From Mycoplasma suis str. Illinois (GTDB lineage Bacteria > Bacillota_I > Bacilli_A > Mycoplasmatales > Mycoplasmoidaceae), in the NCBI RefSeq assembly GCF_000179035.2, contig NC_015155.1, forward strand, positions 124,001 to 188,000: a stretch of 64,000 nt of DNA. Direction: 5' to 3'. Positions 1 to 64,000 of the stretch are shown piece after piece (the first letter of the stretch is position 1; each line of letters begins with the position of its first letter). The position numbers and the translations under genes are program-made. The notes below the pieces were generated by a model, which had not been told where the DNA came from, searched no databases, and saw nothing but the letters and a program-made list of their open reading frames with translations.

Positions 1-2
1 TT

Positions 3-47
3 GTTGCTTGTTTTAAGGAAGATCCTAGAATAGCAACTACAACTTAA
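3..47 (+). CDS. 3' end of a four-cysteine paralog (partial)
   Basis: The frame open from base 3 reads V-A-C-F-K-E-D-P and stops at TAA 45-47. The valine-x-cysteine ending matches the closing V-x-C motif of the four-cysteine genes downstream, so this is most likely the tail of one more series member that starts outside the window. Confidence 0.55.
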   Translation, partial: VACFKEDPRIATTT

Positions 48-55
48 TTATTTTT

Positions 56-82
56 TCTCTCCCCCCCCGAGGGGGGGGGAGA
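56..82 (+). terminator. C8/G9 hairpin after the upstream gene
   Basis: TCTC plus eight C (61-68) faces nine G (71-79) plus AGA, giving a very GC-rich stem with a two- to three-base loop nine bases after the preceding stop codon. It is probably a terminator. It is the only place where a C tract and a G tract pair with each other, so slippage would change stem length. Confidence 0.5.
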
Positions 83-106
83 TTTCAATAATTTAAAGTT
101 GGTCTA

Positions 107-233
107 TAAAATATATGTAATTTTGCTTATGTGAAACTTAAAAAATTTTGAAATAAATGAAACATTAGTTAGCTTGGGGGGGGCAAAAGGAACAGAATGT
201 AAAAAATATAGTCGGAGGAAATCCTCCGACTAA
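107..233 (+). promoter_or_regulatory. Leader module 1: -10-like block, small ORF with G8 tract, hairpin
   Basis: TAAAAT at 107-112 opens a block that recurs before other gene clusters. A small ORF can start at TTG 123 (or ATG 129, same frame), runs through eight G (176-183) and in this length continues as GCA-AAA-GGA through the hairpin (stem GTCGGAGG 211-218, CCTCCGAC 223-230), ending at TAA 231-233, 17 nt before the ATG at 251. With nine G it would end at TAA 200-202 (numbered on this sequence), before the hairpin. Confidence 0.6.
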
Positions 234-250
234 TAAATAAGTATTAGAAA

Positions 251-847
251 ATGATAGGTCTAGTTAGTCCTTTAAAGGCATTAGCCACAACAATTTCTTT
301 GAGCGGAGTTGTTGCTGGAGGTTATGGAGTTAGTTATTTGTTGAAAGATGAGGGAGCGAAATTAATTCCGGAAGAAAAAAGAAAGGTAGGTCCAACTGAG
401 ACAAGAAGAACTATTAAGGAAGAAGAATTTAGGGGAGGTAAAGGAAGTAAGGATTATTCTCCTAGCGTTGCATTGCCAATAATTCAACAAAAGAAGTTTG
501 CAGCGGAAGAAATTTATAAACAAGATGATGGAAAAACAATTTGTAAAAATCTGATTCTTTCTGGGAATAGTGTGAGTTTTGAAATAGTAGAGCAAGATTT
601 TTGTGATCAGAAAGTTAAAGAATTGTGAAATAGTGACTCGCAAAGACAACCAAAACTATGAATAAGAGCTGATGAAAAGGGTGTAATTGAAAAAGATTTG
701 AAACAACACAGCATTACATTAACAGATAGTTCTGCAATGAATAAGGGATGAAAATGTCAAGATATTCGGCAAGATAATGGAGAGAAATGAATTGTTAGTT
801 GCGAAAAAGAAGTTAGGGAACAATCAGATGAAGAGGAAATCCTTTAA
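251..847 (+). CDS. Group A four-cysteine paralog, membrane-anchored, function unknown
   Basis: 198 residues with four TGA codons read as Trp; under the standard code it would end at 628. One hydrophobic segment (residues 7-27, SLSGVVAGGYG) is followed by a Lys/Glu-rich stretch, AEEIY, Cys98, Cys118, QPKLWIRAD (133-141), GWKC (166-169) and VSC (182-184). It is the first gene behind leader 1, and its N-terminus matches the copies at 872 and 7254. The single hydrophobic segment and lack of enzyme motifs suggest a surface-exposed protein; the role is inferred from layout only. Confidence 0.9.
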
Positions 848-871
848 TTTAAAACACTAAACATTTAATTT

Positions 872-1444
872 TTGTTACCTTTAACAAAAGTTTTGGTAAC
901 AATGATTTCTGCTGGTGGAGTTGTTGGAGGTGGATATGGAATTAGTTATTTTTTCGGAAATGAGGTAATTAATGTAGTGGAGAAAATAAAACCTTATTTA
1001 GAAACGAGAAGACTAAAGACTTTAGATACTTTATCGAGAGGAGATGTTAAAAATACCATTACTCCAATTATTCAACCTCAAGCAAAAAGAGAAAAAGAAT
1101 TTTCTGCTGAAGAAATTTATAAGAATGGAGATGGAAGTTCAGTTTGTAAGAACTTAACTCTACAAGGAAATAGTGAAATTTTGGATCAATTAGAGGTAGA
1201 ACAATGTAATCAAAGAATTAGAGAGTTGTGAAATGATTCTCAAAAACAACCAAAACTATGAATAAGGGCTAAAGAAGAAGATGCAGTAAACAAAGCTTTA
1301 AAACATTACAACATCAAATTAGAAAACACTTCTGTCATGAATCAGGGCTGAACTTGTCAAAAATTTAGAGATGAATCTGAACAAACAATAATTATTAATT
1401 GCGAACAAGGGGCAAGAAGAGAGGAGTCAGAAGATGTTAATTAG
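872..1444 (+). CDS. Group A four-cysteine paralog, TTG start
   Basis: 190 residues. The start is TTG at 872: the next ATG (901) would remove the first half of the hydrophobic segment that aligns with the gene at 251. Conserved points are AEEIYK, CKNL, QPKLWIRA with TGA as Trp, GWTC and INC. The C-terminal half is close to its upstream neighbour, the middle is not. It sits 24 nt after that gene, so cotranscription is likely. Confidence 0.87.
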
Positions 1445-1469
1445 AAACATTAATTTTTAAGAATTCCAA

Positions 1470-2054
1470 TTGCTTTCCGCAACTAAATTAGTATTATTGG
1501 CAATTCCTTTAGGAGGAATTGCTTCCGCAGGAGGTTTGGGATTAGGCTACATTATTCAAGATGAAAAATTAAATCCTTTTAAAAAAGAAATAAAGGAGAA
1601 AAAAGATGTTTCTCCCTCTCCACTTAAGGATAAAGAAAAGGATTTGAAATTTTCTATAGAAGTAATTTATAACGGAGGAATGTATGGGGATAGCCCTATT
1701 TGTAAGGGTTGAGAAGGAGATGCTTCAGGAAGAAAAGAACCAAAAATATTGGAAGGTAATGATTGCCAAAAATTAATCAAATCAACTTGAGAAGAAAGTT
1801 CTGGAAAACTTCTAGAACAATTGATAAGAGCAGATCAAAAAAATGTAGCATCATACTTTAAAAGATTTTTTTCTCTGCCAGACAATAAGAGAGATTTACT
1901 AGATAAAAATAAGAAAGAAAAATGATCTCATAGTGGATGAGAATGCACTAATAAAGAGGATAAAAATAATACAGAAAAAGTAATTATTGAATGTAACAAC
2001 ACTAAACAAATAGTTGTTAGTTTTGGACCAAATTCTTCCGATTTGACTAGTTAA
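1470..2054 (+). CDS. Group B four-cysteine paralog, TTG start
   Basis: 194 residues, starting at TTG 1470 because no ATG precedes the hydrophobic stretch LVLLAIPLGGIASAGG. The usual QPExWFRxD is replaced by LLEQLIRAD. The final motif is VIIEC followed by an unusual 18-residue tail. Codons 11-18 contain a perfect 9-bp inverted repeat (GCAATTCCT 1500-1508, AGGAATTGC 1514-1522), one of the start-proximal hairpins seen across the window. Confidence 0.85.
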
Positions 2055-2119
2055 AAGGTTTATGGAAATTTCAAAATATCATTTATCAAAATAAAAGATT
2101 TACAAATATTTATTAATTA

Positions 2120-2653
2120 ATGAGTCTTTTAGGAGCTACCAAAATATCAGCTATAGCTTTTTCAATAGTTGGTCTCACTTCTGGAGGAGTTTTTGGATTA
2201 AGTTATTTTTTGCAAAGCGAAGATTTAAACCCTCTTAAATGAAAAAGTTCATGATTGAAAAATAGTGTGATAGGTCCAATAAAACAAGCTTCAGAATTTA
2301 GTTCTGAGTCTATAGGAATTGGAAAAAGTAGAACAAATGGAGGTTATTTTTGTAGAGGATGAATAAAAGAAACTGGAGGAGTAGTAATGCTAAAAGATAA
2401 AGATTGTGAAGAAAAAGTAAAAAGTCTATGGAAGGGAAATGTTGAAAATCAACCCCAAATGTGATTTAGATCTGATAGAGAAACATCTGCTAAGTTTTTT
2501 GAAGATAAAGGATTTATTGAAATCGGTAGAGAAAGAAGAGATAATCCAATAATTAGAGAAAAAGAGGGGAGCTGGAATTCAGCTAATGGTTGAGAATGTA
2601 AACATTGAGAAAATAAAGAGAATGAAGGAAAAATAGTTGTTATTTGTGATTAA
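2120..2653 (+). CDS. Group B four-cysteine paralog
   Basis: 177 residues from ATG 2120; the first in-frame TGA comes early, so a standard-code caller misses it completely. MSLLGATKISAIAFSIVG begins the hydrophobic segment. It then has CRGW, a Cys before KVKSLW, QPQMWFRSD, NGWEC, and VICD at the very end. Shorter than its neighbours because the basic linker after the membrane segment is reduced. It ends 3 nt before the next gene. Confidence 0.88.
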
Positions 2654-2656
2654 TAT

Positions 2657-3247
2657 ATGGGACTTTTAGGTGCAGTAAAAATAGTTTCAATAGCACTTTC
2701 AATAGTTGGATCTACTGTCGGAGGTGGAGCAGGATTTAGTCATTTTTTAAGAAATAAAAATGCTATTGAAACTAGAAAGAAAAGAAGTTTAGAGAGACAA
2801 GAAAGAGAAAAGCAAAGATCTTTATTTAAAGAAAGGAAAGAAAAAGCTTCTCAAGAAATACCAATGAGTGAAGTTCTTGCTCTAAATAAAGGATTTAGAG
2901 CCGAATCTATTTTCAAGGGAATGGATGGACAAAGTTATGTTTGCAGAAGATGAAATAAAAATATTGAACAAGAACCTGAAAAGTGAGATGGAGATGAATG
3001 TCAAGCAAAAATTAAAGAAATTTCGGGAGAAAATTCAGAGAATAAATTTGAAAAATGATTTCGATCAGATTTAGAAACAGCTATTTCATTTTTTGCTAAA
3101 AACTTTAGACTCTTTCAAAATAAATATCAAGAATTAAGAAATAAGAAAGAAGGTAGATGGGAAATTAAAGATATGTTCTGCAATTACAAAGAAGATGAAA
3201 AAGATTCCAGAAAAGTAATAGTTATTTGTGAAAATAAGAAAACTTAA
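2657..3247 (+). CDS. Group B four-cysteine paralog with basic coiled linker
   Basis: 196 residues. A hydrophobic N-terminus (AVKIVSIALSIVG) is followed at about residues 42-70 by a strongly charged, probably helical linker beginning ETRKKRSLERQERE, which contains an R-x-K-R site. Then come CRRW, DECQ, EKWFRSD and a VICE ending. Its TAA shares one base with the next ATG (TAATG), which suggests translational coupling. Confidence 0.9.
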
Positions 3248-3849
3248 TGAGTTTTCTAGGTGCATCCAAAATAGTTGCATTAGCTCTTTCAATAATAGGC
3301 TCTACTGTTAGTGGAGGAGCAGGTTTTAGTTACGTTCTAAAAAATAAAAACAATAGTGAAATAAGAAAAAAGAGAAATTTAGAGAGACAGGAAAGAGAAA
3401 GATTAAGAGCTTTGATGGAAGAAGAAAGAGCTAAAGCGAAAAAAGAAGTTACATTGAATGAAATTGCTGATCTAAATTCCGGATTAAAGGCAGAAGCATT
3501 TTTAAAGGGAATGACTGATGGAACTTATCGTTGTTGACAATGAACAAAAAGTATTCATGAAAATCCAGAAGTTTTAGGAGAACAACAATGTCAACAAAAA
3601 ATTCAAGAAGCTTTGGGAGAAGATTCTGAAAATAAGCCTGAAAAGTGATTTAGATCAAATTTAGAAACAGCTATTGCATTTTTTGAAAAACATTTCAAAC
3701 CAGTGATAAATAAATATCATGTCTCTAGAGAAAAGAAAGAGGGAGGTTGAGAAACTAAAGATTTGAAATGTAAATATACAGAAGATACTCAAGATAAAAG
3801 AAAAGTTGTTGTTAGATGTGATAAGAAAAATTCTTGATTTTTGAGTTAA
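3247..3849 (+). CDS. Group B four-cysteine paralog with basic coiled linker
   Basis: 200 residues, a near duplicate of the preceding gene: the same GASKIVALALSIIGST segment, the same EIRKKRNLERQERE linker, and QCQ, EKWFRSN, LKCK and VRC. An eight-residue tail after the last Cys ends in a Trp encoded by TGA and Phe-Leu-Ser. It starts on the overlapping TAATG. Confidence 0.9.
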
Positions 3850-3899
3850 AAATAAGAATTTTTTGATTAATAAATAATGAAAAATAAGAAAACACAATA

Positions 3900-4496
3900 A
3901 TGAGTTTTCTTGTTGGGGCAACTAAAATAGCTGTGTTGGCTCTTTCAATAATGGGAACTACCGCCACTGTCGGTATTGGTTTAAGTTATACCTTAAAAAG
4001 TAAGATTTCCGAAAAAGCTAGGGAAAAGAGAATTGCAGAAAGAAATGAAAGGGTAGAATCCGAGAAAAAAGCTAAATTATTGCAACAACAGAGAAGAATA
4101 GAAGCTCCATTAGTTAACAAAACATTTAAGTCTGAAACAATTTTCAAAAAAATAGAAGGAAATGGAAGTCAGTGTTGAGAATGAAAAGATGGAATTAAGG
4201 GAGTTCATACAGCTTTAGAAGAAGAAGCATGTAAGAAAAAAGTTCAAGAAATTTGAGGAGAAAATTCTGTAACACAACCAGAAAAATGATTTAAGTCAGA
4301 TCCAGAATCAGCTATTAGCTTTTTTGTAGAGAATTTATCTCTAACTTGGGATAAATATTCCTTATTGAGAAGTGAAGAAAAAGATAATTGAGAAACTGGT
4401 ACATTTTTATGTAGTCATAAAAAAGATAAAGATGATAAAGAGTTAATAGTCATTAGCTGTAATAAAAAATCTAGTTCTTATTACAGAAGGAGATAA
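3900..4496 (+). CDS. Group B four-cysteine paralog
   Basis: 198 residues; ATG 3900 gives MSFLVGATKIAVLALSIMG, as in its neighbours. The linker carries AREKRIAERNER (an R-x-K-R site). It has CWEW, ACKKK, EKWFKSD, FLCSHK and VISC, then a basic tail ending YYRRR. The hairpin at 4507-4532 closes this cluster. Confidence 0.9.
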
Positions 4497-4506
4497 GTTT
4501 ATGAGG

Positions 4507-4538
4507 TTTTGGACTTCTCGAGAAGTCCAAAATTTTTT
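4507..4538 (+). terminator. Rho-independent terminator
   Basis: A perfect 13-bp inverted repeat (TTTTGGACTTCTC and its complement, 4507-4532) followed by T6, eleven bases after a stop codon. The best-formed terminator in the first 15 kb. Confidence 0.85.
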
Positions 4539-4607
4539 AAAAAATTAATAAATTATTTTTCTTAATTTGTTAAAAAGTTATTTAAATTAAAGAGCTAAAA
4601 AATAGTC

Positions 4608-5201
4608 ATGAGTTTTTTTGGTGCAACCAAAATAGCTTTATTAGCTATTTCAATAATAGGATCTACTGCCGGAGTAGGTGGTAGTTTAAGTTACAAACTG
4701 AAAAACAAGTTATCTGAGCAGGCCAGAATTAAAAGAAGTCAAGATAAAAAACAAAGAGTTGAGGCTGAAAAGCAAGCCCAAACATTACGCCAAAAGAGAA
4801 AAGAAGAGGATCCAATTGAGCATAAAGTATTTAAGGCAGAAGCAATTTCTAAAGGAGTTAAGAATGGAAATTATCTTTGCTGAGAGTGAGAAAAAGGAAT
4901 TCATGAAGATAAAACCACTCTAGATAATGGAAAATGTAAAGAAAAAGTTCAAAAAATTTGAGGAGAAAATTCAGACAAACAACCAGAAAAATGATTTAGA
5001 TCTAATCCAGATTCAGCAATTGTGTTTCTCAACAATTCCTTATCTTTGTCCCAAAATAAGTTTTCTATTCTGAAAAGTAAAGATAATAATTTGTGAGAAA
5101 CTGGTGGATTTTGATGTAAACACAAGGAAGATAAAGAAAATGAAGGCATGATAATTGTAGGGTGTGATAAAGAAAGTTGAAAACTTTCACAATGAGAATA
5201 A
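4608..5201 (+). CDS. Group B four-cysteine paralog
   Basis: 197 residues and eight TGA Trp codons. MSFFGATKIALLAISIIG, then a basic linker with ARIKRSQDKKQR, CWEW, GKCKEK, QPEKWFRSN, FWCK and VGC. The membrane-segment codons form an 8-bp inverted repeat (AAATAGCT 4630-4637, AGCTATTT 4643-4650). First gene after the 4507 terminator; the 76-nt AT-rich gap after the terminator has no leader module that I can see. Confidence 0.9.
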
Positions 5202-5207
5202 GATAAT

Positions 5208-5915
5208 ATGCTTTTAGGCTCTAAGAGCCTAATATTATCTTCATTTCTAGGTTTGGGTGTTGCTTCCGTCGGAGGCCTTGGAATTAATTATTTATTGGAG
5301 AATAGGAATCCAAGTTCCCCTAAAAAATTAAAAAATTCTATTTTTGGAAATAAGATAGTAAGTTCATCTTCCGAAGAAATTTCTTCAGATATAAAAGAAA
5401 TTAAAGATCCCGTTATAGTTTCTGAGGCTCATGGAACTGAAAAGTCCGAAAATCTAACTCTTAAAGGAGATATTCACGACCCTGAAAAAAGTGATAACAA
5501 AGAAGATACTTCTTCTACTGTAGAGCAATTAAAAAGTTCAATGGAAGAATTTGACGCAACAGTTATTCAGAAAAAACAAAATACAGATGATTCTGTAAGT
5601 TGTTATTTTTGAAAATTTAATGAAAATAATGAAATTATTAACAACTTTGATTTTTCTGGAAAATCTTGTCAAAAATTAGCTAATGAAATTTTTGGAGAAC
5701 AATTAAAAGAAAAAGTTCCGAGAATATGAATTAAATCAAAACAAGATAAAGTTGAAGAAATATTAAGTAAATATGTTGAAGGTATATTTAGTGAGAGAAC
5801 AATTGAAAAAGAACAAAAGTGAAAACATAATGGCTGAAGTTGTGAGAATCAAATATTTTCAGGAGAAAATTTAGAAAAAATAATTGTTAGTTGTGAGTTT
5901 ACTCAACAAACATAA
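5208..5915 (+). CDS. Group B-like four-cysteine paralog with extended acidic linker
   Basis: 235 residues. SLILSSFLGLGVASVGGLG forms the membrane segment; about 90 Ser/Glu/Lys-rich residues separate it from the Cys domain, twice the length in its neighbours. Conserved points: CYFW, SCQKL, RIWIKS, GWSC, VSC. The start region folds as TTAGGCTC/GAGCCTAA (5214-5232). It follows the upstream gene by 6 nt. Confidence 0.88.
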
Positions 5916-5928
5916 CTAGTAAAAAATA

Positions 5929-6522
5929 ATGGGACTATTTAGTGCAGCAAAGATAGCTGCACTAGCTATCTCAATAATTGGTTCTACTTCAGTTGGAGGT
6001 ATGGGATTAAGTTACACATTAAAAAACAGAAATCTGAGCCACTATAGAGAAAAAAGGAAATTAGAAAAGGAAAAACGAAGACAACTTGAAGAAGAAGCTA
6101 AAAAGAGAATCAATCTTTCTAGACAAGAAGTGCAGCACAAAACAATGATGAAAGAATTAGGTTTTAAAGCTGAAGCTATTTTCAAAGGAATGTCTGAAAA
6201 TAGCTATTTTTGTTGAGAATGAACAAGAAGTATTTATGAGCAATATAAGTCTTTAGATAGTGATAATTGTCAGAAAAAAGTAAAGAAAAGGTGGGGAGAA
6301 GATGTTTCAAAATATCCAGAGAAGTGATTTAGATCTGATCCGGAATCAGCTATTAGATTCTTTTCTGAATATTTATTCTTAACTGGAGATAAGCATCACT
6401 TACTTAAGAGTGATTCAGAAAAGAAATGAACAACGAAAGAATGAGAATGTAGTCACAAAAAGGATGGTGAATATGTTGGAGTAATTGTTGCAAGTTGTTA
6501 TAAAGAAAAAAGCATTCATTAA
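5929..6522 (+). CDS. Group B four-cysteine paralog
   Basis: 197 residues. MGLFSAAKIAALAISIIGST, a linker with YREKRKLEKEKRR, CWEW, NCQKK, EKWFRSD, WECSH and VASC. An 8-bp inverted repeat AGTGCAGC/GCTGCACT (5941-5963) lies in codons 5-12. Confidence 0.9.
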
Positions 6523-6539
6523 ATTAGTAAAAAATAGTT

Positions 6540-7143
6540 ATGAGTTTTTTAGGAGCATTTAAGATAGCTGCAATAGCTCTTTCAATTATGGGATCTACCG
6601 CGGGGGGGCTATGGATTCAGTTATTTTGCAAAAAATAAAAGATTAGAGCTACTTAAACAAAAAAGACTAGAAAAACAAGAACAGAAAAAACAAGAAGCTT
6701 TAGAAAGACAAAAACAAAAATCTTTTAGAGATAAGGCTAAGGAAGAAGTTCCAGCCAAAAAATTTGAATTCAGAGCTGAAGCTATTTCTAAGAGCATCAA
6801 TAATGGAGGATCCTATACTTGTTGGGAATGGGATTATAAGAATTATGGAGATCCTAAAGCTCTAGAAACAAATTCATGTCAAGAAAAAGCTAAAAAAATT
6901 TTGGGAGATAATTTTGAAAGTAGTCCAGATAAATGATTCAGATCAGACTGAGATTCCGCAATAACTTTGCTTTCCAAAAATTTAGCTTTACCGAGAGAAG
7001 AACATAATTCTCTTTGAAGAAATAAAGAAGGTCAATGAGAAACTACAAATTTGAAATGCAATTACAAAGAAGAAAATGGTGAAGAAAGAATAGTTGTTAA
7101 TTGCCAAAACAAAGCTAAACAAGTAAATTACTACTCATACTAG
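6540..7143 (+). CDS. Group B four-cysteine paralog, switched out of frame by a G7 tract
   Basis: ATG 6540 gives MSFLGAFKIAAIALSIMGST-A and then seven G (6602-6608). With seven G the frame ends at TAA 6636-6638. With six or nine G it would continue as GYGFSYFAKNKRLEL through CWEW, CQEK, DKWFRSD, LKCN and VNC to TAG 7141-7143. The downstream frame is intact and typical of the group, so this reads as a silent phase rather than decay. Confidence 0.82.
6602..6608 (+). repeat. Intragenic G7 tract (frame OFF)
   Basis: Codons 21-23 of the gene at 6540; six or nine G would restore the full frame. Confidence 0.85.
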
Positions 7144-7151
7144 AAACTAAG

Positions 7152-7173
7152 TTTCCGGAGTTTCCTCCGGAAA
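7152..7173 (+). terminator. TTTCCGGAG/CTCCGGAAA hairpin
   Basis: A 9-bp stem with loop TTTC, then a T-rich run. The same CCGGAG core is used in the leader hairpins, but here it lies upstream of the promoter-like block, so it more likely ends the preceding cluster. Confidence 0.55.
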
Positions 7174-7207
7174 TTAATTTCTTTTAATACAGCTTTAGTT
7201 TTGTTCT

Positions 7208-7247
7208 TAAAATATATGTAATTTTGTCTATGAGAAAGGTGTTTTAG
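7208..7247 (+). promoter_or_regulatory. Leader module 2: promoter-like block and 7-codon ORF, no G tract
   Basis: TAAAAT at 7208-7213 followed by the TTTTGTC block. TTG 7224 opens a seven-codon frame (LSMRKVF) ending TAG 7245-7247, 6 nt before the ATG at 7254. No hairpin or G tract stands between block and gene, so this is the simplest, presumably unswitched, version of the leader. Confidence 0.55.
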
Positions 7248-7253
7248 GCATTT

Positions 7254-7847
7254 ATGTTGATTAGTTTTCCAAAATTATTGTTTACAACAATTTCTTTAAG
7301 TGGAGTTGTTGCTGGGGGTTATGGAATAAGTTACATTTATGGAAGTAATGGGAGAATAGTCGATAAAACCAGAACTATCTACGATAGTTCTGATCATACT
7401 AAGGTGGCCAGTTATTATTCAACAGGAGATTCTTCTGCAACTCCTTCCGAAAAAAGAAGAGTTGAGAAGAAATTCTATGCTGAAGGAATTTATAGGCAAA
7501 AAGATGGTACTTTGAGCTGTAAAAATTTAGTTCTTTCTGGAAATAGTGTTAATTTTGAAGAAGTAGGGGAAACTGAATGTAAACAAAAATCAGAACAATT
7601 AAAAATACAAGATTCCGAAGATCAATTATCAAAAGTATGAATAAAAGCTAAAGATGATGAAGCTGTAAGGAAAGCTTTAAATAGCTATAGTATTTCTTTT
7701 GACATTAAGGCTGGAGAAAGTCAAAAAGAAGATAGAGAATGAATTTGCAATAGAAATGAAGAAAATCAAGAAGTTTCTGAAAAAACTATAGTTATTAGTT
7801 GCAATAAAAAACCTCAAATTGAGGTTTCAGAAGATATTTCAAACTAA
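7254..7847 (+). CDS. Group A four-cysteine paralog
   Basis: 197 residues. FPKLLFTTISLSGVVAGGYGISY is almost the segment of the gene at 251, 7 kb away; the linker between is unrelated. Conserved: CKNLVLSGNS (shared with 251), ECKQK, KVWIKAKDD, WICN, VISC. A lone gene between its own leader and leader 3. Confidence 0.9.
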
Positions 7848-7867
7848 ATGTTTTTGTTATTAATAAA

Positions 7868-8021
7868 TAAAATATTTGTAATTTTTCCTTCATAGATTTT
7901 TAATATGAAATTTTTTAAATTTCTGTTTTTGTGCGGGGGGGGCATTGAAAATTTTTTAAATTACAAAAAGGTTGTAGAGTTTTTAAAAGTCGGAGTAAAT
8001 CTCCGACTTAAGAAAAGTTAA
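7868..8021 (+). promoter_or_regulatory. Leader module 3: small ORF with G8 tract running through the hairpin
   Basis: TAAAAT at 7868. ATG 7905 opens a 38-codon frame starting MKFFKFLFL-C, crossing eight G (7935-7942), continuing GGC-ATT-GAA through the hairpin AGTCGGAG/CTCCGACT (7988-8008) and stopping at TAA 8019-8021, three bases before the GTG at 8025. The hydrophobic peptide plus Gly run resembles the N-terminus of group E proteins. Confidence 0.6.
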
Positions 8022-8024
8022 GTA

Positions 8025-8596
8025 GTGAGTTTATTTTTTAATGCTTTAAAAATTTCTGCAGTAGGTCTTTCTATAGGTGGAGCCACTGCGGGGGGGGCTT
8101 AGGGTTAAGTTATGTATTTCAAAATGAAATCCTGAATTCTTTTAAAAGTAAGTGAATAAAAAATTATGAAAAACCAAAAAAATTATTAAATGAGGAAGTT
8201 GAGTTCCCTCCCAATAAAAACCTATTAGAAGATTCTCCAATTAAGAAATTGGAATTACTTGCAGAGTACATAAATAAAGGAAGAACAAATGATGGATATT
8301 CTTGTGAAGAATGAAATAATGGACAAAATGGAAGATCTGTGATTCTAGAAAAATCTAAATGCAGAGAAAAAATTAGAAAAATTTGGAAAGAAAATTTTGA
8401 TAGTCAACCCCAAATTTGATTTAGGGCCGATGGACAAACAGCAGCTTTATTTTTTGAGAGAAAGTTATCTTTACCTAAAAATAAGCATTATTTATTAAAG
8501 ACTAAAAATCAAGGTAATTGGGAGGCTAATGGTTGATCTTGTGAACATAAAGAAGATTCAGAAGATCCTAAAAAGATAGTTGTAAGTTGTGAATAA
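8025..8596 (+). CDS. Group B four-cysteine paralog, switched out of frame by a G8 tract; GTG start
   Basis: GTG 8025 gives a start like MSLFFNALKISAVGLSIGG, then eight G (8090-8097) lead to TAG 8100-8102. Six or nine G would give GGGLGLSYVFQNEIL and a typical C-terminus: CEEW, KCREK, QPQIWFRAD, NGWSC and VSCE to TAA 8594-8596. Both its leader and its coding region carry a G tract. Confidence 0.82.
8090..8097 (+). repeat. Intragenic G8 tract (frame OFF)
   Basis: At the Gly turn after the hydrophobic segment of the gene at 8025; six or nine G restore the frame. Confidence 0.85.
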
Positions 8597-8620
8597 TTTT
8601 TTAAATAATCTAACTAAATA

Positions 8621-8914
8621 ATGAGTTTTATTGGAACGGCCAAAGCCGCAACAATAGTTCTTACATTAGGGATTGGGGCTGCCGGAGGCGGACTCGGTTT
8701 AGGTTATGCTGCCCAAAATAATAGTTTTGGTGTTTTTAGAGAAAGACATGAAAAAGAGCCAGTTGTTGTTCCTGCAGATCCAATAAATAATGCTGAAAAG
8801 GATAGTTCAAACCCAAATCAAAAAGATTTAAAAAGTAAAGCTTCCGAACCAAAAATAAGTTTTGATGCAGAAGTTATTTATGGGAAGTCACATGGAAATA
8901 TATGTAAAGGGTGA
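8621..8914 (+). other. Membrane and linker half of the group B gene at 8621-9229
   Basis: The standard-code frame ends here at TGA 8912-8914, which is Trp in this genome; see the complete gene entry. Kept only to show that the two coordinates describe one gene. Confidence 0.5.
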
Positions 8915-9229
8915 GCAGGAAAAGTTGTTGGAGATCCAAAAATAATGGATGACGCAGAATGTCAGAAAAAAATACAAAGTAATTGACCTGAAGAAAATTC
9001 TTCTCAACAACCAGGAATTTGATTAAAAGCTAGCGAAGAGAATGCTGTTTTATTTTTTGTTAAATATTGAGGACTTTCAAAAGAAAAACAACAACTTCTA
9101 AAGAAAGATAATCAGGAAAAATGAACATCTTTGAGTTGAGAGTGTACCAATAAAAAAGATTTAGAAGATGGAGAAAAAATAATTGTGAGTTGCAACAGTA
9201 CAGTAACTCAAAGTAACTTGAGAAAGTAG
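8621..9229 (+). CDS. Group B four-cysteine paralog
   Basis: 202 residues. TAKAATIVLTLGIGAAGGGLGLGY ends in GGLGLGY, where the switched neighbour has its G tract; here Gly is encoded GGA/GGC, so the gene is locked in frame. CKGW, ECQKK, QPGIWLKA, WECTN and VSC follow. It ends one base before the next ATG. Confidence 0.9.
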
Positions 9230-9230
9230 T

Positions 9231-9788
9231 ATGCATTTAACTCTTAAAGCTTTTACTTTACCTTTAACTGTAGGTTTTGCTGGCTTAGCAGCTGGCGGAG
9301 GATTTAGTTTAGGTTATTTGAACAATAATTCTGAATTGAAAAATTCAGAAAATATACCAAAAGAAGAATCTTTTGGTGAAAAGGTTGCAGAAATTATTTA
9401 TAGAACAAAATCTTCTGAAAAAGAAATAAGTTGTTTCAACTTATTCACTAAAGAAGAACAACAAGAATTAATCAAGAAAGATGTTTCTTCAGAGATTAAT
9501 TGCAATGAAAGATTCAAAGGTATTTGGGGAGAAATTTACAATGATCGACCAAAAGTTTGAATGAAAGTGAAAGAAAAACAAATGGACAAAGTTTTAGATA
9601 TGTTTATTGCCGGAGCTAACGGCAATAAACAAGCTTGAGGAGAAGTTAAAAATAGACAAAATTGGGAGCGTTATGACTGAATGTGCCACAAAAAAGAATC
9701 TTCTGAAACAAATTCAGAAGAAATTGCTTTAGATTGTGAAGAAACTCACACAATAATGAGATTTGATAATTCATATTCCGAAAAATAA
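9231..9788 (+). CDS. Group C four-cysteine paralog
   Basis: 185 residues. LKAFTLPLTVGFAGLAAGGGFSLGY, then a short linker. The first Cys motif is SCFNLFTKEEQQ instead of C-x-x-W, followed by NCNERFKGIW, KVWMKVKEKQ, WMCHK and LDCEETHT, a signature shared only with the next gene. TAA overlaps the next ATG. Confidence 0.9.
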
Positions 9789-10351
9789 TGAGTATTTTCG
9801 GAATAACTAAATTAGCAACAATAACTATTGTTGTAGGGGCTAGTGCCGCTGGAGGAGGTTATGGCTTAGGGCATTTTTTAAACAATAAAAATAATGAAAG
9901 TAATTTAGTTCAAGATTCTTTTCTGGGGAAACAAATTGGAGAAATAATTAAAAAAGAAAAAACTGAAAATGGAAAAATAAGTTGTTTCAACTTATTTATT
10001 GATGAAGAGGAGCAAGAAAAAGAATTAGATAAAAAATTTATCACCAAAGAAATTAATTGCAACGGAGAAGAAAAAGTTGTTTGGAGTAATCCAAAAGGGA
10101 ATAATCCTAAAGTTTGGATGAAAGTTAAAGAAGAACATTTAGATAATGTTTTGGATATTTACATTACCGGAAGAAATGAAAATAACAAAAAAACTTGACA
10201 AGAAGTTAGAGAACTTTCTTATTGAGAAAGATATTCTTGAATGTGCCACAAAAAAGATTCTTCTCAGTTGCGTTCTGGTCTTGAAGGAATAATTTTGGAT
10301 TGCGAAGAAACCCCCACAATATTTTCACTAGAAAATTTGACTTCTAGTTAG
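9788..10351 (+). CDS. Group C four-cysteine paralog
   Basis: 187 residues, a tandem duplicate of the gene at 9231: SCFNLFIDEEEQ, NCNGEEKVVW, KVWMKVKEEHLDNVLDIYI, WMCHKKDSS and LDCEET are shared, while the membrane segment is of group B type (ITKLATITIVVGASAAGGG). This mix suggests exchange of the N-terminal part. Confidence 0.9.
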
Positions 10352-10353
10352 TT

Positions 10354-10968
10354 ATGAGTCTTGTAGCTGCAACTAAAGTTGCATCAATAACTCTTGCGTT
10401 GGGAGCTAGCGCTGCCGGAGGCGGACTCGGTTTAGGTTATGTTTTTCAAAATAATGATTTAGGGATTTTTAAGAAAGAAAAATCTGTCGGAAAAGGGGAG
10501 GCTTCTACGAAAGATTCAAAAATAAAAGAAAATTCTGATGCTTCTTCTCTAGCATTAGAAAAAACTAAAAAACCAGAAGTTGATTTAAGTTTGGCAACAG
10601 AAGTAATTTATAAGGGAGAAACATTTATGGGAGGCCCTGCTTGTCAAATATGACCTAAAGAAGTTGTAGGAAATTCTGAGCCAATAAATTCTGAGGAGTG
10701 CGACGCTAAAGTTGAAAAACTTTGACCAAAAGGTGGTTTAGAACAACAACCTGAAATTTGATTAAGGGCCAGCGAGACTAATGCTTTCAAATTTTTTAAA
10801 AGAATACTTGGAATTTCGGAAAGAAATAAAGATTTTTTAAAGAGAAGGGGAGACAATAAATGAACTTACAGCAATAGAAATTGCGTGAATAAACAAGATA
10901 CAGAATTTCCAGAAAAAATAGTTGTAAATTGTAACCCCACAACACCTTTAAATCCTTTAACTAGATAA
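10354..10968 (+). CDS. Group B four-cysteine paralog
   Basis: 204 residues. AATKVASITLALGASAAGGGLGLGY matches the gene at 8621. Linker of about 50 Ser/Lys/Glu residues, ACQIW (TGA Trp), ECDAKV, QPEIWLRAS, NRNC and VNC with a Thr/Pro/Leu tail. Two bases after the preceding stop, one before the next start. Confidence 0.9.
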
Positions 10969-10969
10969 C

Positions 10970-11722
10970 GTGCCGTTAAATTTGAAAGGTTGATATCTAC
11001 CTTTCGCAGTAGGATTTACAGGAGTTGCTGCGGGAGGAGGTTTTAGTTTGGCAAGACTTTTGTCTAGTAAATATGAAGGGAAATCTTATAGAAAAAATTC
11101 AATGAATTCTCTTGTTGTAGTTCCAGCAACAAAAAATAATGTAGATAATATAAATTTGGCTCCGAAAAGTTCCGAAGATGCAACTTCAGAAAAGTCAAAA
11201 CAATTATCTTCTTTCTTCCGCAAAAAAGATGATTCAGGAGAAAAGTTAAAAGATTTTTCTGAAGTAGTTCCTAGTTTTGAAGATTTAATTAAACAAATAA
11301 GAGAAAGAAAGGGGCCAATATTTTCATTAGGTCCTGAAAAAGTAATTGCTGAATTTGTTTATAGAGATTTAAAAAATGGAATCCCTCTAACTTGTGAACA
11401 GTGATTTTCTTCAAGTTGACATGATAGAGAGGTTTTGGGAGATAATGATTGCAATAATTTATTAATTAAAGAGGTTTTGGGAGATAATGGAGGTTCGGGA
11501 AATCAATCAATAAAGTGATTTAGGGCTGGTCAGGATGATTTTGAAGATATCTTCAATTATTCATTTCCAAAGAATTTAAGAAAAGGTAATTTTGAAATTG
11601 AAAATCAAAATTGAAAGCTAGGTGAAGAATGAGATTGCGTAACTAATTGAGACAAATCTGGAAGAGTAGTTATAAGTTGTCATAAAAATCAAGAAAAAAT
11701 AGAATTTGGTGAAAAGCAATAG
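10970..11722 (+). CDS. Group D four-cysteine paralog, GTG start
   Basis: 250 residues. GTG 10970 lies one base after the preceding TAA and restores the hydrophobic segment (LKGWYLPFAVGFTGVAAGGGFSLA), which contains a TGA Trp; later starts lose it. Linker of about 95 residues, EFVYRDLKNG, CEQW, DCNNL, IKWFRAGQDDFEDIF, WDC and VISC. Codons 5-11 hold GAAAGGT/ACCTTTC. Confidence 0.87.
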
Positions 11723-11726
11723 TATA

Positions 11727-12224
11727 TTGTTCTTTGGTTTAAAAAGTATTGTTCTCCCAGTGTTACTGGGAGTTAGTGGAATTGCTGTAGTGGGAGGTTA
11801 TGGGGCAGCAAATTATTTCAATGTTTTTGGAATTAAAAAAGAAAGAGAAATAGCGCCTATTGAATACATATTGAAAGAAAAAGATCAAAGTAAAGATTCA
11901 ACTTGCTTTGAATGATGAGGTAATGGAAATGAAAGAAATATGGATAAAAATGTTTGTCAACAAATTATTCAAGAAAAATGAAATAATCAAAAAGATCAAC
12001 AACCAGATTTCTGGTTGAGATCAGAAAATAAAGATATTGTTGGGGCTCTGTCCAACTTAATTAATGAGGAGGGGAAAGGAAATGAGTCAATAAGTGTAGA
12101 ATTATTTTTGCCAATTCAAAATACTGAATTAACCTCTAAATCAATGAATTGTTTTAAAAAGCCAATAAAAGATGGAAAGATTGAGGTTAGTTGCACTTTC
12201 ACTGAAAATGCAAAAAGACATTAA
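11727..12224 (+). CDS. Group D four-cysteine paralog, TTG start
   Basis: 165 residues, short. TTG 11727 is chosen over the upstream TTG/GTG because it gives FFGLKSIVLPVLLGVSG, matching other group D starts, and avoids overlap with the gene before. Hairpin CTCCCAG/CTGGGAG (11754-11772) in the membrane codons. CFEW-W, VCQQI, QPDFWLRSE, MNCF and VSC. Confidence 0.85.
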
Positions 12225-12243
12225 TATAGATAATTAATTTAGT

Positions 12244-12814
12244 ATGGTGTTAGGAATTAAGAGTTTGATATTCCCATTAGTTTTGGGAATGAGTGGTGTA
12301 GTTGCTGCCGGAGGTTATGGAATATCAAATTATTTAAGTAGTGGTTCCGAACTTGGGGGGGGGCAGTAAGCATGATGAAAAGTTACGAGAAAATAACAAT
12401 TTAGGAATTGGAGGAAGGGGAGTCCCTCCCCTTAAGTCAACTAAAAACAATTTACCAGTTTCTGTTGAATATATCCTGAAGGGAACAGAAAGAAATAATC
12501 CTTCCTGTCTGCAATGAATTAATGGAGAGGAATCAATTATGGATCCTCAAATTTGTGACAGCATAATTCATGAAAAGTGAAGTAGTAATTACTATAAACA
12601 ACCAGATATGTGAGTAAGAGCTGATGAAAAAGATGTAGTGAAAGCTCTCTCTAGTCACTTCAATTATGAAGGGTGATATGGAGTTCTAATAGAAGAAGAA
12701 AGATTCTCTCAAGAATCTTGAAATGCTTTCTCTTTGTCATGTACTAGAAAGAATGTGGAAAATGGTAAAGTTGAAGTTACCTGCTTTCACAGTGACAAAG
12801 TAATAAGAAAATAA
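12244..12814 (+). CDS. Group D four-cysteine paralog, switched out of frame by a G9 tract
   Basis: ATG 12244 starts MVLGIKSLIFPLVLGMSG, then AAGGYGISNYLSSGSEL and nine G (12355-12363), after which TAA 12367-12369 ends the frame. Eight or eleven G would give G-G-S-K-H-D-E-K and a normal domain (CLQW, CDSI, QPDMWVRAD, LSCTRK, VTC) to TAA 12812-12814. The tract lies 12 residues farther on than in group B. ATTCCCA/TGGGAAT (12270-12290) is the start hairpin. Confidence 0.82.
12355..12363 (+). repeat. Intragenic G9 tract (frame OFF)
   Basis: In the gene at 12244; eight or eleven G restore the frame. The tract is followed by the same GCA as most other tracts. Confidence 0.85.
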
Positions 12815-12815
12815 T

Positions 12816-13373
12816 ATGCCTATAGTTTTTAAAAGTTTTGTAATCCCAGCATTGCTGGGAGTTACTGGGGTTGTCGCTGTAGGAAGTTATGGATTATCAA
12901 GTCATTTAGGTAAAAAAGTTGAATCAAAAAGAGATTTAGGTATTGTTTATTCACGAGAAGGAATGAGAGAGGAAATTCCTTCTATAGAAGAAAAACAACA
13001 AGAATTAATTTCTGTTGAGTACATATTGAAGGGAAAGAGTTGGGAGGATCCCAATTCTTGTTTAAAGAAGATTAATGGAAAAGAAGAGTTTATGAGTAAG
13101 TCATATTGTGACAAAATAATTGATCAAAAATGAAGAGGTAACTATAAAGAACAACCTGATATGTGATTAAGAATTAAAGAAGGGGAGGTGGTAGAAACTT
13201 TACTAAGTTTCTTCAATGGAGACAACACAAAAGAAGATGCTTTCTTAATAGATAAAGAAAGATTTGAAAAAGAATCTTGGGATGCTTTTTCGTTATCCTG
13301 CAAGAAATCTTCTGCAGAAAATGGTAAGGTTGAAGTTTCTTGTTACCACAAAGAAAACGTAACAAGAAGATAG
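12816..13373 (+). CDS. Group D four-cysteine paralog
   Basis: 185 residues, the unswitched sister of the gene at 12244: the same VEYILKGK, C-x-x-INGKEE, SYCDKII, QPDMWLRIK and SLSCKKS, VSC, but GGYG is replaced by GSYG and no G tract is present. TCCCAGC/GCTGGGA (12844-12860) is the start hairpin. Confidence 0.9.
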
Positions 13374-13374
13374 T

Positions 13375-14164
13375 ATGCCATTAGCCTTAAAAGGTCTTCT
13401 GTTTCCTGTAGCATTAGTTTTTACCGGCACAGCTGCCGGAGGAGGACTTTATTTAACTAATTCTTTCAAAAAATGTCTCCTCAGAAGAAATTAAGCCATA
13501 TGAGGAGAGAAGGGAAACAAATAATGATGGGGGTTTAGGTAGTCAGGAAGATTCTCATAAACGGAAAGTAGAACATAATGATAGCGATTCTTCCTCCCCA
13601 GAATCTTCCACTTTAAGTTCCCTGACAGATTCCAGGGGAGGGGAAGAATCACAACAATCTACAGATCAAGTATCTGCTTCACCTTCAGTCACCGAAAATA
13701 CTCCGCCATCTTCAGAGACATTAGTTTCTCCCAGAGAAAATTCAAAAACATTTGTTGAATATATTTACAGAGATGAAAAGAATAATAAAAAACTTACATG
13801 TGAGAATTGATTATCTCCCGACGGGAGAAATGTAGAAATATTGACAGAAGAGGAATGTAAAAAGCTATTAATTAAAGAAATTTGAGAAGGGCAACAAGAT
13901 AAAGAGGAACAAGATGTATTGTGATTCAAAACAGATAAAAATAATTTTTGAAATGTTTTTGAAGAAGTTTTTATTCCTTTTTCTTCAGTAAAAGAAATTA
14001 AAAAAGAGAATGAAATAGAGTGAACGTTTAGAGATAATTGAGAATGCTCAATGAAAAAGGAAGATGAAAAAAATTTAACTTCTGCAGGATGCTTTAGAAA
14101 TGAATTTAGAAATTTTTTAAGAAATTCTGAAGTTAGTTCTTCTACCAACTCTCCTAAGAGTTAA
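13375..14164 (+). pseudogene. Group D four-cysteine paralog broken in an A6 run
   Basis: ATG 13375 reads MPLALKGLLFPVALVFTGTA to SFKK, then stops at TAA 13492-13494. Removing one A from the A6 run (13468-13473) gives FKNVSSEEIKPYEE, a long Ser/Pro/Glu linker, FVEYIYRDE, CENW, ECKKL, VLWFKTDKNNFW, WEC and a late Cys to TAA 14162-14164. The intact 220 codons downstream imply a recent or reversible slip; a sequencing error in the run cannot be excluded. Confidence 0.75.
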
Positions 14165-14177
14165 TAAGTAAATAAAT

Positions 14178-15011
14178 ATGCCTTTTGGCTTAAAAAGTAT
14201 GTTAATTCCTGCAGTCTTTGGATTTACTGGGATTGCTGCAGGTGGAGGATTTAGCTTAGCTAGTTTCTTAAATAAAGAAACTATTTCAAAAGAAAGACAA
14301 ATAAGTTCTACAACTGAAAGAGTTAAAAATCCTAGTGTTGGAGAGATTTCTTCTCCAAAAAATCCATTAGAAAATAAAGAATTAAGTTCTAATTCTGACG
14401 AAACATCTTCGAAAGAAAATAATCCCCAAAAATCTCAATTAAATTCAGAAAATTCTGGATTTGATGGCAAAGTATTTATTGAGTGAAGAAAAGGAAATGA
14501 TGAAAATCCTAAAAAAGTAATTTCTAAACCCATTAAAGGTAATGATTCTGAAGTAGTTGCTAAATATGTATATAAAGATCCGACAACAACTTTTTGTGAT
14601 AAGTGAGTTGTTGTCGGGGAACAAGCAGAAAGGACTCTTGTCGATTCAGGTTGTCAAGAATTTTTAAAAGAAGCATTAGAAGTTTCTTCAGGTCATGATG
14701 AAGAACAAATAATTTGACTCAAAACAAGTCAAGACAACTATGAAGTAATTTTGGAGGATGCTTTTCCTACTGAATGAATAGTAGGAGACTCAAAAATTAA
14801 AAGTCCCGAAATAGGAGAACAAGAAGAATGAACATTTAGAGGATTGTGAACTTGTAGGGCTGAACTAAAAGAAAACAAAGAAGTAAATGTAATTTGCTAT
14901 AAAAATTCTCCTGAAATTCAAGAAGAAACAGAAGATGTTGGGGTTATTGAATCATTCGATCATGAAGATGAATTTAATAGAATGGCAGAACAAATAAAAA
15001 ACAGAACTTAG
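14178..15011 (+). CDS. Group D four-cysteine paralog, long form
   Basis: 277 residues. GLKSMLIPAVFGFTGIAAGGGFSLA, a Ser/Asn/Glu-rich linker, AKYVYKDPTTT, CDKW, GCQEF, IIWLKTSQDNYEVILEDAF, WTC and VIC, then a 38-residue acidic tail absent from its neighbours. Last gene of the cluster; a terminator follows. Confidence 0.9.
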
Positions 15012-15018
15012 AAAACAT

Positions 15019-15039
15019 TTAGAGGCAAAAAGCCTCTAA
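15019..15039 (+). terminator. Rho-independent terminator
   Basis: TTAGAGGC/GCCTCTAA with an A5 loop, then an AT-rich run with T6, eight bases after the stop at 15011. Confidence 0.75.
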
Positions 15040-15091
15040 GTTTCTAAAAAAATTTTTTAATACAATTTAGGCAATTTTCTAAATAATTAAT

Positions 15092-15776
15092 ATGCCAATT
15101 ACTTTAAAAAGTTTTGTAATTCCCGCAATTCTTGGATTCACTGGTATTGCTTCTGTCGGAGGTATTGGTTTGAATTATGTTCTGAAAGAAGAAGAAAATA
15201 ATCACGATAAAAGTAGTAGAGAAATAGGTAATAATCTTGTAAAAAGTGACAAACCCTTCACTAATGAAGAAAATCGAGATCAAGGGGATTCAAATATTCT
15301 TCTAGAAACTACAGAACAATCTATAGATTTCAGTCCAACTATTGTTCAGAAATTAATTTCTGATCAACAAAAAGAAGAAATAATGAATGCCGCCTTAAAA
15401 GAAGGTAGTGAACCATTTGCTAGATATGTTTATAGAGATTTAGAGGATTCAAAACCTCTGACATGTGAAACTATATTTTCAGAAAATATTGAAGAAAAAG
15501 AATCTAAACAAGATGAATCATGTAAAAAGTTTTTGTTAGATGTAGTTTTTGGAGATCAAAAAGAACATGAAAATGAATCATTAATGTGATTAAGAGTTAG
15601 TCAAGATAACTTTGAAAAATTTTTAAAAAATATTTTCATCAGTGGAGAAGAAAAACAATACATTAGTAAATGAAGAGGAATGACATATAGAAAATAAATG
15701 ATCTTGTTGGAAGAATTTAGAAGAAAATTCCAATTTTGTAATTTTCAAATGCCTTAAAGATGAAAAAATAATTTAA
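15092..15776 (+). pseudogene. Group D four-cysteine paralog frameshifted near its 3' end
   Basis: Intact from ATG 15092 through LKSFVIPAILGFTGIASVGG, ARYVYRDLEDSKP, CETIF, SCKKF, LMWLRVSQDNFEKFL. The frame then ends early at TAA 15695-15697 without the last two Cys. Dropping one base, most simply in the A5 at 15651-15655, gives EEEWHIENKWSCW and FKCLKDEK to TAA 15774-15776, as in the next gene. Either slippage or early decay. Confidence 0.72.
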
Positions 15777-15780
15777 AAAT

Positions 15781-16416
15781 ATGACATTACCAGTTAAAGC
15801 CCTTTTAATACCTTTAACTCTGGGAGCAGGAGGATTAGTTGCCGGTGGAGGAGTTGGATTAGTTAATTTATTCTCAAGTCGAGAGAGTTTTGATTCCGGA
15901 GAAAATAAGGATTTTTCTTCTGTCACTAAAATCGATTCCACGTCTAATCAATCATCTCCTTTAGTACAGAAAGAACATAATCATCTTTCAGAAATTCCTA
16001 AAGATTTAGGAAAGCAAAGAGAAGATGCATTGACAGAAGCCCTAAAAGAAAGTAATGAGCCTTTCGCTCATTATGTTCATAAGGAATTAGGGAAAGAAAA
16101 AGATATTTTGACTTGCATTAGATTATTTTCAGAAGAAATAACAGATAAAGAAGAATTTAAAGAAGAAGAATGTCAAAACTTCTTAGTTAAAGAAGTTTTT
16201 GAAGGAACAAATCATACGGGAGAATCCGTAATGTGATTAAGAACAAATCAAGAAAATTTTGAAAGTATTTTTGAAAAATTTTTTGATTCTCAATATATAA
16301 AAGGAGATCCTAAAGTTAAGGGAGAAGAACAAGAATGAAAATTTAAAGATGTTTGAGGTTGCTGAACAGTTCCTAAAAATGATTTAGTTATTATTAGATG
16401 TTTAAAAAATAATTAA
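15781..16416 (+). CDS. Group D four-cysteine paralog
   Basis: 211 residues. LPVKALLIPLTLGAGGLVAGGGVGL, linker, AHYVHKELG, LTCIRLF, ECQNF, VMWLRTNQENFESIFEKFF, WGCW and IRC at the end. It is the intact sister of the frameshifted gene before it and lies 4 nt downstream. Confidence 0.9.
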
Positions 16417-16422
16417 AAAGGT

Positions 16423-17061
16423 ATGTCTTTAGGATTTAAAGGTATAGTAATTCCTCTAACACTTGGCGTTGGAGGAATAATTGCCGGAGGAGGAATAGGA
16501 TTATCAATTTCAAATCATTTAGTAAATAAGGGAGCGTCTTCAGAATTTTTCATTAGAGATGATGGGGAGTCAAGAGTAGTTGCTGAATATGTTTTCAGGG
16601 ATAAGAAAAGTAATATATCACTTATTTGTGATAAATGAGTTCTTTCAAATGGGAAAATTGAAAGAACATTAGAAAAAGATAAATGTCAAAACTTCATGAA
16701 AGAATCTTTGAATGGATCAGAAGATAAAAATCAACCAATAATTTGATTGAAAGTTGAAGAAGAATTATCTAGAAAGATTTTTGATGAAGTATTTCCAAAA
16801 AATAAAAGAGATGAAGATCCTTTAGTTGGAAATATTCTTCAAAAAGAAAAGCTTTGAGGTTTCGATAACAAATGACTTTGTTGAACTAATTCAGATAGTT
16901 CTGAAAAAATTACTTCAACCTGTCACAAAGATGAAGAATCAAAAGATTCTGAAAAATATAGAGAAGTAAGGAATTATTTTGATAATGAAGTAGACTTTCT
17001 TGATTTTTTAGAAGATTACAGAAGAGGTAAATATCCTCCCTCTTCAGAAAATAGCAAATAA
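16423..17061 (+). CDS. Group D four-cysteine paralog with C-terminal extension
   Basis: 212 residues. GFKGIVIPLTLGVGGIIAGGGIGLS with almost no linker before AEYVFRDKK, CDKW, KCQNF, IIWLKVEEELSRKIFDEVF, WLCW and STC, followed by a 40-residue charged tail. Last four-cysteine gene before group E begins 10 nt later. Confidence 0.9.
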
Positions 17062-17071
17062 AAATTAAAAA

Positions 17072-18165
17072 GTGTTTTTAAAAAATAGTCTGTACATGTT
17101 AATCCCCTTATTTGTGGGAGCATTTTCCTTGACTGCTCTTTTATTGCAAGATAATTCTTTAACTAATGTTTTCGAATCTACTATTTCTCTAGTTCGCGGG
17201 GGGGGCACTCAACAAATTTTTTAAAGTCTTTCGGAATTGGAAAAGAAGATTTAAGTTTTTCTGAATCTTCAATTTCCTCCAATAAAAGTGAGAGTCAACC
17301 TTTAAATAATCTCTCTTTAAAAGAAAATTCGATTAATGTAGAAGATAGTTCAGTTCCCCTTTTTGGGAACGAACTTAATTTAGGGGGAGAATCAAAAGAA
17401 GTAATTAGCGAAATTTATTCAGAATCTAAAAAGAATGTAAGAGCGAAAGAAATAGAAGTTAAATCTGCTCAAAAATTAGAAGAATCTCAGAAGACATTAA
17501 CTCCTTTTAGCGAAAACTTCAATTCAGCCTTGAGTGTATTTAAAAAATGACAAAAAGAAAAAGAGAAAATTTCCAAAGAACCTCAAGCAAGATCCACAAA
17601 TTCTAGAGGAAGAAGGGATGTTGAGCCACAAATTTCAGAAAAATTAAACCTTGAGCAAAGAAAAGCCTTATTCAATTTTTATAAGGAATTTTGTGTAATA
17701 AAAAGTAAACAATCTGAATATTCTGAAGATTTACAAAAGACAGAAAAAGGTGAAGATATTGTGGGCGGGAAAGAAAGAGTTTTTATTTCTAAAGATGAGG
17801 TTGTTTGAGCTCTAAATCAAATTGGATGAAATGCAAATGAGAAAGTTACTTTTGGAAAATGACTTAAATTAGAAAATCTTCAGAATGGAGAAAAAGATCC
17901 TTTTTCTATATTGTTAGAAGCCGAATATTTAAAAAAAATTAGAGAAAAATTAAAAACTTGAGGAGAAAAAATAGAAGTTTTTAAAAAGAGTCAAAGAAGT
18001 TCACAATTATCTAGTTGAGGTGGTAGAAATTATCAAAGATATTTTGAACCTAACTTAAGTATTCTTACAGGAGTTGGTGATAGTCTAGAAGAAGAAATGA
18101 CTTTAGAAATAGCTAAAAGATTAATTGAGCAAATGCCTCTTTCTGAAATTTCTAAATTTACTTAA
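17072..18165 (+). CDS. Group E paralog, switched out of frame by a G8 tract; GTG start
   Basis: GTG 17072 gives FLKNSLYMLIPLFVGAFSLT and a hydrophobic segment, then eight G (17198-17205) and stop TAA 17222-17224. Six or nine G would read RGGGHSTNFLKSFGIGKEDL and about 320 further codons: a linker with NSRGRRDV, EQRKALFNFYKEFC, QIGW, FGKW, DPFSILLE and a C-terminal helix to TAA 18163-18165. Function unknown; first of fourteen group E genes. Confidence 0.82.
17198..17205 (+). repeat. Intragenic G8 tract (frame OFF)
   Basis: In the group E gene at 17072; six or nine G restore the frame. Confidence 0.85.
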
Positions 18166-18174
18166 TAAAAAACA

Positions 18175-18196
18175 AATAGGGCCACTGAGCCCTATT
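18175..18196 (+). terminator. Hairpin after the first group E gene
   Basis: AATAGGGC/GCCCTATT, ten bases after TAA 18163-18165. No clear T run follows, so termination is likely but not certain. Confidence 0.6.
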
Positions 18197-18248
18197 CATT
18201 GAATAGAAAATTTAAAAAGGAAAAAGACAAAAATAAGTAATAAATTTT

Positions 18249-19388
18249 TTGATTACAAAAAGAGTTGTTCCCTATACCTTAATTCCATTTCTTTTTGGAG
18301 TTCCTCCAGTGTCTTTCCTTTTCTTAAAGAAAGAAAATCCCTTTAATTTATCTTCTATATCCTCCCTATTGGGAGGATATTCTTCTACTCCCTTATCTTC
18401 TTTAAATTCTTATGGAACTGGAAAAAATGAATTAGGAATTTCAAATTCTTCAATTTCTTCTGTTACTAACACAAACCATTTAATTAATGGTTTGAGAGTA
18501 GCTGATGGAGTAACAATATCTGTGGAAGAAGGTCAATCACTTTCTTTAGATGGAAAAGAATTTTTGATGTTTTCATCAGAACCTAAAAACACTATTAATA
18601 GTGTTTATGGAGAAGTAGAAAGAAATGTAAAAACTAAAAATATAGAGGAAAAATCTTCTTCTTCCTTAAAAGAAGCTCAAGGAAAATTAACTGAATTTAA
18701 TGAAAATTTTGAGGCAGCAGTTACTGCCACAAAAATTTGAGAGGAATTAAAAATAAAAAATCAAGCTCTTCCTGAATCTAAAAGAGAAAAATTTAATGGA
18801 AAAACAAAAGGTTCTATAAAACTTCAAGTACCTTTAAGTTTTGAACAAAGAAAAGCCTTGTTTCATTTTTATAAAGAGTTTTGCGGAATTAAAGATAAGC
18901 AACAAGAATACTCTTCTGAATTAAGGAGAACTGAAAGATCTAGAAGATTTTCTAGAAGTACCAAAAGAGGAACTTGTTCTGAAGGAAATGTTGTTGAATC
19001 TCTAGAAAAAATTGGATGAAATAAAGAAGGAAGAGTTACTTTTGGAAGTTGACTTTATTTGAGAAATGATCAGACAGAGAAAGATCCTTTCTCTTTATTG
19101 CTAGAAGAAGAATATTTAAAGAAAACTAGAAAAGAAGTAGCAGATTGGGTAGTAAAGATAAGTAAATTTAAGAAAGGTATTTCTGAAAGCGAACTTTCTT
19201 ATTGATCTAGAAGGAATAGAAATTACAGAAAATATGCTGAGCAAGCACAAAACCTTTTGGCAGGAGAACAAGAAGGAATAGAAAATGAAATGTCTATGGA
19301 AATAGCTAAAGGATTAATTGATCAGATGCCTCAAGATGAGATACTAAAAATAATTGGAAAACCAACTTCTTTACCTATTATTCAATAG
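18249..19388 (+). CDS. Group E paralog without G tract; TTG start
   Basis: 379 residues, full length and in frame. TTG 18249 begins ITKRVVPYTLIPFLFGVPP. Where relatives have the G tract this gene has LLGGYSSTP, and its codons form a 10-bp inverted repeat (18357-18366 with 18371-18380). Conserved blocks: SLKEAQGKLTEFNENFEAA, EQRKALFHFYKEFCGIKDK, LEKIGW, FGSW, DPFSLLLE. It appears locked on. Confidence 0.85.
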
Positions 19389-19420
19389 TTAATTTATTTT
19401 TAGGCTCTTTAATTTATCCA

Positions 19421-19426
19421 TATAAT
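19421..19426 (+). promoter_or_regulatory. TATAAT promoter for the group E gene at 19450
   Basis: TATAAT, followed by AAAAGGGGAAAA, a plausible ribosome-binding site, 24 nt before ATG 19450. The arrangement recurs almost unchanged at 20618, 22889, 25168 and 29638. Confidence 0.75.
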
Positions 19427-19449
19427 AAAAGGGGAAAAAATTTCAATAA

Positions 19450-20549
19450 ATGTTACTTAAACAAGTACTTTATGTTTTAATTCCTGTTTTAGGGGCTTCA
19501 GCCCCTGTAACAGTATTTTTACTAAAGGATAGTAATTTAGCAAATAATTTATCTTCTGTTTTTTCTGCGGGGGGGGCATAACTAAACAATTTTCTTTTGA
19601 AAATATTGGTAAAAAAGAATTAACAAGCAATAATTTTGGTTATTCAACCACAACAACAGGACTTAATGTGAATGAATTCAAAAATATCTCTGAAAGTTTA
19701 GAAATTAATTCTGAAGGTGTGCAAAAGCACACCTTATTACTAGATAATGGACTTAATTCAGAAGCAGATGGAAGAGTGATTCATCAAATTATGAAAGAAG
19801 TTAGAAAAGACTTTAATGCCAGAACTATTCAAGGAAACTCCCAAGGAAATCTAAAGGAAGCTAAGGAAAAAGTTAATATTCATAACCAAAATTACGAAAA
19901 AGTTAAGAAAACAATTGAAGAATGGAAAAAGAAACAACCTTCTTTTAAAGAAAGTGTTGGAAAATTCAAGGAAAAATGGTGAGAAGGAGTAAATAATCAA
20001 GAAATCAAAACTTTTTCCAAGGAGGAAAGAGAAGCTTTATTTCTTTTTTATGAAAAATACACAGAATTAAGAGAAAAGAAGATGGGCTACTCAAAACAAT
20101 TGAAGGAAGTTGAAGAAGGGAAGGATCCTAATAGCCTGAATGCCGGAACTTTAAGTTCCGAGAGAAATGTTTTAGAAGCTCTTAAAAAAATTAATTGAAA
20201 AGAAGAAAATATTATCGAAAAAATTAAAGAGTTTCTTTCAAAAGAGAAGAAGGAAGATAATCCTCTTGAAGCTCTTCTAAAAGAAAAAGATTATTTAACA
20301 GAAACACAATTGAGATCTGAAGAGTGAGAAAAAAGATTACGAGAATTTGATCAAAGACATGATCTTCTGAGACAATTATGAGGAAAAAGATCTTTAAGTA
20401 GAGAAAGAATAGATCATTCAGTAAGTATTCTTAGAAAAACTATGACAGCTGTAGAAAGTGAAGTTGTGTTAATGATAGCGGAAAGATTAATAAATGAAAT
20501 GACAACAGGAGATATTAAAGTTGAAGAAATTACTGAATTAAGTAAATAA
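19450..20549 (+). CDS. Group E paralog, switched out of frame by a G8 tract
   Basis: MLLKQVLYVLIPVLGASAPV then eight G (19569-19576) and TAA 19579-19581. Nine G would read AGGGITKQFSFENIGKKELT and continue to TAA 20547-20549 with KVNIHNQNYEKVKKTIEEW, EEREALFLFYEKY, two charged helical blocks and a helix starting EVVLMIAERLI. AGGGGCT/AGCCCCT (19491-19506) and AAGGTGTGC/GCACACCTT (19714-19735) are inverted repeats in the coding region. Confidence 0.82.
19569..19576 (+). repeat. Intragenic G8 tract (frame OFF)
   Basis: In the group E gene at 19450; nine G restore the frame. Confidence 0.85.
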
Positions 20550-20562
20550 ATATAAAGAATAG

Positions 20563-20583
20563 ATAAGGGCCATTGGCCCTTAT
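20563..20583 (+). terminator. Terminator after the group E gene at 19450
   Basis: ATAAGGGC/GCCCTTAT hairpin, 14 bases after the stop, followed by TTCATTCCTT. Confidence 0.7.
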
Positions 20584-20617
20584 TTCATTCCTTAAAAAAG
20601 AGGTCTCAAATGATTTA

Positions 20618-20623
20618 TATAAT
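20618..20623 (+). promoter_or_regulatory. TATAAT promoter for the group E gene at 20651
   Basis: TGATTTATATAAT with GAAAGGGGAAA downstream; 27 nt to the ATG. Confidence 0.75.
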
Positions 20624-20650
20624 GAAAGGGGAAATTAGGGTATTTAAGGT

Positions 20651-21756
20651 ATGTTATGGAGACACGGGATCTATGTTTTAGTCCCTGTATTAGGGGCTTC
20701 AGCCCCTATAACTGCATTACTTTTACAAGATAGTAATTTAGTAAATACTTTAGTTACTTCCCTTTCCTCTGCGGGGGGGGCATAACTAAAAATCTAGAGT
20801 TTGGAGGTACATCCCAAAAAGGACTAGTAGATAATTTAGAAAATGTTTCCTCCCTAAAAGTGGGAGGAATGGAAAACATCAACAAACAAAATGAAAATTT
20901 AGAAATACTTTCTATCGAAAGTCAAGATTCCATATTATTTTTTGAAAAAGAAATAGATTCTTTTTCTAATAGTGTTACTGTTCAACAACTTTATAAAGAA
21001 GTAAAGAAAGATTCTGAGACTAGAAAGATTGAAGGTGAATCTAAGAGAAATTTAGAAGAGGCAAAAGAAAAAGTAAGTAATCATTCTTCAAACTTTCAAA
21101 AAGTTAAAGAGGATATTAAAAAGTGAGAAGAAAAAAATAAATCCCAAGTTTTAGAAAGTAGTAGTCCTGAAACATCAAGATCTAAAAGGCAAACACAACA
21201 AGTTCAAGAGGAAGTAAATATACTTCCTCAAGATGAAAGACAAGCTTTATTCTGCTTTTACAAGAAATTTTCTGAATTGAGAGATAAAAAGAAAGGACTT
21301 TCTAAACAATTACAAAATGTTGAGGAAGGAAGAAATTCTGAAGAGCTTGAATCTCAAGCTCTTAGTTCAAAAAGCGGAATATTAGAAGCTTTAGAAAAAA
21401 TTGGGTGAAAAGAGCAAAATATGGATAAATTAGGTAAATACCTTAGAGGTGAAATAAAAGATGATGGAGATCCTATTGCAATACTTTTAGGTAATTTTGA
21501 ACTTTTGCAAACATTAAGAGATAAATCTAATGAGTGAAAGAAAAAGACAGAAGATTTTATAAGGGGACAAAGAAGCAGAAGAAGAGTTGGGTGAAGCGAT
21601 CCAAGACATGATGAACTTCTTAATTCTTCTCTAGATATTTTTAAGAAACAAGCAGGATCAGTTGAGGGTGAAGTTGTAATGAAAATAGCTTCTAGACTTA
21701 TGGGTGAAATGTCAACTGAAGATTTAGAGGGAATTTTGTCAGAAAAACAAGAATAA
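20651..21756 (+). CDS. Group E paralog, switched out of frame by a G8 tract
   Basis: MLWRHGIYVLVPVLGASAPI, then eight G (20773-20780) and TAA 20783-20785. Nine G would give AGGGITKNLEFGGTSQKGLV and run to TAA 21754-21756 with SRSKRQTQQ (an R-x-K-R site), ERQALFCFYKKFSEL, LEKIGW, LGKYLRGE, DPIAILLG and EVVMKIASRLM. Inverted repeats lie at 20692-20707 and 20847-20869. Confidence 0.82.
20773..20780 (+). repeat. Intragenic G8 tract (frame OFF)
   Basis: In the group E gene at 20651; nine G restore the frame. Confidence 0.85.
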
Positions 21757-22844
21757 TTTTTCTGAAATTAGGAATAGGAAAATATGTTGTAATTCCACTA
21801 TTTTTAGTCGGAACTCCTTCTCTTTCTTTATTGGCTTTTCAGAGAGAAAGTCCTTTTAATTTTTCTTCTTTCATATCTTCTTTCGGACTAGGAAAATCTA
21901 ATTATTTCTCTAATTCATTCGGAAATAAAAAAGAAGAACTAGGAATTTCTAGTTCATCAATTTCTTCATTAGAAAATAACAAGCAATTAGTAAATAATCT
22001 TGAAATTTCTAATAATTCAATATCTGTAGAAGAGAGTTTCTCCCAATTGGGAGAAAATGAATTATTAGTTAATTCAGATCCTGAAAAAGTTATTCAAAGT
22101 GTTTTTAGTGAAGTAAATAGAAATTCTAGAACTAAGCAAATAGAAGAAAAATCTTCTTCTACTTTGAAAGAAGTTCAAAGTAAGTTAACTGAATTTAATA
22201 AGACTTTTGAGGAAGCAGTTTTGTCAGTAAAAGATTGAGAAGAGGCAAAAGTAAAAAATGATAATTTACCTATTTCTCACAGAGATTCAACTGTGAGAAA
22301 AAAAGATCAAAAACAGATTACTGTTGAACAAAGAAAAGCTCTTTTTAATTTCTATAAAGAGTTTTGCGGGATAAAAGATAAACAATTTGAATATTCTGGA
22401 GAATTAAGTCAAGCTGCAGGTAATTTGAATTTTTCAGAATCTAGTAATAAAAAATTTTGCTCTATAGAAGTAGTTAATTCTCTAGAGCAAATTGGTTGAA
22501 ATAGAGAGGGAATAATTACTTTTGGTGATTGACTTTATTTAAAAGAAAAGGGAAATGATCCCTTTTCTATATTGTTAGAGTCAGAAAAACTTAAAAAATT
22601 TAGAGATGAAGTTGTTCGATGAACAGAAAGTTTGGAAAGATTTAAAAAAAGTCAATTGTCAAGAAATAGGAGTGGTTGAGGTGACTGAATGAAAGGAAGA
22701 ACAGATCCTTCTTTAGGAATATTTGAAAAAGAAATAGATGATCTTCTATTTGAAATGTCTATGGAAATATCAAATAGATTATTAGAACAGATGTCAATAA
22801 TTGAGTTAATGAAATCTGGAAATTGACCTCCCGTTATTAAATAG
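21756..22844 (+). CDS. Group E paralog without G tract; start codon uncertain
   Basis: About 362 residues, in frame throughout. There is no ATG, GTG or TTG at the expected start; the frame opens as ATT-TTT-CTG-AAA-TTA-GGA on the last base of the preceding TAA. ATT 21756 or CTG 21762 is the best guess, because VVIPLFLVGTPSLSLL must be included. FISSFGLGKSNYF replaces the Gly run. EQRKALFNFYKEFCGIKDK, LEQIGW and DPFSILLE are present. Inverted repeat TTTCTCCCA/TGGGAGAAA at 22037-22056. Confidence 0.75.
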
Positions 22845-22849
22845 TTAGT

Positions 22850-22879
22850 AAATTACCTTCCTTTTTGGAAGGGTAATTT
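22850..22879 (+). terminator. Terminator after the group E gene ending 22844
   Basis: AAATTACCTTCC pairs with GGAAGGGTAATTT (one bulged G) across a T5 loop. Confidence 0.7.
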
Positions 22880-22888
22880 GTTGATTCA

Positions 22889-22894
22889 TATAAT
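22889..22894 (+). promoter_or_regulatory. TATAAT promoter for the group E gene at 22918
   Basis: TTGATTCATATAAT then AAAAGGGGAAAAA; 23 nt to ATG 22918. Confidence 0.75.
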
Positions 22895-22917
22895 AAAAGG
22901 GGAAAAATTTTCGTTAT

Positions 22918-24029
22918 ATGTTGTTGAGACAAGGACTTTATGTTTTAGTTCCTATTTTGGGGGCTTCAGCCCCTGTAACAGCTTTTTTATTAAAAGACAG
23001 TAGTTTAGTGAGTAAGGTGATTGCTCCTCTCGCTGGGGGGGGGGCAGTCACTCAACATTAACTTTTAGTGGTCCTGAAAAGAGAGAATTAGTTAATAGTT
23101 TTGGCTATTCATCTCCGACAACAGGAATTAATGTAGTTGAATTTAGAAATAATTCTGATAGTTTAGAAATTAGTTCTAGTGGTGTGCATGAGCACACCAT
23201 ATTACTAGAAGATGCTTTGAATTCAGACAAAGATGGAAAAGTTATTCACCAAATAATGAAAGAAGTTAAGAAAGACTTTGATGCTAGAACAATTCAAGGT
23301 AATTCTCAGGGAAATTTACAAGATGCAAAAGGACAAGTTTTTGTTCATCATATAGATTTTGCAAAAGTTAAGAAAACCATTGAAGATTGGAAAAAGAAAA
23401 GAGGAAACTATCAAGAAGTAAGACAAGATTTGGAGGAAAAATTATTGAGAAATGCTGAAGTATTGCAAGAAGATTTGAAAACCCTTACTCAGGGAGAAAG
23501 AGAAGCTCTATATCTTTTCTATCAAAAATACACAGAATTAAGGGAAAAGAAAACAGGCTATTCTGAACAATTAAAGAAAGTTGAGGATGGAAAAGATCTT
23601 GAAGATCTTAGAGTTAAAGAGCTCAGCAAAGAAAGAAAAGTTCTGAATGCTTTAGAAAAAATTGGATGAAGGAAAGAAAGTATGATTGAAGAACTTAAGA
23701 AATATCTTGTAGAAAGTGAAAAAGAAAATGGAGAGAATCTTCTCTCCATTCTTTTAGGAGATGAGGAATTCTTAAAGAAAATAAATTACAAATCTAAAGA
23801 ATGAGAGGAAAGAATAAAAGAATTTGAAGAAAGACACAGACGTTTAAGAACCTTCTTGTGATCTAATCTTTTAAGACAAGGCATCATAGATCATTCAGTA
23901 AGTCTTCTTAGAAGAAATGCAATCATCTTAGAAAATGAAGTTGTATTGATGATTGCAGATAGATTAATAACTGAAATGTCTTCTTCTGAAGAAGTTAGGG
24001 AGGAAGAATCACTTCAAAAGAAAAAATAG
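22918..24029 (+). CDS. Group E paralog, switched out of frame by a G10 tract
   Basis: MLLRQGLYVLVPILGASAPV, ten G (23035-23044), stop TAA 23059-23061. Eight or eleven G would give AGGGGSHSTLTFSGPEKREL and run to TAG 24027-24029, closely matching the gene at 19450 (IMKEVKKDFDARTIQGNSQG, EREALYLFYQKY, LEKIGW). The longest G tract in the window. Inverted repeats at 22960-22973 and 23180-23199. Confidence 0.82.
23035..23044 (+). repeat. Intragenic G10 tract (frame OFF)
   Basis: In the group E gene at 22918; eight or eleven G restore the frame. Confidence 0.85.
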
Positions 24030-24044
24030 AAATAATATTTTTTC

Positions 24045-25102
24045 ATGCGCATAACATTCAACAAATATGCTTTGATTCCTTTATTTTTTGGAGCCTCATC
24101 TTTTCCATTTTTCCTATCCAAGGAAGGATCAACTTTTAATTTTTTCTCCTTAAACCCTTTTGCTGGGGGGGGCACTTAAGCCCCTCTTTAAATACTTATA
24201 GCTCCAAAAAAGAAAATCTTGGAATATCTAATTCTTTAATTTCTTCTGATTTACCTAAAAATCAATTAACTAATAGCCTTGAAATACCAAAAGATTCAAT
24301 AAATGTAGAAGATAATCTCTCTCCTTTAGTGGAGGGAGATTTGTTACAAGACTTAGAAACCAAATCTACTATAGAAAGTTTTTATTCGGAAGTTCAAAAA
24401 AATGAAAAAACTAAGTCAATAGAAAAGAAATCCTCAAATGATTTAGTAGAAGCTCAGGGAAAATTAACTAACTATAAGGAAAATTTCAAATCAGCTCTTC
24501 AAGAAATGTCTAAGTGAAAAAAAGATTCTGAAGTTCCTAAACAAACAACTAGAGAAAAAAGAGCATCAGAGCCTTTTCAAGAACAACTAAATGTTTCTCA
24601 AAGAAAAGCTTTACTTTATTTCTATAAGGAGTTTTGCGGAATTACAGATAAACAAACAAAATATTCTGAAGAATTAAAGGAAGCCGGAGGATATGGGAGA
24701 AATATTGATTCAGTTAAAAAAGATTTCTGTTCTGAAAAAATCGTTAGTTCTTTAGAAAAAATTGGATGAGAAAAAGAAGAAAGAATTTCTCTCGGACAAT
24801 GAGTGAAAATTTCTGAGGGCCAAGAAGATCCCTTTTCTTTCTTATTAGAAGATTCTTATTTAAAAGAAATTAGAGAAAAAATTTCTTCTTGAGGCGAAAA
24901 ATTAAATACATTTAGAGAAAGTTTAGAGAGACAAAGAACTAGAGGTTGATGAGGGAGAATTCAAGAAAGATGAGCTCCCGGCTCTATTGGAGTTTTTTCT
25001 GGAGAAAAAAAGAAATTTGAAGATGAGTTATCTTACAAGATAGCTCAAAAATTAATGGAGAAACTTCCAATTTCGCAAGAATATGAATTGACGACCTTAT
25101 AG
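24045..25102 (+). CDS. Group E paralog, switched out of frame by a G8 tract
   Basis: ATG 24045 MRITFNKYALIPLFFGASSF, then eight G (24165-24172) and TAA 24177-24179. Six or nine G would read AGGGHLSPSLNTYSSKKENL and continue through REKRASE, SQRKALLYFYKEFCGI, LEKIGW, DPFSFLLE and a final helix to TAG 25100-25102. Near-perfect inverted repeat at 24314-24340 (one mismatch). Confidence 0.82.
24165..24172 (+). repeat. Intragenic G8 tract (frame OFF)
   Basis: In the group E gene at 24045; six or nine G restore the frame. Confidence 0.85.
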
Positions 25103-25136
25103 TAAATTTGGTTTTTTAATAGCTTTAACTATGAAA

Positions 25137-25153
25137 ACCTCCTATAAGGAGGT
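25137..25153 (+). terminator. Hairpin between group E operons
   Basis: ACCTCCT/AGGAGGT with a three-base loop, 34 bases after the stop and just before the next promoter. Confidence 0.6.
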
Positions 25154-25167
25154 GTTAATTTGATTTT

Positions 25168-25173
25168 TATAAT
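25168..25173 (+). promoter_or_regulatory. TATAAT promoter for the four-gene group E operon at 25194
   Basis: TTGATTTTTATAAT, then GAAAGGGGAAAAA; 20 nt to ATG 25194. Confidence 0.75.
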
Positions 25174-25193
25174 GAAAGGGGAAAAATTTGGTT

Positions 25194-26264
25194 ATGTTGT
25201 TGCGAAAAGGGCTTTATGCGTTAATTCCCGCATTAGGAGCAATAGCTCCTTTGTCAACTCTATTATCGCAAAATAGTAATTTAGTTAATTATTTAACTAC
25301 CTCTTTCTCCTCTTCGGGGGGGGGCGCATATGATTCTTTAAGTTTCTCGAAAAGAACTAAAAGAAATTTAGGAAATAATATGAATTACTCTTCCCCCTCA
25401 AAACTAGATTCAAATAGTTTTGAAAGTCAATCAGAATCTTTAGGAATTTCAATTTCTCCAGAAGAGCAGCTTGTTAATTTTCTAGAAGAAAATGACATTA
25501 ACTTGAACTTGAAAAAAGATTCAACTGTCACTACTTTGTTTAAAGAATTAGTTAAAAATTCTCAAACAAAAGAAATTGAAGAAGAAAGTTCATTAAGTTT
25601 GGAGACAGTTAAGAAAAGTTTGGGAGAACACTCCAATAATTTTGAATCAATTATTCAAAAAGTAGAAGAATGAAATAAGAAAAAACAACTTTCTTCTGAA
25701 AAACCAGAATCTTCTAGAGGAAAGAGACAAACAGAAGATCAAGAGATTTCTTTCTCTCCTGAAGAAAGAAAATCTTTATTTTGCTTCTATAAAAAATTTT
25801 CTGAATTGATAGAGAAGCAAAAAGGATTTACTAGTCAATTAAAAAATGTTGAGCAGGGATCAGAAAAAGAAGCTTCGCAAGAGCAAACTTTGAATTCAGA
25901 GAACAAAGTTTTAAAAGCTTTAGAAGAAATAGGTTGAAATGAAGGAGATATGACTGATTTTGGAGAATACTTGAGGGGAGAAAAACGAGGAAAAGATGGA
26001 AGTGATCCTCTTTTATTACTTTTAGAAGATTCATTTTTGCAAAAAATAAGAAATGATGCCGTTAAGTGAAAAGGTTTGACTGATAGTTTTATTAAGGGAC
26101 AAGAGTGACAATATAGAAATGGTTGAACTTTCGGAAGGAGAAGAGATATTGGAAATTCTTTAAAAATTTTTCAAGAACAAACTGGTTCTATAGAGAAAGA
26201 AGCTTTATTTTTAATAGCTTCTAAATTGACAAATGATATGCTAAAAGCTTCAAAAGAACAATAG
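25194..26264 (+). CDS. Group E paralog, in frame (G9)
   Basis: 356 residues. ATG 25194 (MLLRKGLYALIPALGAIAPL) is preferred to the TTG six bases upstream because it matches the other first genes of group E operons. Nine G (25316-25324) read SSSGGGAYD in frame. R-T-K-R after the Gly turn and R-G-K-R before the conserved domain; ERKSLFCFYKKFSEL, LEEIGW, FGEYLRGE, DPLLLLLE, EKEALFLIASKLTND. Hairpin AGGAGC/GCTCCT at 25235-25250. Confidence 0.9.
25316..25324 (+). repeat. Intragenic G9 tract (frame ON)
   Basis: In the group E gene at 25194; encodes Gly-Gly-Gly in frame. Confidence 0.85.
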
Positions 26265-26270
26265 AGTTTT

Positions 26271-27350
26271 ATGCAATTAAGATCAACAATTTATTTATTA
26301 GCTCCCATAATATTGGGAGCTTCCTCTTTATCATTTGTTTTTTCTACATCATCAGTAAATACTGATAATGTGTTTTCTTTATTTTCCTTTATTGATGAAA
26401 TTCGCGGGGGGGGGCATAGAGCAACAACAAGTTTAGAGTTAGGAAATAGATCTAAAAAAGACTTAACAAATAATATGAATCATCAAGAATCTTCAAAAAT
26501 TGATTTGAAAAGCTTAACAAGTCTTCAAAATGATGTAGAAAAAATTTCTGTAACTGAAGATCAAATTTCTAGTATTTTCGAGAAATATGAAATAAATGAA
26601 ATTTTGAGTTCAGATCCGACTATAGAAAATATTTTTAGTGAAATAACTAAAAATAAAGAAACTAAGGAAATTGAGGAAGAGAGCTCTCAAACCCTTGACA
26701 AAGTTAAGCAAATCTTGGTAAATCATACTCAAGATTTTGAGAGAGCGCAAAAAATTATTGAACAGTGATCTAAAAAACAATCATCTTCTCAAGAAGCTTC
26801 TAAATCTTCAAAGTCAAGAAGAAGTGCGGAACAAGAAAGTTCCAAAACTCTTTCTGTACAGGAAAGAAAAGCTTTATTCTGCTTTTATAAAAAATTTTCA
26901 GAATTAAGAAAACAACAGAGAGGATATTCAAATAGATTAAAGAATGTAGAGGGAAAAGAAGTTTTTGAAGAAGCTCAATTTCAAGCACTTAGCTCAAAAA
27001 TGGATATTGTAAGTGCTCTAGAAAAAATTGGGTGAAATGATAGTGATATGAGTAATTTTGGAAAATATCTAAGAAAAGAAATAAATATAGAGGGAGAAGA
27101 TCCTTTATCTGTTCTATTAGATATTTCTTTTCTAGAAAAAACTAGAGGTGAAGCTATATCTTGAAAAGGAAAGATAGAACAATTTATAGAAGGTCAAAGA
27201 CAATCATGTAGAGGCACTTGAGGGCCTTGAAGATGTAGAGATATTTCTTCATCTCTAAATATTCTTCAATCATCTGCAAGCTCCATTGAAGAAGATGCCA
27301 TCATGAAGATAGCCAATAGATTAATGGAAGAAATGATTAAAAATTCTTAA
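26271..27350 (+). CDS. Group E paralog, in frame (G9)
   Basis: 359 residues. MQLRSTIYLLAPIILGASSL; nine G (26406-26414) read IRGGGHRATTS. ERKALFCFYKKFSELRKQQ, LEKIGW, FGKYLRKE, DPLSVLLD. Two extra Cys in a RQSCRGTWGPWRC loop near residue 308, absent from its neighbours. Hairpin GCTCCCA/TGGGAGC at 26301-26320. Six bases after the preceding gene. Confidence 0.9.
26406..26414 (+). repeat. Intragenic G9 tract (frame ON)
   Basis: In the group E gene at 26271. Confidence 0.85.
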
Positions 27351-27359
27351 AAAATAATT

Positions 27360-28463
27360 ATGCAATTAAAAGTAATGTCTTATTTATTAGCTCCCATAGT
27401 ATTGGGAGCTTCTTCATTACCCTTTTTAATTTCTTCTACAGGAAACTCTAATAATAATATTTCTTCCTTGTTTTCTAACTTATTTGTAAATCGCGGGGGG
27501 GGGCATAACACAAGAAATTTAGAGTTTGAGAAACGTTCCAAAAGGTATTTAACAAATAGTATGGGATATTCTAAATCTTCACAACTTGAATTGAAAAACT
27601 TATCAAGTAGTCATCAAAATGACAATATAGAAGTTTTGTTTTCTGGAGGAGAACAAAATCTCAATTTTTTTGATGAAAGTGAAATAAGTGGAATATCAAA
27701 TTCGGATTCCACTATAGGAACAATGTTTAAAGAATTATCAAAAAATCAAAAAACTAAAAAGATTGAAACAGAAAGTTCTAGTAGCTTAGAAGAAGTAAAA
27801 AAGATTTTGGTAGAGCATTCCGAAAACTTCGAAAATATTAGAAAAAATATTGAAAAATGAGAAAAGAAAAATAAAGAAATTTCTTCTGAATCAACTTTGT
27901 CAAGAGGAAGAAGACAAGTTCCTGAAGAAGAAATTAGTCCTCCTTCTCCGAAGGAGAGAAAAGCTTTATTTTGCTTTTACAAAAAATTTTCTGAATTAAG
28001 TCAAAAACAAAAAGGATTTTCTAGTCAATTAAAGAATGTTGAAAAAGGAATAAACTCAGAAGATCCAAAATTTCAACCTCTCACTTCAGAAAATAATGTT
28101 TTGAAAGCTCTAGAAGAAATTGGTTGAAAAGAAGATGGAGATATGCCCCATTTTGGTGAATACCTTAGAGGGGAAAAGAAGGGAGCTCAATTAGATGATC
28201 CAATTTCTTGACTTTTGGATGGAGAATTTCTGAGCAAAATAAGAGGACAAGCTGTTCTTTGAAAAAATAAAACAGAAGATTTTTTAAGAGGACAAGAAGA
28301 GCAATGAAGAAAAGGATGAAGTTGGAGGAGACCAGATCCGGCAACCTTAGCCTCTTCCTTGAAAATTTTTCAAGGACAAACAGGAAATATAGAAAAAGAA
28401 GCTTTATTACTTATAGCTGCCAAATTAACAGGAGAAATGCTGAAAGCTTCAGGAGAAAAATAA
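27360..28463 (+). CDS. Group E paralog, in frame (G9)
   Basis: 367 residues. MQLKVMSYLLAPIVLGASSL; nine G (27495-27503) read NRGGGHNTRN. R-S-K-R after it and R-G-R-R before ERKALFCFYKKFSELSQKQ; LEEIGW, FGEYLRGE, EKEALLLIAAKLTGE. Hairpin GCTCCCA/TGGGAGC at 27390-27409, at the same place as in both neighbours. Confidence 0.9.
27495..27503 (+). repeat. Intragenic G9 tract (frame ON)
   Basis: In the group E gene at 27360. Confidence 0.85.
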
Positions 28464-28593
28464 AGATATGCAGTTAAAAACAACAGCTTATTTATTAGCT
28501 CCCATAGTATTGGGAGCTTCTTCTTTACCTTTTATTTTTTCTCCATCAGGAAATAACAATAGAATGTCTTATCCCTTCTCTTTCTTGAACCTT

Positions 28594-28601
28594 GGGGGGG
28601 G
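28594..28601 (+). repeat. Intragenic G8 tract (frame OFF)
   Basis: In the group E gene at 28468. Confidence 0.85.
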
Positions 28602-28750
28602 CATTCAGGAGTATTAAACTCTTTCAATAATTCGAGAAGTGATTTAGAAGTTTCTAGTTCTCTAATATCCTCCCCGAAAGAGGGAGGATTATTAGTAAAT
28701 AATTTAGAAACTAAAGAAAATTCACCAACTACAGAAGATACTCCTTTATT

Positions 28751-28770
28751 TTTTATAGAATTTTATAGAA
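28751..28770 (+). repeat. 10-bp tandem duplication inside a group E gene
   Basis: TTTTATAGAA twice in a row; one copy fits the family reading frame, two shift it by one base. Confidence 0.8.
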
Positions 28771-29557
28771 GAAGATTTGGGAAAAGAATTGATTCCCAAA
28801 TCTATTGTTGAGGGAGTATTTAAAGAAGTTCAAAAGAATTTTCAAACTAAAGTAATTGAAAATGAATCTTCTAGTAACTTGAAACAAGTGAAGCAAGATT
28901 TAACTGAATTTAATTCAGACTTTTCTGAAGCAGTCAGATTCGTTTATAAGTGAAAAAAGAAAAAGGAAAGTGAAAATACAGAAACTTTATCAAGACCCTC
29001 TAGAAGTAAGAGAATAGTGGAAGAAGAAAAAACAGGACAATTATCTCTTGGGCAAAGAAAAGCTTTATTTAATTTCTATAAAGAGTTTTGCCAAATAAAG
29101 GGTAAGCAAGGTAAATATACTGATAAATTGCAAAAAACCCAAGAGGGCTTGCAATGAGATGAAGAAACAGAATCTATATCTAGAAGTGAATTTATTGAGG
29201 CTTTAGAGAAAATTGGCTGAAGTACAGGTGATAGAGTAACTTTTGGAAAATATCTCAATATAAAAGAAGGAGAAGAGGATCCTTTCTCTAAATTATTAGA
29301 TTCTGAATTCTTAAAAAAAATCAGAAATAAAGTTTCAGATTTAGAGGATTTCATCAAAAAATTCAAGGATAGGATAAATAATCCAAGAACTGGAATTCTT
29401 GCATGAAATCCTAGATTAACAAAATATGCTGGAGGCTCTCTAGGTGTATTTGAAGGAGAATTAGAAAAAATGGAAGATGAAATGTCTAATAGAATAGCTC
29501 AGAAATTAATGAGTAATCTTCCAATTCCAGAAGAATTTAAATCTTCTATATAAATAA

Positions 29558-29583
29558 AAAATAGGGCCAAATGGCCCTATTTT
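29558..29583 (+). terminator. Rho-independent terminator
   Basis: A perfect 12-bp stem AAAATAGGGCCA/TGGCCCTATTTT with a two-base loop, five bases after the stop. Confidence 0.85.
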
Positions 29584-29637
29584 TAGTAATTATTTTTTAA
29601 CTAAAAAATCACTTTAAAAAAGGTATTCATTGGTTTA

Positions 29638-29643
29638 TACAAT
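29638..29643 (+). promoter_or_regulatory. TACAAT promoter for the group E operon at 29661
   Basis: TTGGTTTATACAAT, then AGAGGCAAGAG; 17 nt to ATG. A weaker version of the TATAAT module of the other group E operons. Confidence 0.6.
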
Positions 29644-29660
29644 GAATAGAGGCAAGAGAA

Positions 29661-30743
29661 ATGTTGTTAAGAAAAAGTATATATATTTTAGTGCCCTTGT
29701 TAGGGGGAGCAATTCCCCTAACAACTGTTTTGATTCAAGATAGTAATTTAATTAATTCTTTAACTAATTCCTTCTCTTTTGCGGGGGGGGGCATTTCAAG
29801 CCCATTAGAACTCAAAAGTAGGGAAAAAAGAGAATTAATGAGTGATTCAAGTTTTTCGAAACCAACCACTTCAAATAATTTAGTAGATTTCAGAGGACAA
29901 CAAAGTGACAATTTAGAAATAATTGTCACTCAAGAAACAGATATTTCTCTAACTGAAGAAGACTTGAACCTTAGTTCAAGTTCAGATTCTTCTTCAATTA
30001 ACACAATGTTTAAGGAATTATTGAAAAATTCTCAAACTTCAGATATTCAAAAAGAAAGTTCGAATAGTTTAGAGACAGTAAAAAGTGTTTTGGGAAATCA
30101 TACCTCTAATTTCGAAAAAGTTCAACAAAATGTAGAAAAATGAAAGGAAAAGAAAAAAGAAACTTCTAAAGAAGTTTCTACTCAAAAAGTAAAAAGACAA
30201 GTTTCAAAACAGGAAGAAACATTTTCCATATCCTCGGAAGAAAGAAAATCTTTATTTTGTTTCTACAAAAAATTTGAAGAACTAAATAAGAAGAGACAAG
30301 GATATTCCGAAAAGTTAAAAAATGTTGAACAAGGAAAAAGTTTAGAAGGAAATGAAGAACAAAGCTCTGAATTTACAAATGAAATGCTAGATGCCCTTAA
30401 TGCCATTGGTTGAAATTCAGATGATATGAAAGATTTTGGACAATATTTATTAGGAGAAAAGAAAGATAATAAGGGAAAAGATCCTCTTTCTGTCCTTCTA
30501 GATGCGGAATATTTAAAGAAGATTAGAAAGGATGCGAAAAAATGAAATGGAGTGACTGGAGGTTTTTTAGTAGCTAGAGAGCAAGAAAGAAGAAGTAATT
30601 GAGGTTCACTTGGCTGAAGAGAAAAACACTGAGAATCAGCAATAAATCTTTTTAAGGGAGAATCTAAAGCTGTAGAAAAAGAAGCTTTAATGATGATAGC
30701 TGAAAATTTGGTAAGTAAGATGTTGCCAAAACCAGAGAAATAG
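29661..30743 (+). CDS. Group E paralog, in frame (G9)
   Basis: 360 residues. MLLRKSIYILVPLLGGAIPL; nine G (29783-29791) read FAGGGISSP. R-E-K-R after it; ERKSLFCFYKKFEELNKKR, LNAIGW, FGQYLLGE, DPLSVLLD, EKEALMMIAENLV. Inverted repeats TTAGGGG/CCCCTAA (29700-29721) and AGTGACAATT/AATTGTCACT (29914-29940). Confidence 0.9.
29783..29791 (+). repeat. Intragenic G9 tract (frame ON)
   Basis: In the group E gene at 29661. Confidence 0.85.
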
Positions 30744-30748
30744 GTTTT

Positions 30749-31828
30749 ATGAAGTTAATTTTTAAACCCATTTTCTTGTTATCCATACTTTTTGGAGCCC
30801 CTTCACTATCTTTCTATTTGTTTCAGAAAGATAGTTCTTTGAATCCTTCTGTTTCGCTGTCTTTTTCCCTGCCTGGGGGGGGGCAGTCAACTCCCCTACC
30901 GATCTCTCTAGAACTTAAAGATCGCTCTAAAAGAGATTTAGTAAAAGAATCAAGTTACTCATCTCCAACAAATCTGAATAATTTAGGGAATTTAGAAAGT
31001 CAACAAAATGAAAACATAGAAATTACCATTTCTGAAAATTCAGATTTATCTTTGAATAAAGAAATAGATATAAATTCCAATACAACTATTGGAAATTTAT
31101 TTGGAGAATTATTAAAAAATTCCCAAACTAAAGAGATTCAAAGTCAAAGCTCTAGAAGCTTAAAGGAAGTTCAGGAGAGTTTGGGAAAACATAATTCAAG
31201 CTTTGAGGAAGTCCAAAAAAGTATAGAAGAATGAAATAAAAAGAGAAAAGAAACTCTTAAAGATAATCAAAAAACAAAAAGGCAAGTAAAAAATGAGGAA
31301 GAGATGGTTCCTCCCTCAATAGATTTAGAAAAAAGAAAAGCTTTATTCTGCTTTTATAAAAAATTTGAGGAATTAAGTGGAAAGAAAGAGGGATACTCAA
31401 AAAAATTAAAAAGTGTTGAGGAAGGTAATAATTTAGAAGTAAAAATACAAGATTTCAGTGAAAATAGTGAAATCTTAGAATCTCTTAGAGAAATTGGGTG
31501 AGATAATGGAGATATGAATGATTTTGGAAAATATCTAAGGGGAGAGAAAAAAGGAAAAAATAATAAAGATCCTCTTGAAATTCTTTTAGATTCTGAATAT
31601 TTACAAAAAATTAGAAATGAAGCAATTACTTGGAAAGATAAAACAAGTCAATTCATTAGAGGAAGATATTTAGAAAGTAGAACAGGATGATCAGGACTAA
31701 GAAATAATAGACATTTATCTTCTTCTCTAAATGTTTTTGGCGGAAAAGTTAAGTCAATAGAATCTGAAGCTCTTTCCTTAATAGCTTCAAAATTACTAGA
31801 AAAAATGTTGAGAAAAGTAGAAAAATAA
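30749..31828 (+). CDS. Group E paralog, in frame (G9)
   Basis: 359 residues. MKLIFKPIFLLSILFGAPSL; nine G (30875-30883) read LPGGGQSTP. R-S-K-R after it, K-T-K-R before KRKALFCFYKKFEELSGKK; LREIGW, FGKYLRGE, DPLEILLD, ESEALSLIASKLLEK. Five bases after the preceding gene. Confidence 0.9.
30875..30883 (+). repeat. Intragenic G9 tract (frame ON)
   Basis: In the group E gene at 30749. Confidence 0.85.
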
Positions 31829-31831
31829 ATT

Positions 31832-32948
31832 TTGATTCGTTTGACTAATAAAGCTTTCTTTCTGTTGCCCCTACTTTTCGGAGCACCTTCATTATCTTTT
31901 TATTTATTAAAAAAAGATAGCTCTTTAAATCCTTCTTCTTTATTTTCTTTTTCCCTGCCTGGAGGGGGGCAATAATAGTTCCTCAACTTCTTCAGGATCA
32001 GGATTCCTTGAATCTAAGAAAAGTGAACTAGATATCTCTAACTCTTCGATATCTTCCTCCTCTGAGGGAGGAATGATATCAGTAAATAATTTGAGTGGAG
32101 TTGACAGCTCAATTTCTATAGAAGAAGATTTAGAACTTTTCTTTGAAGAGGAATTTGGACTTTCCACAACTAGTGACTTATCAGTCACAGAGGTTTATAA
32201 AGAAATGAAAAAGAATTTAAAAACTGTAGAGATTCAAACAGAATCATCTCAAAATCTACAAGAGTCACAAGAAAAATTAAATACTTCTACGATGAATTTC
32301 AATTCAGCTCTCGAATCATTTAAAAAATGACAAGAAAAGAAGAAAAAAGAAAGAGAAGGAACTTCTCAAGAACAGAGTAGAGGAAGATCTAGAGGTAAAA
32401 GATCAGTTGAAGATCCTCAAACTCAACTTAGCAAAGATCAAAGAGAAGCTTTGCTCAAGTTTTATAAAGAGTTTTGTCAATTAACAGGAAAAAAGACAGA
32501 ATATTCTGAAAAACTTGATAGAGTTCAGAGAGAAGCAGAAGAATTAGGAGTTCTTAGTTCCAAAGAAAGTGAAATTATTAAAGCTTTAGAAAAAATTGGT
32601 TGAGGAACTAAAGAAAGAATTACTTTTGGAGAATATCTCCATTCTAAAGTGAGTAAAGATGGAGCAAAAGATCCTTTCGATGTTTTATTAGGTGAAGAGT
32701 ATTCTAAAAAAGCTAAAAAACAAGTTATTGATTGAGAGAGAATAATAGAAAACTTTAAAAAGAATCTTTCTAGACAAGGAGGTTTAGGGTGATTGGATTG
32801 ACTAAGAGGAAAACCAATGAGTAATTCGGGAGATATTTTCCAAAAGGAAAAAGAAAAAGTGGAGGATGATATGGTTATGGAAATATCTAGAAGATTATTA
32901 GAAATAATGTTTCCAGATAGAAAGGGAGAATTTTCTTTAAATAATTAA
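31832..32948 (+). CDS. Group E paralog, out of frame at an interrupted G6 tract; TTG start
   Basis: TTG 31832 gives IRLTNKAFFLLPLLFGAPSL and LPGG; the tract is GGA followed by only six G (31964-31969), then CAA-TAA. Five or eight G would read GGGGNNSSTSSGSGFLESKK and run to TAA 32946-32948 with SRGKRSVED, QREALLKFYKEFCQLTGKK, LEKIGW, DPFDVLLG and a final helix. The broken, short tract should slip less, so this copy may be fixed OFF. Confidence 0.78.
31964..31969 (+). repeat. Interrupted intragenic G6 tract (frame OFF)
   Basis: GGA-GGGGGG in the group E gene at 31832; the A interruption sets it apart from all other tracts. Confidence 0.8.
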
Positions 32949-32994
32949 TTCAAAATCTATAGTAAGTAGAGGTTTTTGATAAAATAAGAAAATT

Positions 32995-33116
32995 TTGAAA
33001 AATTTAGTTTTCTTTATTAAAGGTTTGTTTGCTGGGGGGGGGCATTTCATGTTTTCTCAAAGCTACAAAAAGTTGTAAAGAATTTATTTCCGGAGATTTC
33101 TCCGGAAATTAATTAA
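32995..33116 (+). promoter_or_regulatory. Leader module 4: small ORF with G9 tract and hairpin
   Basis: TTG 32995 opens L-K-N-L-V-F-F-I-K-G-L-F-A, then nine G (33034-33042). In this length it continues GGG-CAT-TTC and stops at TAA 33076-33078, 8 nt before the hairpin ATTTCCGGAGA/TCTCCGGAAAT (33086-33109). Both other frames cross the hairpin, ending at 33110-33112 or 33114-33116, just before ATG 33120. The TAAAAT...TTTGTC block is not recognisable here. Confidence 0.5.
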
Positions 33117-33119
33117 GTT

Positions 33120-34061
33120 ATGGAGTTAGCACTGTTTTCGAAGTTATTAGTAACTTTCTCCACTTTGGGAGGAACAGTTGTTGGTGGTTATTTTGCTTCA
33201 AATAGTTCATTAATGGGAGAAAATATTAATTCTCAAATAATTAAAAAGCCTTCAGAAGATGGGCAAAGTGTTGGTGCGGAAAATGAATCTTCACATAAAA
33301 CACAAGATCAAAATAATCGAACAGAAAATAAAGCTAGTGTTTCTGGCAATGAGACTTCAAATCCAGAAGCTCAACAAACTTCACAACATTCACTCACCGA
33401 CACATCTACAGGTTTGGATAGTGAAGGTCAAGAACCAAGAGTGCCAAGCGTCTCAGATACACTTGTTCCAGCATCACAAACAAATACTCAAAATGACAAT
33501 ACAAATTGACTAGATAGAAATAGTAATTCTGATTCTTCTGATGATGGAACTGATTGATATAGAGATGATGGAGGAGAAGAAACATCTCCAGAAGAAGAAT
33601 CTGAACACTTTGATGAATTCGATGAAGATGATTATCCTAGAGAAGAGGATGAAGAAGAAAGATCTTCTTCTCCTATAGTTGCTACATATATTTCTGGAGT
33701 TAATGTGGGAGAAGATTCTTCAATAGAAGGTCCTATTTGTGATCAATGATTTTTTGAAAGATCAGAAAATAAGAAAAGAACTACAGGAGAAGAATGTAAA
33801 TCTTCTTATCAGGGAAGAAATTGAAGTAGAAAGTCTGGAACTTCAGATCCTTCAGTGTGATTAAGTGTTAATGAGAATTATGCAGGAAGAATCCTGAAAC
33901 ATTATGGATTATTTGAGAAAGGCAAAACAAAATATGAAAAAAACAATAGTAGATGAAAAACTGGTAGTTGATGATGTGATAGGGAAAGAGCTTCAGAAAA
34001 CAGTAATGATTTATTAGTTATGTGTGATTATTATCCTGAAAGACAACAAACAGGAAGTTAG
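33120..34061 (+). CDS. Group F acid-rich four-cysteine paralog
   Basis: 313 residues. ALFSKLLVTFSTLGGTVVGGYF anchors it; about 170 polar residues follow, moving from Gln/Ser/Thr-rich to a Glu/Asp-rich stretch (near 155-185), then the Cys domain: ATYISG, CDQWFF, ECKSS, SVWLSVNENYAGRIL, WWC and VMC. Relatives lie 29 kb away at 62340 and 63337. Confidence 0.88.
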
Positions 34062-34075
34062 TTAGTTTTTAAGTA

Positions 34076-34474
34076 ATGGCAACTCTTTCTTGAGTTAAAT
34101 TTCTGTGTGTTGTTCCTCTTGTGGCCGGAGGAGGTTTAGTTGGTACTGGTTATTTTATGGGAGAAAAAGGTAGATCGACAATAGAAAATAAACAAAAAGA
34201 AAAAGTTACACCTCAAACAAAAACATTTGAGGAATTAAAAACTATGGATCAAGAAACATTTAATAAATATTTGCCAAAAAATAAAGTTTTCTCAGAAATT
34301 ACAGGAAATTGTCAATATGTTGAAGATAAAGGATTAGGATCCTCTGAAGAAAACCAAGATGTTTTTGTTGTTTTGGGCTGCACAAATTCATTAGTTAAAA
34401 AGAATCAAAATAATAGCAACACAGTAGAAGCTCTTTATACATTTGATGGAAGTACCATTCAAGCCACTATTTAG
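34076..34474 (+). CDS. Small divergent membrane-anchored protein, two cysteines
   Basis: 132 residues. ATG 34076 gives MATLSWVKFLCVVPLVAGGG with a TGA Trp, so a standard-code caller would start at GTG 34121 and lose the signal. It lacks the C-x-x-W and QPExWF blocks; it has GNCQYVEDKG and VVLGCTNSL and ends FDGSTIQATI. I do not recognise a family. It is flanked by four-cysteine genes 14 nt on each side. Confidence 0.82.
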
Positions 34475-34488
34475 TATTTTTTTCTAAT

Positions 34489-35145
34489 ATGTTGGGGTTC
34501 TCAACTTTAGGAAAAATAGCAACAGCTATTTTTACATTGAGCGGTGTAACTACTGGAGGTTATTTTGCTTTTATTGGTTCTTCCGGAAAGGAAGTTCTGA
34601 AGAAACTTTTAGAAAAAGGTGTATATCAAGTTGAAGAGGATAAAGGATATCAACAAAGAAAAGAAAGAGAAATGACTAAATCTATAAGTTCGGAAGATAG
34701 AACAAAAGTATTTTCTGAATATGTAACTAGAGATAAGAAATATGGAAGTCCACTTTCTTGTAAATATTTGATTAAGGTATCAGAACAAAAACAAGAAGAA
34801 AGAATATTACCTACTGGAGATTGCGAAAAACTTGTAAAAGAAATTTTGGGAGATCAACGAAAAGATCAATCACTAATGTGATTGAGAGCTAATGAAGAAA
34901 ACTTTACAGAAGAATTTAAAAAGTTTTTCTATTCTTCTGGTTCTTTTGCGGAAGATAGTATTCGTTCACAAGATGAATTAAAAGGTGGTAGTTGAGAATA
35001 TGGAAATTTCAAGTGCAGTACAACTTCAGCGGAAAATTCAAGTCCTTTAAAGAAAGTTTCTAGTTGTTTTGAAAAAACAGAAGAAGAATTAAGAAATTCT
35101 AGAGATCAACAGCCAGAAGAAGAGGATAAAGAGTTAATGAATTAA
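34489..35145 (+). CDS. Four-cysteine paralog with SEYVTRDKKYG motif
   Basis: 218 residues. STLGKIATAIFTLSGVTTGGYF, linker, SEYVTRDKKYG, CKYL, DCEKL, LMWLRANEENFTEEFKKFF, FKCST and SSCF, then a 30-residue acidic tail. The second half resembles group D. AAAAATAGC/GCTATTTTT (34512-34533) is a 9-bp inverted repeat in the membrane codons. Confidence 0.88.
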
Positions 35146-35184
35146 AAATTTTTGTTTTTAAAAAATAAATAATTAATGGAGATG

Positions 35185-35207
35185 AAAACCGGAGTTTCTC
35201 CGGTTTT
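35185..35207 (+). promoter_or_regulatory. Leader module 5: CCGGAG hairpin without G tract
   Basis: AAAACCGGAG/CTCCGGTTTT followed by T's, 21 nt before ATG 35229. It has the hairpin of the other leaders but no G tract and no TTTGTC block; it could equally be a terminator for the gene before. Confidence 0.5.
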
Positions 35208-35228
35208 TAAGTAATTAGATTTAAGTAA

Positions 35229-35918
35229 ATGAAAGCCATTTCTTTAGTTAAATCCCTTTTAACTGTTTTTTCTGCCAGTGGTGTAGTCACTGGAAGTTAT
35301 TTAGCAACTTCTTCAGGAAAAGAAGATAAACAACAACCAATAGAACAATCAGGTAGTCATGTTACTGGAGGCAACAATTATTTAGATAATGAGCGCGGAA
35401 GAACCGAGGAAGAAAAATCTTCTGAAAAGCCAAAACCTGTAGTAATAACACAAGAAACTAAATCGGGAGAAACAGTAACTTATGCCACTTATGTGGCAAG
35501 CAATTCAGATTATGGAATAGATGAAGGAGATATAGAGGAAGAAGATGAAGTACAAAATAGATCCGAAATAGTTTTTCAAATGATTAGAAAAACTGGAGAA
35601 GTTGCCGGAGGAAAAAGCAATTTAAAGTGCACTAAATTAGTTAAAGGATCAGAAACATCTAGTGAAATGGATGAACAAATATGTAAAAACTTAATTTCTA
35701 GTAGGTGAGATTCAGAAAACAAAAATGGAAAACTCGAAGTTTGATTGAGTGTAGAGAAACAAGAAATTAGTAAGACATTGAGAGATAATGAGCTCGATAG
35801 AAAACTATTTTTTGGAGATAAGAAAAAATGAGGTACTAGATTTCCTCTTTTCTTGAGTTGCGAATTAAAAGAAAATCCACAAGAACCAAGTAAGGTTATT
35901 GTGATTTGCGAGAAATAA
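35229..35918 (+). CDS. Four-cysteine paralog, divergent
   Basis: 229 residues. SLVKSLLTVFSASGVVTGSYLA, a 70-residue linker, ATYVASNSDYG, LKCTKL, ICKNL, EVWLSVEKQEI, LSCEL and VIC. CCAGTG/CACTGG (35275-35293) in the membrane codons. Placed by the Cys pattern; otherwise only loosely related to its neighbours. Confidence 0.86.
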
Positions 35919-35943
35919 AAAAGAAATAATTTCTTAGTAAAAA

Positions 35944-36730
35944 ATGCCAGTCAATATTTTTGCTGGAACAAAAATAGTTCCTGTAGTTTTGGGGCTTTCA
36001 GGAATAGCTGCCGGTGGCAGCTTTAGTCTAACTAGTTATTTATCTAATAAGCCTGTTTCTTTTGAAGAGCAAAAACAAATTAATCAAAAAGATCCATCTA
36101 TTAGTGATTTAGATACTTCTACATCAGAAAATTCTCCAAAAATTAGTCCACTTTCTAGCACTTTAATTGAAGTTAAAAATCCAGAGCCACCTAGCGAGGG
36201 ACTGGAAATTCAAGGAATAGATTGAGAAAATAATCCAGAAAATCCTGAAAATCAAAAGATTTATCAGGAAGCTAAATCGAAATCAGAAATAATTGCTGAA
36301 TACATTTATAGGGATTACAGAGAAGGTGATGAAGAGAAAAAAGAAGGGCTTCAACCATTTTGTGAGTATTGAAAAAATCCAAAACAAATTCATGGAACAT
36401 TAGTTTCAAAAGAAGAATGTGAGAAATGAGTTAAAGAAGAAATAAAAATTCCTGAAGATAAACCTGTAATGTGATTTAGAGTTGATAATCAAAATTTTTC
36501 AGAAATTTTTGAAAAGTATTTTTATGAAAAACCTTCATCCTTTGGAAGCTGATCCGTCAGAAGGTAGAGAAGTTTCTTGAATTTTTGGGCAAAAATGATC
36601 ATGCACAACTTCGCAACAAACTAACAGAATAATTGTTAGTTGTGCACAAACAGGAGAAATAATTGATAGTAAAATTTCTCGCCCTCACTTTTGAAATTGA
36701 AGTGTGGATGGACAATCTGTAAGACTATAA
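35944..36730 (+). pseudogene. Group H four-cysteine paralog frameshifted in its C-terminal domain
   Basis: ATG 35944: AGTKIVPVVLGLSGIAAGGSF, linker, AEYIYRDYREG, CEYW, ECEKW, VMWFRVDNQNFSEIFEKYF, then TAG 36565-36567. One extra base near 36535-36541 is enough to explain it: without it the frame reads PSSLEADPSEGREVSW, WSCTT and VSC to TAA 36728-36730, matching the gene at 37389. The lesion is not in a long homopolymer, so permanent damage is more likely than switching. Confidence 0.75.
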
Positions 36731-36860
36731 AATTTAGGTAATTTTGTCTAGTTGAGTTAAGTCTAGAAACTTAAATACTTCTTCCTTGGGGGGGGATATC
36801 GAAAATAAAAATGAAGTTGTAGTTAGTTTTAGTCCGGAGGTAACTCCGGATATTAACTAA
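36728..36860 (+). promoter_or_regulatory. Leader module 6: small ORF with G8 tract, ends on the gene's ATG
   Basis: TAAAAT at 36728 overlaps the end of the gene before. TTG 36744 opens LSSWVKSRNLNTSSL, crosses eight G (36788-36795), continues GAT-ATC-GAA through the hairpin TCCGGAG/CTCCGGA (36833-36850) and stops at TAA 36858-36860, sharing a base with ATG 36860. Its sequence from the tract on is duplicated exactly at 39737. Confidence 0.65.
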
Positions 36861-36919
36861 TGATCCTTAAAGGATTAGGAGGTTATGGCTGAACTTTAAT
36901 TGCTGGAGTTGGCAGTGCT
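36789..36919 (+). repeat. 131-bp direct repeat, copy 1
   Basis: Identical to 39737-39867: seven G, the leader hairpin and the first 20 codons of a group I gene. A natural substrate for recombination that would delete or duplicate the intervening 3 kb. Confidence 0.85.
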
Positions 36920-37384
36920 CTCGGAATTGGTGGATATGGAGTAACTAAATTTTTGGGAAATTCCATAGAAGAAAATATTTCATCATTTTCTTGAAAAACA
37001 ATTGTTTCTAAGTTCAATCAAAAAATTAATTCAGCCTTTTATGTATCCAAAGAAAGAAGTGAGGGAAAAAATGAAACATGTAAAAAATGAGTTAATGGTT
37101 CTGTCCAAGATATGTATGAATCAGAATGTAAAAACTTGATAAAGAAAAATTGAACAGATAAGGGAGAGAAACAGCCAGAAATATGAATTGAAACAGATAA
37201 AGAAAGTATTGAAGAAGTATTATTAGAACATTTTTCAAGCAATAATTCTTCAATTACTAAAGAAACATTTTTAGGAAAAAATAACTGAAATATAGGAGAA
37301 ATGTTGTGCAAAAAAGAAGAAAAAGAAAACAAACTTGAAGTCAGTTGTTCCTATAAAGAAGAACCTGAAAGTCCTTCAAATTAG
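36860..37384 (+). CDS. Group I four-cysteine paralog
   Basis: 174 residues. MILKGLGGYGWTLIAGVGSA with TGA Trp; too early a TGA for standard callers. AFYVSKERSEG, CKKW, ECKNL, QPEIWIETDKESIEEVLLEHF, WNIGEMLC and VSC. Starts on the overlapping TAATG of its leader ORF and is followed after 4 nt by a group H gene. Confidence 0.9.
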
Positions 37385-37388
37385 TTAA

Positions 37389-38321
37389 ATGGTTTTTTCT
37401 GGAATAAAAATAATTCCCTTAACTTTAGGACTTTCGGGAATAGTTGCTGGAGGAAGCTTCAGTTTAACTAGTTATTTGATGAATGGTAAGGATGTCTCTA
37501 AGAAAAATTTTTTTGAAAAATCAAGTAGCTCTAAAAGAGATTTATCTGGACAACATGATTTAAAAAATTCTCAAGATACACAAAATTTAGGGAAAGATGC
37601 GAAAACAGTTATTGATGGCGAAGAGACTAAAGATCAACATTCAACAGAAGATTTATCTTCCGGAATTAAATCTTCTTCATTAGAAGGAGAAAATGATTTT
37701 CAAGAAGATTCTACTCTTGAAGAATCGACAAATAAAGATTTAGAAAGCCATTTTCCAAGCGATGAAGGTTTAGAAAATTCACATTTAGATGATTCCAGTT
37801 GAGATATAGATCCAGAAAATCCCATAAATAAAAAATCTTTTGAAGATGCCAAAAGTAATTCAAAAATAATTGCTGAACACATTTATAGTATTTACAGATC
37901 TGGATATGAAGAAAGTAGAGAAAATTTAGAAACATTTTGTGAATATTGAGAAAATTCACAGCAATTAGAAGGTAAGTTAGTACCTAAAGATGAATGTCAA
38001 AAATGAGTGGAAACAGAAATAAAGTTTTCTGGTGATCATCCAATAATGTGATTAAGAGCTAATCAAAATAACTTTGAAGTTATTTTTGAAAAATATTTCC
38101 ATCATCCTCCTTCTTCAATGTATAGTGATGCTTTAGAAGAAGATAAGGAAATATTTTGAACTTATGGGGATGGATGAAATTGTTCAACTACAAAAAAGTC
38201 TGAAAGTATTATTGCTAGTTGTGAAAAGAAAGAGAAAATTAATAATTTTCCCTCTTCTTTTCAATGAAATGATGAAATAGATTCTTTAGATTCCTCTGGT
38301 AGAGATTTTTCTTTAAGGTAG
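37389..38321 (+). CDS. Group H four-cysteine paralog
   Basis: 310 residues. SGIKIIPLTLGLSGIVAGGSFSLTSYL, about 110 Ser/Asp/Glu-rich residues, AEHIYSIYRSG, CEYW, ECQKW, IMWLRANQNNFEVIFEKYF, WNCST and ASCEK, then a 30-residue tail. The intact counterpart of the gene at 35944. Confidence 0.9.
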
Positions 38322-38337
38322 TTAGAGTTTCTAATTA

Positions 38338-38859
38338 ATGATTCTTAAAGGATTAGGAGGTTATGGTTGGACTTTAATTGCCGGATTTGGTAGTGCTCTG
38401 GGACTTGGTGGTTACGGAGTTCTAAATTATTTAGGCAAGGAGCAAGAAGATGATAGCTCTCCATTCTTGTGAAGCATGACTGCTTCACAAGAAAATCAAA
38501 AAATAAAGTTTGCCCAATATATCACTAAGAAACATATAAGCGATACAAAAGAAAATTGTCAGAAGTGAGTAAACGGAAAGATAGAAAATATGAGTCAGTC
38601 AGAATGTAAAAAATTAATTCAAACTAATTGAAGTGGAAATATTTCACTTCAACCAGATATATGAATTCAAGCCGATAAAGAAAGTCTTGAAGAGGCATTG
38701 TGAGAATATTTTTCTAGTAATAGTAGAACAGTTGAGAGACAAGAACTTTCTAAAAGTTCATGAACAGTTAATGAATTGATTTGCAATAGAAAAGATTCTG
38801 AAAAATATTCAGAAGTTAATTGTTCGCATAAGGTAGAGCCCGAAGAAGATTCAAATTAG
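38338..38859 (+). CDS. Group I four-cysteine paralog
   Basis: 173 residues. MILKGLGGYGWTLIAGFGSA, this time with TGG for the first Trp. AQYITKKHIS, CQKW, ECKKL, QPDIWIQADKESLEEALWEYF, WTVNELIC and VNC. Pairs with the following group H gene (4 nt gap). Confidence 0.9.
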
Positions 38860-38863
38860 TTAG

Positions 38864-39679
38864 ATGACTTTAGTTGGAACAAAAATAATACCCGTAGTTT
38901 TAGGACTTTCAGGTATAGCTGCCGGCGGCAGCTTTAGTCTAACTAGTTATTTAACAAATAAACCTAATTATGTGGATAGTAAAGAAAATTCTTTACCCTC
39001 AAAACAAAAAGAAATTGATGAGTCCGATAATACACAAGATTTATCTTCTTCACTTTCTGATTTAACAGATTCCGAGGATGAGAAATTAGGTATAGAGGGG
39101 GATAGAGTAGAAGGAAATTTAGAAACTGATATTTCAGATAGTCAATTAGGAGAAGAAATTGAAGATTCTTTCGGATGAGACAATAATTCAGAGAATACTG
39201 AAAATCAGGAAATTTATGAAAAAGCAAAAAGTAGTTCAGGAATAATAGCTGAATATATCTATAGAGATAATGAGTATGACGGAGATGAATTGAGAACTTT
39301 CTGTGATTATTGAACTAAAGTTGATCAAATTAGTGGAACACAAATGCCTGACAAAGATTGTCAGGAATTAGAAAATCAAGAAGAAAAAGAAAAGAATAAG
39401 CCAATAATGTGATTAAGAGCAAATAAGAATGACTTTCAAAATATTTTTCCCAAATATTTCTATCTTTCTTCTGGAGAAACTATTGATCCATTTGAAAATA
39501 AGGGAAAAGAAGATGCAAGATGAACTTACGGAAGTAATTGATCTTGCATAACTACAGAACATTTAGATAAGACAGTTGTTAGTTGTGAAAAAACTGAAGT
39601 ATCTTCTGAAGCAGTGACTCCCGTCAGAAGATCTTTTTGAGATTTAAGTCCAGAAGAACAAACTTTTAGAAGTTCATAA
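38864..39679 (+). CDS. Group H four-cysteine paralog
   Basis: 271 residues. VGTKIIPVVLGLSGIAAGGSFSLTSYL, acidic linker, AEYIYRDNEYDG, CDYW, DCQEL, IMWLRANKNDFQNIFPKYF, WSCIT and VSC with a long tail. AGCTGCC/GGCAGCT (38917-38933) lies in the Gly-turn codons. Its TAA overlaps the TAAAAT of leader 7. Confidence 0.9.
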
Positions 39680-39808
39680 AATTTAGGTAATTTTGTCTAT
39701 TTGAAATAAATTAAGAAATCTGAATATTTTCTTTTCGGGGGGGATATCGAAAATAAAAATGAAGTTGTAGTTAGTTTTAGTCCGGAGGTAACTCCGGATA
39801 TTAACTAA
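39677..39808 (+). promoter_or_regulatory. Leader module 7: G7 version of leader 6
   Basis: TTG 39693 opens LSIWNKLRNLNIFFS, homologous to leader 6, then only seven G (39737-39743). The frame becomes ATA-TCG-AAA and stops at TAG 39768-39770, before the hairpin at 39781-39798. With eight G it would end on the ATG at 39808 like leader 6. Same DNA, one G fewer, opposite predicted state. Confidence 0.65.
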
Positions 39809-39867
39809 TGATCCTTAAAGGATTAGGAGGTTATGGCTGAACTTTAATTGCTGGAGTTGGCAGTGCT
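39737..39867 (+). repeat. 131-bp direct repeat, copy 2
   Basis: Exact copy of 36789-36919; the only difference at its edge is the missing eighth G. Confidence 0.85.
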
Positions 39868-40335
39868 TTAGGTCTTGGTGGATATGGAGTAACTAAATTT
39901 TTGGGGAATTCTGAAGAAGATGGTATTTCACCTTTTTCATGAAGAGAAACTAAAACTGTAAAAAATTCAGCAATAAAAAATGCCGAATACATTATTCAAA
40001 AAGATGTAAATAATTTAGAAGATACTTGCAGAAAGTGAACTAATGGAAATTTTGTAGTAATGGAACAATGAGAATGTAAAAAAATAGTTCAAGAAAAATG
40101 AGGGCAAGGGAAAAGTAAGCAACCAAAAGAATGGTTTAGGTCTGATAGTGAAAGCATCACTGAAGTTCTTTATGAATATTTTTCTGGTAATAATGACTCA
40201 ATAACTAGAGACAAGTTTACTAGTGATAACTGAGAAATTGGGCAATTAACTTGTCAAAAATTAACAGTTGATAGTCAAGTAGAAGTTAGTTGTTCCCTCA
40301 AAGAAGAGGGAACACAAGAAGAACTACAAAATTAG
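39808..40335 (+). CDS. Group I four-cysteine paralog
   Basis: 175 residues. The first 20 codons are identical to the gene at 36860, after which the sequences diverge. AEYIIQKDVNN, CRKW, WECKK, QPKEWFRSDSESITEVLYEYF, WEIGQLTC and VSC. Followed after 6 nt by a group H gene. Confidence 0.9.
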
Positions 40336-40341
40336 ATAACA

Positions 40342-41172
40342 ATGCTTACTGGAATAAAAATTATTCCAGTAATCTTAGGAATTACAGGTGTAGTTGGTGG
40401 AGGTAGTTTTGGATTAACTACCTATTTGATGAATAATTATGGACAACAAATTAAAGAAAGAGTAGTTTCTGAAAGAAAAAATTCAGATAAACCCGATAAT
40501 CCTAGCACACTCATTGCTGAAGGGGATCGTGGAAAAAATCCTGATGAAAATTTGAGAAGTCCTGAATTACATGAAAAAAATGATGAACTTCCTAGTCCAA
40601 AAGATATAAAAGAAGTTGTTGAACCCATTGTTTCTTCTCTTACAAATTCACAGAATGATGATCATTCTTTAATTCAAGTTGAAGATAATTTGGATTCTCA
40701 TTTTTCAGAGGATTCAGACGGACCAAAAAGAAAAGAAGATTATCTGAAAGCAAAACAAGAAGGGAGAATAATGGCTCAATACATTTACAGAAATAATGAT
40801 TATTCAGTAGATGAAGAAAATAGTTCTGATGTTGTTGAATTATCAACAACATGTGAATATTGAGTTGATTTACATAAAGAAAATAAAAAGACAATGCCTC
40901 AGAGTGATTGTGAAGTACTTATCAGCGAAAATTTAGAAACTCAAGATAAAAATCAACCAATAATGTGATTGAAATTTAAGGAACAAGGATTCTCTGTAAT
41001 TCCTAAAGAACATTTCTATTCTTTAGGAAGTGATGATAATTATTCTTCAATAATTATGAAAGGGGAAAGTTGAGCTGAAGGTTCATTCGTATGTTCTTCG
41101 AAGCAATCAGGAACCTCAGAAATAGTTATTAGTTGTGAAAAGTCAGTTACAGAAAATCCAATAAGTGAGTAA
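40342..41172 (+). CDS. Group H four-cysteine paralog
   Basis: 276 residues. TGIKIIPVILGITGVVGGGSFGLTTYL, polar linker, AQYIYRNNDYS, CEYW, DCEVL, IMWLKFKEQGFSVIPKEHF, FVCSS and VISC. ACTGGAATA/TATTCCAGT (40348-40370) is a 9-bp inverted repeat in codons 3-10. Confidence 0.9.
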
Positions 41173-41190
41173 TTTTTCATTATTTAATTA

Positions 41191-41709
41191 ATGATTTTTA
41201 AAGGATTGGGTGGTTTTGGATGATCTTTAATTATTGGAATTAGTAGTGCAGTTGGTGTTGGTGGTTATGGAGCTATTAGTTATTTGGGGCAAAAAACAGA
41301 AGAAAATATTAATTCTTTTGAATGGAAAACAACAGCAAAAGATTTCAATCCTGAAATTTCTTCTGCTCACTATATTTCGAAAGAAAACGATAGTAAGGGA
41401 AAAGAAGTTTGCAAGAAGTGAGTTGAAGGAAAAGTTAAAGATATGAGCGATTCAGAATGTAAAAGTTTGATTAAGGAAAAATGAGAAAGTAAAGGTCTGA
41501 AACGACCATCCATTTGAATCGAATCAGATCAAGGAAGTATTGAATCAGTTCTTTTAGAACATTTCTCAAGTAATGATTCTTCAAGAACTAAAGAAACATT
41601 CAAAAACAATGAATGAAAGATAGGAGATTTGTTATGTAAAAAAGAAAACAAAGGAGATAAAGTTGAAGTTAATTGTTCTGAAGAACAAGAAGAATTGCCT
41701 TCAAATTAA
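41191..41709 (+). CDS. Group I four-cysteine paralog
   Basis: 172 residues. MIFKGLGGFGWSLIIGISSA; AHYISKENDS, CKKW, ECKSL, RPSIWIESDQGSIESVLLEHF, WKIGDLLC and VNC. An overlapping 70-codon frame at 41234 is only a shadow. Four bases before the next group H gene. Confidence 0.9.
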
Positions 41710-41713
41710 TTAG

Positions 41714-42463
41714 ATGGTTTTATCTGGAATGAAAATCATTCCAGTGATTCTGGGAATTACAGGAGTTGTTGGTGGAGGTAGTTTTGGATTAACAACCTAT
41801 TTGATGAATAAATCTGGAGATGGAATTCAAAAAGAAAAAGCTATCGATTTGAAAATAGAAAATTTTAAAGATCATCAAAAAACTGAAAAAGATTCTTTAC
41901 CAATTTCTTCACAAAATGATGAAGGACAATTAGTCGGAGACTCAATAGATAGCTTGGAAGTTAAAAGTGAAGAAGAAAAAGATGATTCTCAAGATTTATC
42001 AGAACTTTTAGTTGAAGATTCCAATATCAGAGAAAGCTATTTAAGCGCAAAAGAAAATAAAAAAATAATCGCAGAATATATTTACAGAAATAATGAAGAT
42101 GACAATAATTTCTTATATCCTATTTGCGAATATTGAATTGAACCTAAAAATGAAACTGGAAAAAAATTAACTCCACAACAAGAGTGTTTGGAGTTAATTA
42201 GTAAATCTATAGAGGAAAGTAAAAGAGAAAAATCTTTAATGTGATTGCGAGTTGATGAACAACACTTTCAATCAATTTTTAAAGAATATTTTTATTCTTT
42301 TTCTGAAGATGTTGATTCTTCTAGAGGTCTATTTGAAAGAGAGCAATGATCTTATGGATCAGATTGAATTTGCATTACAACCACAAAAGCTAATTCCGAA
42401 GGAATAGTTGTTGGTTGTGAAAAGAAAAGTTCAGAAATTAGTCAAAATAATGATTTAAGTTAG
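41714..42463 (+). CDS. Group H four-cysteine paralog
   Basis: 249 residues. SGMKIIPVILGITGVVGGGSFGLTTYL, linker, AEYIYRNNEDD, CEYW, ECLEL, LMWLRVDEQHFQSIFKEYF, WICIT and VGC. CTGGAATG/CATTCCAG (41724-41744) in codons 4-11. Confidence 0.9.
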
Positions 42464-42471
42464 TATCTGGA

Positions 42472-43005
42472 ATGAAAATCATTCCAGTGATTCTGGGAAT
42501 AGCAGGAGTAATTGGTGGAGGTAGTTTTTATTTAATGAACAATCCTGAAACATTTAAAGGTTTTTTCTCCAGAAAAACAATTAAAGAGGAAGAATCATAT
42601 TCTCGGGCAAAGAAAAATGGAAAAGTTATTGCTCAATTTATCTATAAAGATGATTATTTTGGAAGCTCTTCTGAAGTAACAGGAACTTTGAAAGCAAAAT
42701 GTGAATATTGAACTGAACTAAATAAGGAAAGTAGAAAAGTAATGTCTGAGAGTGAATGTCAAGAACTTATTGAAGAATTACCAGAAATAAAAAATGGAAA
42801 CAAACCTATAAGATTTTTGAAGTTCGATGAAAGAGGAAATTTTGCAATTCCTAAAGAATATTTTTATTTTCTGAGAGAAGATGAGGATTATTTATTAAGT
42901 ATGTTGAGGGGAGAACAAATTAGTGAAGGCCCTTGAACATGTTCTTCTAAACAAAAAATAGATTCCAAAGAACTAATTATTAAATGTGAAAAAAATCAGA
43001 ATTAA
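42472..43005 (+). CDS. Group H four-cysteine paralog with deleted linker and shortened N-terminus
   Basis: 177 residues. ATG 42472 starts at MKIIPVILGIAGVIGGGSF; the preceding in-frame codons GTA-TCT-GGA still match the usual 'SG' but lack a start codon. The acidic linker is missing: FYLMNNPETFKG leads almost directly to AQFIYKDDY, CEYW, ECQEL, IRFLKFDERG, WTCSS and IKC. Inverted repeat CTGGAATG/CATTCCAG (42467-42487) straddles the start. Confidence 0.82.
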
Positions 43006-43028
43006 TGAATTTAAAAATTTAGTCAAAA

Positions 43029-43952
43029 ATGTTGGTTAACTTGTTTTCTGGAATAAAAATTATTCCAGTAATTCTAGGAATTACAGGAGTAGTTGGTGGA
43101 GGTAGTTTTGGATTAACTACCTATTTAATAAATAAGGAACAAGAAAGAAAAAGTGAAGAAGTTGATACCCGAGTTCCTGTAGATAAACCAATAATTTCTG
43201 GATCTTCAGGAAATGACTCTTCATTTCAAAATCCTTCTATAGGAAAAATTACTAACGAACATTCTCCTGCTTCTGCGACTCAAATAACATCAGCTGCATT
43301 ACCTGATGATCCAGATAAATTAGACACATTATCTTCAAACATCGAAGATCATTTAGGAGTAGAAGTGATGGATAATGAAGGGGATGATGAAGTCGGAAGT
43401 GCAGAAACTTTAGGGGGAATCGAAGATCTTGACTCTCAGCAAAAAGAATTAGATAAACAAATGAAAGAAGATTATTCTAAAGCTAAAGAAGGTAAGCAAA
43501 TAGTTGCAACTTACTTTCTTAGAGAAAAAGAATATATCGAAAATGAGAAAGAAGGAAATTTTCAAGTAACTTGTGAATATTGAACTAGTTTTCAACAAGA
43601 AGCAGGGAAAAACATGACTGAAGAAGATTGTCAACAATTTATTAGTGAAAATTTAGAAATTTCGAAAGAAAATAAACCACTAAAGTGAATGAAAGTTTCA
43701 GAACAAGGAATTATGACAATACCTAAACAATATTTTTCTTCTATATCTGTAGATAGTTCAGATTCTTCTTGAGTGAGAGAAGAAGAAAAATGAACTCTCG
43801 GAGCAGAATGATTATGTTCAACTACAACTAAGAGAGAAACAAATGAAATAGTTATTAGTTGTGAAGAACCTAGCGTAGAAGAAAAGAATAGATATTTCCC
43901 TCAATTTAGTTGAAGAGAGGATATTGAACAAAATAATTTACATCAAAGTTAA
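43029..43952 (+). CDS. Group H four-cysteine paralog, long linker
   Basis: 307 residues. SGIKIIPVILGITGVVGGGSFGLTTYL, a 125-residue acidic linker, ATYFLREKEYI, CEYW, DCQQF, LKWMKVSEQGIMTIPKQYF, WLCST and VISC with a 34-residue tail. CTGGAATA/TATTCCAG (43048-43068) in codons 7-14. Last of the H/I block. Confidence 0.9.
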
Positions 43953-43968
43953 GAGACAAAAAATTAAA

Positions 43969-44022
43969 TAAAATTTTTGTAATTTGTCGAGTTTTTTCTC
44001 CGCAAAACTCAAGAATTTTTAA
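43969..44022 (+). promoter_or_regulatory. Leader module 8: promoter-like block and short ORF, no G tract
   Basis: TAAAAT at 43969 and TTTGTC at 43983-43988; TTG 43984 opens LSSFFSAKLKNF, ending TAA 44020-44022. GAGTTTT/AAAACTC (43989-44010) can pair inside it. Between here and ATG 44139 I see only a distant inverted match, ATGATGTTT (44033-44041) with AAACATCAT (44101-44109). Confidence 0.5.
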
Positions 44023-44138
44023 GGTTTAAGGGATGATGTTTTTTAGAAAAAATGAAAAATCCAAATCTTATAAATTAATTAGGGTTGTTAAAAATTTTTC
44101 AAACATCATTTTTAAAAAATGGTGTTAATTAGGAATTA

Positions 44139-44681
44139 ATGTTAGGAGGTCTAAATTTTTATGGTTGATCTTTAATAGTCGGAACTGCAGGAGCAGTTTC
44201 AGCTGGTAGTTACGGGGCCATAAGCTATTTCGAAAAAGAAAGAAAACTAAATGGATTTTTAGATAGTTGGAATGTAAAAATAACTAATGACAAAATAATT
44301 TCAGGTGAGTACATCAAGAGGGAATATCAAGTTGATGGAGGAAAGAAGGGAGATTGCAGAAAGTGAGAAAATAAAACCCTTACTGTTGTTGGACTAGAAG
44401 AATGTAATAGAAGAATTCAAGAAAAATGAGGACAACCACAAAGTAAACAACCCGAAATTTGATTTAATGCAGATTCATCCAATATTGAAGAAGTTGTAAA
44501 GTCTCACTTTCAAGAAGATAAAAGTCATTCACCTAATTTAACTGGAGTGTCTTTTTCTAGTCAAACATTTGAAGTTGGGGGCTTGAAATGTGAAAGAAAA
44601 AATTCTTCAGATTCCTCAAATATTGAAATAAGCTGTTTCAACAAAAATGAAAAATCTGATGAAGATCAACAAATTAATTAA
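44139..44681 (+). CDS. Group I four-cysteine paralog
   Basis: 180 residues. MLGGLNFYGWSLIVGTAGAV, SGEYIKREYQV, DCRKW, ECNRRI, QPEIWFNADSSNIEEVVKSHF, FEVGGLKC and ISC. The extended GEYIKREYQVDGG block is shared only with the genes at 45517 and 46253, which form a local subset. Confidence 0.9.
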
Positions 44682-44711
44682 AAAAGAAATAAAAACTTAA
44701 AAAATTTCTCA

Positions 44712-44727
44712 ATTCCCTTTTGGGAAT
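44712..44727 (+). terminator. Small hairpin after the gene ending 44681
   Basis: ATTCCC/GGGAAT with a T4 loop. Weak; no T run follows. Confidence 0.4.
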
Positions 44728-44739
44728 GAGTTAATTAAA

Positions 44740-44858
44740 TAAAATTTTTGTAATTTGTCAAATTTTTTCTAAATTTTTTAAAAAACCACTTGCTGGGGGG
44801 GGCAGTTGACTGTAAAAATTATTTTTTAGATAAGTTTTAGTCCGGAGTTTTCTCCGGA
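44740..44858 (+). promoter_or_regulatory. Leader module 9: block, G8 tract, hairpin; small ORF unclear
   Basis: TAAAATTTTTGTAATTTGTC at 44740-44759, eight G at 44795-44802, hairpin TCCGGAG/CTCCGGA at 44841-44858, ATG 44881. The TTG 44755 frame stops after five codons (TAA 44770). The GCA frame after the tract runs to TAG 44838-44840, touching the hairpin, but upstream it offers only non-standard starts. The ORF part of the model is weakest here. Confidence 0.5.
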
Positions 44859-44880
44859 TTTAAAAATCTAAGACAGAAAA

Positions 44881-45483
44881 ATGTTAAATGGCTTTTTCAC
44901 CAAAAAACTAATAACTTCAGTTATTGGGATTGCAGGGTTGGCTGGAGGCGGAGGAATTGGTTTAACTAGTTTATTGATGGGAGGAAAAAATTTCCTCCCA
45001 GAACAAGTAGATACTAGAAATCCTTCATCAGTTATTCCAAATAAAGTAAATGAAAGATTGACCATGGAAGAAGTTGATTATGAAGGAGCAAAAACTAAGA
45101 ACATACTAGTAGCTGAATATATTTTTGTAGATAAAAATAGTTCTACAGAAGATAAAAAACAAATTTGTGAATATTGAGTTTCAGCTCCAAGTAGTTGAGC
45201 CGTAAAGAAAGAAATTCCTGAAGAAAAATGCAAAAAGTTAGTTGAGGAATTTATTCGAAAAGAAGATGATCGAAACAAATCCTATAAGTGAATTTCAGTT
45301 AAACAACAATATTTACAAAATGTTTTTTCAAGTTATTTTTCTTTTTATAAGAAAAATAACAATGATTTACAGTCTTATTTATTGCAAGATCAATGAAGTT
45401 TTGATGATGGATGATCTTGTAAATTAACGACTGAAGAACAATTAGAAAAAATTAATTGTTCTAGATTGGAAAGTAGAAAATAA
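44881..45483 (+). CDS. Group J four-cysteine paralog
   Basis: 200 residues. TKKLITSVIGIAGLAGGGGIGLTSLLM, AEYIFVDKNSS, CEYW, KCKKL, YKWISVKQQYLQNVFSSYF, WSCKL and INC. First gene behind leader 9. AATAACT/AGTTATT (44910-44925) in the membrane codons. Confidence 0.9.
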
Positions 45484-45516
45484 TAAAAATTTATTAAGAA
45501 GATTAATTAATAAATA

Positions 45517-46062
45517 ATGTTTGGTGGTTTAACTGGTTATGGTTGGACTGGTTATGGTTGGACTGCAGTTCTTGGAACTATTGGTGCAATTTCGGCCGGA
45601 AGTTATGGAGTTATAAGTTATTTTGGAGGAGAAAGAGTAATAAATGAATTTTTAAAAGGGTGAAAAGTAGAGTCAGAGACTAATGAAAAAATAACTTCCG
45701 GAGAATATATCAGAAGAGAATATCAAGTATCTGGAGACAGAAAAGGAGATTGTAAAAAGTGAATAAATAAAAAACTTCATAATGTGGAATTATCAGAATG
45801 TAATCAGAAAATTCAGAATAAGTGAGGTCAATATCCAGAAAAACAACCTGAAGTTTGATTTAGTGCTGACAAAAACAGTATAGAAGAAGTTTTGAAAGAA
45901 CATTTTTCAGAAGATAGAGATCATTCTTTTGATTTGAAAAATGTGTCTTTAAATTCTGACACATTTTTAATAGGTCATTTGAAATGTAGTAGACAAAATT
46001 CCGAAAATATTGAAGTTAGTTGTTTCAATAAGGATGATGGAGCTGAAAATTCAACAAATTAG
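45517..46062 (+). CDS. Group I four-cysteine paralog with a duplicated GYGWT unit
   Basis: 181 residues. The N-terminus contains GYGWT twice because GGTTATGGTTGGACT is repeated exactly (45535-45564), all Trp as TGG. SGEYIRREYQVSG, DCKKW, ECNQKI, QPEVWFSADKNSIEEVLKEHF, FLIGHLKC and VSC. Standard callers miss it because of TGA 45661. Confidence 0.88.
45535..45564 (+). repeat. 15-bp in-frame tandem duplication
   Basis: Two exact 15-bp units encoding GYGWT; relatives have one. Confidence 0.9.
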
Positions 46063-46092
46063 TTAAAAAATCGTAAATTTCTTAAAAATTGG

Positions 46093-46151
46093 TACTTGCA
46101 AATTTCAAATTAAATTTCTTTTAAGATATATGGGATTTGAAATTACAAGTA
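46093..46151 (+). other. Long imperfect inverted repeat
   Basis: TACTTGCAAATTTCAAAT (46093-46110) pairs with ATTTGAAATTACAAGTA (46135-46151), one bulge, loop of about 24 bases, 30 nt after a stop. It may end transcription of the gene before, but it has no GC-rich core and no T run. The rest of the gap to 46252 shows nothing else beyond a TTTGTC at 46203-46208. Confidence 0.45.
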
Positions 46152-46252
46152 TTTATAGAAAAAGTGATGAAATATAGCGAAAAAATAAGAAAAATCTCAA
46201 AATTTGTCTATAAAAGTACAAATTTAAAGAATTAATAATTTAAGAAAATCTA

Positions 46253-46789
46253 ATGATTTTTAAGGGATTAAGTAATTTAGGATGATCCTTAATTACTGGA
46301 GCTAGCAGTTTAGTAGCTGTCGGTGGAGGTTACGGAATTATTAGTTATTTAGGGGGGGAGGGAAAAATAAATGGATTTTTACATAATTGAAAGCCAAAAG
46401 TAACAACTAACGAGAATATAACTTCTGGAGAATATATTAGGAAGGAGTATCAAACAAATGTGAAAGGAATTTGTAAAAAATGAGTTAACAAAAACTTAGT
46501 CGATGTTGATCAAACAGCATGCAATCAAAAAATACAGGAAAAGTGAAAAGGAGAAAGTGAAAAACAGCCTGAAGTTTGATTCAGTGCAGATAAAGATAGT
46601 ATTGATGAAGTAGTTTTTGCACATTTCTCAGAAGATGAAGAAAGATCTTCTTCTTTAGATAAAAGTCAGTTTTCTGGACAATCTTGAAAAATATCTAGTT
46701 TAAGTTGCGAAAAGAAAAATTTAGAAGATCAAAAAACCGTTGAGGTTAGTTGTGTTATTTCAGGAACTCCCGAAACCCAAACAAATTAA
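46253..46789 (+). CDS. Group I four-cysteine paralog
   Basis: 178 residues. MIFKGLSNLGWSLITGASSL, GGGYGIISYLGGE encoded with a G6 run that is short and in frame. SGEYIRKEYQT, CKKW, ACNQKI, QPEVWFSADKDSIDEVVFAHF, WKISSLSC and VSC. Confidence 0.9.
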
Positions 46790-46799
46790 TTAAGTACTT

Positions 46800-46815
46800 C
46801 CCCCCCCAAAAAAAA
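46800..46815 (+). repeat. C8A8 tract between clusters
   Basis: Eight C followed by eight A, eleven bases after TAA 46787-46789. The only C tract besides 61-68. No frame or hairpin that uses it is visible. Confidence 0.7.
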
Positions 46816-46892
46816 TTAGAGTTCCTCTAAGTAAATTGCAGAGTTTAAGAGTTTTTGAGCATAAAAATCTTCTTTTTGAGGCGGTAATTCAG

Positions 46893-47042
46893 TAAAATTC
46901 TTGTAATTTGTCAAATTTTTTTAGAAAAATAATGAGTTTTGAAAATATAAAAAATTCCTTCTTGGGGGGGAGCATTTGTCCAAAATTATCCAAATAAAAA
47001 CAATTTTGTAGTTAAGTTTTAAGCCGGAGTTTTCTCCGGCTT
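46893..47042 (+). promoter_or_regulatory. Leader module 10: small ORF with G7 tract, predicted stop before hairpin
   Basis: TAAAATTCTTGTAATTTGTC at 46893-46912. TTG 46908 (and ATG 46932, same frame) opens LSNFFRKIMSFENIKNSFL, then seven G (46964-46970) followed by AGCA; the frame ends TAA 46995-46997. The alternative GCA frame would end TAA 47020-47022 on the foot of the hairpin AAGCCGGAG/CTCCGGCTT (47021-47042). Confidence 0.6.
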
Positions 47043-47063
47043 TTAAGAAACTAAATCTAAAAA

Positions 47064-47678
47064 ATGTTAGGAGGTTTTTTCTTAACTAAAAAATTGATTC
47101 CTTCAGTGCTAGGAATTACAGGAATTTTTGGTGGAGGAGGTTATGGAATATCAAAACTTTTGTCAAGTTCTGGATTTATTGAAAGATATGAAATTCTTTC
47201 GGGACCTTCAGTGACATTAGAGGATGGAAGAAGACTTGAAAGAAGTCCAGAAATAGAACTGGAAGAAAAAGTAGTAGCTGAATTTGTTTATAGAAATGAA
47301 CAGGGAGGAGAAATTATTTGCGAACAATGAATTTCTTCTGGACATGAAGGTAGGGCCAATAAAAGCAAAGTAGAAAAAGAAAAATGTCAGAGTTCTATTT
47401 CAACAGCTTTGGGAGAAGTTAACCTAGAAAGACCTATTAAATGATTGTGATCTGAAGAACAATATTTAGCAAATATTTTGAAAAATAATTTTGTTTCTTC
47501 TTCAGGAGAAGAAAGTTCAGATATCAAGCAAGCTTTACCTGAAAAAGAAAATCAATGAACTTTCGGGAATGAATGATTGTGTACTAATTTATTTGACTCA
47601 CAAAGAAAAGATGTAATTAGTTGCGAGAAAATAGGTAAAGACTCATTAAGAGAAAGAGGTTTTAAAGTTAGTGACTAA
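47064..47678 (+). CDS. Group J four-cysteine paralog
   Basis: 204 residues. TKKLIPSVLGITGIFGGGGYGISKLL, AEFVYRNEQGG, CEQW, KCQSSI, IKWLWSEEQYLANILKNNF, WLCTN and ISC, tail ending FKVSD. TAA overlaps the next ATG. Confidence 0.9.
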
Positions 47679-48214
47679 TGCCTATTAAAACAATAGGAGG
47701 TTATGGTTGAACTTTAGTGGCAGGAGCTTTTAGCGCTGTAGCCGCTGGAGGTTATGGAGCAGTTAGTTTGCTAGGAAAAGATAAGGTTTTAGACTATGCT
47801 TCTTTTGACTTTGATAATACCAGCAAAAAAGTAAATCCAAACATAACTTATGGAGAATATATTACTAAAGATCATGTATCGAAAGGAGAGATAAAAGGAA
47901 TTTGTAAAGAGTGAAAACAAGGGAGAATTACAAGATTAGAGAAAGAATCTTGTGAGAAAAAAATTCAAGAAAAATGAAGTGGTTCAGTTGAAAATCAACC
48001 AGAAGTTTGATTTAGTTCCAATTTATCTAGTATTGTTGAAGTTTTAAAAGAACACTTTAATGAAAAAGATCAATTCCAAGAAAGTATGTTTTCTGTAGAT
48101 ACAGAGTGAGAAATAGGGGATTTGGCATGTAAACCAAAACAATCTTTTGGGGAAGAGGCTATTGAAGTAAGTTGTCACTTCAAAAAAGATAAAGAGGTTT
48201 TTATCTCTAATTAA
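47678..48214 (+). CDS. Group I four-cysteine paralog
   Basis: 178 residues from the overlapping TAATG. MPIKTIGGYGWTLVAGAFSA, LDYASFDFDNTSKKVN, GEYITKDHVSKG, CKEW, SCEKKI, QPEVWFSSNLSSIVEVLKEHF, WEIGDLAC and VSC. Its body (YASFD to CKEW) is almost that of the genes at 50771 and 52435, which carry different N-termini. Confidence 0.9.
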
Positions 48215-48229
48215 GAGCAGTTAAAAGTT

Positions 48230-48814
48230 TTGTTATCAGCTAGAAGGCTGATAACTTCAAGCTTTGGAATAGCGGGAGTTTTTGGTGGGGGAGGGATTGG
48301 TTTAGCTAGTCTTTTGACTGGTTCTTCCAATTCCTTTCCAATTAAACCTTTAGTGACTAAAGATGGAAAAATTTTGGAAAGAAATACAAATGTTGATTTG
48401 GATTTCAGAGTTGTTGCTGAATATGTTCATAAAGATGAACAAAATAAAGAAATTTGTGAAATGTGAAAAGCAAATGACATTTCTAGAAAACATATCGTAG
48501 AAGCAATTTCCGAAGAATCTTGTAAAGAAAAAATAAAAGAAATTTTTGGAAGTTCAGATTCCAAAAATCCTATTAAATGGTTTAAGTCCGAAGATTCTTA
48601 TATTTCTAATCTTTTGAAGAAAATGTTTTCTAGAAGTTCTTTAGGTGAAGATCCTGAAGAACAATATTCAATAAATGTCAAAGATAATCAATGAACCTTT
48701 AATGATGAGTGATTGTGCAAAAATTCTAAGGATTCTGAAAAAGAAACAGTTAGTTGTGAAAAAGTAGGAAAAGAGAAGGTTGAAGAATTTAAGAAAAGAG
48801 TAAGTAGTCTTTAA
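48230..48814 (+). CDS. Group J four-cysteine paralog, TTG start
   Basis: 194 residues from TTG 48230; TTA 48221 is a less likely alternative. LSARRLITSSFGIAGVFGGGGIGLASLL, AEYVHKDEQNK, CEMW, SCKEKI, IKWFKSEDSYISNLLKKMF, WLCKN and VSC. GTTATCAGC/GCTGATAAC (48232-48255) pairs right after the start. Confidence 0.85.
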
Positions 48815-48816
48815 AA

Positions 48817-49338
48817 ATGCTCATTAGAACATTAGGCGGTTATGGATGATCTTTGATATTTGGTGGATTAGGAATATTAACTGCTGGTGGAGGTTATGGA
48901 GCTTTAAGTTATTTTGGAAAAGAAATAAAAGCTCAAGAAGAGGTAAAAACAATTTATGACTGATTTAAGGATGAAGTAAAAAATAATCCCAAAATATCTT
49001 TCGCTCAATATATTTCTAAGCAAGAACAACTTCAAGCAAGTTCTATTTGCGGTAGATGAATTGATGGTAAAGCTGAGCTTTTGAAACCAAAAGAGTGTGA
49101 AAAATTAGCTAAGCAAAAGTGGGGAGAAAAATTAGAAAATCAGCCAGAAGTTTGATTTAAATCCAATGATTCAAGCCTTGAACATGCAATTTCAAATTAT
49201 TTTGAAAATGAACAACAATCTTTATTGCCATTATTAAAGAAAACTTCTTCAGGTTGAACATATGGAAGTTTGGAATGCAAAAGAGAAGAACATAAAGATT
49301 TGGAAGGAAATATTCAAGTGAATTGCAATTATTCTTAA
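48817..49338 (+). CDS. Group I four-cysteine paralog
   Basis: 173 residues. MLIRTLGGYGWSLIFGGLGI, TIYDWFKDEVKNNPKISFAQ, ICGRW, ECEKL, QPEVWFKSNDSSLEHAISNYF, WTYGSLEC and VNCNYS. The ICGRW, Y-F and VNCNY variants mark a subset continued at 49961 and 53611-55279. Confidence 0.9.
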
Positions 49339-49354
49339 AAACTAAATTTAAAAA

Positions 49355-49954
49355 ATGATTGGAGGGATACTAACCAAAAAATTAATTCCTTCAATTCTTG
49401 GGATTGCAGGAGTTTTTGGTGGAGGTGGAATTGGTCTTACAAGTTTATTGATGAGAGGTACTGAAGAAGTTAAATACAATTCAGGACCTTCAGTTAAATC
49501 TGAAGTTCCTAGAGAAGCTCCGAAGAAAGTAGAAGAACAAGGATATAAATATGCAACAGAAAAATCTAGAGTTGCTGCAGTATTTATATATAGAGATCAA
49601 ATTAAAAGTGGAGATAATGACAAACCTATTTGTCATTATTGAGTTGATACTGTTTCTTCTAGAGATGGAGTTCAGGGAACAATTGAGGAAAAAGAATGTT
49701 TAGAAGTTATGAAAGAGGTTGGTAATGAAGTAGATATGGATAAACCTTTTAAGTTTGTGTGAGCAGATAGTATTCATATTTCTAACATTCTTAAAAGATT
49801 TTTCTCTTCAGCATCTTCGAATGATGCGGTAGAGAAATACTATCTTACAGAAAATGAATGAACTCTTAATGAAGAGTGAAAGTGTAATAATTCCAGAGAT
49901 TCAAAAAATAAAGAAATAATAAGTTGTAATAAGTTAGAAGTAACTAAGACTTAA
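49355..49954 (+). CDS. Group J four-cysteine paralog
   Basis: 199 residues. TKKLIPSILGIAGVFGGGGIGLTSLLM, GYKYATEKSRVAAVFIYRDQ, CHYW, ECLEV, FKFVWADSIHISNILKRFF, WKCNN and ISC. Intact counterpart of the frameshifted gene at 52983. Confidence 0.9.
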
Positions 49955-49960
49955 TTAGTA

Positions 49961-50512
49961 ATGTTTAGGGTTTTAAGTGGTTATGGATGATCTTTAATTG
50001 CTGGAGGAGTAAGTGTTATGGCTCTAGGAAGTTATGGAGCTATTAGTTTATTAGGGGGAAGTAATAAAGGTTTATCTATTGAGGATTGATATAAGAGCGA
50101 TGTACAAAATAATGAAAAGATTTCTTTTGCTAGATATGTAGCAAAAGAAGCTAGAGAAGGAGAAAAATCTATTTGTGGTCAGTGAAAAGATGGAAGATCA
50201 GAACTTATAGATTACAGAGAATGTGAGAGATTAGTTAAGGAAAAGTGAAATAATGAGTTAGAAGCAAGTCAACCAGAAGTTTGACTTGAATCAAATAAAG
50301 AAGTTATTGATGAGGTAATTTCCAGTTATTTCAAAAATGAATTTTCTAATACAACAATAGAAAAGACATTAAAGGGTTGGAAAGTTGGAAGTTTAGAGTG
50401 CATCAGAGAAAATTTTTCTGATGTAGAAAATAGAGTGCAAGTTAACTGTAATTATGAAAAAAATACAAGAAGTGATGTAAGTTATTCACTATTACTTCAG
50501 GGAGTTAGTTAG
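49961..50512 (+). CDS. Group I four-cysteine paralog
   Basis: 183 residues. MFRVLSGYGWSLIAGGVSVM, EDWYKSDVQNNEKISFARYV, ICGQW, ECERL, QPEVWLESNKEVIDEVISSYF, WKVGSLEC and VNCNY followed by a 17-residue tail ending LLLQGVS, unlike the subset members that stop at NYS. Confidence 0.9.
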
Positions 50513-50523
50513 GATTTTTTAAA

Positions 50524-50558
50524 TTTCCCTACGTTTGTAGGGAAAATATTTTTTTTAA
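50524..50558 (+). terminator. Rho-independent terminator
   Basis: TTTCCCTAC/GTAGGGAAA (50524-50545) followed by a run of T, twelve bases after the stop. A smaller TTGTCC/GGACAA pair follows at 50574-50592. Confidence 0.8.
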
Positions 50559-50600
50559 TAAATTTTTAGAGTTTTGTCCAAGAATAGGACAATTCTAAAG

Positions 50601-50747
50601 TAAAATTTATGTAATTTGTCTAATTTTTCTAAGAAAATGCCTGAATTTATAGTCATAAAAAATTCTTTCTTGGGGGGGGCATTACCACGAAATTCTTCAC
50701 ATAAAAATTACTTTGTAGTTAAGTTTTAGGCCGGAGTTTTCTCCGGC
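50601..50747 (+). promoter_or_regulatory. Leader module 11: small ORF with G8 tract reaching the hairpin foot
   Basis: TAAAATTTATGTAATTTGTC at 50601-50620. TTG 50616 (ATG 50637 in frame) opens LSNFSKKMPEFIVIKNSFL, crosses eight G (50672-50679), continues GCA-TTA-CCA and ends TAG 50727-50729, directly against the hairpin GCCGGAG/CTCCGGC (50730-50747). The other two frames end at 50700-50717, before the hairpin. ATG 50771 follows. Confidence 0.65.
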
Positions 50748-50770
50748 TTCTTAAAAATTAAAGCTAAAAA

Positions 50771-51304
50771 ATGCTAAGTTTTTCTAGTACTTTAAAAACA
50801 TTAATTACAACAATTTCTCTAAGTGGAATTGTTGCTGGAGGAGGTTATAGTGCAGTTAATTTACTTGGAAGAGAAAGAGGAATAGATTATGCCTCTTTCG
50901 ATATGGACGATACTTCTAAAAAAGTTAATCAAAAAATAACTTTTGCAGAATATATTACTAGAGATCATGTATCTAATGGAAAAATAAATGGAATTTGCAA
51001 AGAGTGAAGAAATGGAAAAGTAGTTAGATTAGAGCAACTTGAATGTGAAAAAAAGATTAAGGATAAGTGAAATGATTCTTCTGAAAAACAACCAGAAGTT
51101 TGATTTAGAGCTGATGAAAAAAATATATTTGAAGCTTTGAAGGAACATTTTTCTTCAAGTAAGAACTTTGAAGAAGGCCAACCTATAAGGGAAGAATGAA
51201 AAGAAGGAGGGTTAACTTGTAAGAAAAAAACAGAACCTTCAAATGAAGGAAAAATTGAGGTTAATTGTAGTTTTGAAGAGACAAAACCTTTTGTTTCTAA
51301 CTAA
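50771..51304 (+). CDS. Chimeric four-cysteine paralog: group A N-terminus, group I body
   Basis: 177 residues. STLKTLITTISLSGIVAGGGY resembles the genes at 251 and 7254, but from YASFDMDDTSKKVN on it follows the gene at 47678: AEYITRDHVSNG, CKEW, ECEKKI, QPEVWFRADEKNIFEALKEHF, LTC and VNC. The junction is at the Gly turn. First gene behind leader 11. Confidence 0.9.
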
Positions 51305-51307
51305 AAA

Positions 51308-51904
51308 GTGTTAGGAGATTTGTTATCAGCCAAAAGGCTGATAACTTCATTTTTTGGTATTGCTGTAGTGGCTGGTGGTGGAGGAATAGGTCTTACGAGT
51401 CTTTTAATGGGAAAAGATTCTACTGGGAGAGTTGAATTGCCACCTAAAGAAACTCCTTCAGGAAGATTGGAAAGAGATCCGGAAATTAAGTTAGAAAAAG
51501 AAAGAATAGCTGAATATATCTATAAAGATGAACAATCTGAAAAACCTATTTGTAGATTTTGAGATGCTTCGGGGATAACTAGAAAAGCTACAAGCTTAAA
51601 AATGACTGAAGAAGAGTGTGAAAAGTTAATTAAAGAGATTCCGGAATTAACTAGTTTAAATAAACCTTTTAAGTGATTGAAGACTGAATGAACTTATATA
51701 TCCAAAACTTTAAAAGAACTTTTTATCCCCTCATTATCAGAAGATCCTGTTAGCAAATATACATCTCCAGAAAAAAATGAACAGTGAACTTTCAATAAAG
51801 AATGATTATGTACTAATTCAAGTTCCGAAAATAAAGAGATAGTAAGTTGTCAAAAAGTGGGCAGAGAAGAATTAATTAAGCAAGGTTTTCAAATTAACAA
51901 CTAA
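51308..51904 (+). CDS. Group J four-cysteine paralog, GTG start
   Basis: 198 residues. GTG 51308, three bases after the preceding stop. LSAKRLITSFFGIAVVAGGGGIGLTSLLM, AEYIYKDEQSE, CRFW, ECEKL, FKWLKTEWTYISKTLKELF, WLCTN and VSC. GTTATCAGCC/GGCTGATAAC (51322-51345) is a perfect 10-bp start hairpin. TAA overlaps the next ATG. Confidence 0.9.
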
Positions 51905-52431
51905 TGCTTTTTAAGGCATTAGGTAGTTATGGTTGAACTTTAGTGACTGGAATTTCTACAGCAATTGTTGCTGGTGGAGGATATGGTGTATTTAATTATT
52001 TTGGAAAAGATAGTCCAATAAATGGATTCTTAACTGATTGGCATGAAGAAAAGAAGGTTAATGAAAACATAACTTTTGCTGAATACATAAATAAGGAATA
52101 TAGCGGAGTTAGAAGAGGTTCTTGTAAGAGATGGAAGAATGGTGTTTTTGGTGGAGTTAATCAAAGAGAGTGCGACCAAATGATTCAAAAATATTTAGAT
52201 AAAGATTTTGAAAAACAACCTGAAGTTTGATTTAGAGCTAATAAAGCAAGCATTGAAGAAGCTTTATTAGATCATTTCTCTGGAACTCAAGAAGTAGAGA
52301 GAAGTAAATTCTTTCAAGAAACTTGAGAAATAAGTCAATTGACTTGTGAGAAAAAAGTATCTTCTGATAAGGATTTAGTTGAAGTGAGTTGTCACTTTAA
52401 AGAAGAGTCAACTCCTAGAAGAACAAATTAG
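51904..52431 (+). CDS. Group I four-cysteine paralog
   Basis: 175 residues. MLFKALGSYGWTLVTGISTA, FLTDWHEEKKVNENITFAEY, SCKRW (no TGA), ECDQMI, QPEVWFRANKASIEEALLDHF, WEISQLTC and VSC. Starts on the overlapping TAATG. Confidence 0.9.
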
Positions 52432-52434
52432 AGA

Positions 52435-52956
52435 ATGATTGGAGATTTATTCTCAACTAAGAAATTAGTAACTTCTATTCTCGGAATAGGAGGAGTTTTG
52501 GGAGGGGGTGGCTATGGAGCAGTTAATTATTTGGGAAATCAAAAACTATTGGATGTGTCTTCTTTTGATACAGAAAATATATCTGAAAAAGTTAATGAAA
52601 AAATAACTTTTGCAGAATACATTACTAAGGATTATTTATCTGGAGGAAAAATTAATGGAATCTGTAAGAAATGAAAAGGCGGAAGAGTTGTTATTGAAAA
52701 TCAAGATGAATGTGAAAAAAAGATTAAAGAAAAATGAGATGGAAAAACCAATAAACAACCAGAAGTGTGATTTAATGCTGATTCCAAAAACATTTTGGAA
52801 GCACTAAAAGATCATTTTTCAGAAAACACTTCTTTTGAGGAAAGTATGTTTTCTGAAAATCAGTGAAAAGTTAGTGAACTAACTTGCAGAAAAACAACAC
52901 ATTCGGATAAAGATCAAATTGAAGTCAGTTGTGCTTTCGAAGATAAAGAGGAGTAA
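52435..52956 (+). CDS. Chimeric four-cysteine paralog: group J N-terminus, group I body
   Basis: 173 residues. STKKLVTSILGIGGVLGGGGYGAVNYL is a group J anchor, while SFDTENISEKVN, AEYITKDYLSGG, CKKW, ECEKKI, QPEVWFNADSKNILEALKDHF and VSC follow the group I genes at 47678 and 50771. A third N-terminus on the same body. Confidence 0.9.
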
Positions 52957-52982
52957 TTAATTACTCCTAAAAAACTTAAGAA

Positions 52983-53604
52983 ATGCTAGGGGGTTTACTA
53001 ACTAAAAAATTTATGACTTCAATTTTCGGTATTGCAGGAGTAGCTGGAGGAGGAGGTATGGGATTAACTAGTTTATTAATGAATAATTCTGGAAAATTTG
53101 AATTTAATGTAGGGCCTGAAGTGAAATCTGAAAAGTATAGTGAATCTGCAGAAGATGTAGAAAGGAAAGGCTATAAATATGCAAGAGATAGTTCAAGATT
53201 GGCTGCTGTATTTATATATAGAGAACAAGAAAAAAGTGGAGAAGATGAATCAACCTATTTGTAATTATTGAATTGATACAGCAGCCATAAAAGATGGAAC
53301 TTTAGGGAATATGGATAAAGGAGAGTGCTTAGAAATTATTAATAGTTCCGGAAAAGGAATAAATTTAGAAAAACCTTTTAAATTTGCTAAAGCAGAGCAA
53401 AAACATATGTCCAATATTATTAGAAGATTTTTTAAATCTTCTATAGAAGGTGAATTGCCTTGAGAAAAATATTCACTAACAGATAGTGAATGAACATTTA
53501 ATAATGAGTGATTATGTAATAATTCAAGAGAAGAGAATGAGAATATAGAAGTAGTAAGCTGCCAAAAATTAGGGCAAGAAGAATTAAAAAAGAAATTTAG
53601 TTAA
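52983..53604 (+). pseudogene. Group J four-cysteine paralog frameshifted before the first cysteine
   Basis: TKKFMTSIFGIAGVAGGGGMGLTSLLM, GYKYARDSSRLAAVFIYREQ, then SGEDESTYL and TAA 53262-53264. Omitting one base near 53250 gives GEDEQPICNYWIDTAA, as in the gene at 49355, and the rest is intact (ECLEI, FKFAKAEQKHMSNIIRRFF, WLCNN, VSC) to TAA 53602-53604. No long homopolymer at the site. Confidence 0.75.
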
Positions 53605-53610
53605 TAATTA

Positions 53611-54128
53611 ATGTTTCTCAAAGAATTAGGAAGTTTGGGCTGGTCTCTTATCGTCGGGGGGGGTGCGTTAGCGTAGCAGCTGTTGGTGGCCTCGGGGCCA
53701 TCAACTTCTTAGGAAAAGAAAGAGCTCCTCAAGAAAAGCAAAAAACTATTCTAGATTGGTTTAAGAGTGATGTAAAAAATAATCCAAAAATATCCTTCGC
53801 AAGTTATATTGCGAAGAATCAGGGAAATCCAATTTGTGGTAGATGAGTTAATGGTCAATCAGAACTATTAATTCAAAGTGAATGTCAGAAATTGGTTGCT
53901 CAAAAGTGAGAAAACAAACAAGAAGAACAACCAGAAGTGTGATTTGAATCCAAAGAATCAATAATTCAGGAAGCCATTTCTAGTTATTTTGAAAATGAAT
54001 CACAATCTTTATTGTCTACAGTAACTCCAACCGAAACAGGTTGGAGTTACGGAGGACTAGAGTGTAAAAAATCAGAAACTAGAAATTCAGAAGAAAACAT
54101 TCAAGTTAATTGCAATTACTCTGGATAA
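53611..54128 (+). CDS. Group I four-cysteine paralog, switched out of frame by a G8 tract
   Basis: MFLKELGSLGWSLIV, then eight G (53656-53663) and TAG 53674-53676. Six or nine G would read VGGGCVSVAAVGGLGAINFL and a full domain (ICGRW, ECQKL, QPEVWFESKESIIQEAISSYF, LECK, VNCNYSG) to TAA 54126-54128. The only group I gene with an intragenic tract, and the only tract followed by TGC rather than a GCA- or CAA-type triplet. Confidence 0.8.
53656..53663 (+). repeat. Intragenic G8 tract (frame OFF)
   Basis: In the gene at 53611; six or nine G restore the frame. Confidence 0.85.
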
Positions 54129-54131
54129 TTA

Positions 54132-54653
54132 ATGTTCCTTAAAGAATTGGGTAGTTTCGGTTGAACTCTTATGGCCGGAGGGGCTAGTGTAGTTGCTGCA
54201 GGAGGTTATGGTGCAATCAATTTCTTCGGAAGAAATAGTGAGTCCCAAGAAAAAATAAAAACTTTGAGAAATTGATTTCAGGAAACTGTTAAGGATAATG
54301 AGGGAATATCTTCTGCTCAATATGTTGCGAAGAATGAAAGAGATGAAAGTACTTCAATTTGCGGGAAATGAGCAAGTGGTAAAGCATCTCTTTTGGATCC
54401 AAAAGATTGCGAAAAATTAGTGCAAGAGAAGTGATCTAAAGATTTTCAAAAACAACCAGTTGTTTGGTTTGAATCTAAGGATGACAATAGCATGAAACAT
54501 GCTATTTCTAGCTATTTTGATAATGGTAATTCTCACTTTATGGAGGTGAAGGAAGAAGAAGGAAATTGAAAATATGGAGGTTTAGTTTGTTCAAGAGTTA
54601 ATTCTGAAAGTACAGAAGGAAAGATTCAAGTAAATTGCAATCATTCCAATTAG
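54132..54653 (+). CDS. Group I four-cysteine paralog
   Basis: 173 residues. MFLKELGSFGWTLMAGGASV, TLRNWFQETVKDNEGISSAQ, ICGKW, DCEKL, QPVVWFESKDDNSMKHAISSYF with one extra residue, WKYGGLVC and VNCNHS. At the site switched in its upstream neighbour it has GCC-GGA-GGG, no long tract. Confidence 0.9.
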
Positions 54654-54695
54654 TTTTTTTCTTCCCTTTTGATTAGTTTTTCACATATAAGTATT

Positions 54696-54701
54696 GGGGG
54701 G
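54696..54701 (+). repeat. Short G6 run in a 94-bp gap
   Basis: Six G with no following GCA, no TTTGTC block and no hairpin before the GTG at 54748. Possibly a decayed leader. Confidence 0.4.
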
Positions 54702-54747
54702 AAAAAGTTGAAAAATGAATAGGTTTGTTTTTGTTAATTAAAAAATA

Positions 54748-55272
54748 GTGTTTCTTAAGGAGATTGGAAGTTTAGGCTGAACTCTTTTAGCTGGAGGGGC
54801 TAGTGTAATGGCTGCAGGAGGTTATGGAGTTGTTAATTTTCTGGGGACAGGTATTAAGTCAGAGGAAAAAGTAAAGACTTTGAGAAATATTTATGAAAGT
54901 GATGTAAGAGATAATTCAAAAATTTCTTCAGCCCAATATATTTCCAAGAACGAAGGAGGAGATGAAAAATCTATTTGCGGAACATGAGTTAGTGGAAAAT
55001 CCACTCTTTCAGGAACACAAGAGTGTGAAAAGTTAGTTAGAGAAAAGTGGGGAGATAATCCTCAAAATCAACCAATAGTTTGATTTGAAGCTAATCAAGA
55101 AAGTATTAAAGAAGCTATTTCTAGTTACTTTGATAATGGAAAAACTTTCTTCACAGAAATAGAAGAGACAGAGATGGGTTGAAAATATGGGAATTTATCT
55201 TGCACAAAAGTAATTCCTGTTGAAGTTGGAAAAAATATTCAAGTTAACTGTAATTACTCCTCAGATAGTTAA
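54748..55272 (+). CDS. Group I four-cysteine paralog, GTG start
   Basis: 174 residues. GTG 54748 gives FLKEIGSLGWTLLAGGASVM, the same start as its neighbours. TLRNIYESDVRDNSKISSAQ, ICGTW, ECEKL, QPIVWFEANQESIKEAISSYF, WKYGNLSC and VNCNYS. Confidence 0.88.
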
Positions 55273-55278
55273 TAATTA

Positions 55279-55794
55279 ATGTTTCTTAAAGAATTAGGGA
55301 GTCTAGGATGATCTTTTCTTGTTGGTGGAGGAGTTAGCGTAATGGCTGCTGGTGGCTATGGAGCCATCAGCTTTTTAGGAAATGACAGAACTCCTCAGGA
55401 GAGACACAGAACAATTAGGGATTGGTTCGAAAATAATGTAAAAAACAATGATTTAATAACTTCTGCAGAATATATTTCGAAGAATGAAGGTAACGGTGGA
55501 AAACCAATTTGTGGTAGATGAGTTAATGGAAAGGCAGAAGTTTTAGAAGCTAAAAAATGTGAAGAATTAATTAAACAAAAATGAGAGAAAAGTTCCATAA
55601 GCCAACCGGAAGTTTGATTTGAAGCTAATGAACAAAGTATAGAGCACGCTATAACGAGTTACTTTGATAATGGTCAAGCTCATTATGCTACAGTCTCAAA
55701 AATTTCTAATGGTTGAAAATATGGAGGAATAGAGTGTTTAAAAGTTGAACCTAAGTTAACAGGACAAAATATACAAGTTAACTGTAATTACTAA
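55279..55794 (+). CDS. Group I four-cysteine paralog
   Basis: 171 residues, the shortest group I gene: it ends directly at VNCNY. MFLKELGSLGWSFLVGGGVSVM, TIRDWFENNVKNNDLITSAE, ICGRW, KCEEL, QPEVWFEANEQSIEHAITSYF, WKYGGIEC. Last gene before leader 12. Confidence 0.9.
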
Positions 55795-55845
55795 TTAAGT
55801 TAAAGAAAATTTCCTCTTAAGTCTGTTTAGGGGAATTTTTCTCAG

Positions 55846-56008
55846 TAAAATTTATGTAATTTGTCAAGCCTTTCTTTCAAAATGTTTGATTTTTCAGAAC
55901 TAAATAACTTGTTGCTGGGGGGGGGCATTCAATGAATATTTTTCATATAAAAATCAACCTGTAGTAGGTAGTTTTAAGTCGGAGGAAACTCCGACTTTTA
56001 TCAACTAA
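55846..56008 (+). promoter_or_regulatory. Leader module 12: small ORF with G9 tract, predicted stop before hairpin
   Basis: TAAAATTTATGTAATTTGTC at 55846-55865. TTG 55861 (ATG 55882 in frame) opens LSSLSFKMFDFSELNNLLL, crosses nine G (55917-55925), continues GGC-ATT-CAA and stops at TAA 55948-55950. The GCA frame would cross the hairpin AAGTCGGAG/CTCCGACTT (55976-55997) and end TAA 56006-56008, 12 nt before ATG 56021. Near-duplicate of leader 13. Confidence 0.65.
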
Positions 56009-56020
56009 ATCAAAGAAATT

Positions 56021-56557
56021 ATGGGAGGATTATTTCTTGTTAAAAAATTAATACCTTTAGTATTGGGTATTGTTGGGATTTTCGGAGCCGGAAGTTATGG
56101 AGCCTTTAATTATTTTGGTAGAGAAATATTGGAAGATATTTCTCTAAATAAGTGATTCAATGACAATACAGATAATGATCCAGAATTAATTTCTGCCGAA
56201 TATATTGTCAGAAATAGAAATAGAGGGGAATCAGATATTTGTAAGAGATGAAAAGGAGGTAAAAAAGAAGAAATTACTAAATATGATTGTGAAGAAAAAG
56301 TTAAGAAAGAGTGAGGAAGTAATATGGAGAGAAGACCAGAAGTGTGATTTAAAGCTGATGAGCAAAGCTTAAGACCACTATTACTTAAATATTTCCCTGA
56401 ATACAAAAGTCAATTATTAGGGCAAGAATCTTTCCCTAAGGGAAGTTGAAAAGTAAGCGGTTTAGTTTGTAGAGGGAATGAAAAAGATGAGACAGAAAAG
56501 AAATTTTTCGAAATTAGTTGTGAACATCAAGAATCTGATGAACCTACAACAAATTAA
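56021..56557 (+). CDS. Chimeric four-cysteine paralog: group J N-terminus, group I body
   Basis: 178 residues. MGGLFLVKKLIPLVLGIVGI with GAGSYGAFNYF, then NKWFNDNTDNDPELISAEYI, ICKRW, DCEEKV, RPEVWFKADEQSLRPLLLKYF, WKVSGLVC and ISC. First gene behind leader 12. Confidence 0.9.
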
Positions 56558-56563
56558 TAAAAA

Positions 56564-57097
56564 ATGTTAGGAGGTTTAAGTAAAAAATTTATATTAATTT
56601 TTCTGGGAATATCAGGAATTTTCGGAGGTAGTGGAGTTTATTTAATGAATAATTCTGGAAGTAATTTGAAATCTATTCCCAAAGTTGATCCCAACACAAT
56701 TGCTGAATATATTTACAAAGATCAGGAATCACAATTGACTTGTGATTACTGAATTAATAATTTGAAGGATAGTTCTAAGAAAACAAAGACACAAGAAGAG
56801 TGTCTTTCTCTAATCAAAGAAGTTGTCGGAGAAGAAAAGAAAGATAAACCAATTAAGTGGTTGAGAGTTCAGTCTATTCATTTCATAAATATTTTCAAAA
56901 GACTTTTCTTTTCTTCCGCAACAAATGATGTTCCTTGAGAAAACTATTTGTCATCTGAACAATGAATTTTTAAGGGTAAAAGTGAAGAGGATAAGTGATT
57001 ATGTTCGAATTCAACTGATAGTAGCGACAAAGTAATTATCAGTTGTGAAAGAACAGATAAGAATGAAATAGATTCCAGCTCTTTAAGTAATAAATAA
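56564..57097 (+). CDS. Group J four-cysteine paralog, short
   Basis: 177 residues. SKKFILIFLGISGIFGGSGVYLM with almost no linker before AEYIYKDQESQ, CDYW, ECLSL, IKWLRVQSIHFINIFKRLF, WLCSN and ISC. TAA overlaps the next ATG. Confidence 0.9.
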
Positions 57098-57624
57098 TGT
57101 TTAGGGGAATTAGTGGTCTTTGATGATCACTTATTATTGGAGCAAGTAGTGCTGTAGCTGCCGGCGGTGCCGGCGCAATTAGTTATTTTGGTAAAGAGTC
57201 TATAGTTGATTTATCTCACTCTACTTGATATGATCAACAAGTTAAAGATGATAAAGACATAACTTTTGCTGAATTTATTGTTAAAAAACCTAAATCAGAT
57301 GATAAAGAAATTTGTAAGAGATGAAAAGAAGGGAAAGTTGTTTCAGTAACTCAAGAAGAGTGTAGACAAATTATTAAAGATAAATGAAATGATCGAGATG
57401 ATCGACAACCAGAATTATGATTCAATGCTGATGAAAAAAGCATAGAAAAAGTTTTATGAAATCATTTTTCTAATGAACATTCTGAATTAGAAAGAAGTGT
57501 TTTTTCCGGAGAAACTTGAAAAGCCGGAAATATGAAGTGTACTAAAAAAGTATCTGAAGAACCAAAAAGATATATAGAAGTTTCTTGTGCATTTGAAGAA
57601 TCTCGAGAACCGGAGGTAAATTAA
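57097..57624 (+). CDS. Group I four-cysteine paralog
   Basis: 175 residues. MFRGISGLWWSLIIGASSAV with two adjacent TGA Trp codons, VDLSHSTWYDQQVKDDKDIT, AEFIVKKPKS, CKRW, ECRQII, QPELWFNADEKSIEKVLWNHF, WKAGNMKC and VSC. Confidence 0.9.
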
Positions 57625-57651
57625 AAGATTTAAGCTTTAGAGACAAAAAAT

Positions 57652-57679
57652 ATTCCACTAATTTAAAGTGGAATGTTTT
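57652..57679 (+). terminator. Rho-independent terminator
   Basis: ATTCCACT/AGTGGAAT (57652-57674) then GTTTTT, 27 bases after the stop and just before leader 13. Confidence 0.7.
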
Positions 57680-57685
57680 TCTCAG

Positions 57686-57846
57686 TAAAATTTATGTAAT
57701 TTGTCTAGTTTTTACTTCAAAATGTTTGATTCTTCAGAACTAAATAACTTGTCGCGGGGGGGGCATTCAATGAATATTTTTCACATAAAAATCAACCTGT
57801 AGTAAGTAGTTTTAAGTCGGAGGAAACTCCGACTTTTAATAACTAA
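57686..57846 (+). promoter_or_regulatory. Leader module 13: G8 near-duplicate of leader 12
   Basis: TAAAATTTATGTAATTTGTC at 57686-57705. TTG 57701 (ATG 57722 in frame) opens LSSFYFKMFDSSELNNLSR, crosses eight G (57756-57763), continues GGG-CAT-TCA and stops at TAG 57800-57802 before the hairpin AAGTCGGAG/CTCCGACTT (57814-57835). The GCA frame would cross it and end TAA 57844-57846. Confidence 0.65.
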
Positions 57847-57858
57847 GACAAAGAAATT

Positions 57859-58401
57859 TTGGCAGATTTATTTCTTACTAAAAAATTAATTTTTTCAATA
57901 TTCGGGGTCACAGGAATTTTTGGCGTTGGAGGATATGGAGCTATTAATTATTTAGGAAAAGAACATAAAGTTGATACCTCAACTTATGCGTGATATAAGG
58001 AACATACAAAGGATGTTCAGGGAGTAACTTTTGCAGAATATATTTCCAAAGATCATCAGGATGAAAATAAATCAGTTTGTGGAGAATGAAGGGATTCAAA
58101 ATCAAAAATCTTAAGTCCTGAAGAGTGCAAGAAAAAAGTTCAGGGAAAGTGAAATGGGCAAGATAAAAAGCAACCAGTAGTTTGATTTAATGCTGATAAA
58201 AATAGCATTCAAAAAGCTCTTGAAAGTCATTTTTCAAATGACTATTCAAATGTAGAGCTAAAAGAATTAGAGGGAAATAAAGGTTGGGATACTGGAGGAT
58301 TGAAATGTATTAAAGTGGAAAACTCTTCTGTAAATACAGAGGAACATGTAGAGGTTAATTGTGTTGAAAAAGAAGATACAAGTAATTGAGTTTCTAACTA
58401 A
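57859..58401 (+). CDS. Chimeric four-cysteine paralog: group J N-terminus, group I body; TTG start
   Basis: 180 residues. TTG 57859 gives ADLFLTKKLIFSIFGVTGIF, parallel to the gene at 56021; no ATG is available. VDTSTYAWYKEHTKDVQGVT, AEYISKDHQ, CGEW, ECKKKV, QPVVWFNADKNSIQKALESHF, WDTGGLKC and VNC. TAA overlaps the next ATG. Confidence 0.87.
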
Positions 58402-58940
58402 TGATTTTTAAAGGTTTGGGAGGTTATGGTTGATCTTTGATGGCTGGGATTGTAGGTGCAGTTTCAGCCGGAGGTTATGGAGCAATTAGTCTTTTGGGAA
58501 AAGAACCCTCAGTAGATTTATCAGCCTATAAATGATATAGAGATAATACAAAAAATGTTCCAGAAATAACTTTTGCTGAATATATCGCAAAAGATCAAGA
58601 AGTAGAAAAGAAAGAGTCAGTTTGTGGCGGTTGAAATAATGGTCAAGCAGTATTTTTAAATCCTTCTGATTGTCAGAAAAAAGTTAGTGAGAAATGAAAA
58701 GATCCTCTTGAAAAACAACCAATAGTTTGGTTTAAGTCAGATCAAAAAAGTATTCAAAAAGTTCTTGAAAGTCATTTTTCAAATGACTATTCAGAAGCTC
58801 AATTACAAGTAACAGATAGAGGTTGAACTGCAGCTGGAGGATCTTTGGAATGTATAAAGAAAGTTTCTGAACAAGAGGAACAACAATATATAGAAGTTAG
58901 TTGTTCTTATAAGGAAGAAGAAAAGGGACCTCCAAATTAA
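58401..58940 (+). CDS. Group I four-cysteine paralog
   Basis: 179 residues. MIFKGLGGYGWSLMAGIVGA, YKWYRDNTKNVPEITFAEYI, CGGW, DCQKKV, QPIVWFKSDQKSIQKVLESHF shared with its upstream neighbour, SLEC and VSC. Both ends use overlapping TAATG junctions. Confidence 0.9.
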
Positions 58941-59469
58941 TGTTTAAAGGTTTAAGTAGTCATATATTATCTTCAGTTTTTGGTTTAAGTGTAGTTACTG
59001 CAGGAGGTTATGGTGCAGTAACTCTTTTAAGAAAAGAAGTTAAAGAAGATAATTCTTTTCTTAAGTGATATGAAGGGGATTCTGAAAAAGTTTCAGAAAT
59101 AACTTTTGCAGAATATATTGTTAAAGGTCAATCTAATGGAGAGGGACAAGTTTGCGGAAGATGAGAAAAAGGAAAACAAAATTCTTAGATTCAAATAATT
59201 GTTCAAAAAGAATTAAGGAGAAATGAGAATATAGTTTAAGCAAACAACCAGAAGTTTGATTTAAAGCTACAGAAGAAGATATGGAAAAAGCTCTTTCAAT
59301 TCATTTTTCTAATGAAACATGAACTGTAGAAGTTAAAAAAGTTGGTAATGACTGGGAAGTTGGGCCAATGAAATGTTCTAAAAGTTCAAGCTCTGTAGAA
59401 GATTTAGATAAAAAATATGTTGAAGCTAGTTGCTCTCATAAGGATGAGGATTCAAAGAATCCTAATTAG
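58940..59469 (+). pseudogene. Group I four-cysteine paralog frameshifted after the first cysteine
   Basis: MFKGLSSHILSSVFGLSVVT, LKWYEGDSEKVSEITFAEYI, CGRW-EKGKQNS, then TAG 59186-59188. One additional base in the A-rich stretch 59173-59181 would give KQKFLDSNNCSKRIKEKW, QPEVWFKATEEDMEKALSIHF, MKCS and ASC to TAG 59467-59469. Slippage in short A runs or sequencing error are both possible. Confidence 0.72.
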
Positions 59470-59475
59470 TTATTA

Positions 59476-60309
59476 ATGATTAAAGGATTAAGTAGTTATG
59501 TTTTAACTGCTTTCTTGGGTGTTGGTGGAGCTGCTGCCGCAGGCAGTTATGGAGCCGTTAATTATTTTGGAGGAAAAAATCAATCTAATTTGGAAAATAA
59601 AGATTTAGCTTCAACAAGATCTTCTTTTGACGGGGTCGGAAGAGAAGATTCTCCGACTGATGATAGTCATTCAGTTAACTCTCAACAAGAATTAACTGAA
59701 GGTCAGAGTGACGATATGGGAGATAGTTTGCAAAACTTAGAAGAATCTGGTAGAAATGATGAGTCCTTGAATCATTCTCGACAAATACAACATGAAGATC
59801 AATCATTTGAATCTACAGAACAAAGAAGAATTGATTTAGTTGAGGAAAGTGAAACAATAATTTCGACAAATAAGGTTGCAGTTTCTGGAGTTAATGATTC
59901 TATACAACAACAAGATAAAGATTCTCTTACTTTTGCAGAATATATTTACAGAGGAGAAGAAGTTTCTCCTTTTTGTAGCAAATTAACTTATAAGGATAAT
60001 GAAAAGAAAGAATATATCAAGAAAGAAATGGAAGATAATGAATGTTTAAGTTTGGTTAGGGAAATTTCTGAAGATTGAAATTCTCCTAACAAAATACCTG
60101 TACAGTGACTAAGAGTTGAAAAAGATGGATTTAGTGATGCAATAAAGGAATTTTTCTTTCCTTTAGAAACTGATAAAGATAACTTAACTTTTGAAAAACT
60201 TAAAGATGGAATAGATCTTGGAAATTTAGATTGTCCTTTTATTGAAGAAAATACAACAGGAAAAGTAATTGTTAATTGTTATCAAAAAGTAATAGAAGTG
60301 GTAGATTAA
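59476..60309 (+). CDS. Group K four-cysteine paralog, long acidic linker
   Basis: 277 residues. SSYVLTAFLGVGGAAAAGSYGAVNYFGG, about 120 Ser/Asp/Glu/Gln-rich residues, AEYIYRGEEVS, FCSKL, ECLSL, VQWLRVEKDGFSDAIKEFF, LDCPF and VNCYQ. The Ala-rich Gly turn (GGAAAAGSYG) is unique to group K. Confidence 0.9.
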
Positions 60310-60323
60310 ATTAATAAGTTTTT

Positions 60324-61285
60324 ATGGTTAAGGGAGTAGGGAGTTACATACTTTCCGCAGTTTTAGGAGTTGGTGGAGCTGCAGCTGCCGGTAGTTATGG
60401 AGATGTTAATTACTTCAGCAGAAGTAATCAGGTAAATGTAGAAAAAATAAGGATTCAGGAGGGGTAGATTCTAGTGACTCTAGAGGAGTTGAAGGGGTTT
60501 TGGGAGATAGAAGTAATACTGATATAAGTCCAGAAGATGGAAGAGTTGAAGATAGCTCAAACCATATTGATAATTCTCGCCCCGAGAACACTCAAAGATT
60601 AATTGGCGATCAAGTAAATATAGATAGTGACTCTCCAAATTCAAAAATTCTTGAAACAAGTGATGATTCCTCAACTTACGCTAATCACCCACAAACTGAT
60701 GGTCAAGGTGATGAATTTTTAAAAACACCTAAAAGTCAAGATATTGAGTTAACTGTCGAAAGCAATCCTTTAGATTTCTCAGTTAGCACAATAAATTCTG
60801 AAATTAGTGATTCTATAAATTCACAACAAGAAGTAAGTTCATTACCTTTTGCAGAATATATCTACAATGTAGGAGATAAATCTTCTTATTGTGAAGAACT
60901 AATTTATAGTTCTTCAACACAATATAGAAGAAAGGATATGGGAAATACAGAATGCTCTAAATTGATGGAGAAAGCAAGAGAAATGTCCGGAAATCAAGAA
61001 ATACCTTTAAAGTGATTTAGAACAAATGATTCTGGTTTTAAAGATTCTGTGAAGGAATTTTTATCTTCAGGTAGAGAAGATATAAATTCCTTTACTTATG
61101 AGAATTTTTCAAGAGGAAAAGAAATTAATGGTCATAATTGCTTTTCAAGTCAGGGAGATGATTCTGAAGAATTAATAGTTAGTTGTTTTGGAATTTCACC
61201 AGATTCAGAGGAAGAAGATCTAAGAACTTATGAAGAAGTTAATTTCACTGAAGAAGATAGAAGATTTAATTTACAAGAAAACTAG
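60324..61285 (+). pseudogene. Group K paralog out of frame at an A6 run
   Basis: ATG 60324: SYILSAVLGVGGAAAAGSYG, NVEK, then A6 (60442-60447) leads to TAG 60465-60467. Seven A would read EKNKDSGGVDSSDSRGVEGV and continue 270 codons: acidic linker, AEYIYNVGDKS, CEEL, ECSKL, LKWFRTNDSGFKDSVKEFL, NCFSS and VSC to TAG 61283-61285. Position right behind the anchor is where other copies switch with G tracts, so a poly-A switch is conceivable. Confidence 0.75.
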
Positions 61286-61315
61286 AAAGTTTTCTTAGTA
61301 CTTTAGCTTTAGTAA

Positions 61316-62194
61316 ATGATTAAGGGAATGGGAAGCTATATATTGTCAGCAGTGTTAGGAGTTGGTGGGGCTGCTGCCGCAGGCAGCTATGGAGCTGTTA
61401 ATTATTTCAATAATAGAAATATTCAAGTGAAGGGAGAAATTGAAATTAAATCTTCAACAATTTCTTTAAATGAGAAAGGAGTAACTCCTAGCGTTAATGA
61501 TCTTAGCGGAATATCAAAAGAAAATAATGAACATTTATCAAGTCAAACTCCCAGAACAGAGGAATCTTTAGGAAATGAATCAGATTTAAATTCTGTAGGA
61601 ATTCAACCAAGAGATAATGTTTTAGGGACTGAAAATCTTGATAGATCAGTTTCAGATAATGATTCTGTTATTCCTGAAGACAAACAATTAGAAGGTGAAG
61701 GATCTCTTGCAGGAGAAACTCAAGAAAAAACTAATCTCTTTGGGAAATTCATTTATAACGGAAAAGATCAATCTTCTCATTGTGAAGAATTAATAATTGG
61801 AGTTGATAAACAACCAAGTAAAAGAGATTTGCAACATCAAGAGTGTTCTGAAATTTATAAAAAGGCTAAAGAAATGTGGAGTTATGGTTATGAACCTAAA
61901 AAATGATTAAAGACAAATCAGGAAAGCTTTAGTGATTCTGTAAAAGTATTTTTACTCCCAATAGAAGAAAAGAGAAATGATTTATCTTATGAAAAATTAT
62001 CTAATGGTTGAAATATTGAGGACTCTAACTGTATTGTTAGTTCAGGAGATTTTGATGGAGAAATAATAGTTAGTTGTTATGAATCTGTATTAGAGACAGA
62101 AGAAGATAATAATACTGGAGAAATTGTAGATTTCAGTGAAGATGATCAAGAATTTGGAGAACCACAAGCTCAAGAAAGAGAAGATTCAGAATAG
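61316..62194 (+). CDS. Group K four-cysteine paralog
   Basis: 292 residues. GSYILSAVLGVGGAAAAGSYGAVNYF, acidic linker, GKFIYNGKDQS, CEEL, ECSEI, KKWLKTNQESFSDSVKVFLL, SNCIVS and VSCYE, then a 39-residue acidic tail. Intact sister of the gene at 60324. Confidence 0.9.
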
Positions 62195-62205
62195 ATGTTT
62201 TTATT

Positions 62206-62336
62206 TAAAATCTAGGTAATTTGTCAAGAAATTAATCATTTTTTAGTTGCTGGGGGGGGCAAATAAAAAAAGAAAAAATCAAATTGTAAGGGAAATATGA
62301 ACCGGAGGTAACTCCGGTTTAATAAAAGACCTTTAA
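62206..62336 (+). promoter_or_regulatory. Leader module 14: block, G8 tract, hairpin
   Basis: TAAAATCTAGGTAATTTGTC at 62206-62225, eight G at 62252-62259, hairpin AACCGGAG/CTCCGGTT at 62300-62319. The TTG 62221 frame ends after four codons, but TTG 62247, five bases before the tract, opens LLGGANKKRKNQIVREI-W (TGA Trp), crosses the hairpin and ends TAA 62334-62336, three bases before ATG 62340. The other two frames after the tract stop at 62264 and 62288. Confidence 0.55.
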
Positions 62337-62339
62337 AAG

Positions 62340-63326
62340 ATGGGCCTACTAGCTTTATCTAAATTAACAGTATCTTTATCTACAGTAGGAGGAGCTCTTT
62401 TAGGGAGTTATTTTGCGGTACCTTCCCTATTGGCTGGCGAAAACGGATCTACAAACCCTACTGTTCCTGAATTAAGTAAAGTTAGTCAAAATGTTGGAAG
62501 TGTAGATTCTTTACCTTTAAATCAACAACCTTCTAATACTCCAGAACAAGGATCTCAAGGGGCACAGGAAACAGAAAAGAGAGAAGAATTAGGTGGAGTG
62601 GAAGCTCATAAAGAAACTTCACCAACTCCAGAAAAAGAAGGTGAAGGTCAAATCTTGAATTCTTCCCTAACAAGAAGTGATGAAAAAACAAAAGATCGCC
62701 AAGAAGATAATTGAAGAAATATTGAATTTTCAGATGACACTCTCAAAAATGAAGATACAACAATAAAAGAAATTGATGGATTAGGAGGTAATGAATCAAA
62801 TGACGAAAATGTTTATCTTTCTGATTCAGAAGAATCTGAAGAAGATAAGGAGGAAATAGAAGAAGAACTCCAATCCTTTGAGTATTATGAAGATGATTAT
62901 TCAGATGAAGAAGATGAAGAAGGAACAACTAATACAAGATTAAATGTCGCTAAATATATAAAGAAGGTTGGTGATGATTTGGGGAATTCAGTTTGTGAAA
63001 ACTGAATGAGAGGTTCAGGAGTGAATATTAAGAAGTTAGTTGATCAAGAAAGTTGCAAAAATGAAGTTAGAGGTAAAAGATGAAATAGAAAAGGAGACTC
63101 AGAACAACCTACAGTATGATTGGAGTCTGAATTAAGTCAAACTAAAAAATTGTTATTGGAATATGGACTTTGAACTGAAGGCCACCAATTTAGATCTGAT
63201 TCAAACAGTAAATGAGATATCGAGCATAAAGAAAATTCAGGACTTCAATGAAGTTGTAAAAGAGAAATTTCTTTAGATGAAAGAGATTTTTGAATTTCTT
63301 GCGATTTATTTCAAAAATCTCATTAA
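62340..63326 (+). CDS. Group F acid-rich four-cysteine paralog
   Basis: 328 residues. LALSKLTVSLSTVGGALLGSYFA, about 180 polar residues turning into a Glu/Asp-rich run (ESEEDKEEIEEELQ, YYEDDYSDEEDEE), AKYIKKVGDD, CENW, SCKNEV, TVWLESELSQTKKLLLEYG, WSCK and ISCDLF. Closely follows the plan of the gene at 33120. Confidence 0.9.
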
Positions 63327-63336
63327 AGACTAAAAA

Positions 63337-64000
63337 ATGGGAATAATTTCTTTAACTAAGGGAATAGTTACTCTTTCCACCGTTGGTGGAACTTTAATAG
63401 GAAGTTATTTTGCAACTAATACATTAAGTAATAGTGAAAAAGAATCTCCTGCACAAGTAGTTTCAGTAGATAATGGTGGAAGTGTTGGAGCTGTAAAAAA
63501 AGATTCAGAAGAATTGAGGGGAAAGGAGGAAGCGGAACAAAGTAAAAGTATTTCTTCAGATTCTTCTGAAGGGACTAGAGAAATTAAAAATCCTGCTAAG
63601 ACTGAAGATTCATCTCCAGAAGTAAAAGAAAATAGTAATACTTCTGCCGAAGATTCTTCACAACAAGAGGGAGAACGACGAGATATAAGTGGGAAAGAAA
63701 TTCAATTTACAGATGAATCTTTAAGAAGCGAAGATACTTCTTCTTCAGATATTTCTAGTTCGGAGGAAGAAGATAATACAGAAAATTTAGAGGTAATTGA
63801 AGAAGAACCAAAAGAAGTTTTTGATAATTTCGATGACTACGAAGAAGATGATTTAGATGATGATGAAGAGGAAACTAGGATACAACTATCGATGATAGTT
63901 GGAGAATATATAGCTAAATTACAAGAAAATGATAATGGTGATGTTCTAGAGGTTTCTTGTGATAACTGAATAAGAGAAAGTGATCAAAGAATAGGAAAAA
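63337..64000 (+). CDS. Group F acid-rich four-cysteine paralog (3' end outside the window)
   Basis: 221 codons seen. SLTKGIVTLSTVGGTLIGSYFA, a Ser/Glu linker, a highly acidic block (FDNFDDYEEDDLDDDEEE), GEYIAKLQENDNG, CDNW and IRESDQRIGK at the window edge. Still in frame at 64000. Ten bases after its sister gene. Confidence 0.88.

Follow-up and report, generated by a model that had tools for sequence, protein, structure and literature searches.

G-tract leaders with covarying hairpins ahead of Mycoplasma suis paralog operons: candidate phase-variable attenuators

The genome of the pig blood parasite Mycoplasma suis strain Illinois contains at least 18 leaders, all between 112 and 207 kb and each ahead of look-alike genes, that combine a G-tract with a downstream hairpin of the CGGAG..CTCCG type. 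The anatomy of these leaders is directly visible in the DNA, and we consider it an evenly balanced proposition that it represents a phase-variable, translation-dependent, attenuator-like cassette under slipped-strand control at the head of each operon.

The window analysed here comprises 64,000 nucleotides, bases 124001–188000 of the 742,431-bp single-contig genome; positions are window coordinates throughout, and TGA was read as tryptophan (code 4) for the genes as well as the leader frames. The assembly derives from 454 reads alone at 38.6x coverage, and a one-base error is possible in any tract length given here. The region constitutes a tandem array of paralogs with hydrophobic N-termini, in which 28 of 58 consecutive ORFs are spaced by −1 to +10 nt. 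Profile searches against Pfam and NCBIfam yielded no family for the array paralogs, and neither an Rfam scan of the window at gathering score nor a tRNA scan gave a match.

Two near-duplicate leaders, starting at 55846 (copy 1) and 57686 (copy 2), illustrate the arrangement. The first-pass annotation had described them as nearly identical, and aligning 55846–56008 with 57686–57846 indeed gave 150 identical positions in 163 columns (92%). The DNA upstream of the pair shows background identity (54%), and the first genes behind the two leaders (56021–56557 and 57859–58401) share 34% protein identity. In each leader a promoter-like box is followed by a short frame with an ATG start, a G-tract and a GNRA hairpin of 9 bp:

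55846–55862, + strand: promoter-like box TAAAATTTATGTAATTT, copy 1 (motif search)
55882–55916, + strand: 5′ part of putative leader ORF, copy 1, ATG...MFDFSELNNLLL (ATG open to the tract)
55917–55925, + strand: G9 tract, copy 1 (G8 would select the GCA frame)
55948–55950, + strand: TAA ending the G9-selected frame, copy 1, 25 nt before the hairpin
55962–55964, + strand: conserved stop, copy 1, 11 nt before the hairpin; TAG within CTGTAG, which most leaders have as TTGTAR
55925–56008, + strand: open GCA/GTA frame, copy 1, AFNEYFSYKNQPVVGSFKSEETPTFIN, crossing the hairpin and ending at TAA 56006–56008
55976–55997, + strand: hairpin AAGTCGGAG-GAAA-CTCCGACTT, copy 1 (−14.2 kcal/mol; family covariation)
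56021–56557, + strand: first gene behind copy 1, a paralog with hydrophobic N-terminus, 178 aa (code 4)
57652–57674, + strand: end hairpin of the preceding operon, ATTCCACT..AGTGGAAT then GTTTTT, 11 nt before the copy 2 box
57686–57702, + strand: promoter-like box, copy 2 (motif search)
57722–57755, + strand: 5′ part of putative leader ORF, copy 2, ATG...MFDSSELNNLS
57756–57763, + strand: G8 tract, copy 2 (G9 or G6 would select the GCA frame)
57800–57802, + strand: TAG stop used with G8, copy 2, 11 nt before the hairpin
57763–57846, + strand: open GCA/GTA frame, copy 2, AFNEYFSHKNQPVVSSFKSEETPTFNN, ending at TAA 57844–57846
57814–57835, + strand: hairpin, copy 2
57859–58401, + strand: first gene behind copy 2, TTG start, 180 aa

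The tract lengths of G9 and G8 were as annotated. Read from the ATG at 55882, copy 1 encodes MFDFSELNNLLLGGGIQWIFFI (TGA as W); it exits the G9 in the GGC frame and meets its stop 25 nt ahead of the hairpin. Copy 2, read from the ATG at 57722, encodes MFDSSELNNLSRGGHSMNIFHIKINL, exits the G8 in the CAT frame and ends 11 nt short of the hairpin. Both ATG-read frames fall short of the hairpin and the GCA frame crosses it in both copies, in agreement with the earlier description. The different frames had been attributed to the different tract lengths; the frames do differ, but copy 2 has also lost one base directly 5′ of the tract, its ATG-to-tract distance being 34 nt compared with 35 nt in copy 1. 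The prediction that G8 would put copy 1 into the GCA frame stands, but because of this lost base copy 2 would need G6 or G9 rather than the G7 or G10 originally proposed. The few differences between the copies leave the GCA frame open, as noted before; the three codons that differ downstream of the tract (Y/H, G/S and I/N for copy 1/copy 2, the I/N codon with two base changes) are nevertheless all non-synonymous, and the pair alone therefore provides no indication that the peptide is under selection. In copy 1 the GCA frame is free of TGA codons. The U-run regions following the two hairpins read CTTTTATC and CTTTTAAT.

A pattern search, yielding 16 leaders and then two more, placed the 18 tracts at −11464, 176, 7935, 33034, 36788, 39737, 44795, 46964, 50672, 55917, 57756, 62252, 64437, 67429, 71313, 74412, 76484 and 83039, all of them G7–G9. 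The promoter-like box, with the sequence TAAAATNTNNGTAATTT or one closely resembling it, is present in 16 of the 18, and nearly all of its copies in the genome fall inside the array. It lies 46–71 nt before the tract, a distance that rules out the tract as a promoter-spacer element. Boxes 7208 and 43969 head operons that have neither a tract nor a CGGAG..CTCCG-type hairpin. Besides the pair, the following leaders were delineated:

107–232, + strand: box, G8 at 176, hairpin 209–232
7868–8009, + strand: box, G8 at 7935, hairpin 7987–8009
33034–33109, + strand: G9, hairpin 33086–33109
36728–36850, + strand: box, G8 at 36788, hairpin; TAATG of the open frame overlaps the gene start
39677–39798, + strand: box, G7 at 39737, hairpin
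44740–44858, + strand: box, G8 at 44795, hairpin; no crossing frame, the longest ending at the hairpin foot
46893–47042, + strand: box, G7 at 46964, hairpin; longest frame ends at the hairpin foot
50601–50747, + strand: box, G8 at 50672, hairpin; longest frame ends at the hairpin foot
62206–62319, + strand: box, G8 at 62252, hairpin 62300–62319

Some neighbouring elements deviate from this layout. At 43969–44139 the box is present without a G-tract and a long AT-rich imperfect hairpin occupies the place of the GC hairpin, possibly representing a decayed leader. Just before box 107, a hairpin at 58–82 is built from C8 and G9 tracts (TCTCCCCCCCC gag GGGGGGGGAGA), both arms of which could slip. 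The first gene behind leader 7935 carries a G8 tract near its start (8090–8097), and this operon may have two switches in series.

The leader hairpin is an RNA structure. Among 14 distinct hairpins evaluated against 500 shuffles, compensatory changes were found in five of eight hairpin pairs, amounting to 12 cells compared with 2.8 in the shuffles (none of the 500 as high; G-U pairs included), and offset structures obtained by sliding the hairpin failed the same covariation test. The hairpins of the 18 leaders comprise 5–11 bp, are located 17–66 nt downstream of the tract, have mostly GTAA, GAAA or TTTT loops and are the dominant fold, with a probability of at least 0.96, in 16 of the 18 folded leaders. 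The CGGAG..CTCCG hairpin sequence occurs 20 times in the genome, always within 112–207 kb. Hairpins of this family are also found at operon ends, at 7152–7173 in the window and at 71185–71204, 74291–74312 and 76372–76394 beyond it, these four lying 21–46 nt before the next promoter box. The U-runs are short, the longest near the leader hairpins averaging 2.4, and operon-end hairpins before the next box are just as poor, with 2.7. The leader hairpin may act by terminating transcription, as opposed to obstructing translation. A function of the G-tract as antiterminator partner of the hairpin was ruled out, as the folds offer it no consistent pairing partner. Between two genes at 35176–35212, a 12-codon ORF (MEMKTGVSPVFK, followed by a stop) runs across a CCGGAG..CTCCGG hairpin without any G-tract.

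Frame crossing and stop placement were evaluated in 15 leaders against dinucleotide shuffles. The existence of one hairpin-crossing frame had originally been taken as a sign in itself, a view that we abandoned: such a frame is found in 12 of the 15 leaders compared with 10.7 in the shuffles (P = 0.31), about 71% of AT-rich leaders being expected to have one at such a distance, and a third frame crossing the hairpin was rejected as evidence on its own since it is equally common in shuffled leaders. A stop codon 6–13 nt before the hairpin was observed in 14 of 15 leaders, with 4.7 expected and none of 2000 shuffles reaching this number. This stop (TAG or TAA) belongs to a conserved TTGTAR motif; leader 44795 keeps the TAG and has lost the G of GTA. 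The frame reading the motif as a GTA codon reaches the hairpin in all 14 leaders evaluated, compared with 9.2–9.3 expected from shuffles with TTGTAR held fixed (P = 0.0007–0.002, or P = 0.01–0.02 in reduced sets with related leaders removed), the leaders being related by descent and all P values reported here consequently optimistic. The other free frame extends to the hairpin in 6 of 14. Across the family, stop placement and GTA-frame openness are not due to chance. Each of the 18 leaders has at least one frame reaching the hairpin and one that does not. The GTA frame crosses the hairpin in most of them and ends at its foot in 44795, 46964, 50672 and 76484, a position from which the 5′ arm would still be covered by the terminating ribosome.

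An ATG from which the frame stays open up to the tract is present in 7 of 15 leaders, which is no enrichment (P = 0.10), the others having only TTG or none, and in 44795, 62252 and 74412 no start codon lies further than 8 nt upstream of the tract. At the codon level the GTA frame gave a marginal result (P about 0.05) with the first codon position varying most, and protein-level selection on the leader peptide was set aside on these marginal tests. The initial model, in which tract length sets the frame and one frame crosses the hairpin, fits the anatomy and is supported better by the family of 18 than by the pair. Crossing is not universal, however, with no such frame in 44795, 46964 and 50672 and two in some other leaders; moreover, several leaders lack a plausible start codon and the hairpins mostly lack a U-run.

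In the proposed attenuator, transcription would start at the TAAAAT box and a short leader ORF would be translated into the G-tract, whose length would change by slippage between generations and thereby set the frame in which ribosomes exit. In two of the frames ribosomes would usually stop at the conserved TAG/TAA 6–13 nt ahead of the hairpin, just clear of it, so that the hairpin would form and the operon stay unexpressed. In the third, which is the GCA frame in the pair and reads the conserved GTA codon, ribosomes would reach or cross the hairpin and melt it, and the operon would be expressed. Both copies of the pair would be off as assembled. This mechanism is favoured by the pairing of a G7–G9 tract with the hairpin before a gene in 18 leaders, the two tract-less box leaders lacking the hairpin as well, by hairpin covariation, stop placement and GTA-frame openness, by the 92% likeness of the leader pair while the genes have diverged to 34%, and by pil1 of S. 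gallolyticus as a direct precedent proven by mutation. Against it stand the short U-runs, the start codons absent in some leaders, the marginal codon-level result, the non-synonymous differences within the pair, a possible role of TTGTAR as an RNA motif and the 454-only tract lengths.

This layout resembles that of the pil1/pil3 surface-protein operons in Streptococcus gallolyticus (Danne et al. 2014, PMC3894217), with a short repeat in the leader region, a candidate leader ORF, a frame set by repeat number, OFF frames that end before the hairpin and ON frames that end just before, in or past it. In the S. gallolyticus pil1 leader, 22 GCAGA repeats make the leader end well before the terminator, and with 21 or 23 repeats it ends 4 bp before or within the terminator and transcription of the operon is strong; mutants of the start codon, the stop and the stem as well as chloramphenicol agree with translation-dependent attenuation, and removal of the T-run abolished termination (PMC3894217). 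Switching of pil1/pil3 is stochastic, as that of the M. suis leaders would be. The latter carry a G homopolymer instead of GCAGA pentamers, in at least 18 copies instead of two, and their weak U-runs and indistinct start signals differ from pil1/pil3 with its clear start codon, ribosome-binding site and T-run hairpin, proven by mutation. With translation-mediated attenuators of the E. coli trp type the proposed mechanism shares that the ribosome position on a leader ORF decides the formation of a downstream hairpin; unlike these, the M. suis leaders show no alternative antiterminator pairing and no stalling codons, sense no metabolite, and have a DNA repeat as the variable.

G-tract slippage and tandem paralog arrays are likewise features of the coding or promoter tracts of Neisseria and Campylobacter and of gene-internal tracts in the window; in contrast to these, the leader tract is situated downstream of the promoter and ahead of the hairpin, and an entire operon would be under its control. 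The gene-internal tracts belong to a neighbouring family at 17198–31969, whose layout suggests ordinary coding phase variation: the G9 genes 25316, 26406, 27495, 29783 and 30875 are uninterrupted and the G6, G8 or G10 genes 17198, 19569, 20773, 23035, 24165, 28594 and 31964 are interrupted soon after the tract. Paralogs split between frames are also found at 53613–54128, 58940–59469 and 60324–61285, the first at a G8 tract (53656) and the other two without a long tract, and are pseudogenes or 454 errors.

Beyond M. suis, 58 further genomes, among them six from the same genus, were searched for the tract-hairpin pattern, and none contained it. In the stretches of the 564,395-bp M. parvum genome that were read, three leader-like G7–G9 tracts (5862, 7613, 9119) are located just before the first genes of a related family. 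One frame of each ends 3–6 nt before the gene start, and their hairpins are AT-rich, weak or absent, none being GC-rich; they neither confirm nor refute the M. suis reading.

The main rival to the attenuator is translational coupling, which we regard as unlikely. The leader ORF would here be the ribosome entry of the operon, the right frame ending at or beside the first start codon and permitting reinitiation, and the hairpin would block only early-stopping ribosomes and leave transcription unaffected. A hairpin-crossing frame does end either 3 nt upstream of the gene start or in overlap with it in seven of 18 leaders, by the GTA frame in 7935, 33034, 36788 (TAATG), 39737, 62252 and 67429 and by another in 76484, which together with the close spacing of the array ORFs, the frame ends of the three M. 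parvum leaders and the weak U-runs after the leader hairpins is in line with coupling. The remaining 11 leaders have no such frame end, the longest frame of 44795, 46964 and 50672 ending about 40 nt before the gene, and hairpin melting is therefore the more general rule.

Comparably improbable is a non-translational element, in which hairpin and TTGTAR would be an RNA structure or a protein-binding site acting in stability, processing or as operator, the G-tract would tune spacing or merely be tolerated, and the open frames would be a by-product. TTGTAR could be an RNA motif, as TTGTA is conserved amid variation at a near-fixed 17–20 nt from GGAG in most leaders, and the codon-position entropy, not clearly coding, and the leaders devoid of start codons point the same way. 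Yet TTGTA is followed exclusively by A or G, the bases compatible with a stop codon, leader 44795 preserves the TAG at the loss of the GTA, and GTA-frame openness exceeds that of motif-keeping shuffles; G-U pairs and variable stem length speak against a DNA operator, and the tract has no consistent pairing partner. That the tract has no function, the leaders being duplicated or gene-converted remnants with lengths partly due to 454 errors, appears very unlikely: the strong likeness of leader pairs suggests recent copying, the assembly is 454-only and the number of crossing frames by itself does not exceed chance, but covariation and stop placement hold across diverged leaders, and the gene-internal tracts, uninterrupted at G9 in five of five cases and interrupted at other lengths, indicate that tract lengths are informative. 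Rho-dependent polarity is unlikely, as the two matches to the Rho model, likely ATP-synthase-type ATPases, both scored far below the cut-off.

A full-text literature search, with most subscription journals outside its reach, returned no description of the M. suis leaders; genome papers on hemotropic mycoplasmas report large paralog families and speculate on phase variation in general terms without naming a switch. The leaders may bear on how these bacteria persist for life in the host. More tentatively than for the single cassette, we suggest that at least 18 independent DNA-encoded on/off attenuators operate in parallel, one before most operons of the array, in which slippage would decide on hairpin melting and whole operons would be shuffled combinatorially in chronic infection. 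If true, whole-operon switching would exist in an uncultivable lineage in which no Rho was found and terminators are weak, and a mechanism of the pil1 type, to date reported from a single Streptococcus, would have arisen or be used at much larger scale in a minimal bacterium. Antigen expression could then be predicted without culture, using DNA obtained straight from blood.
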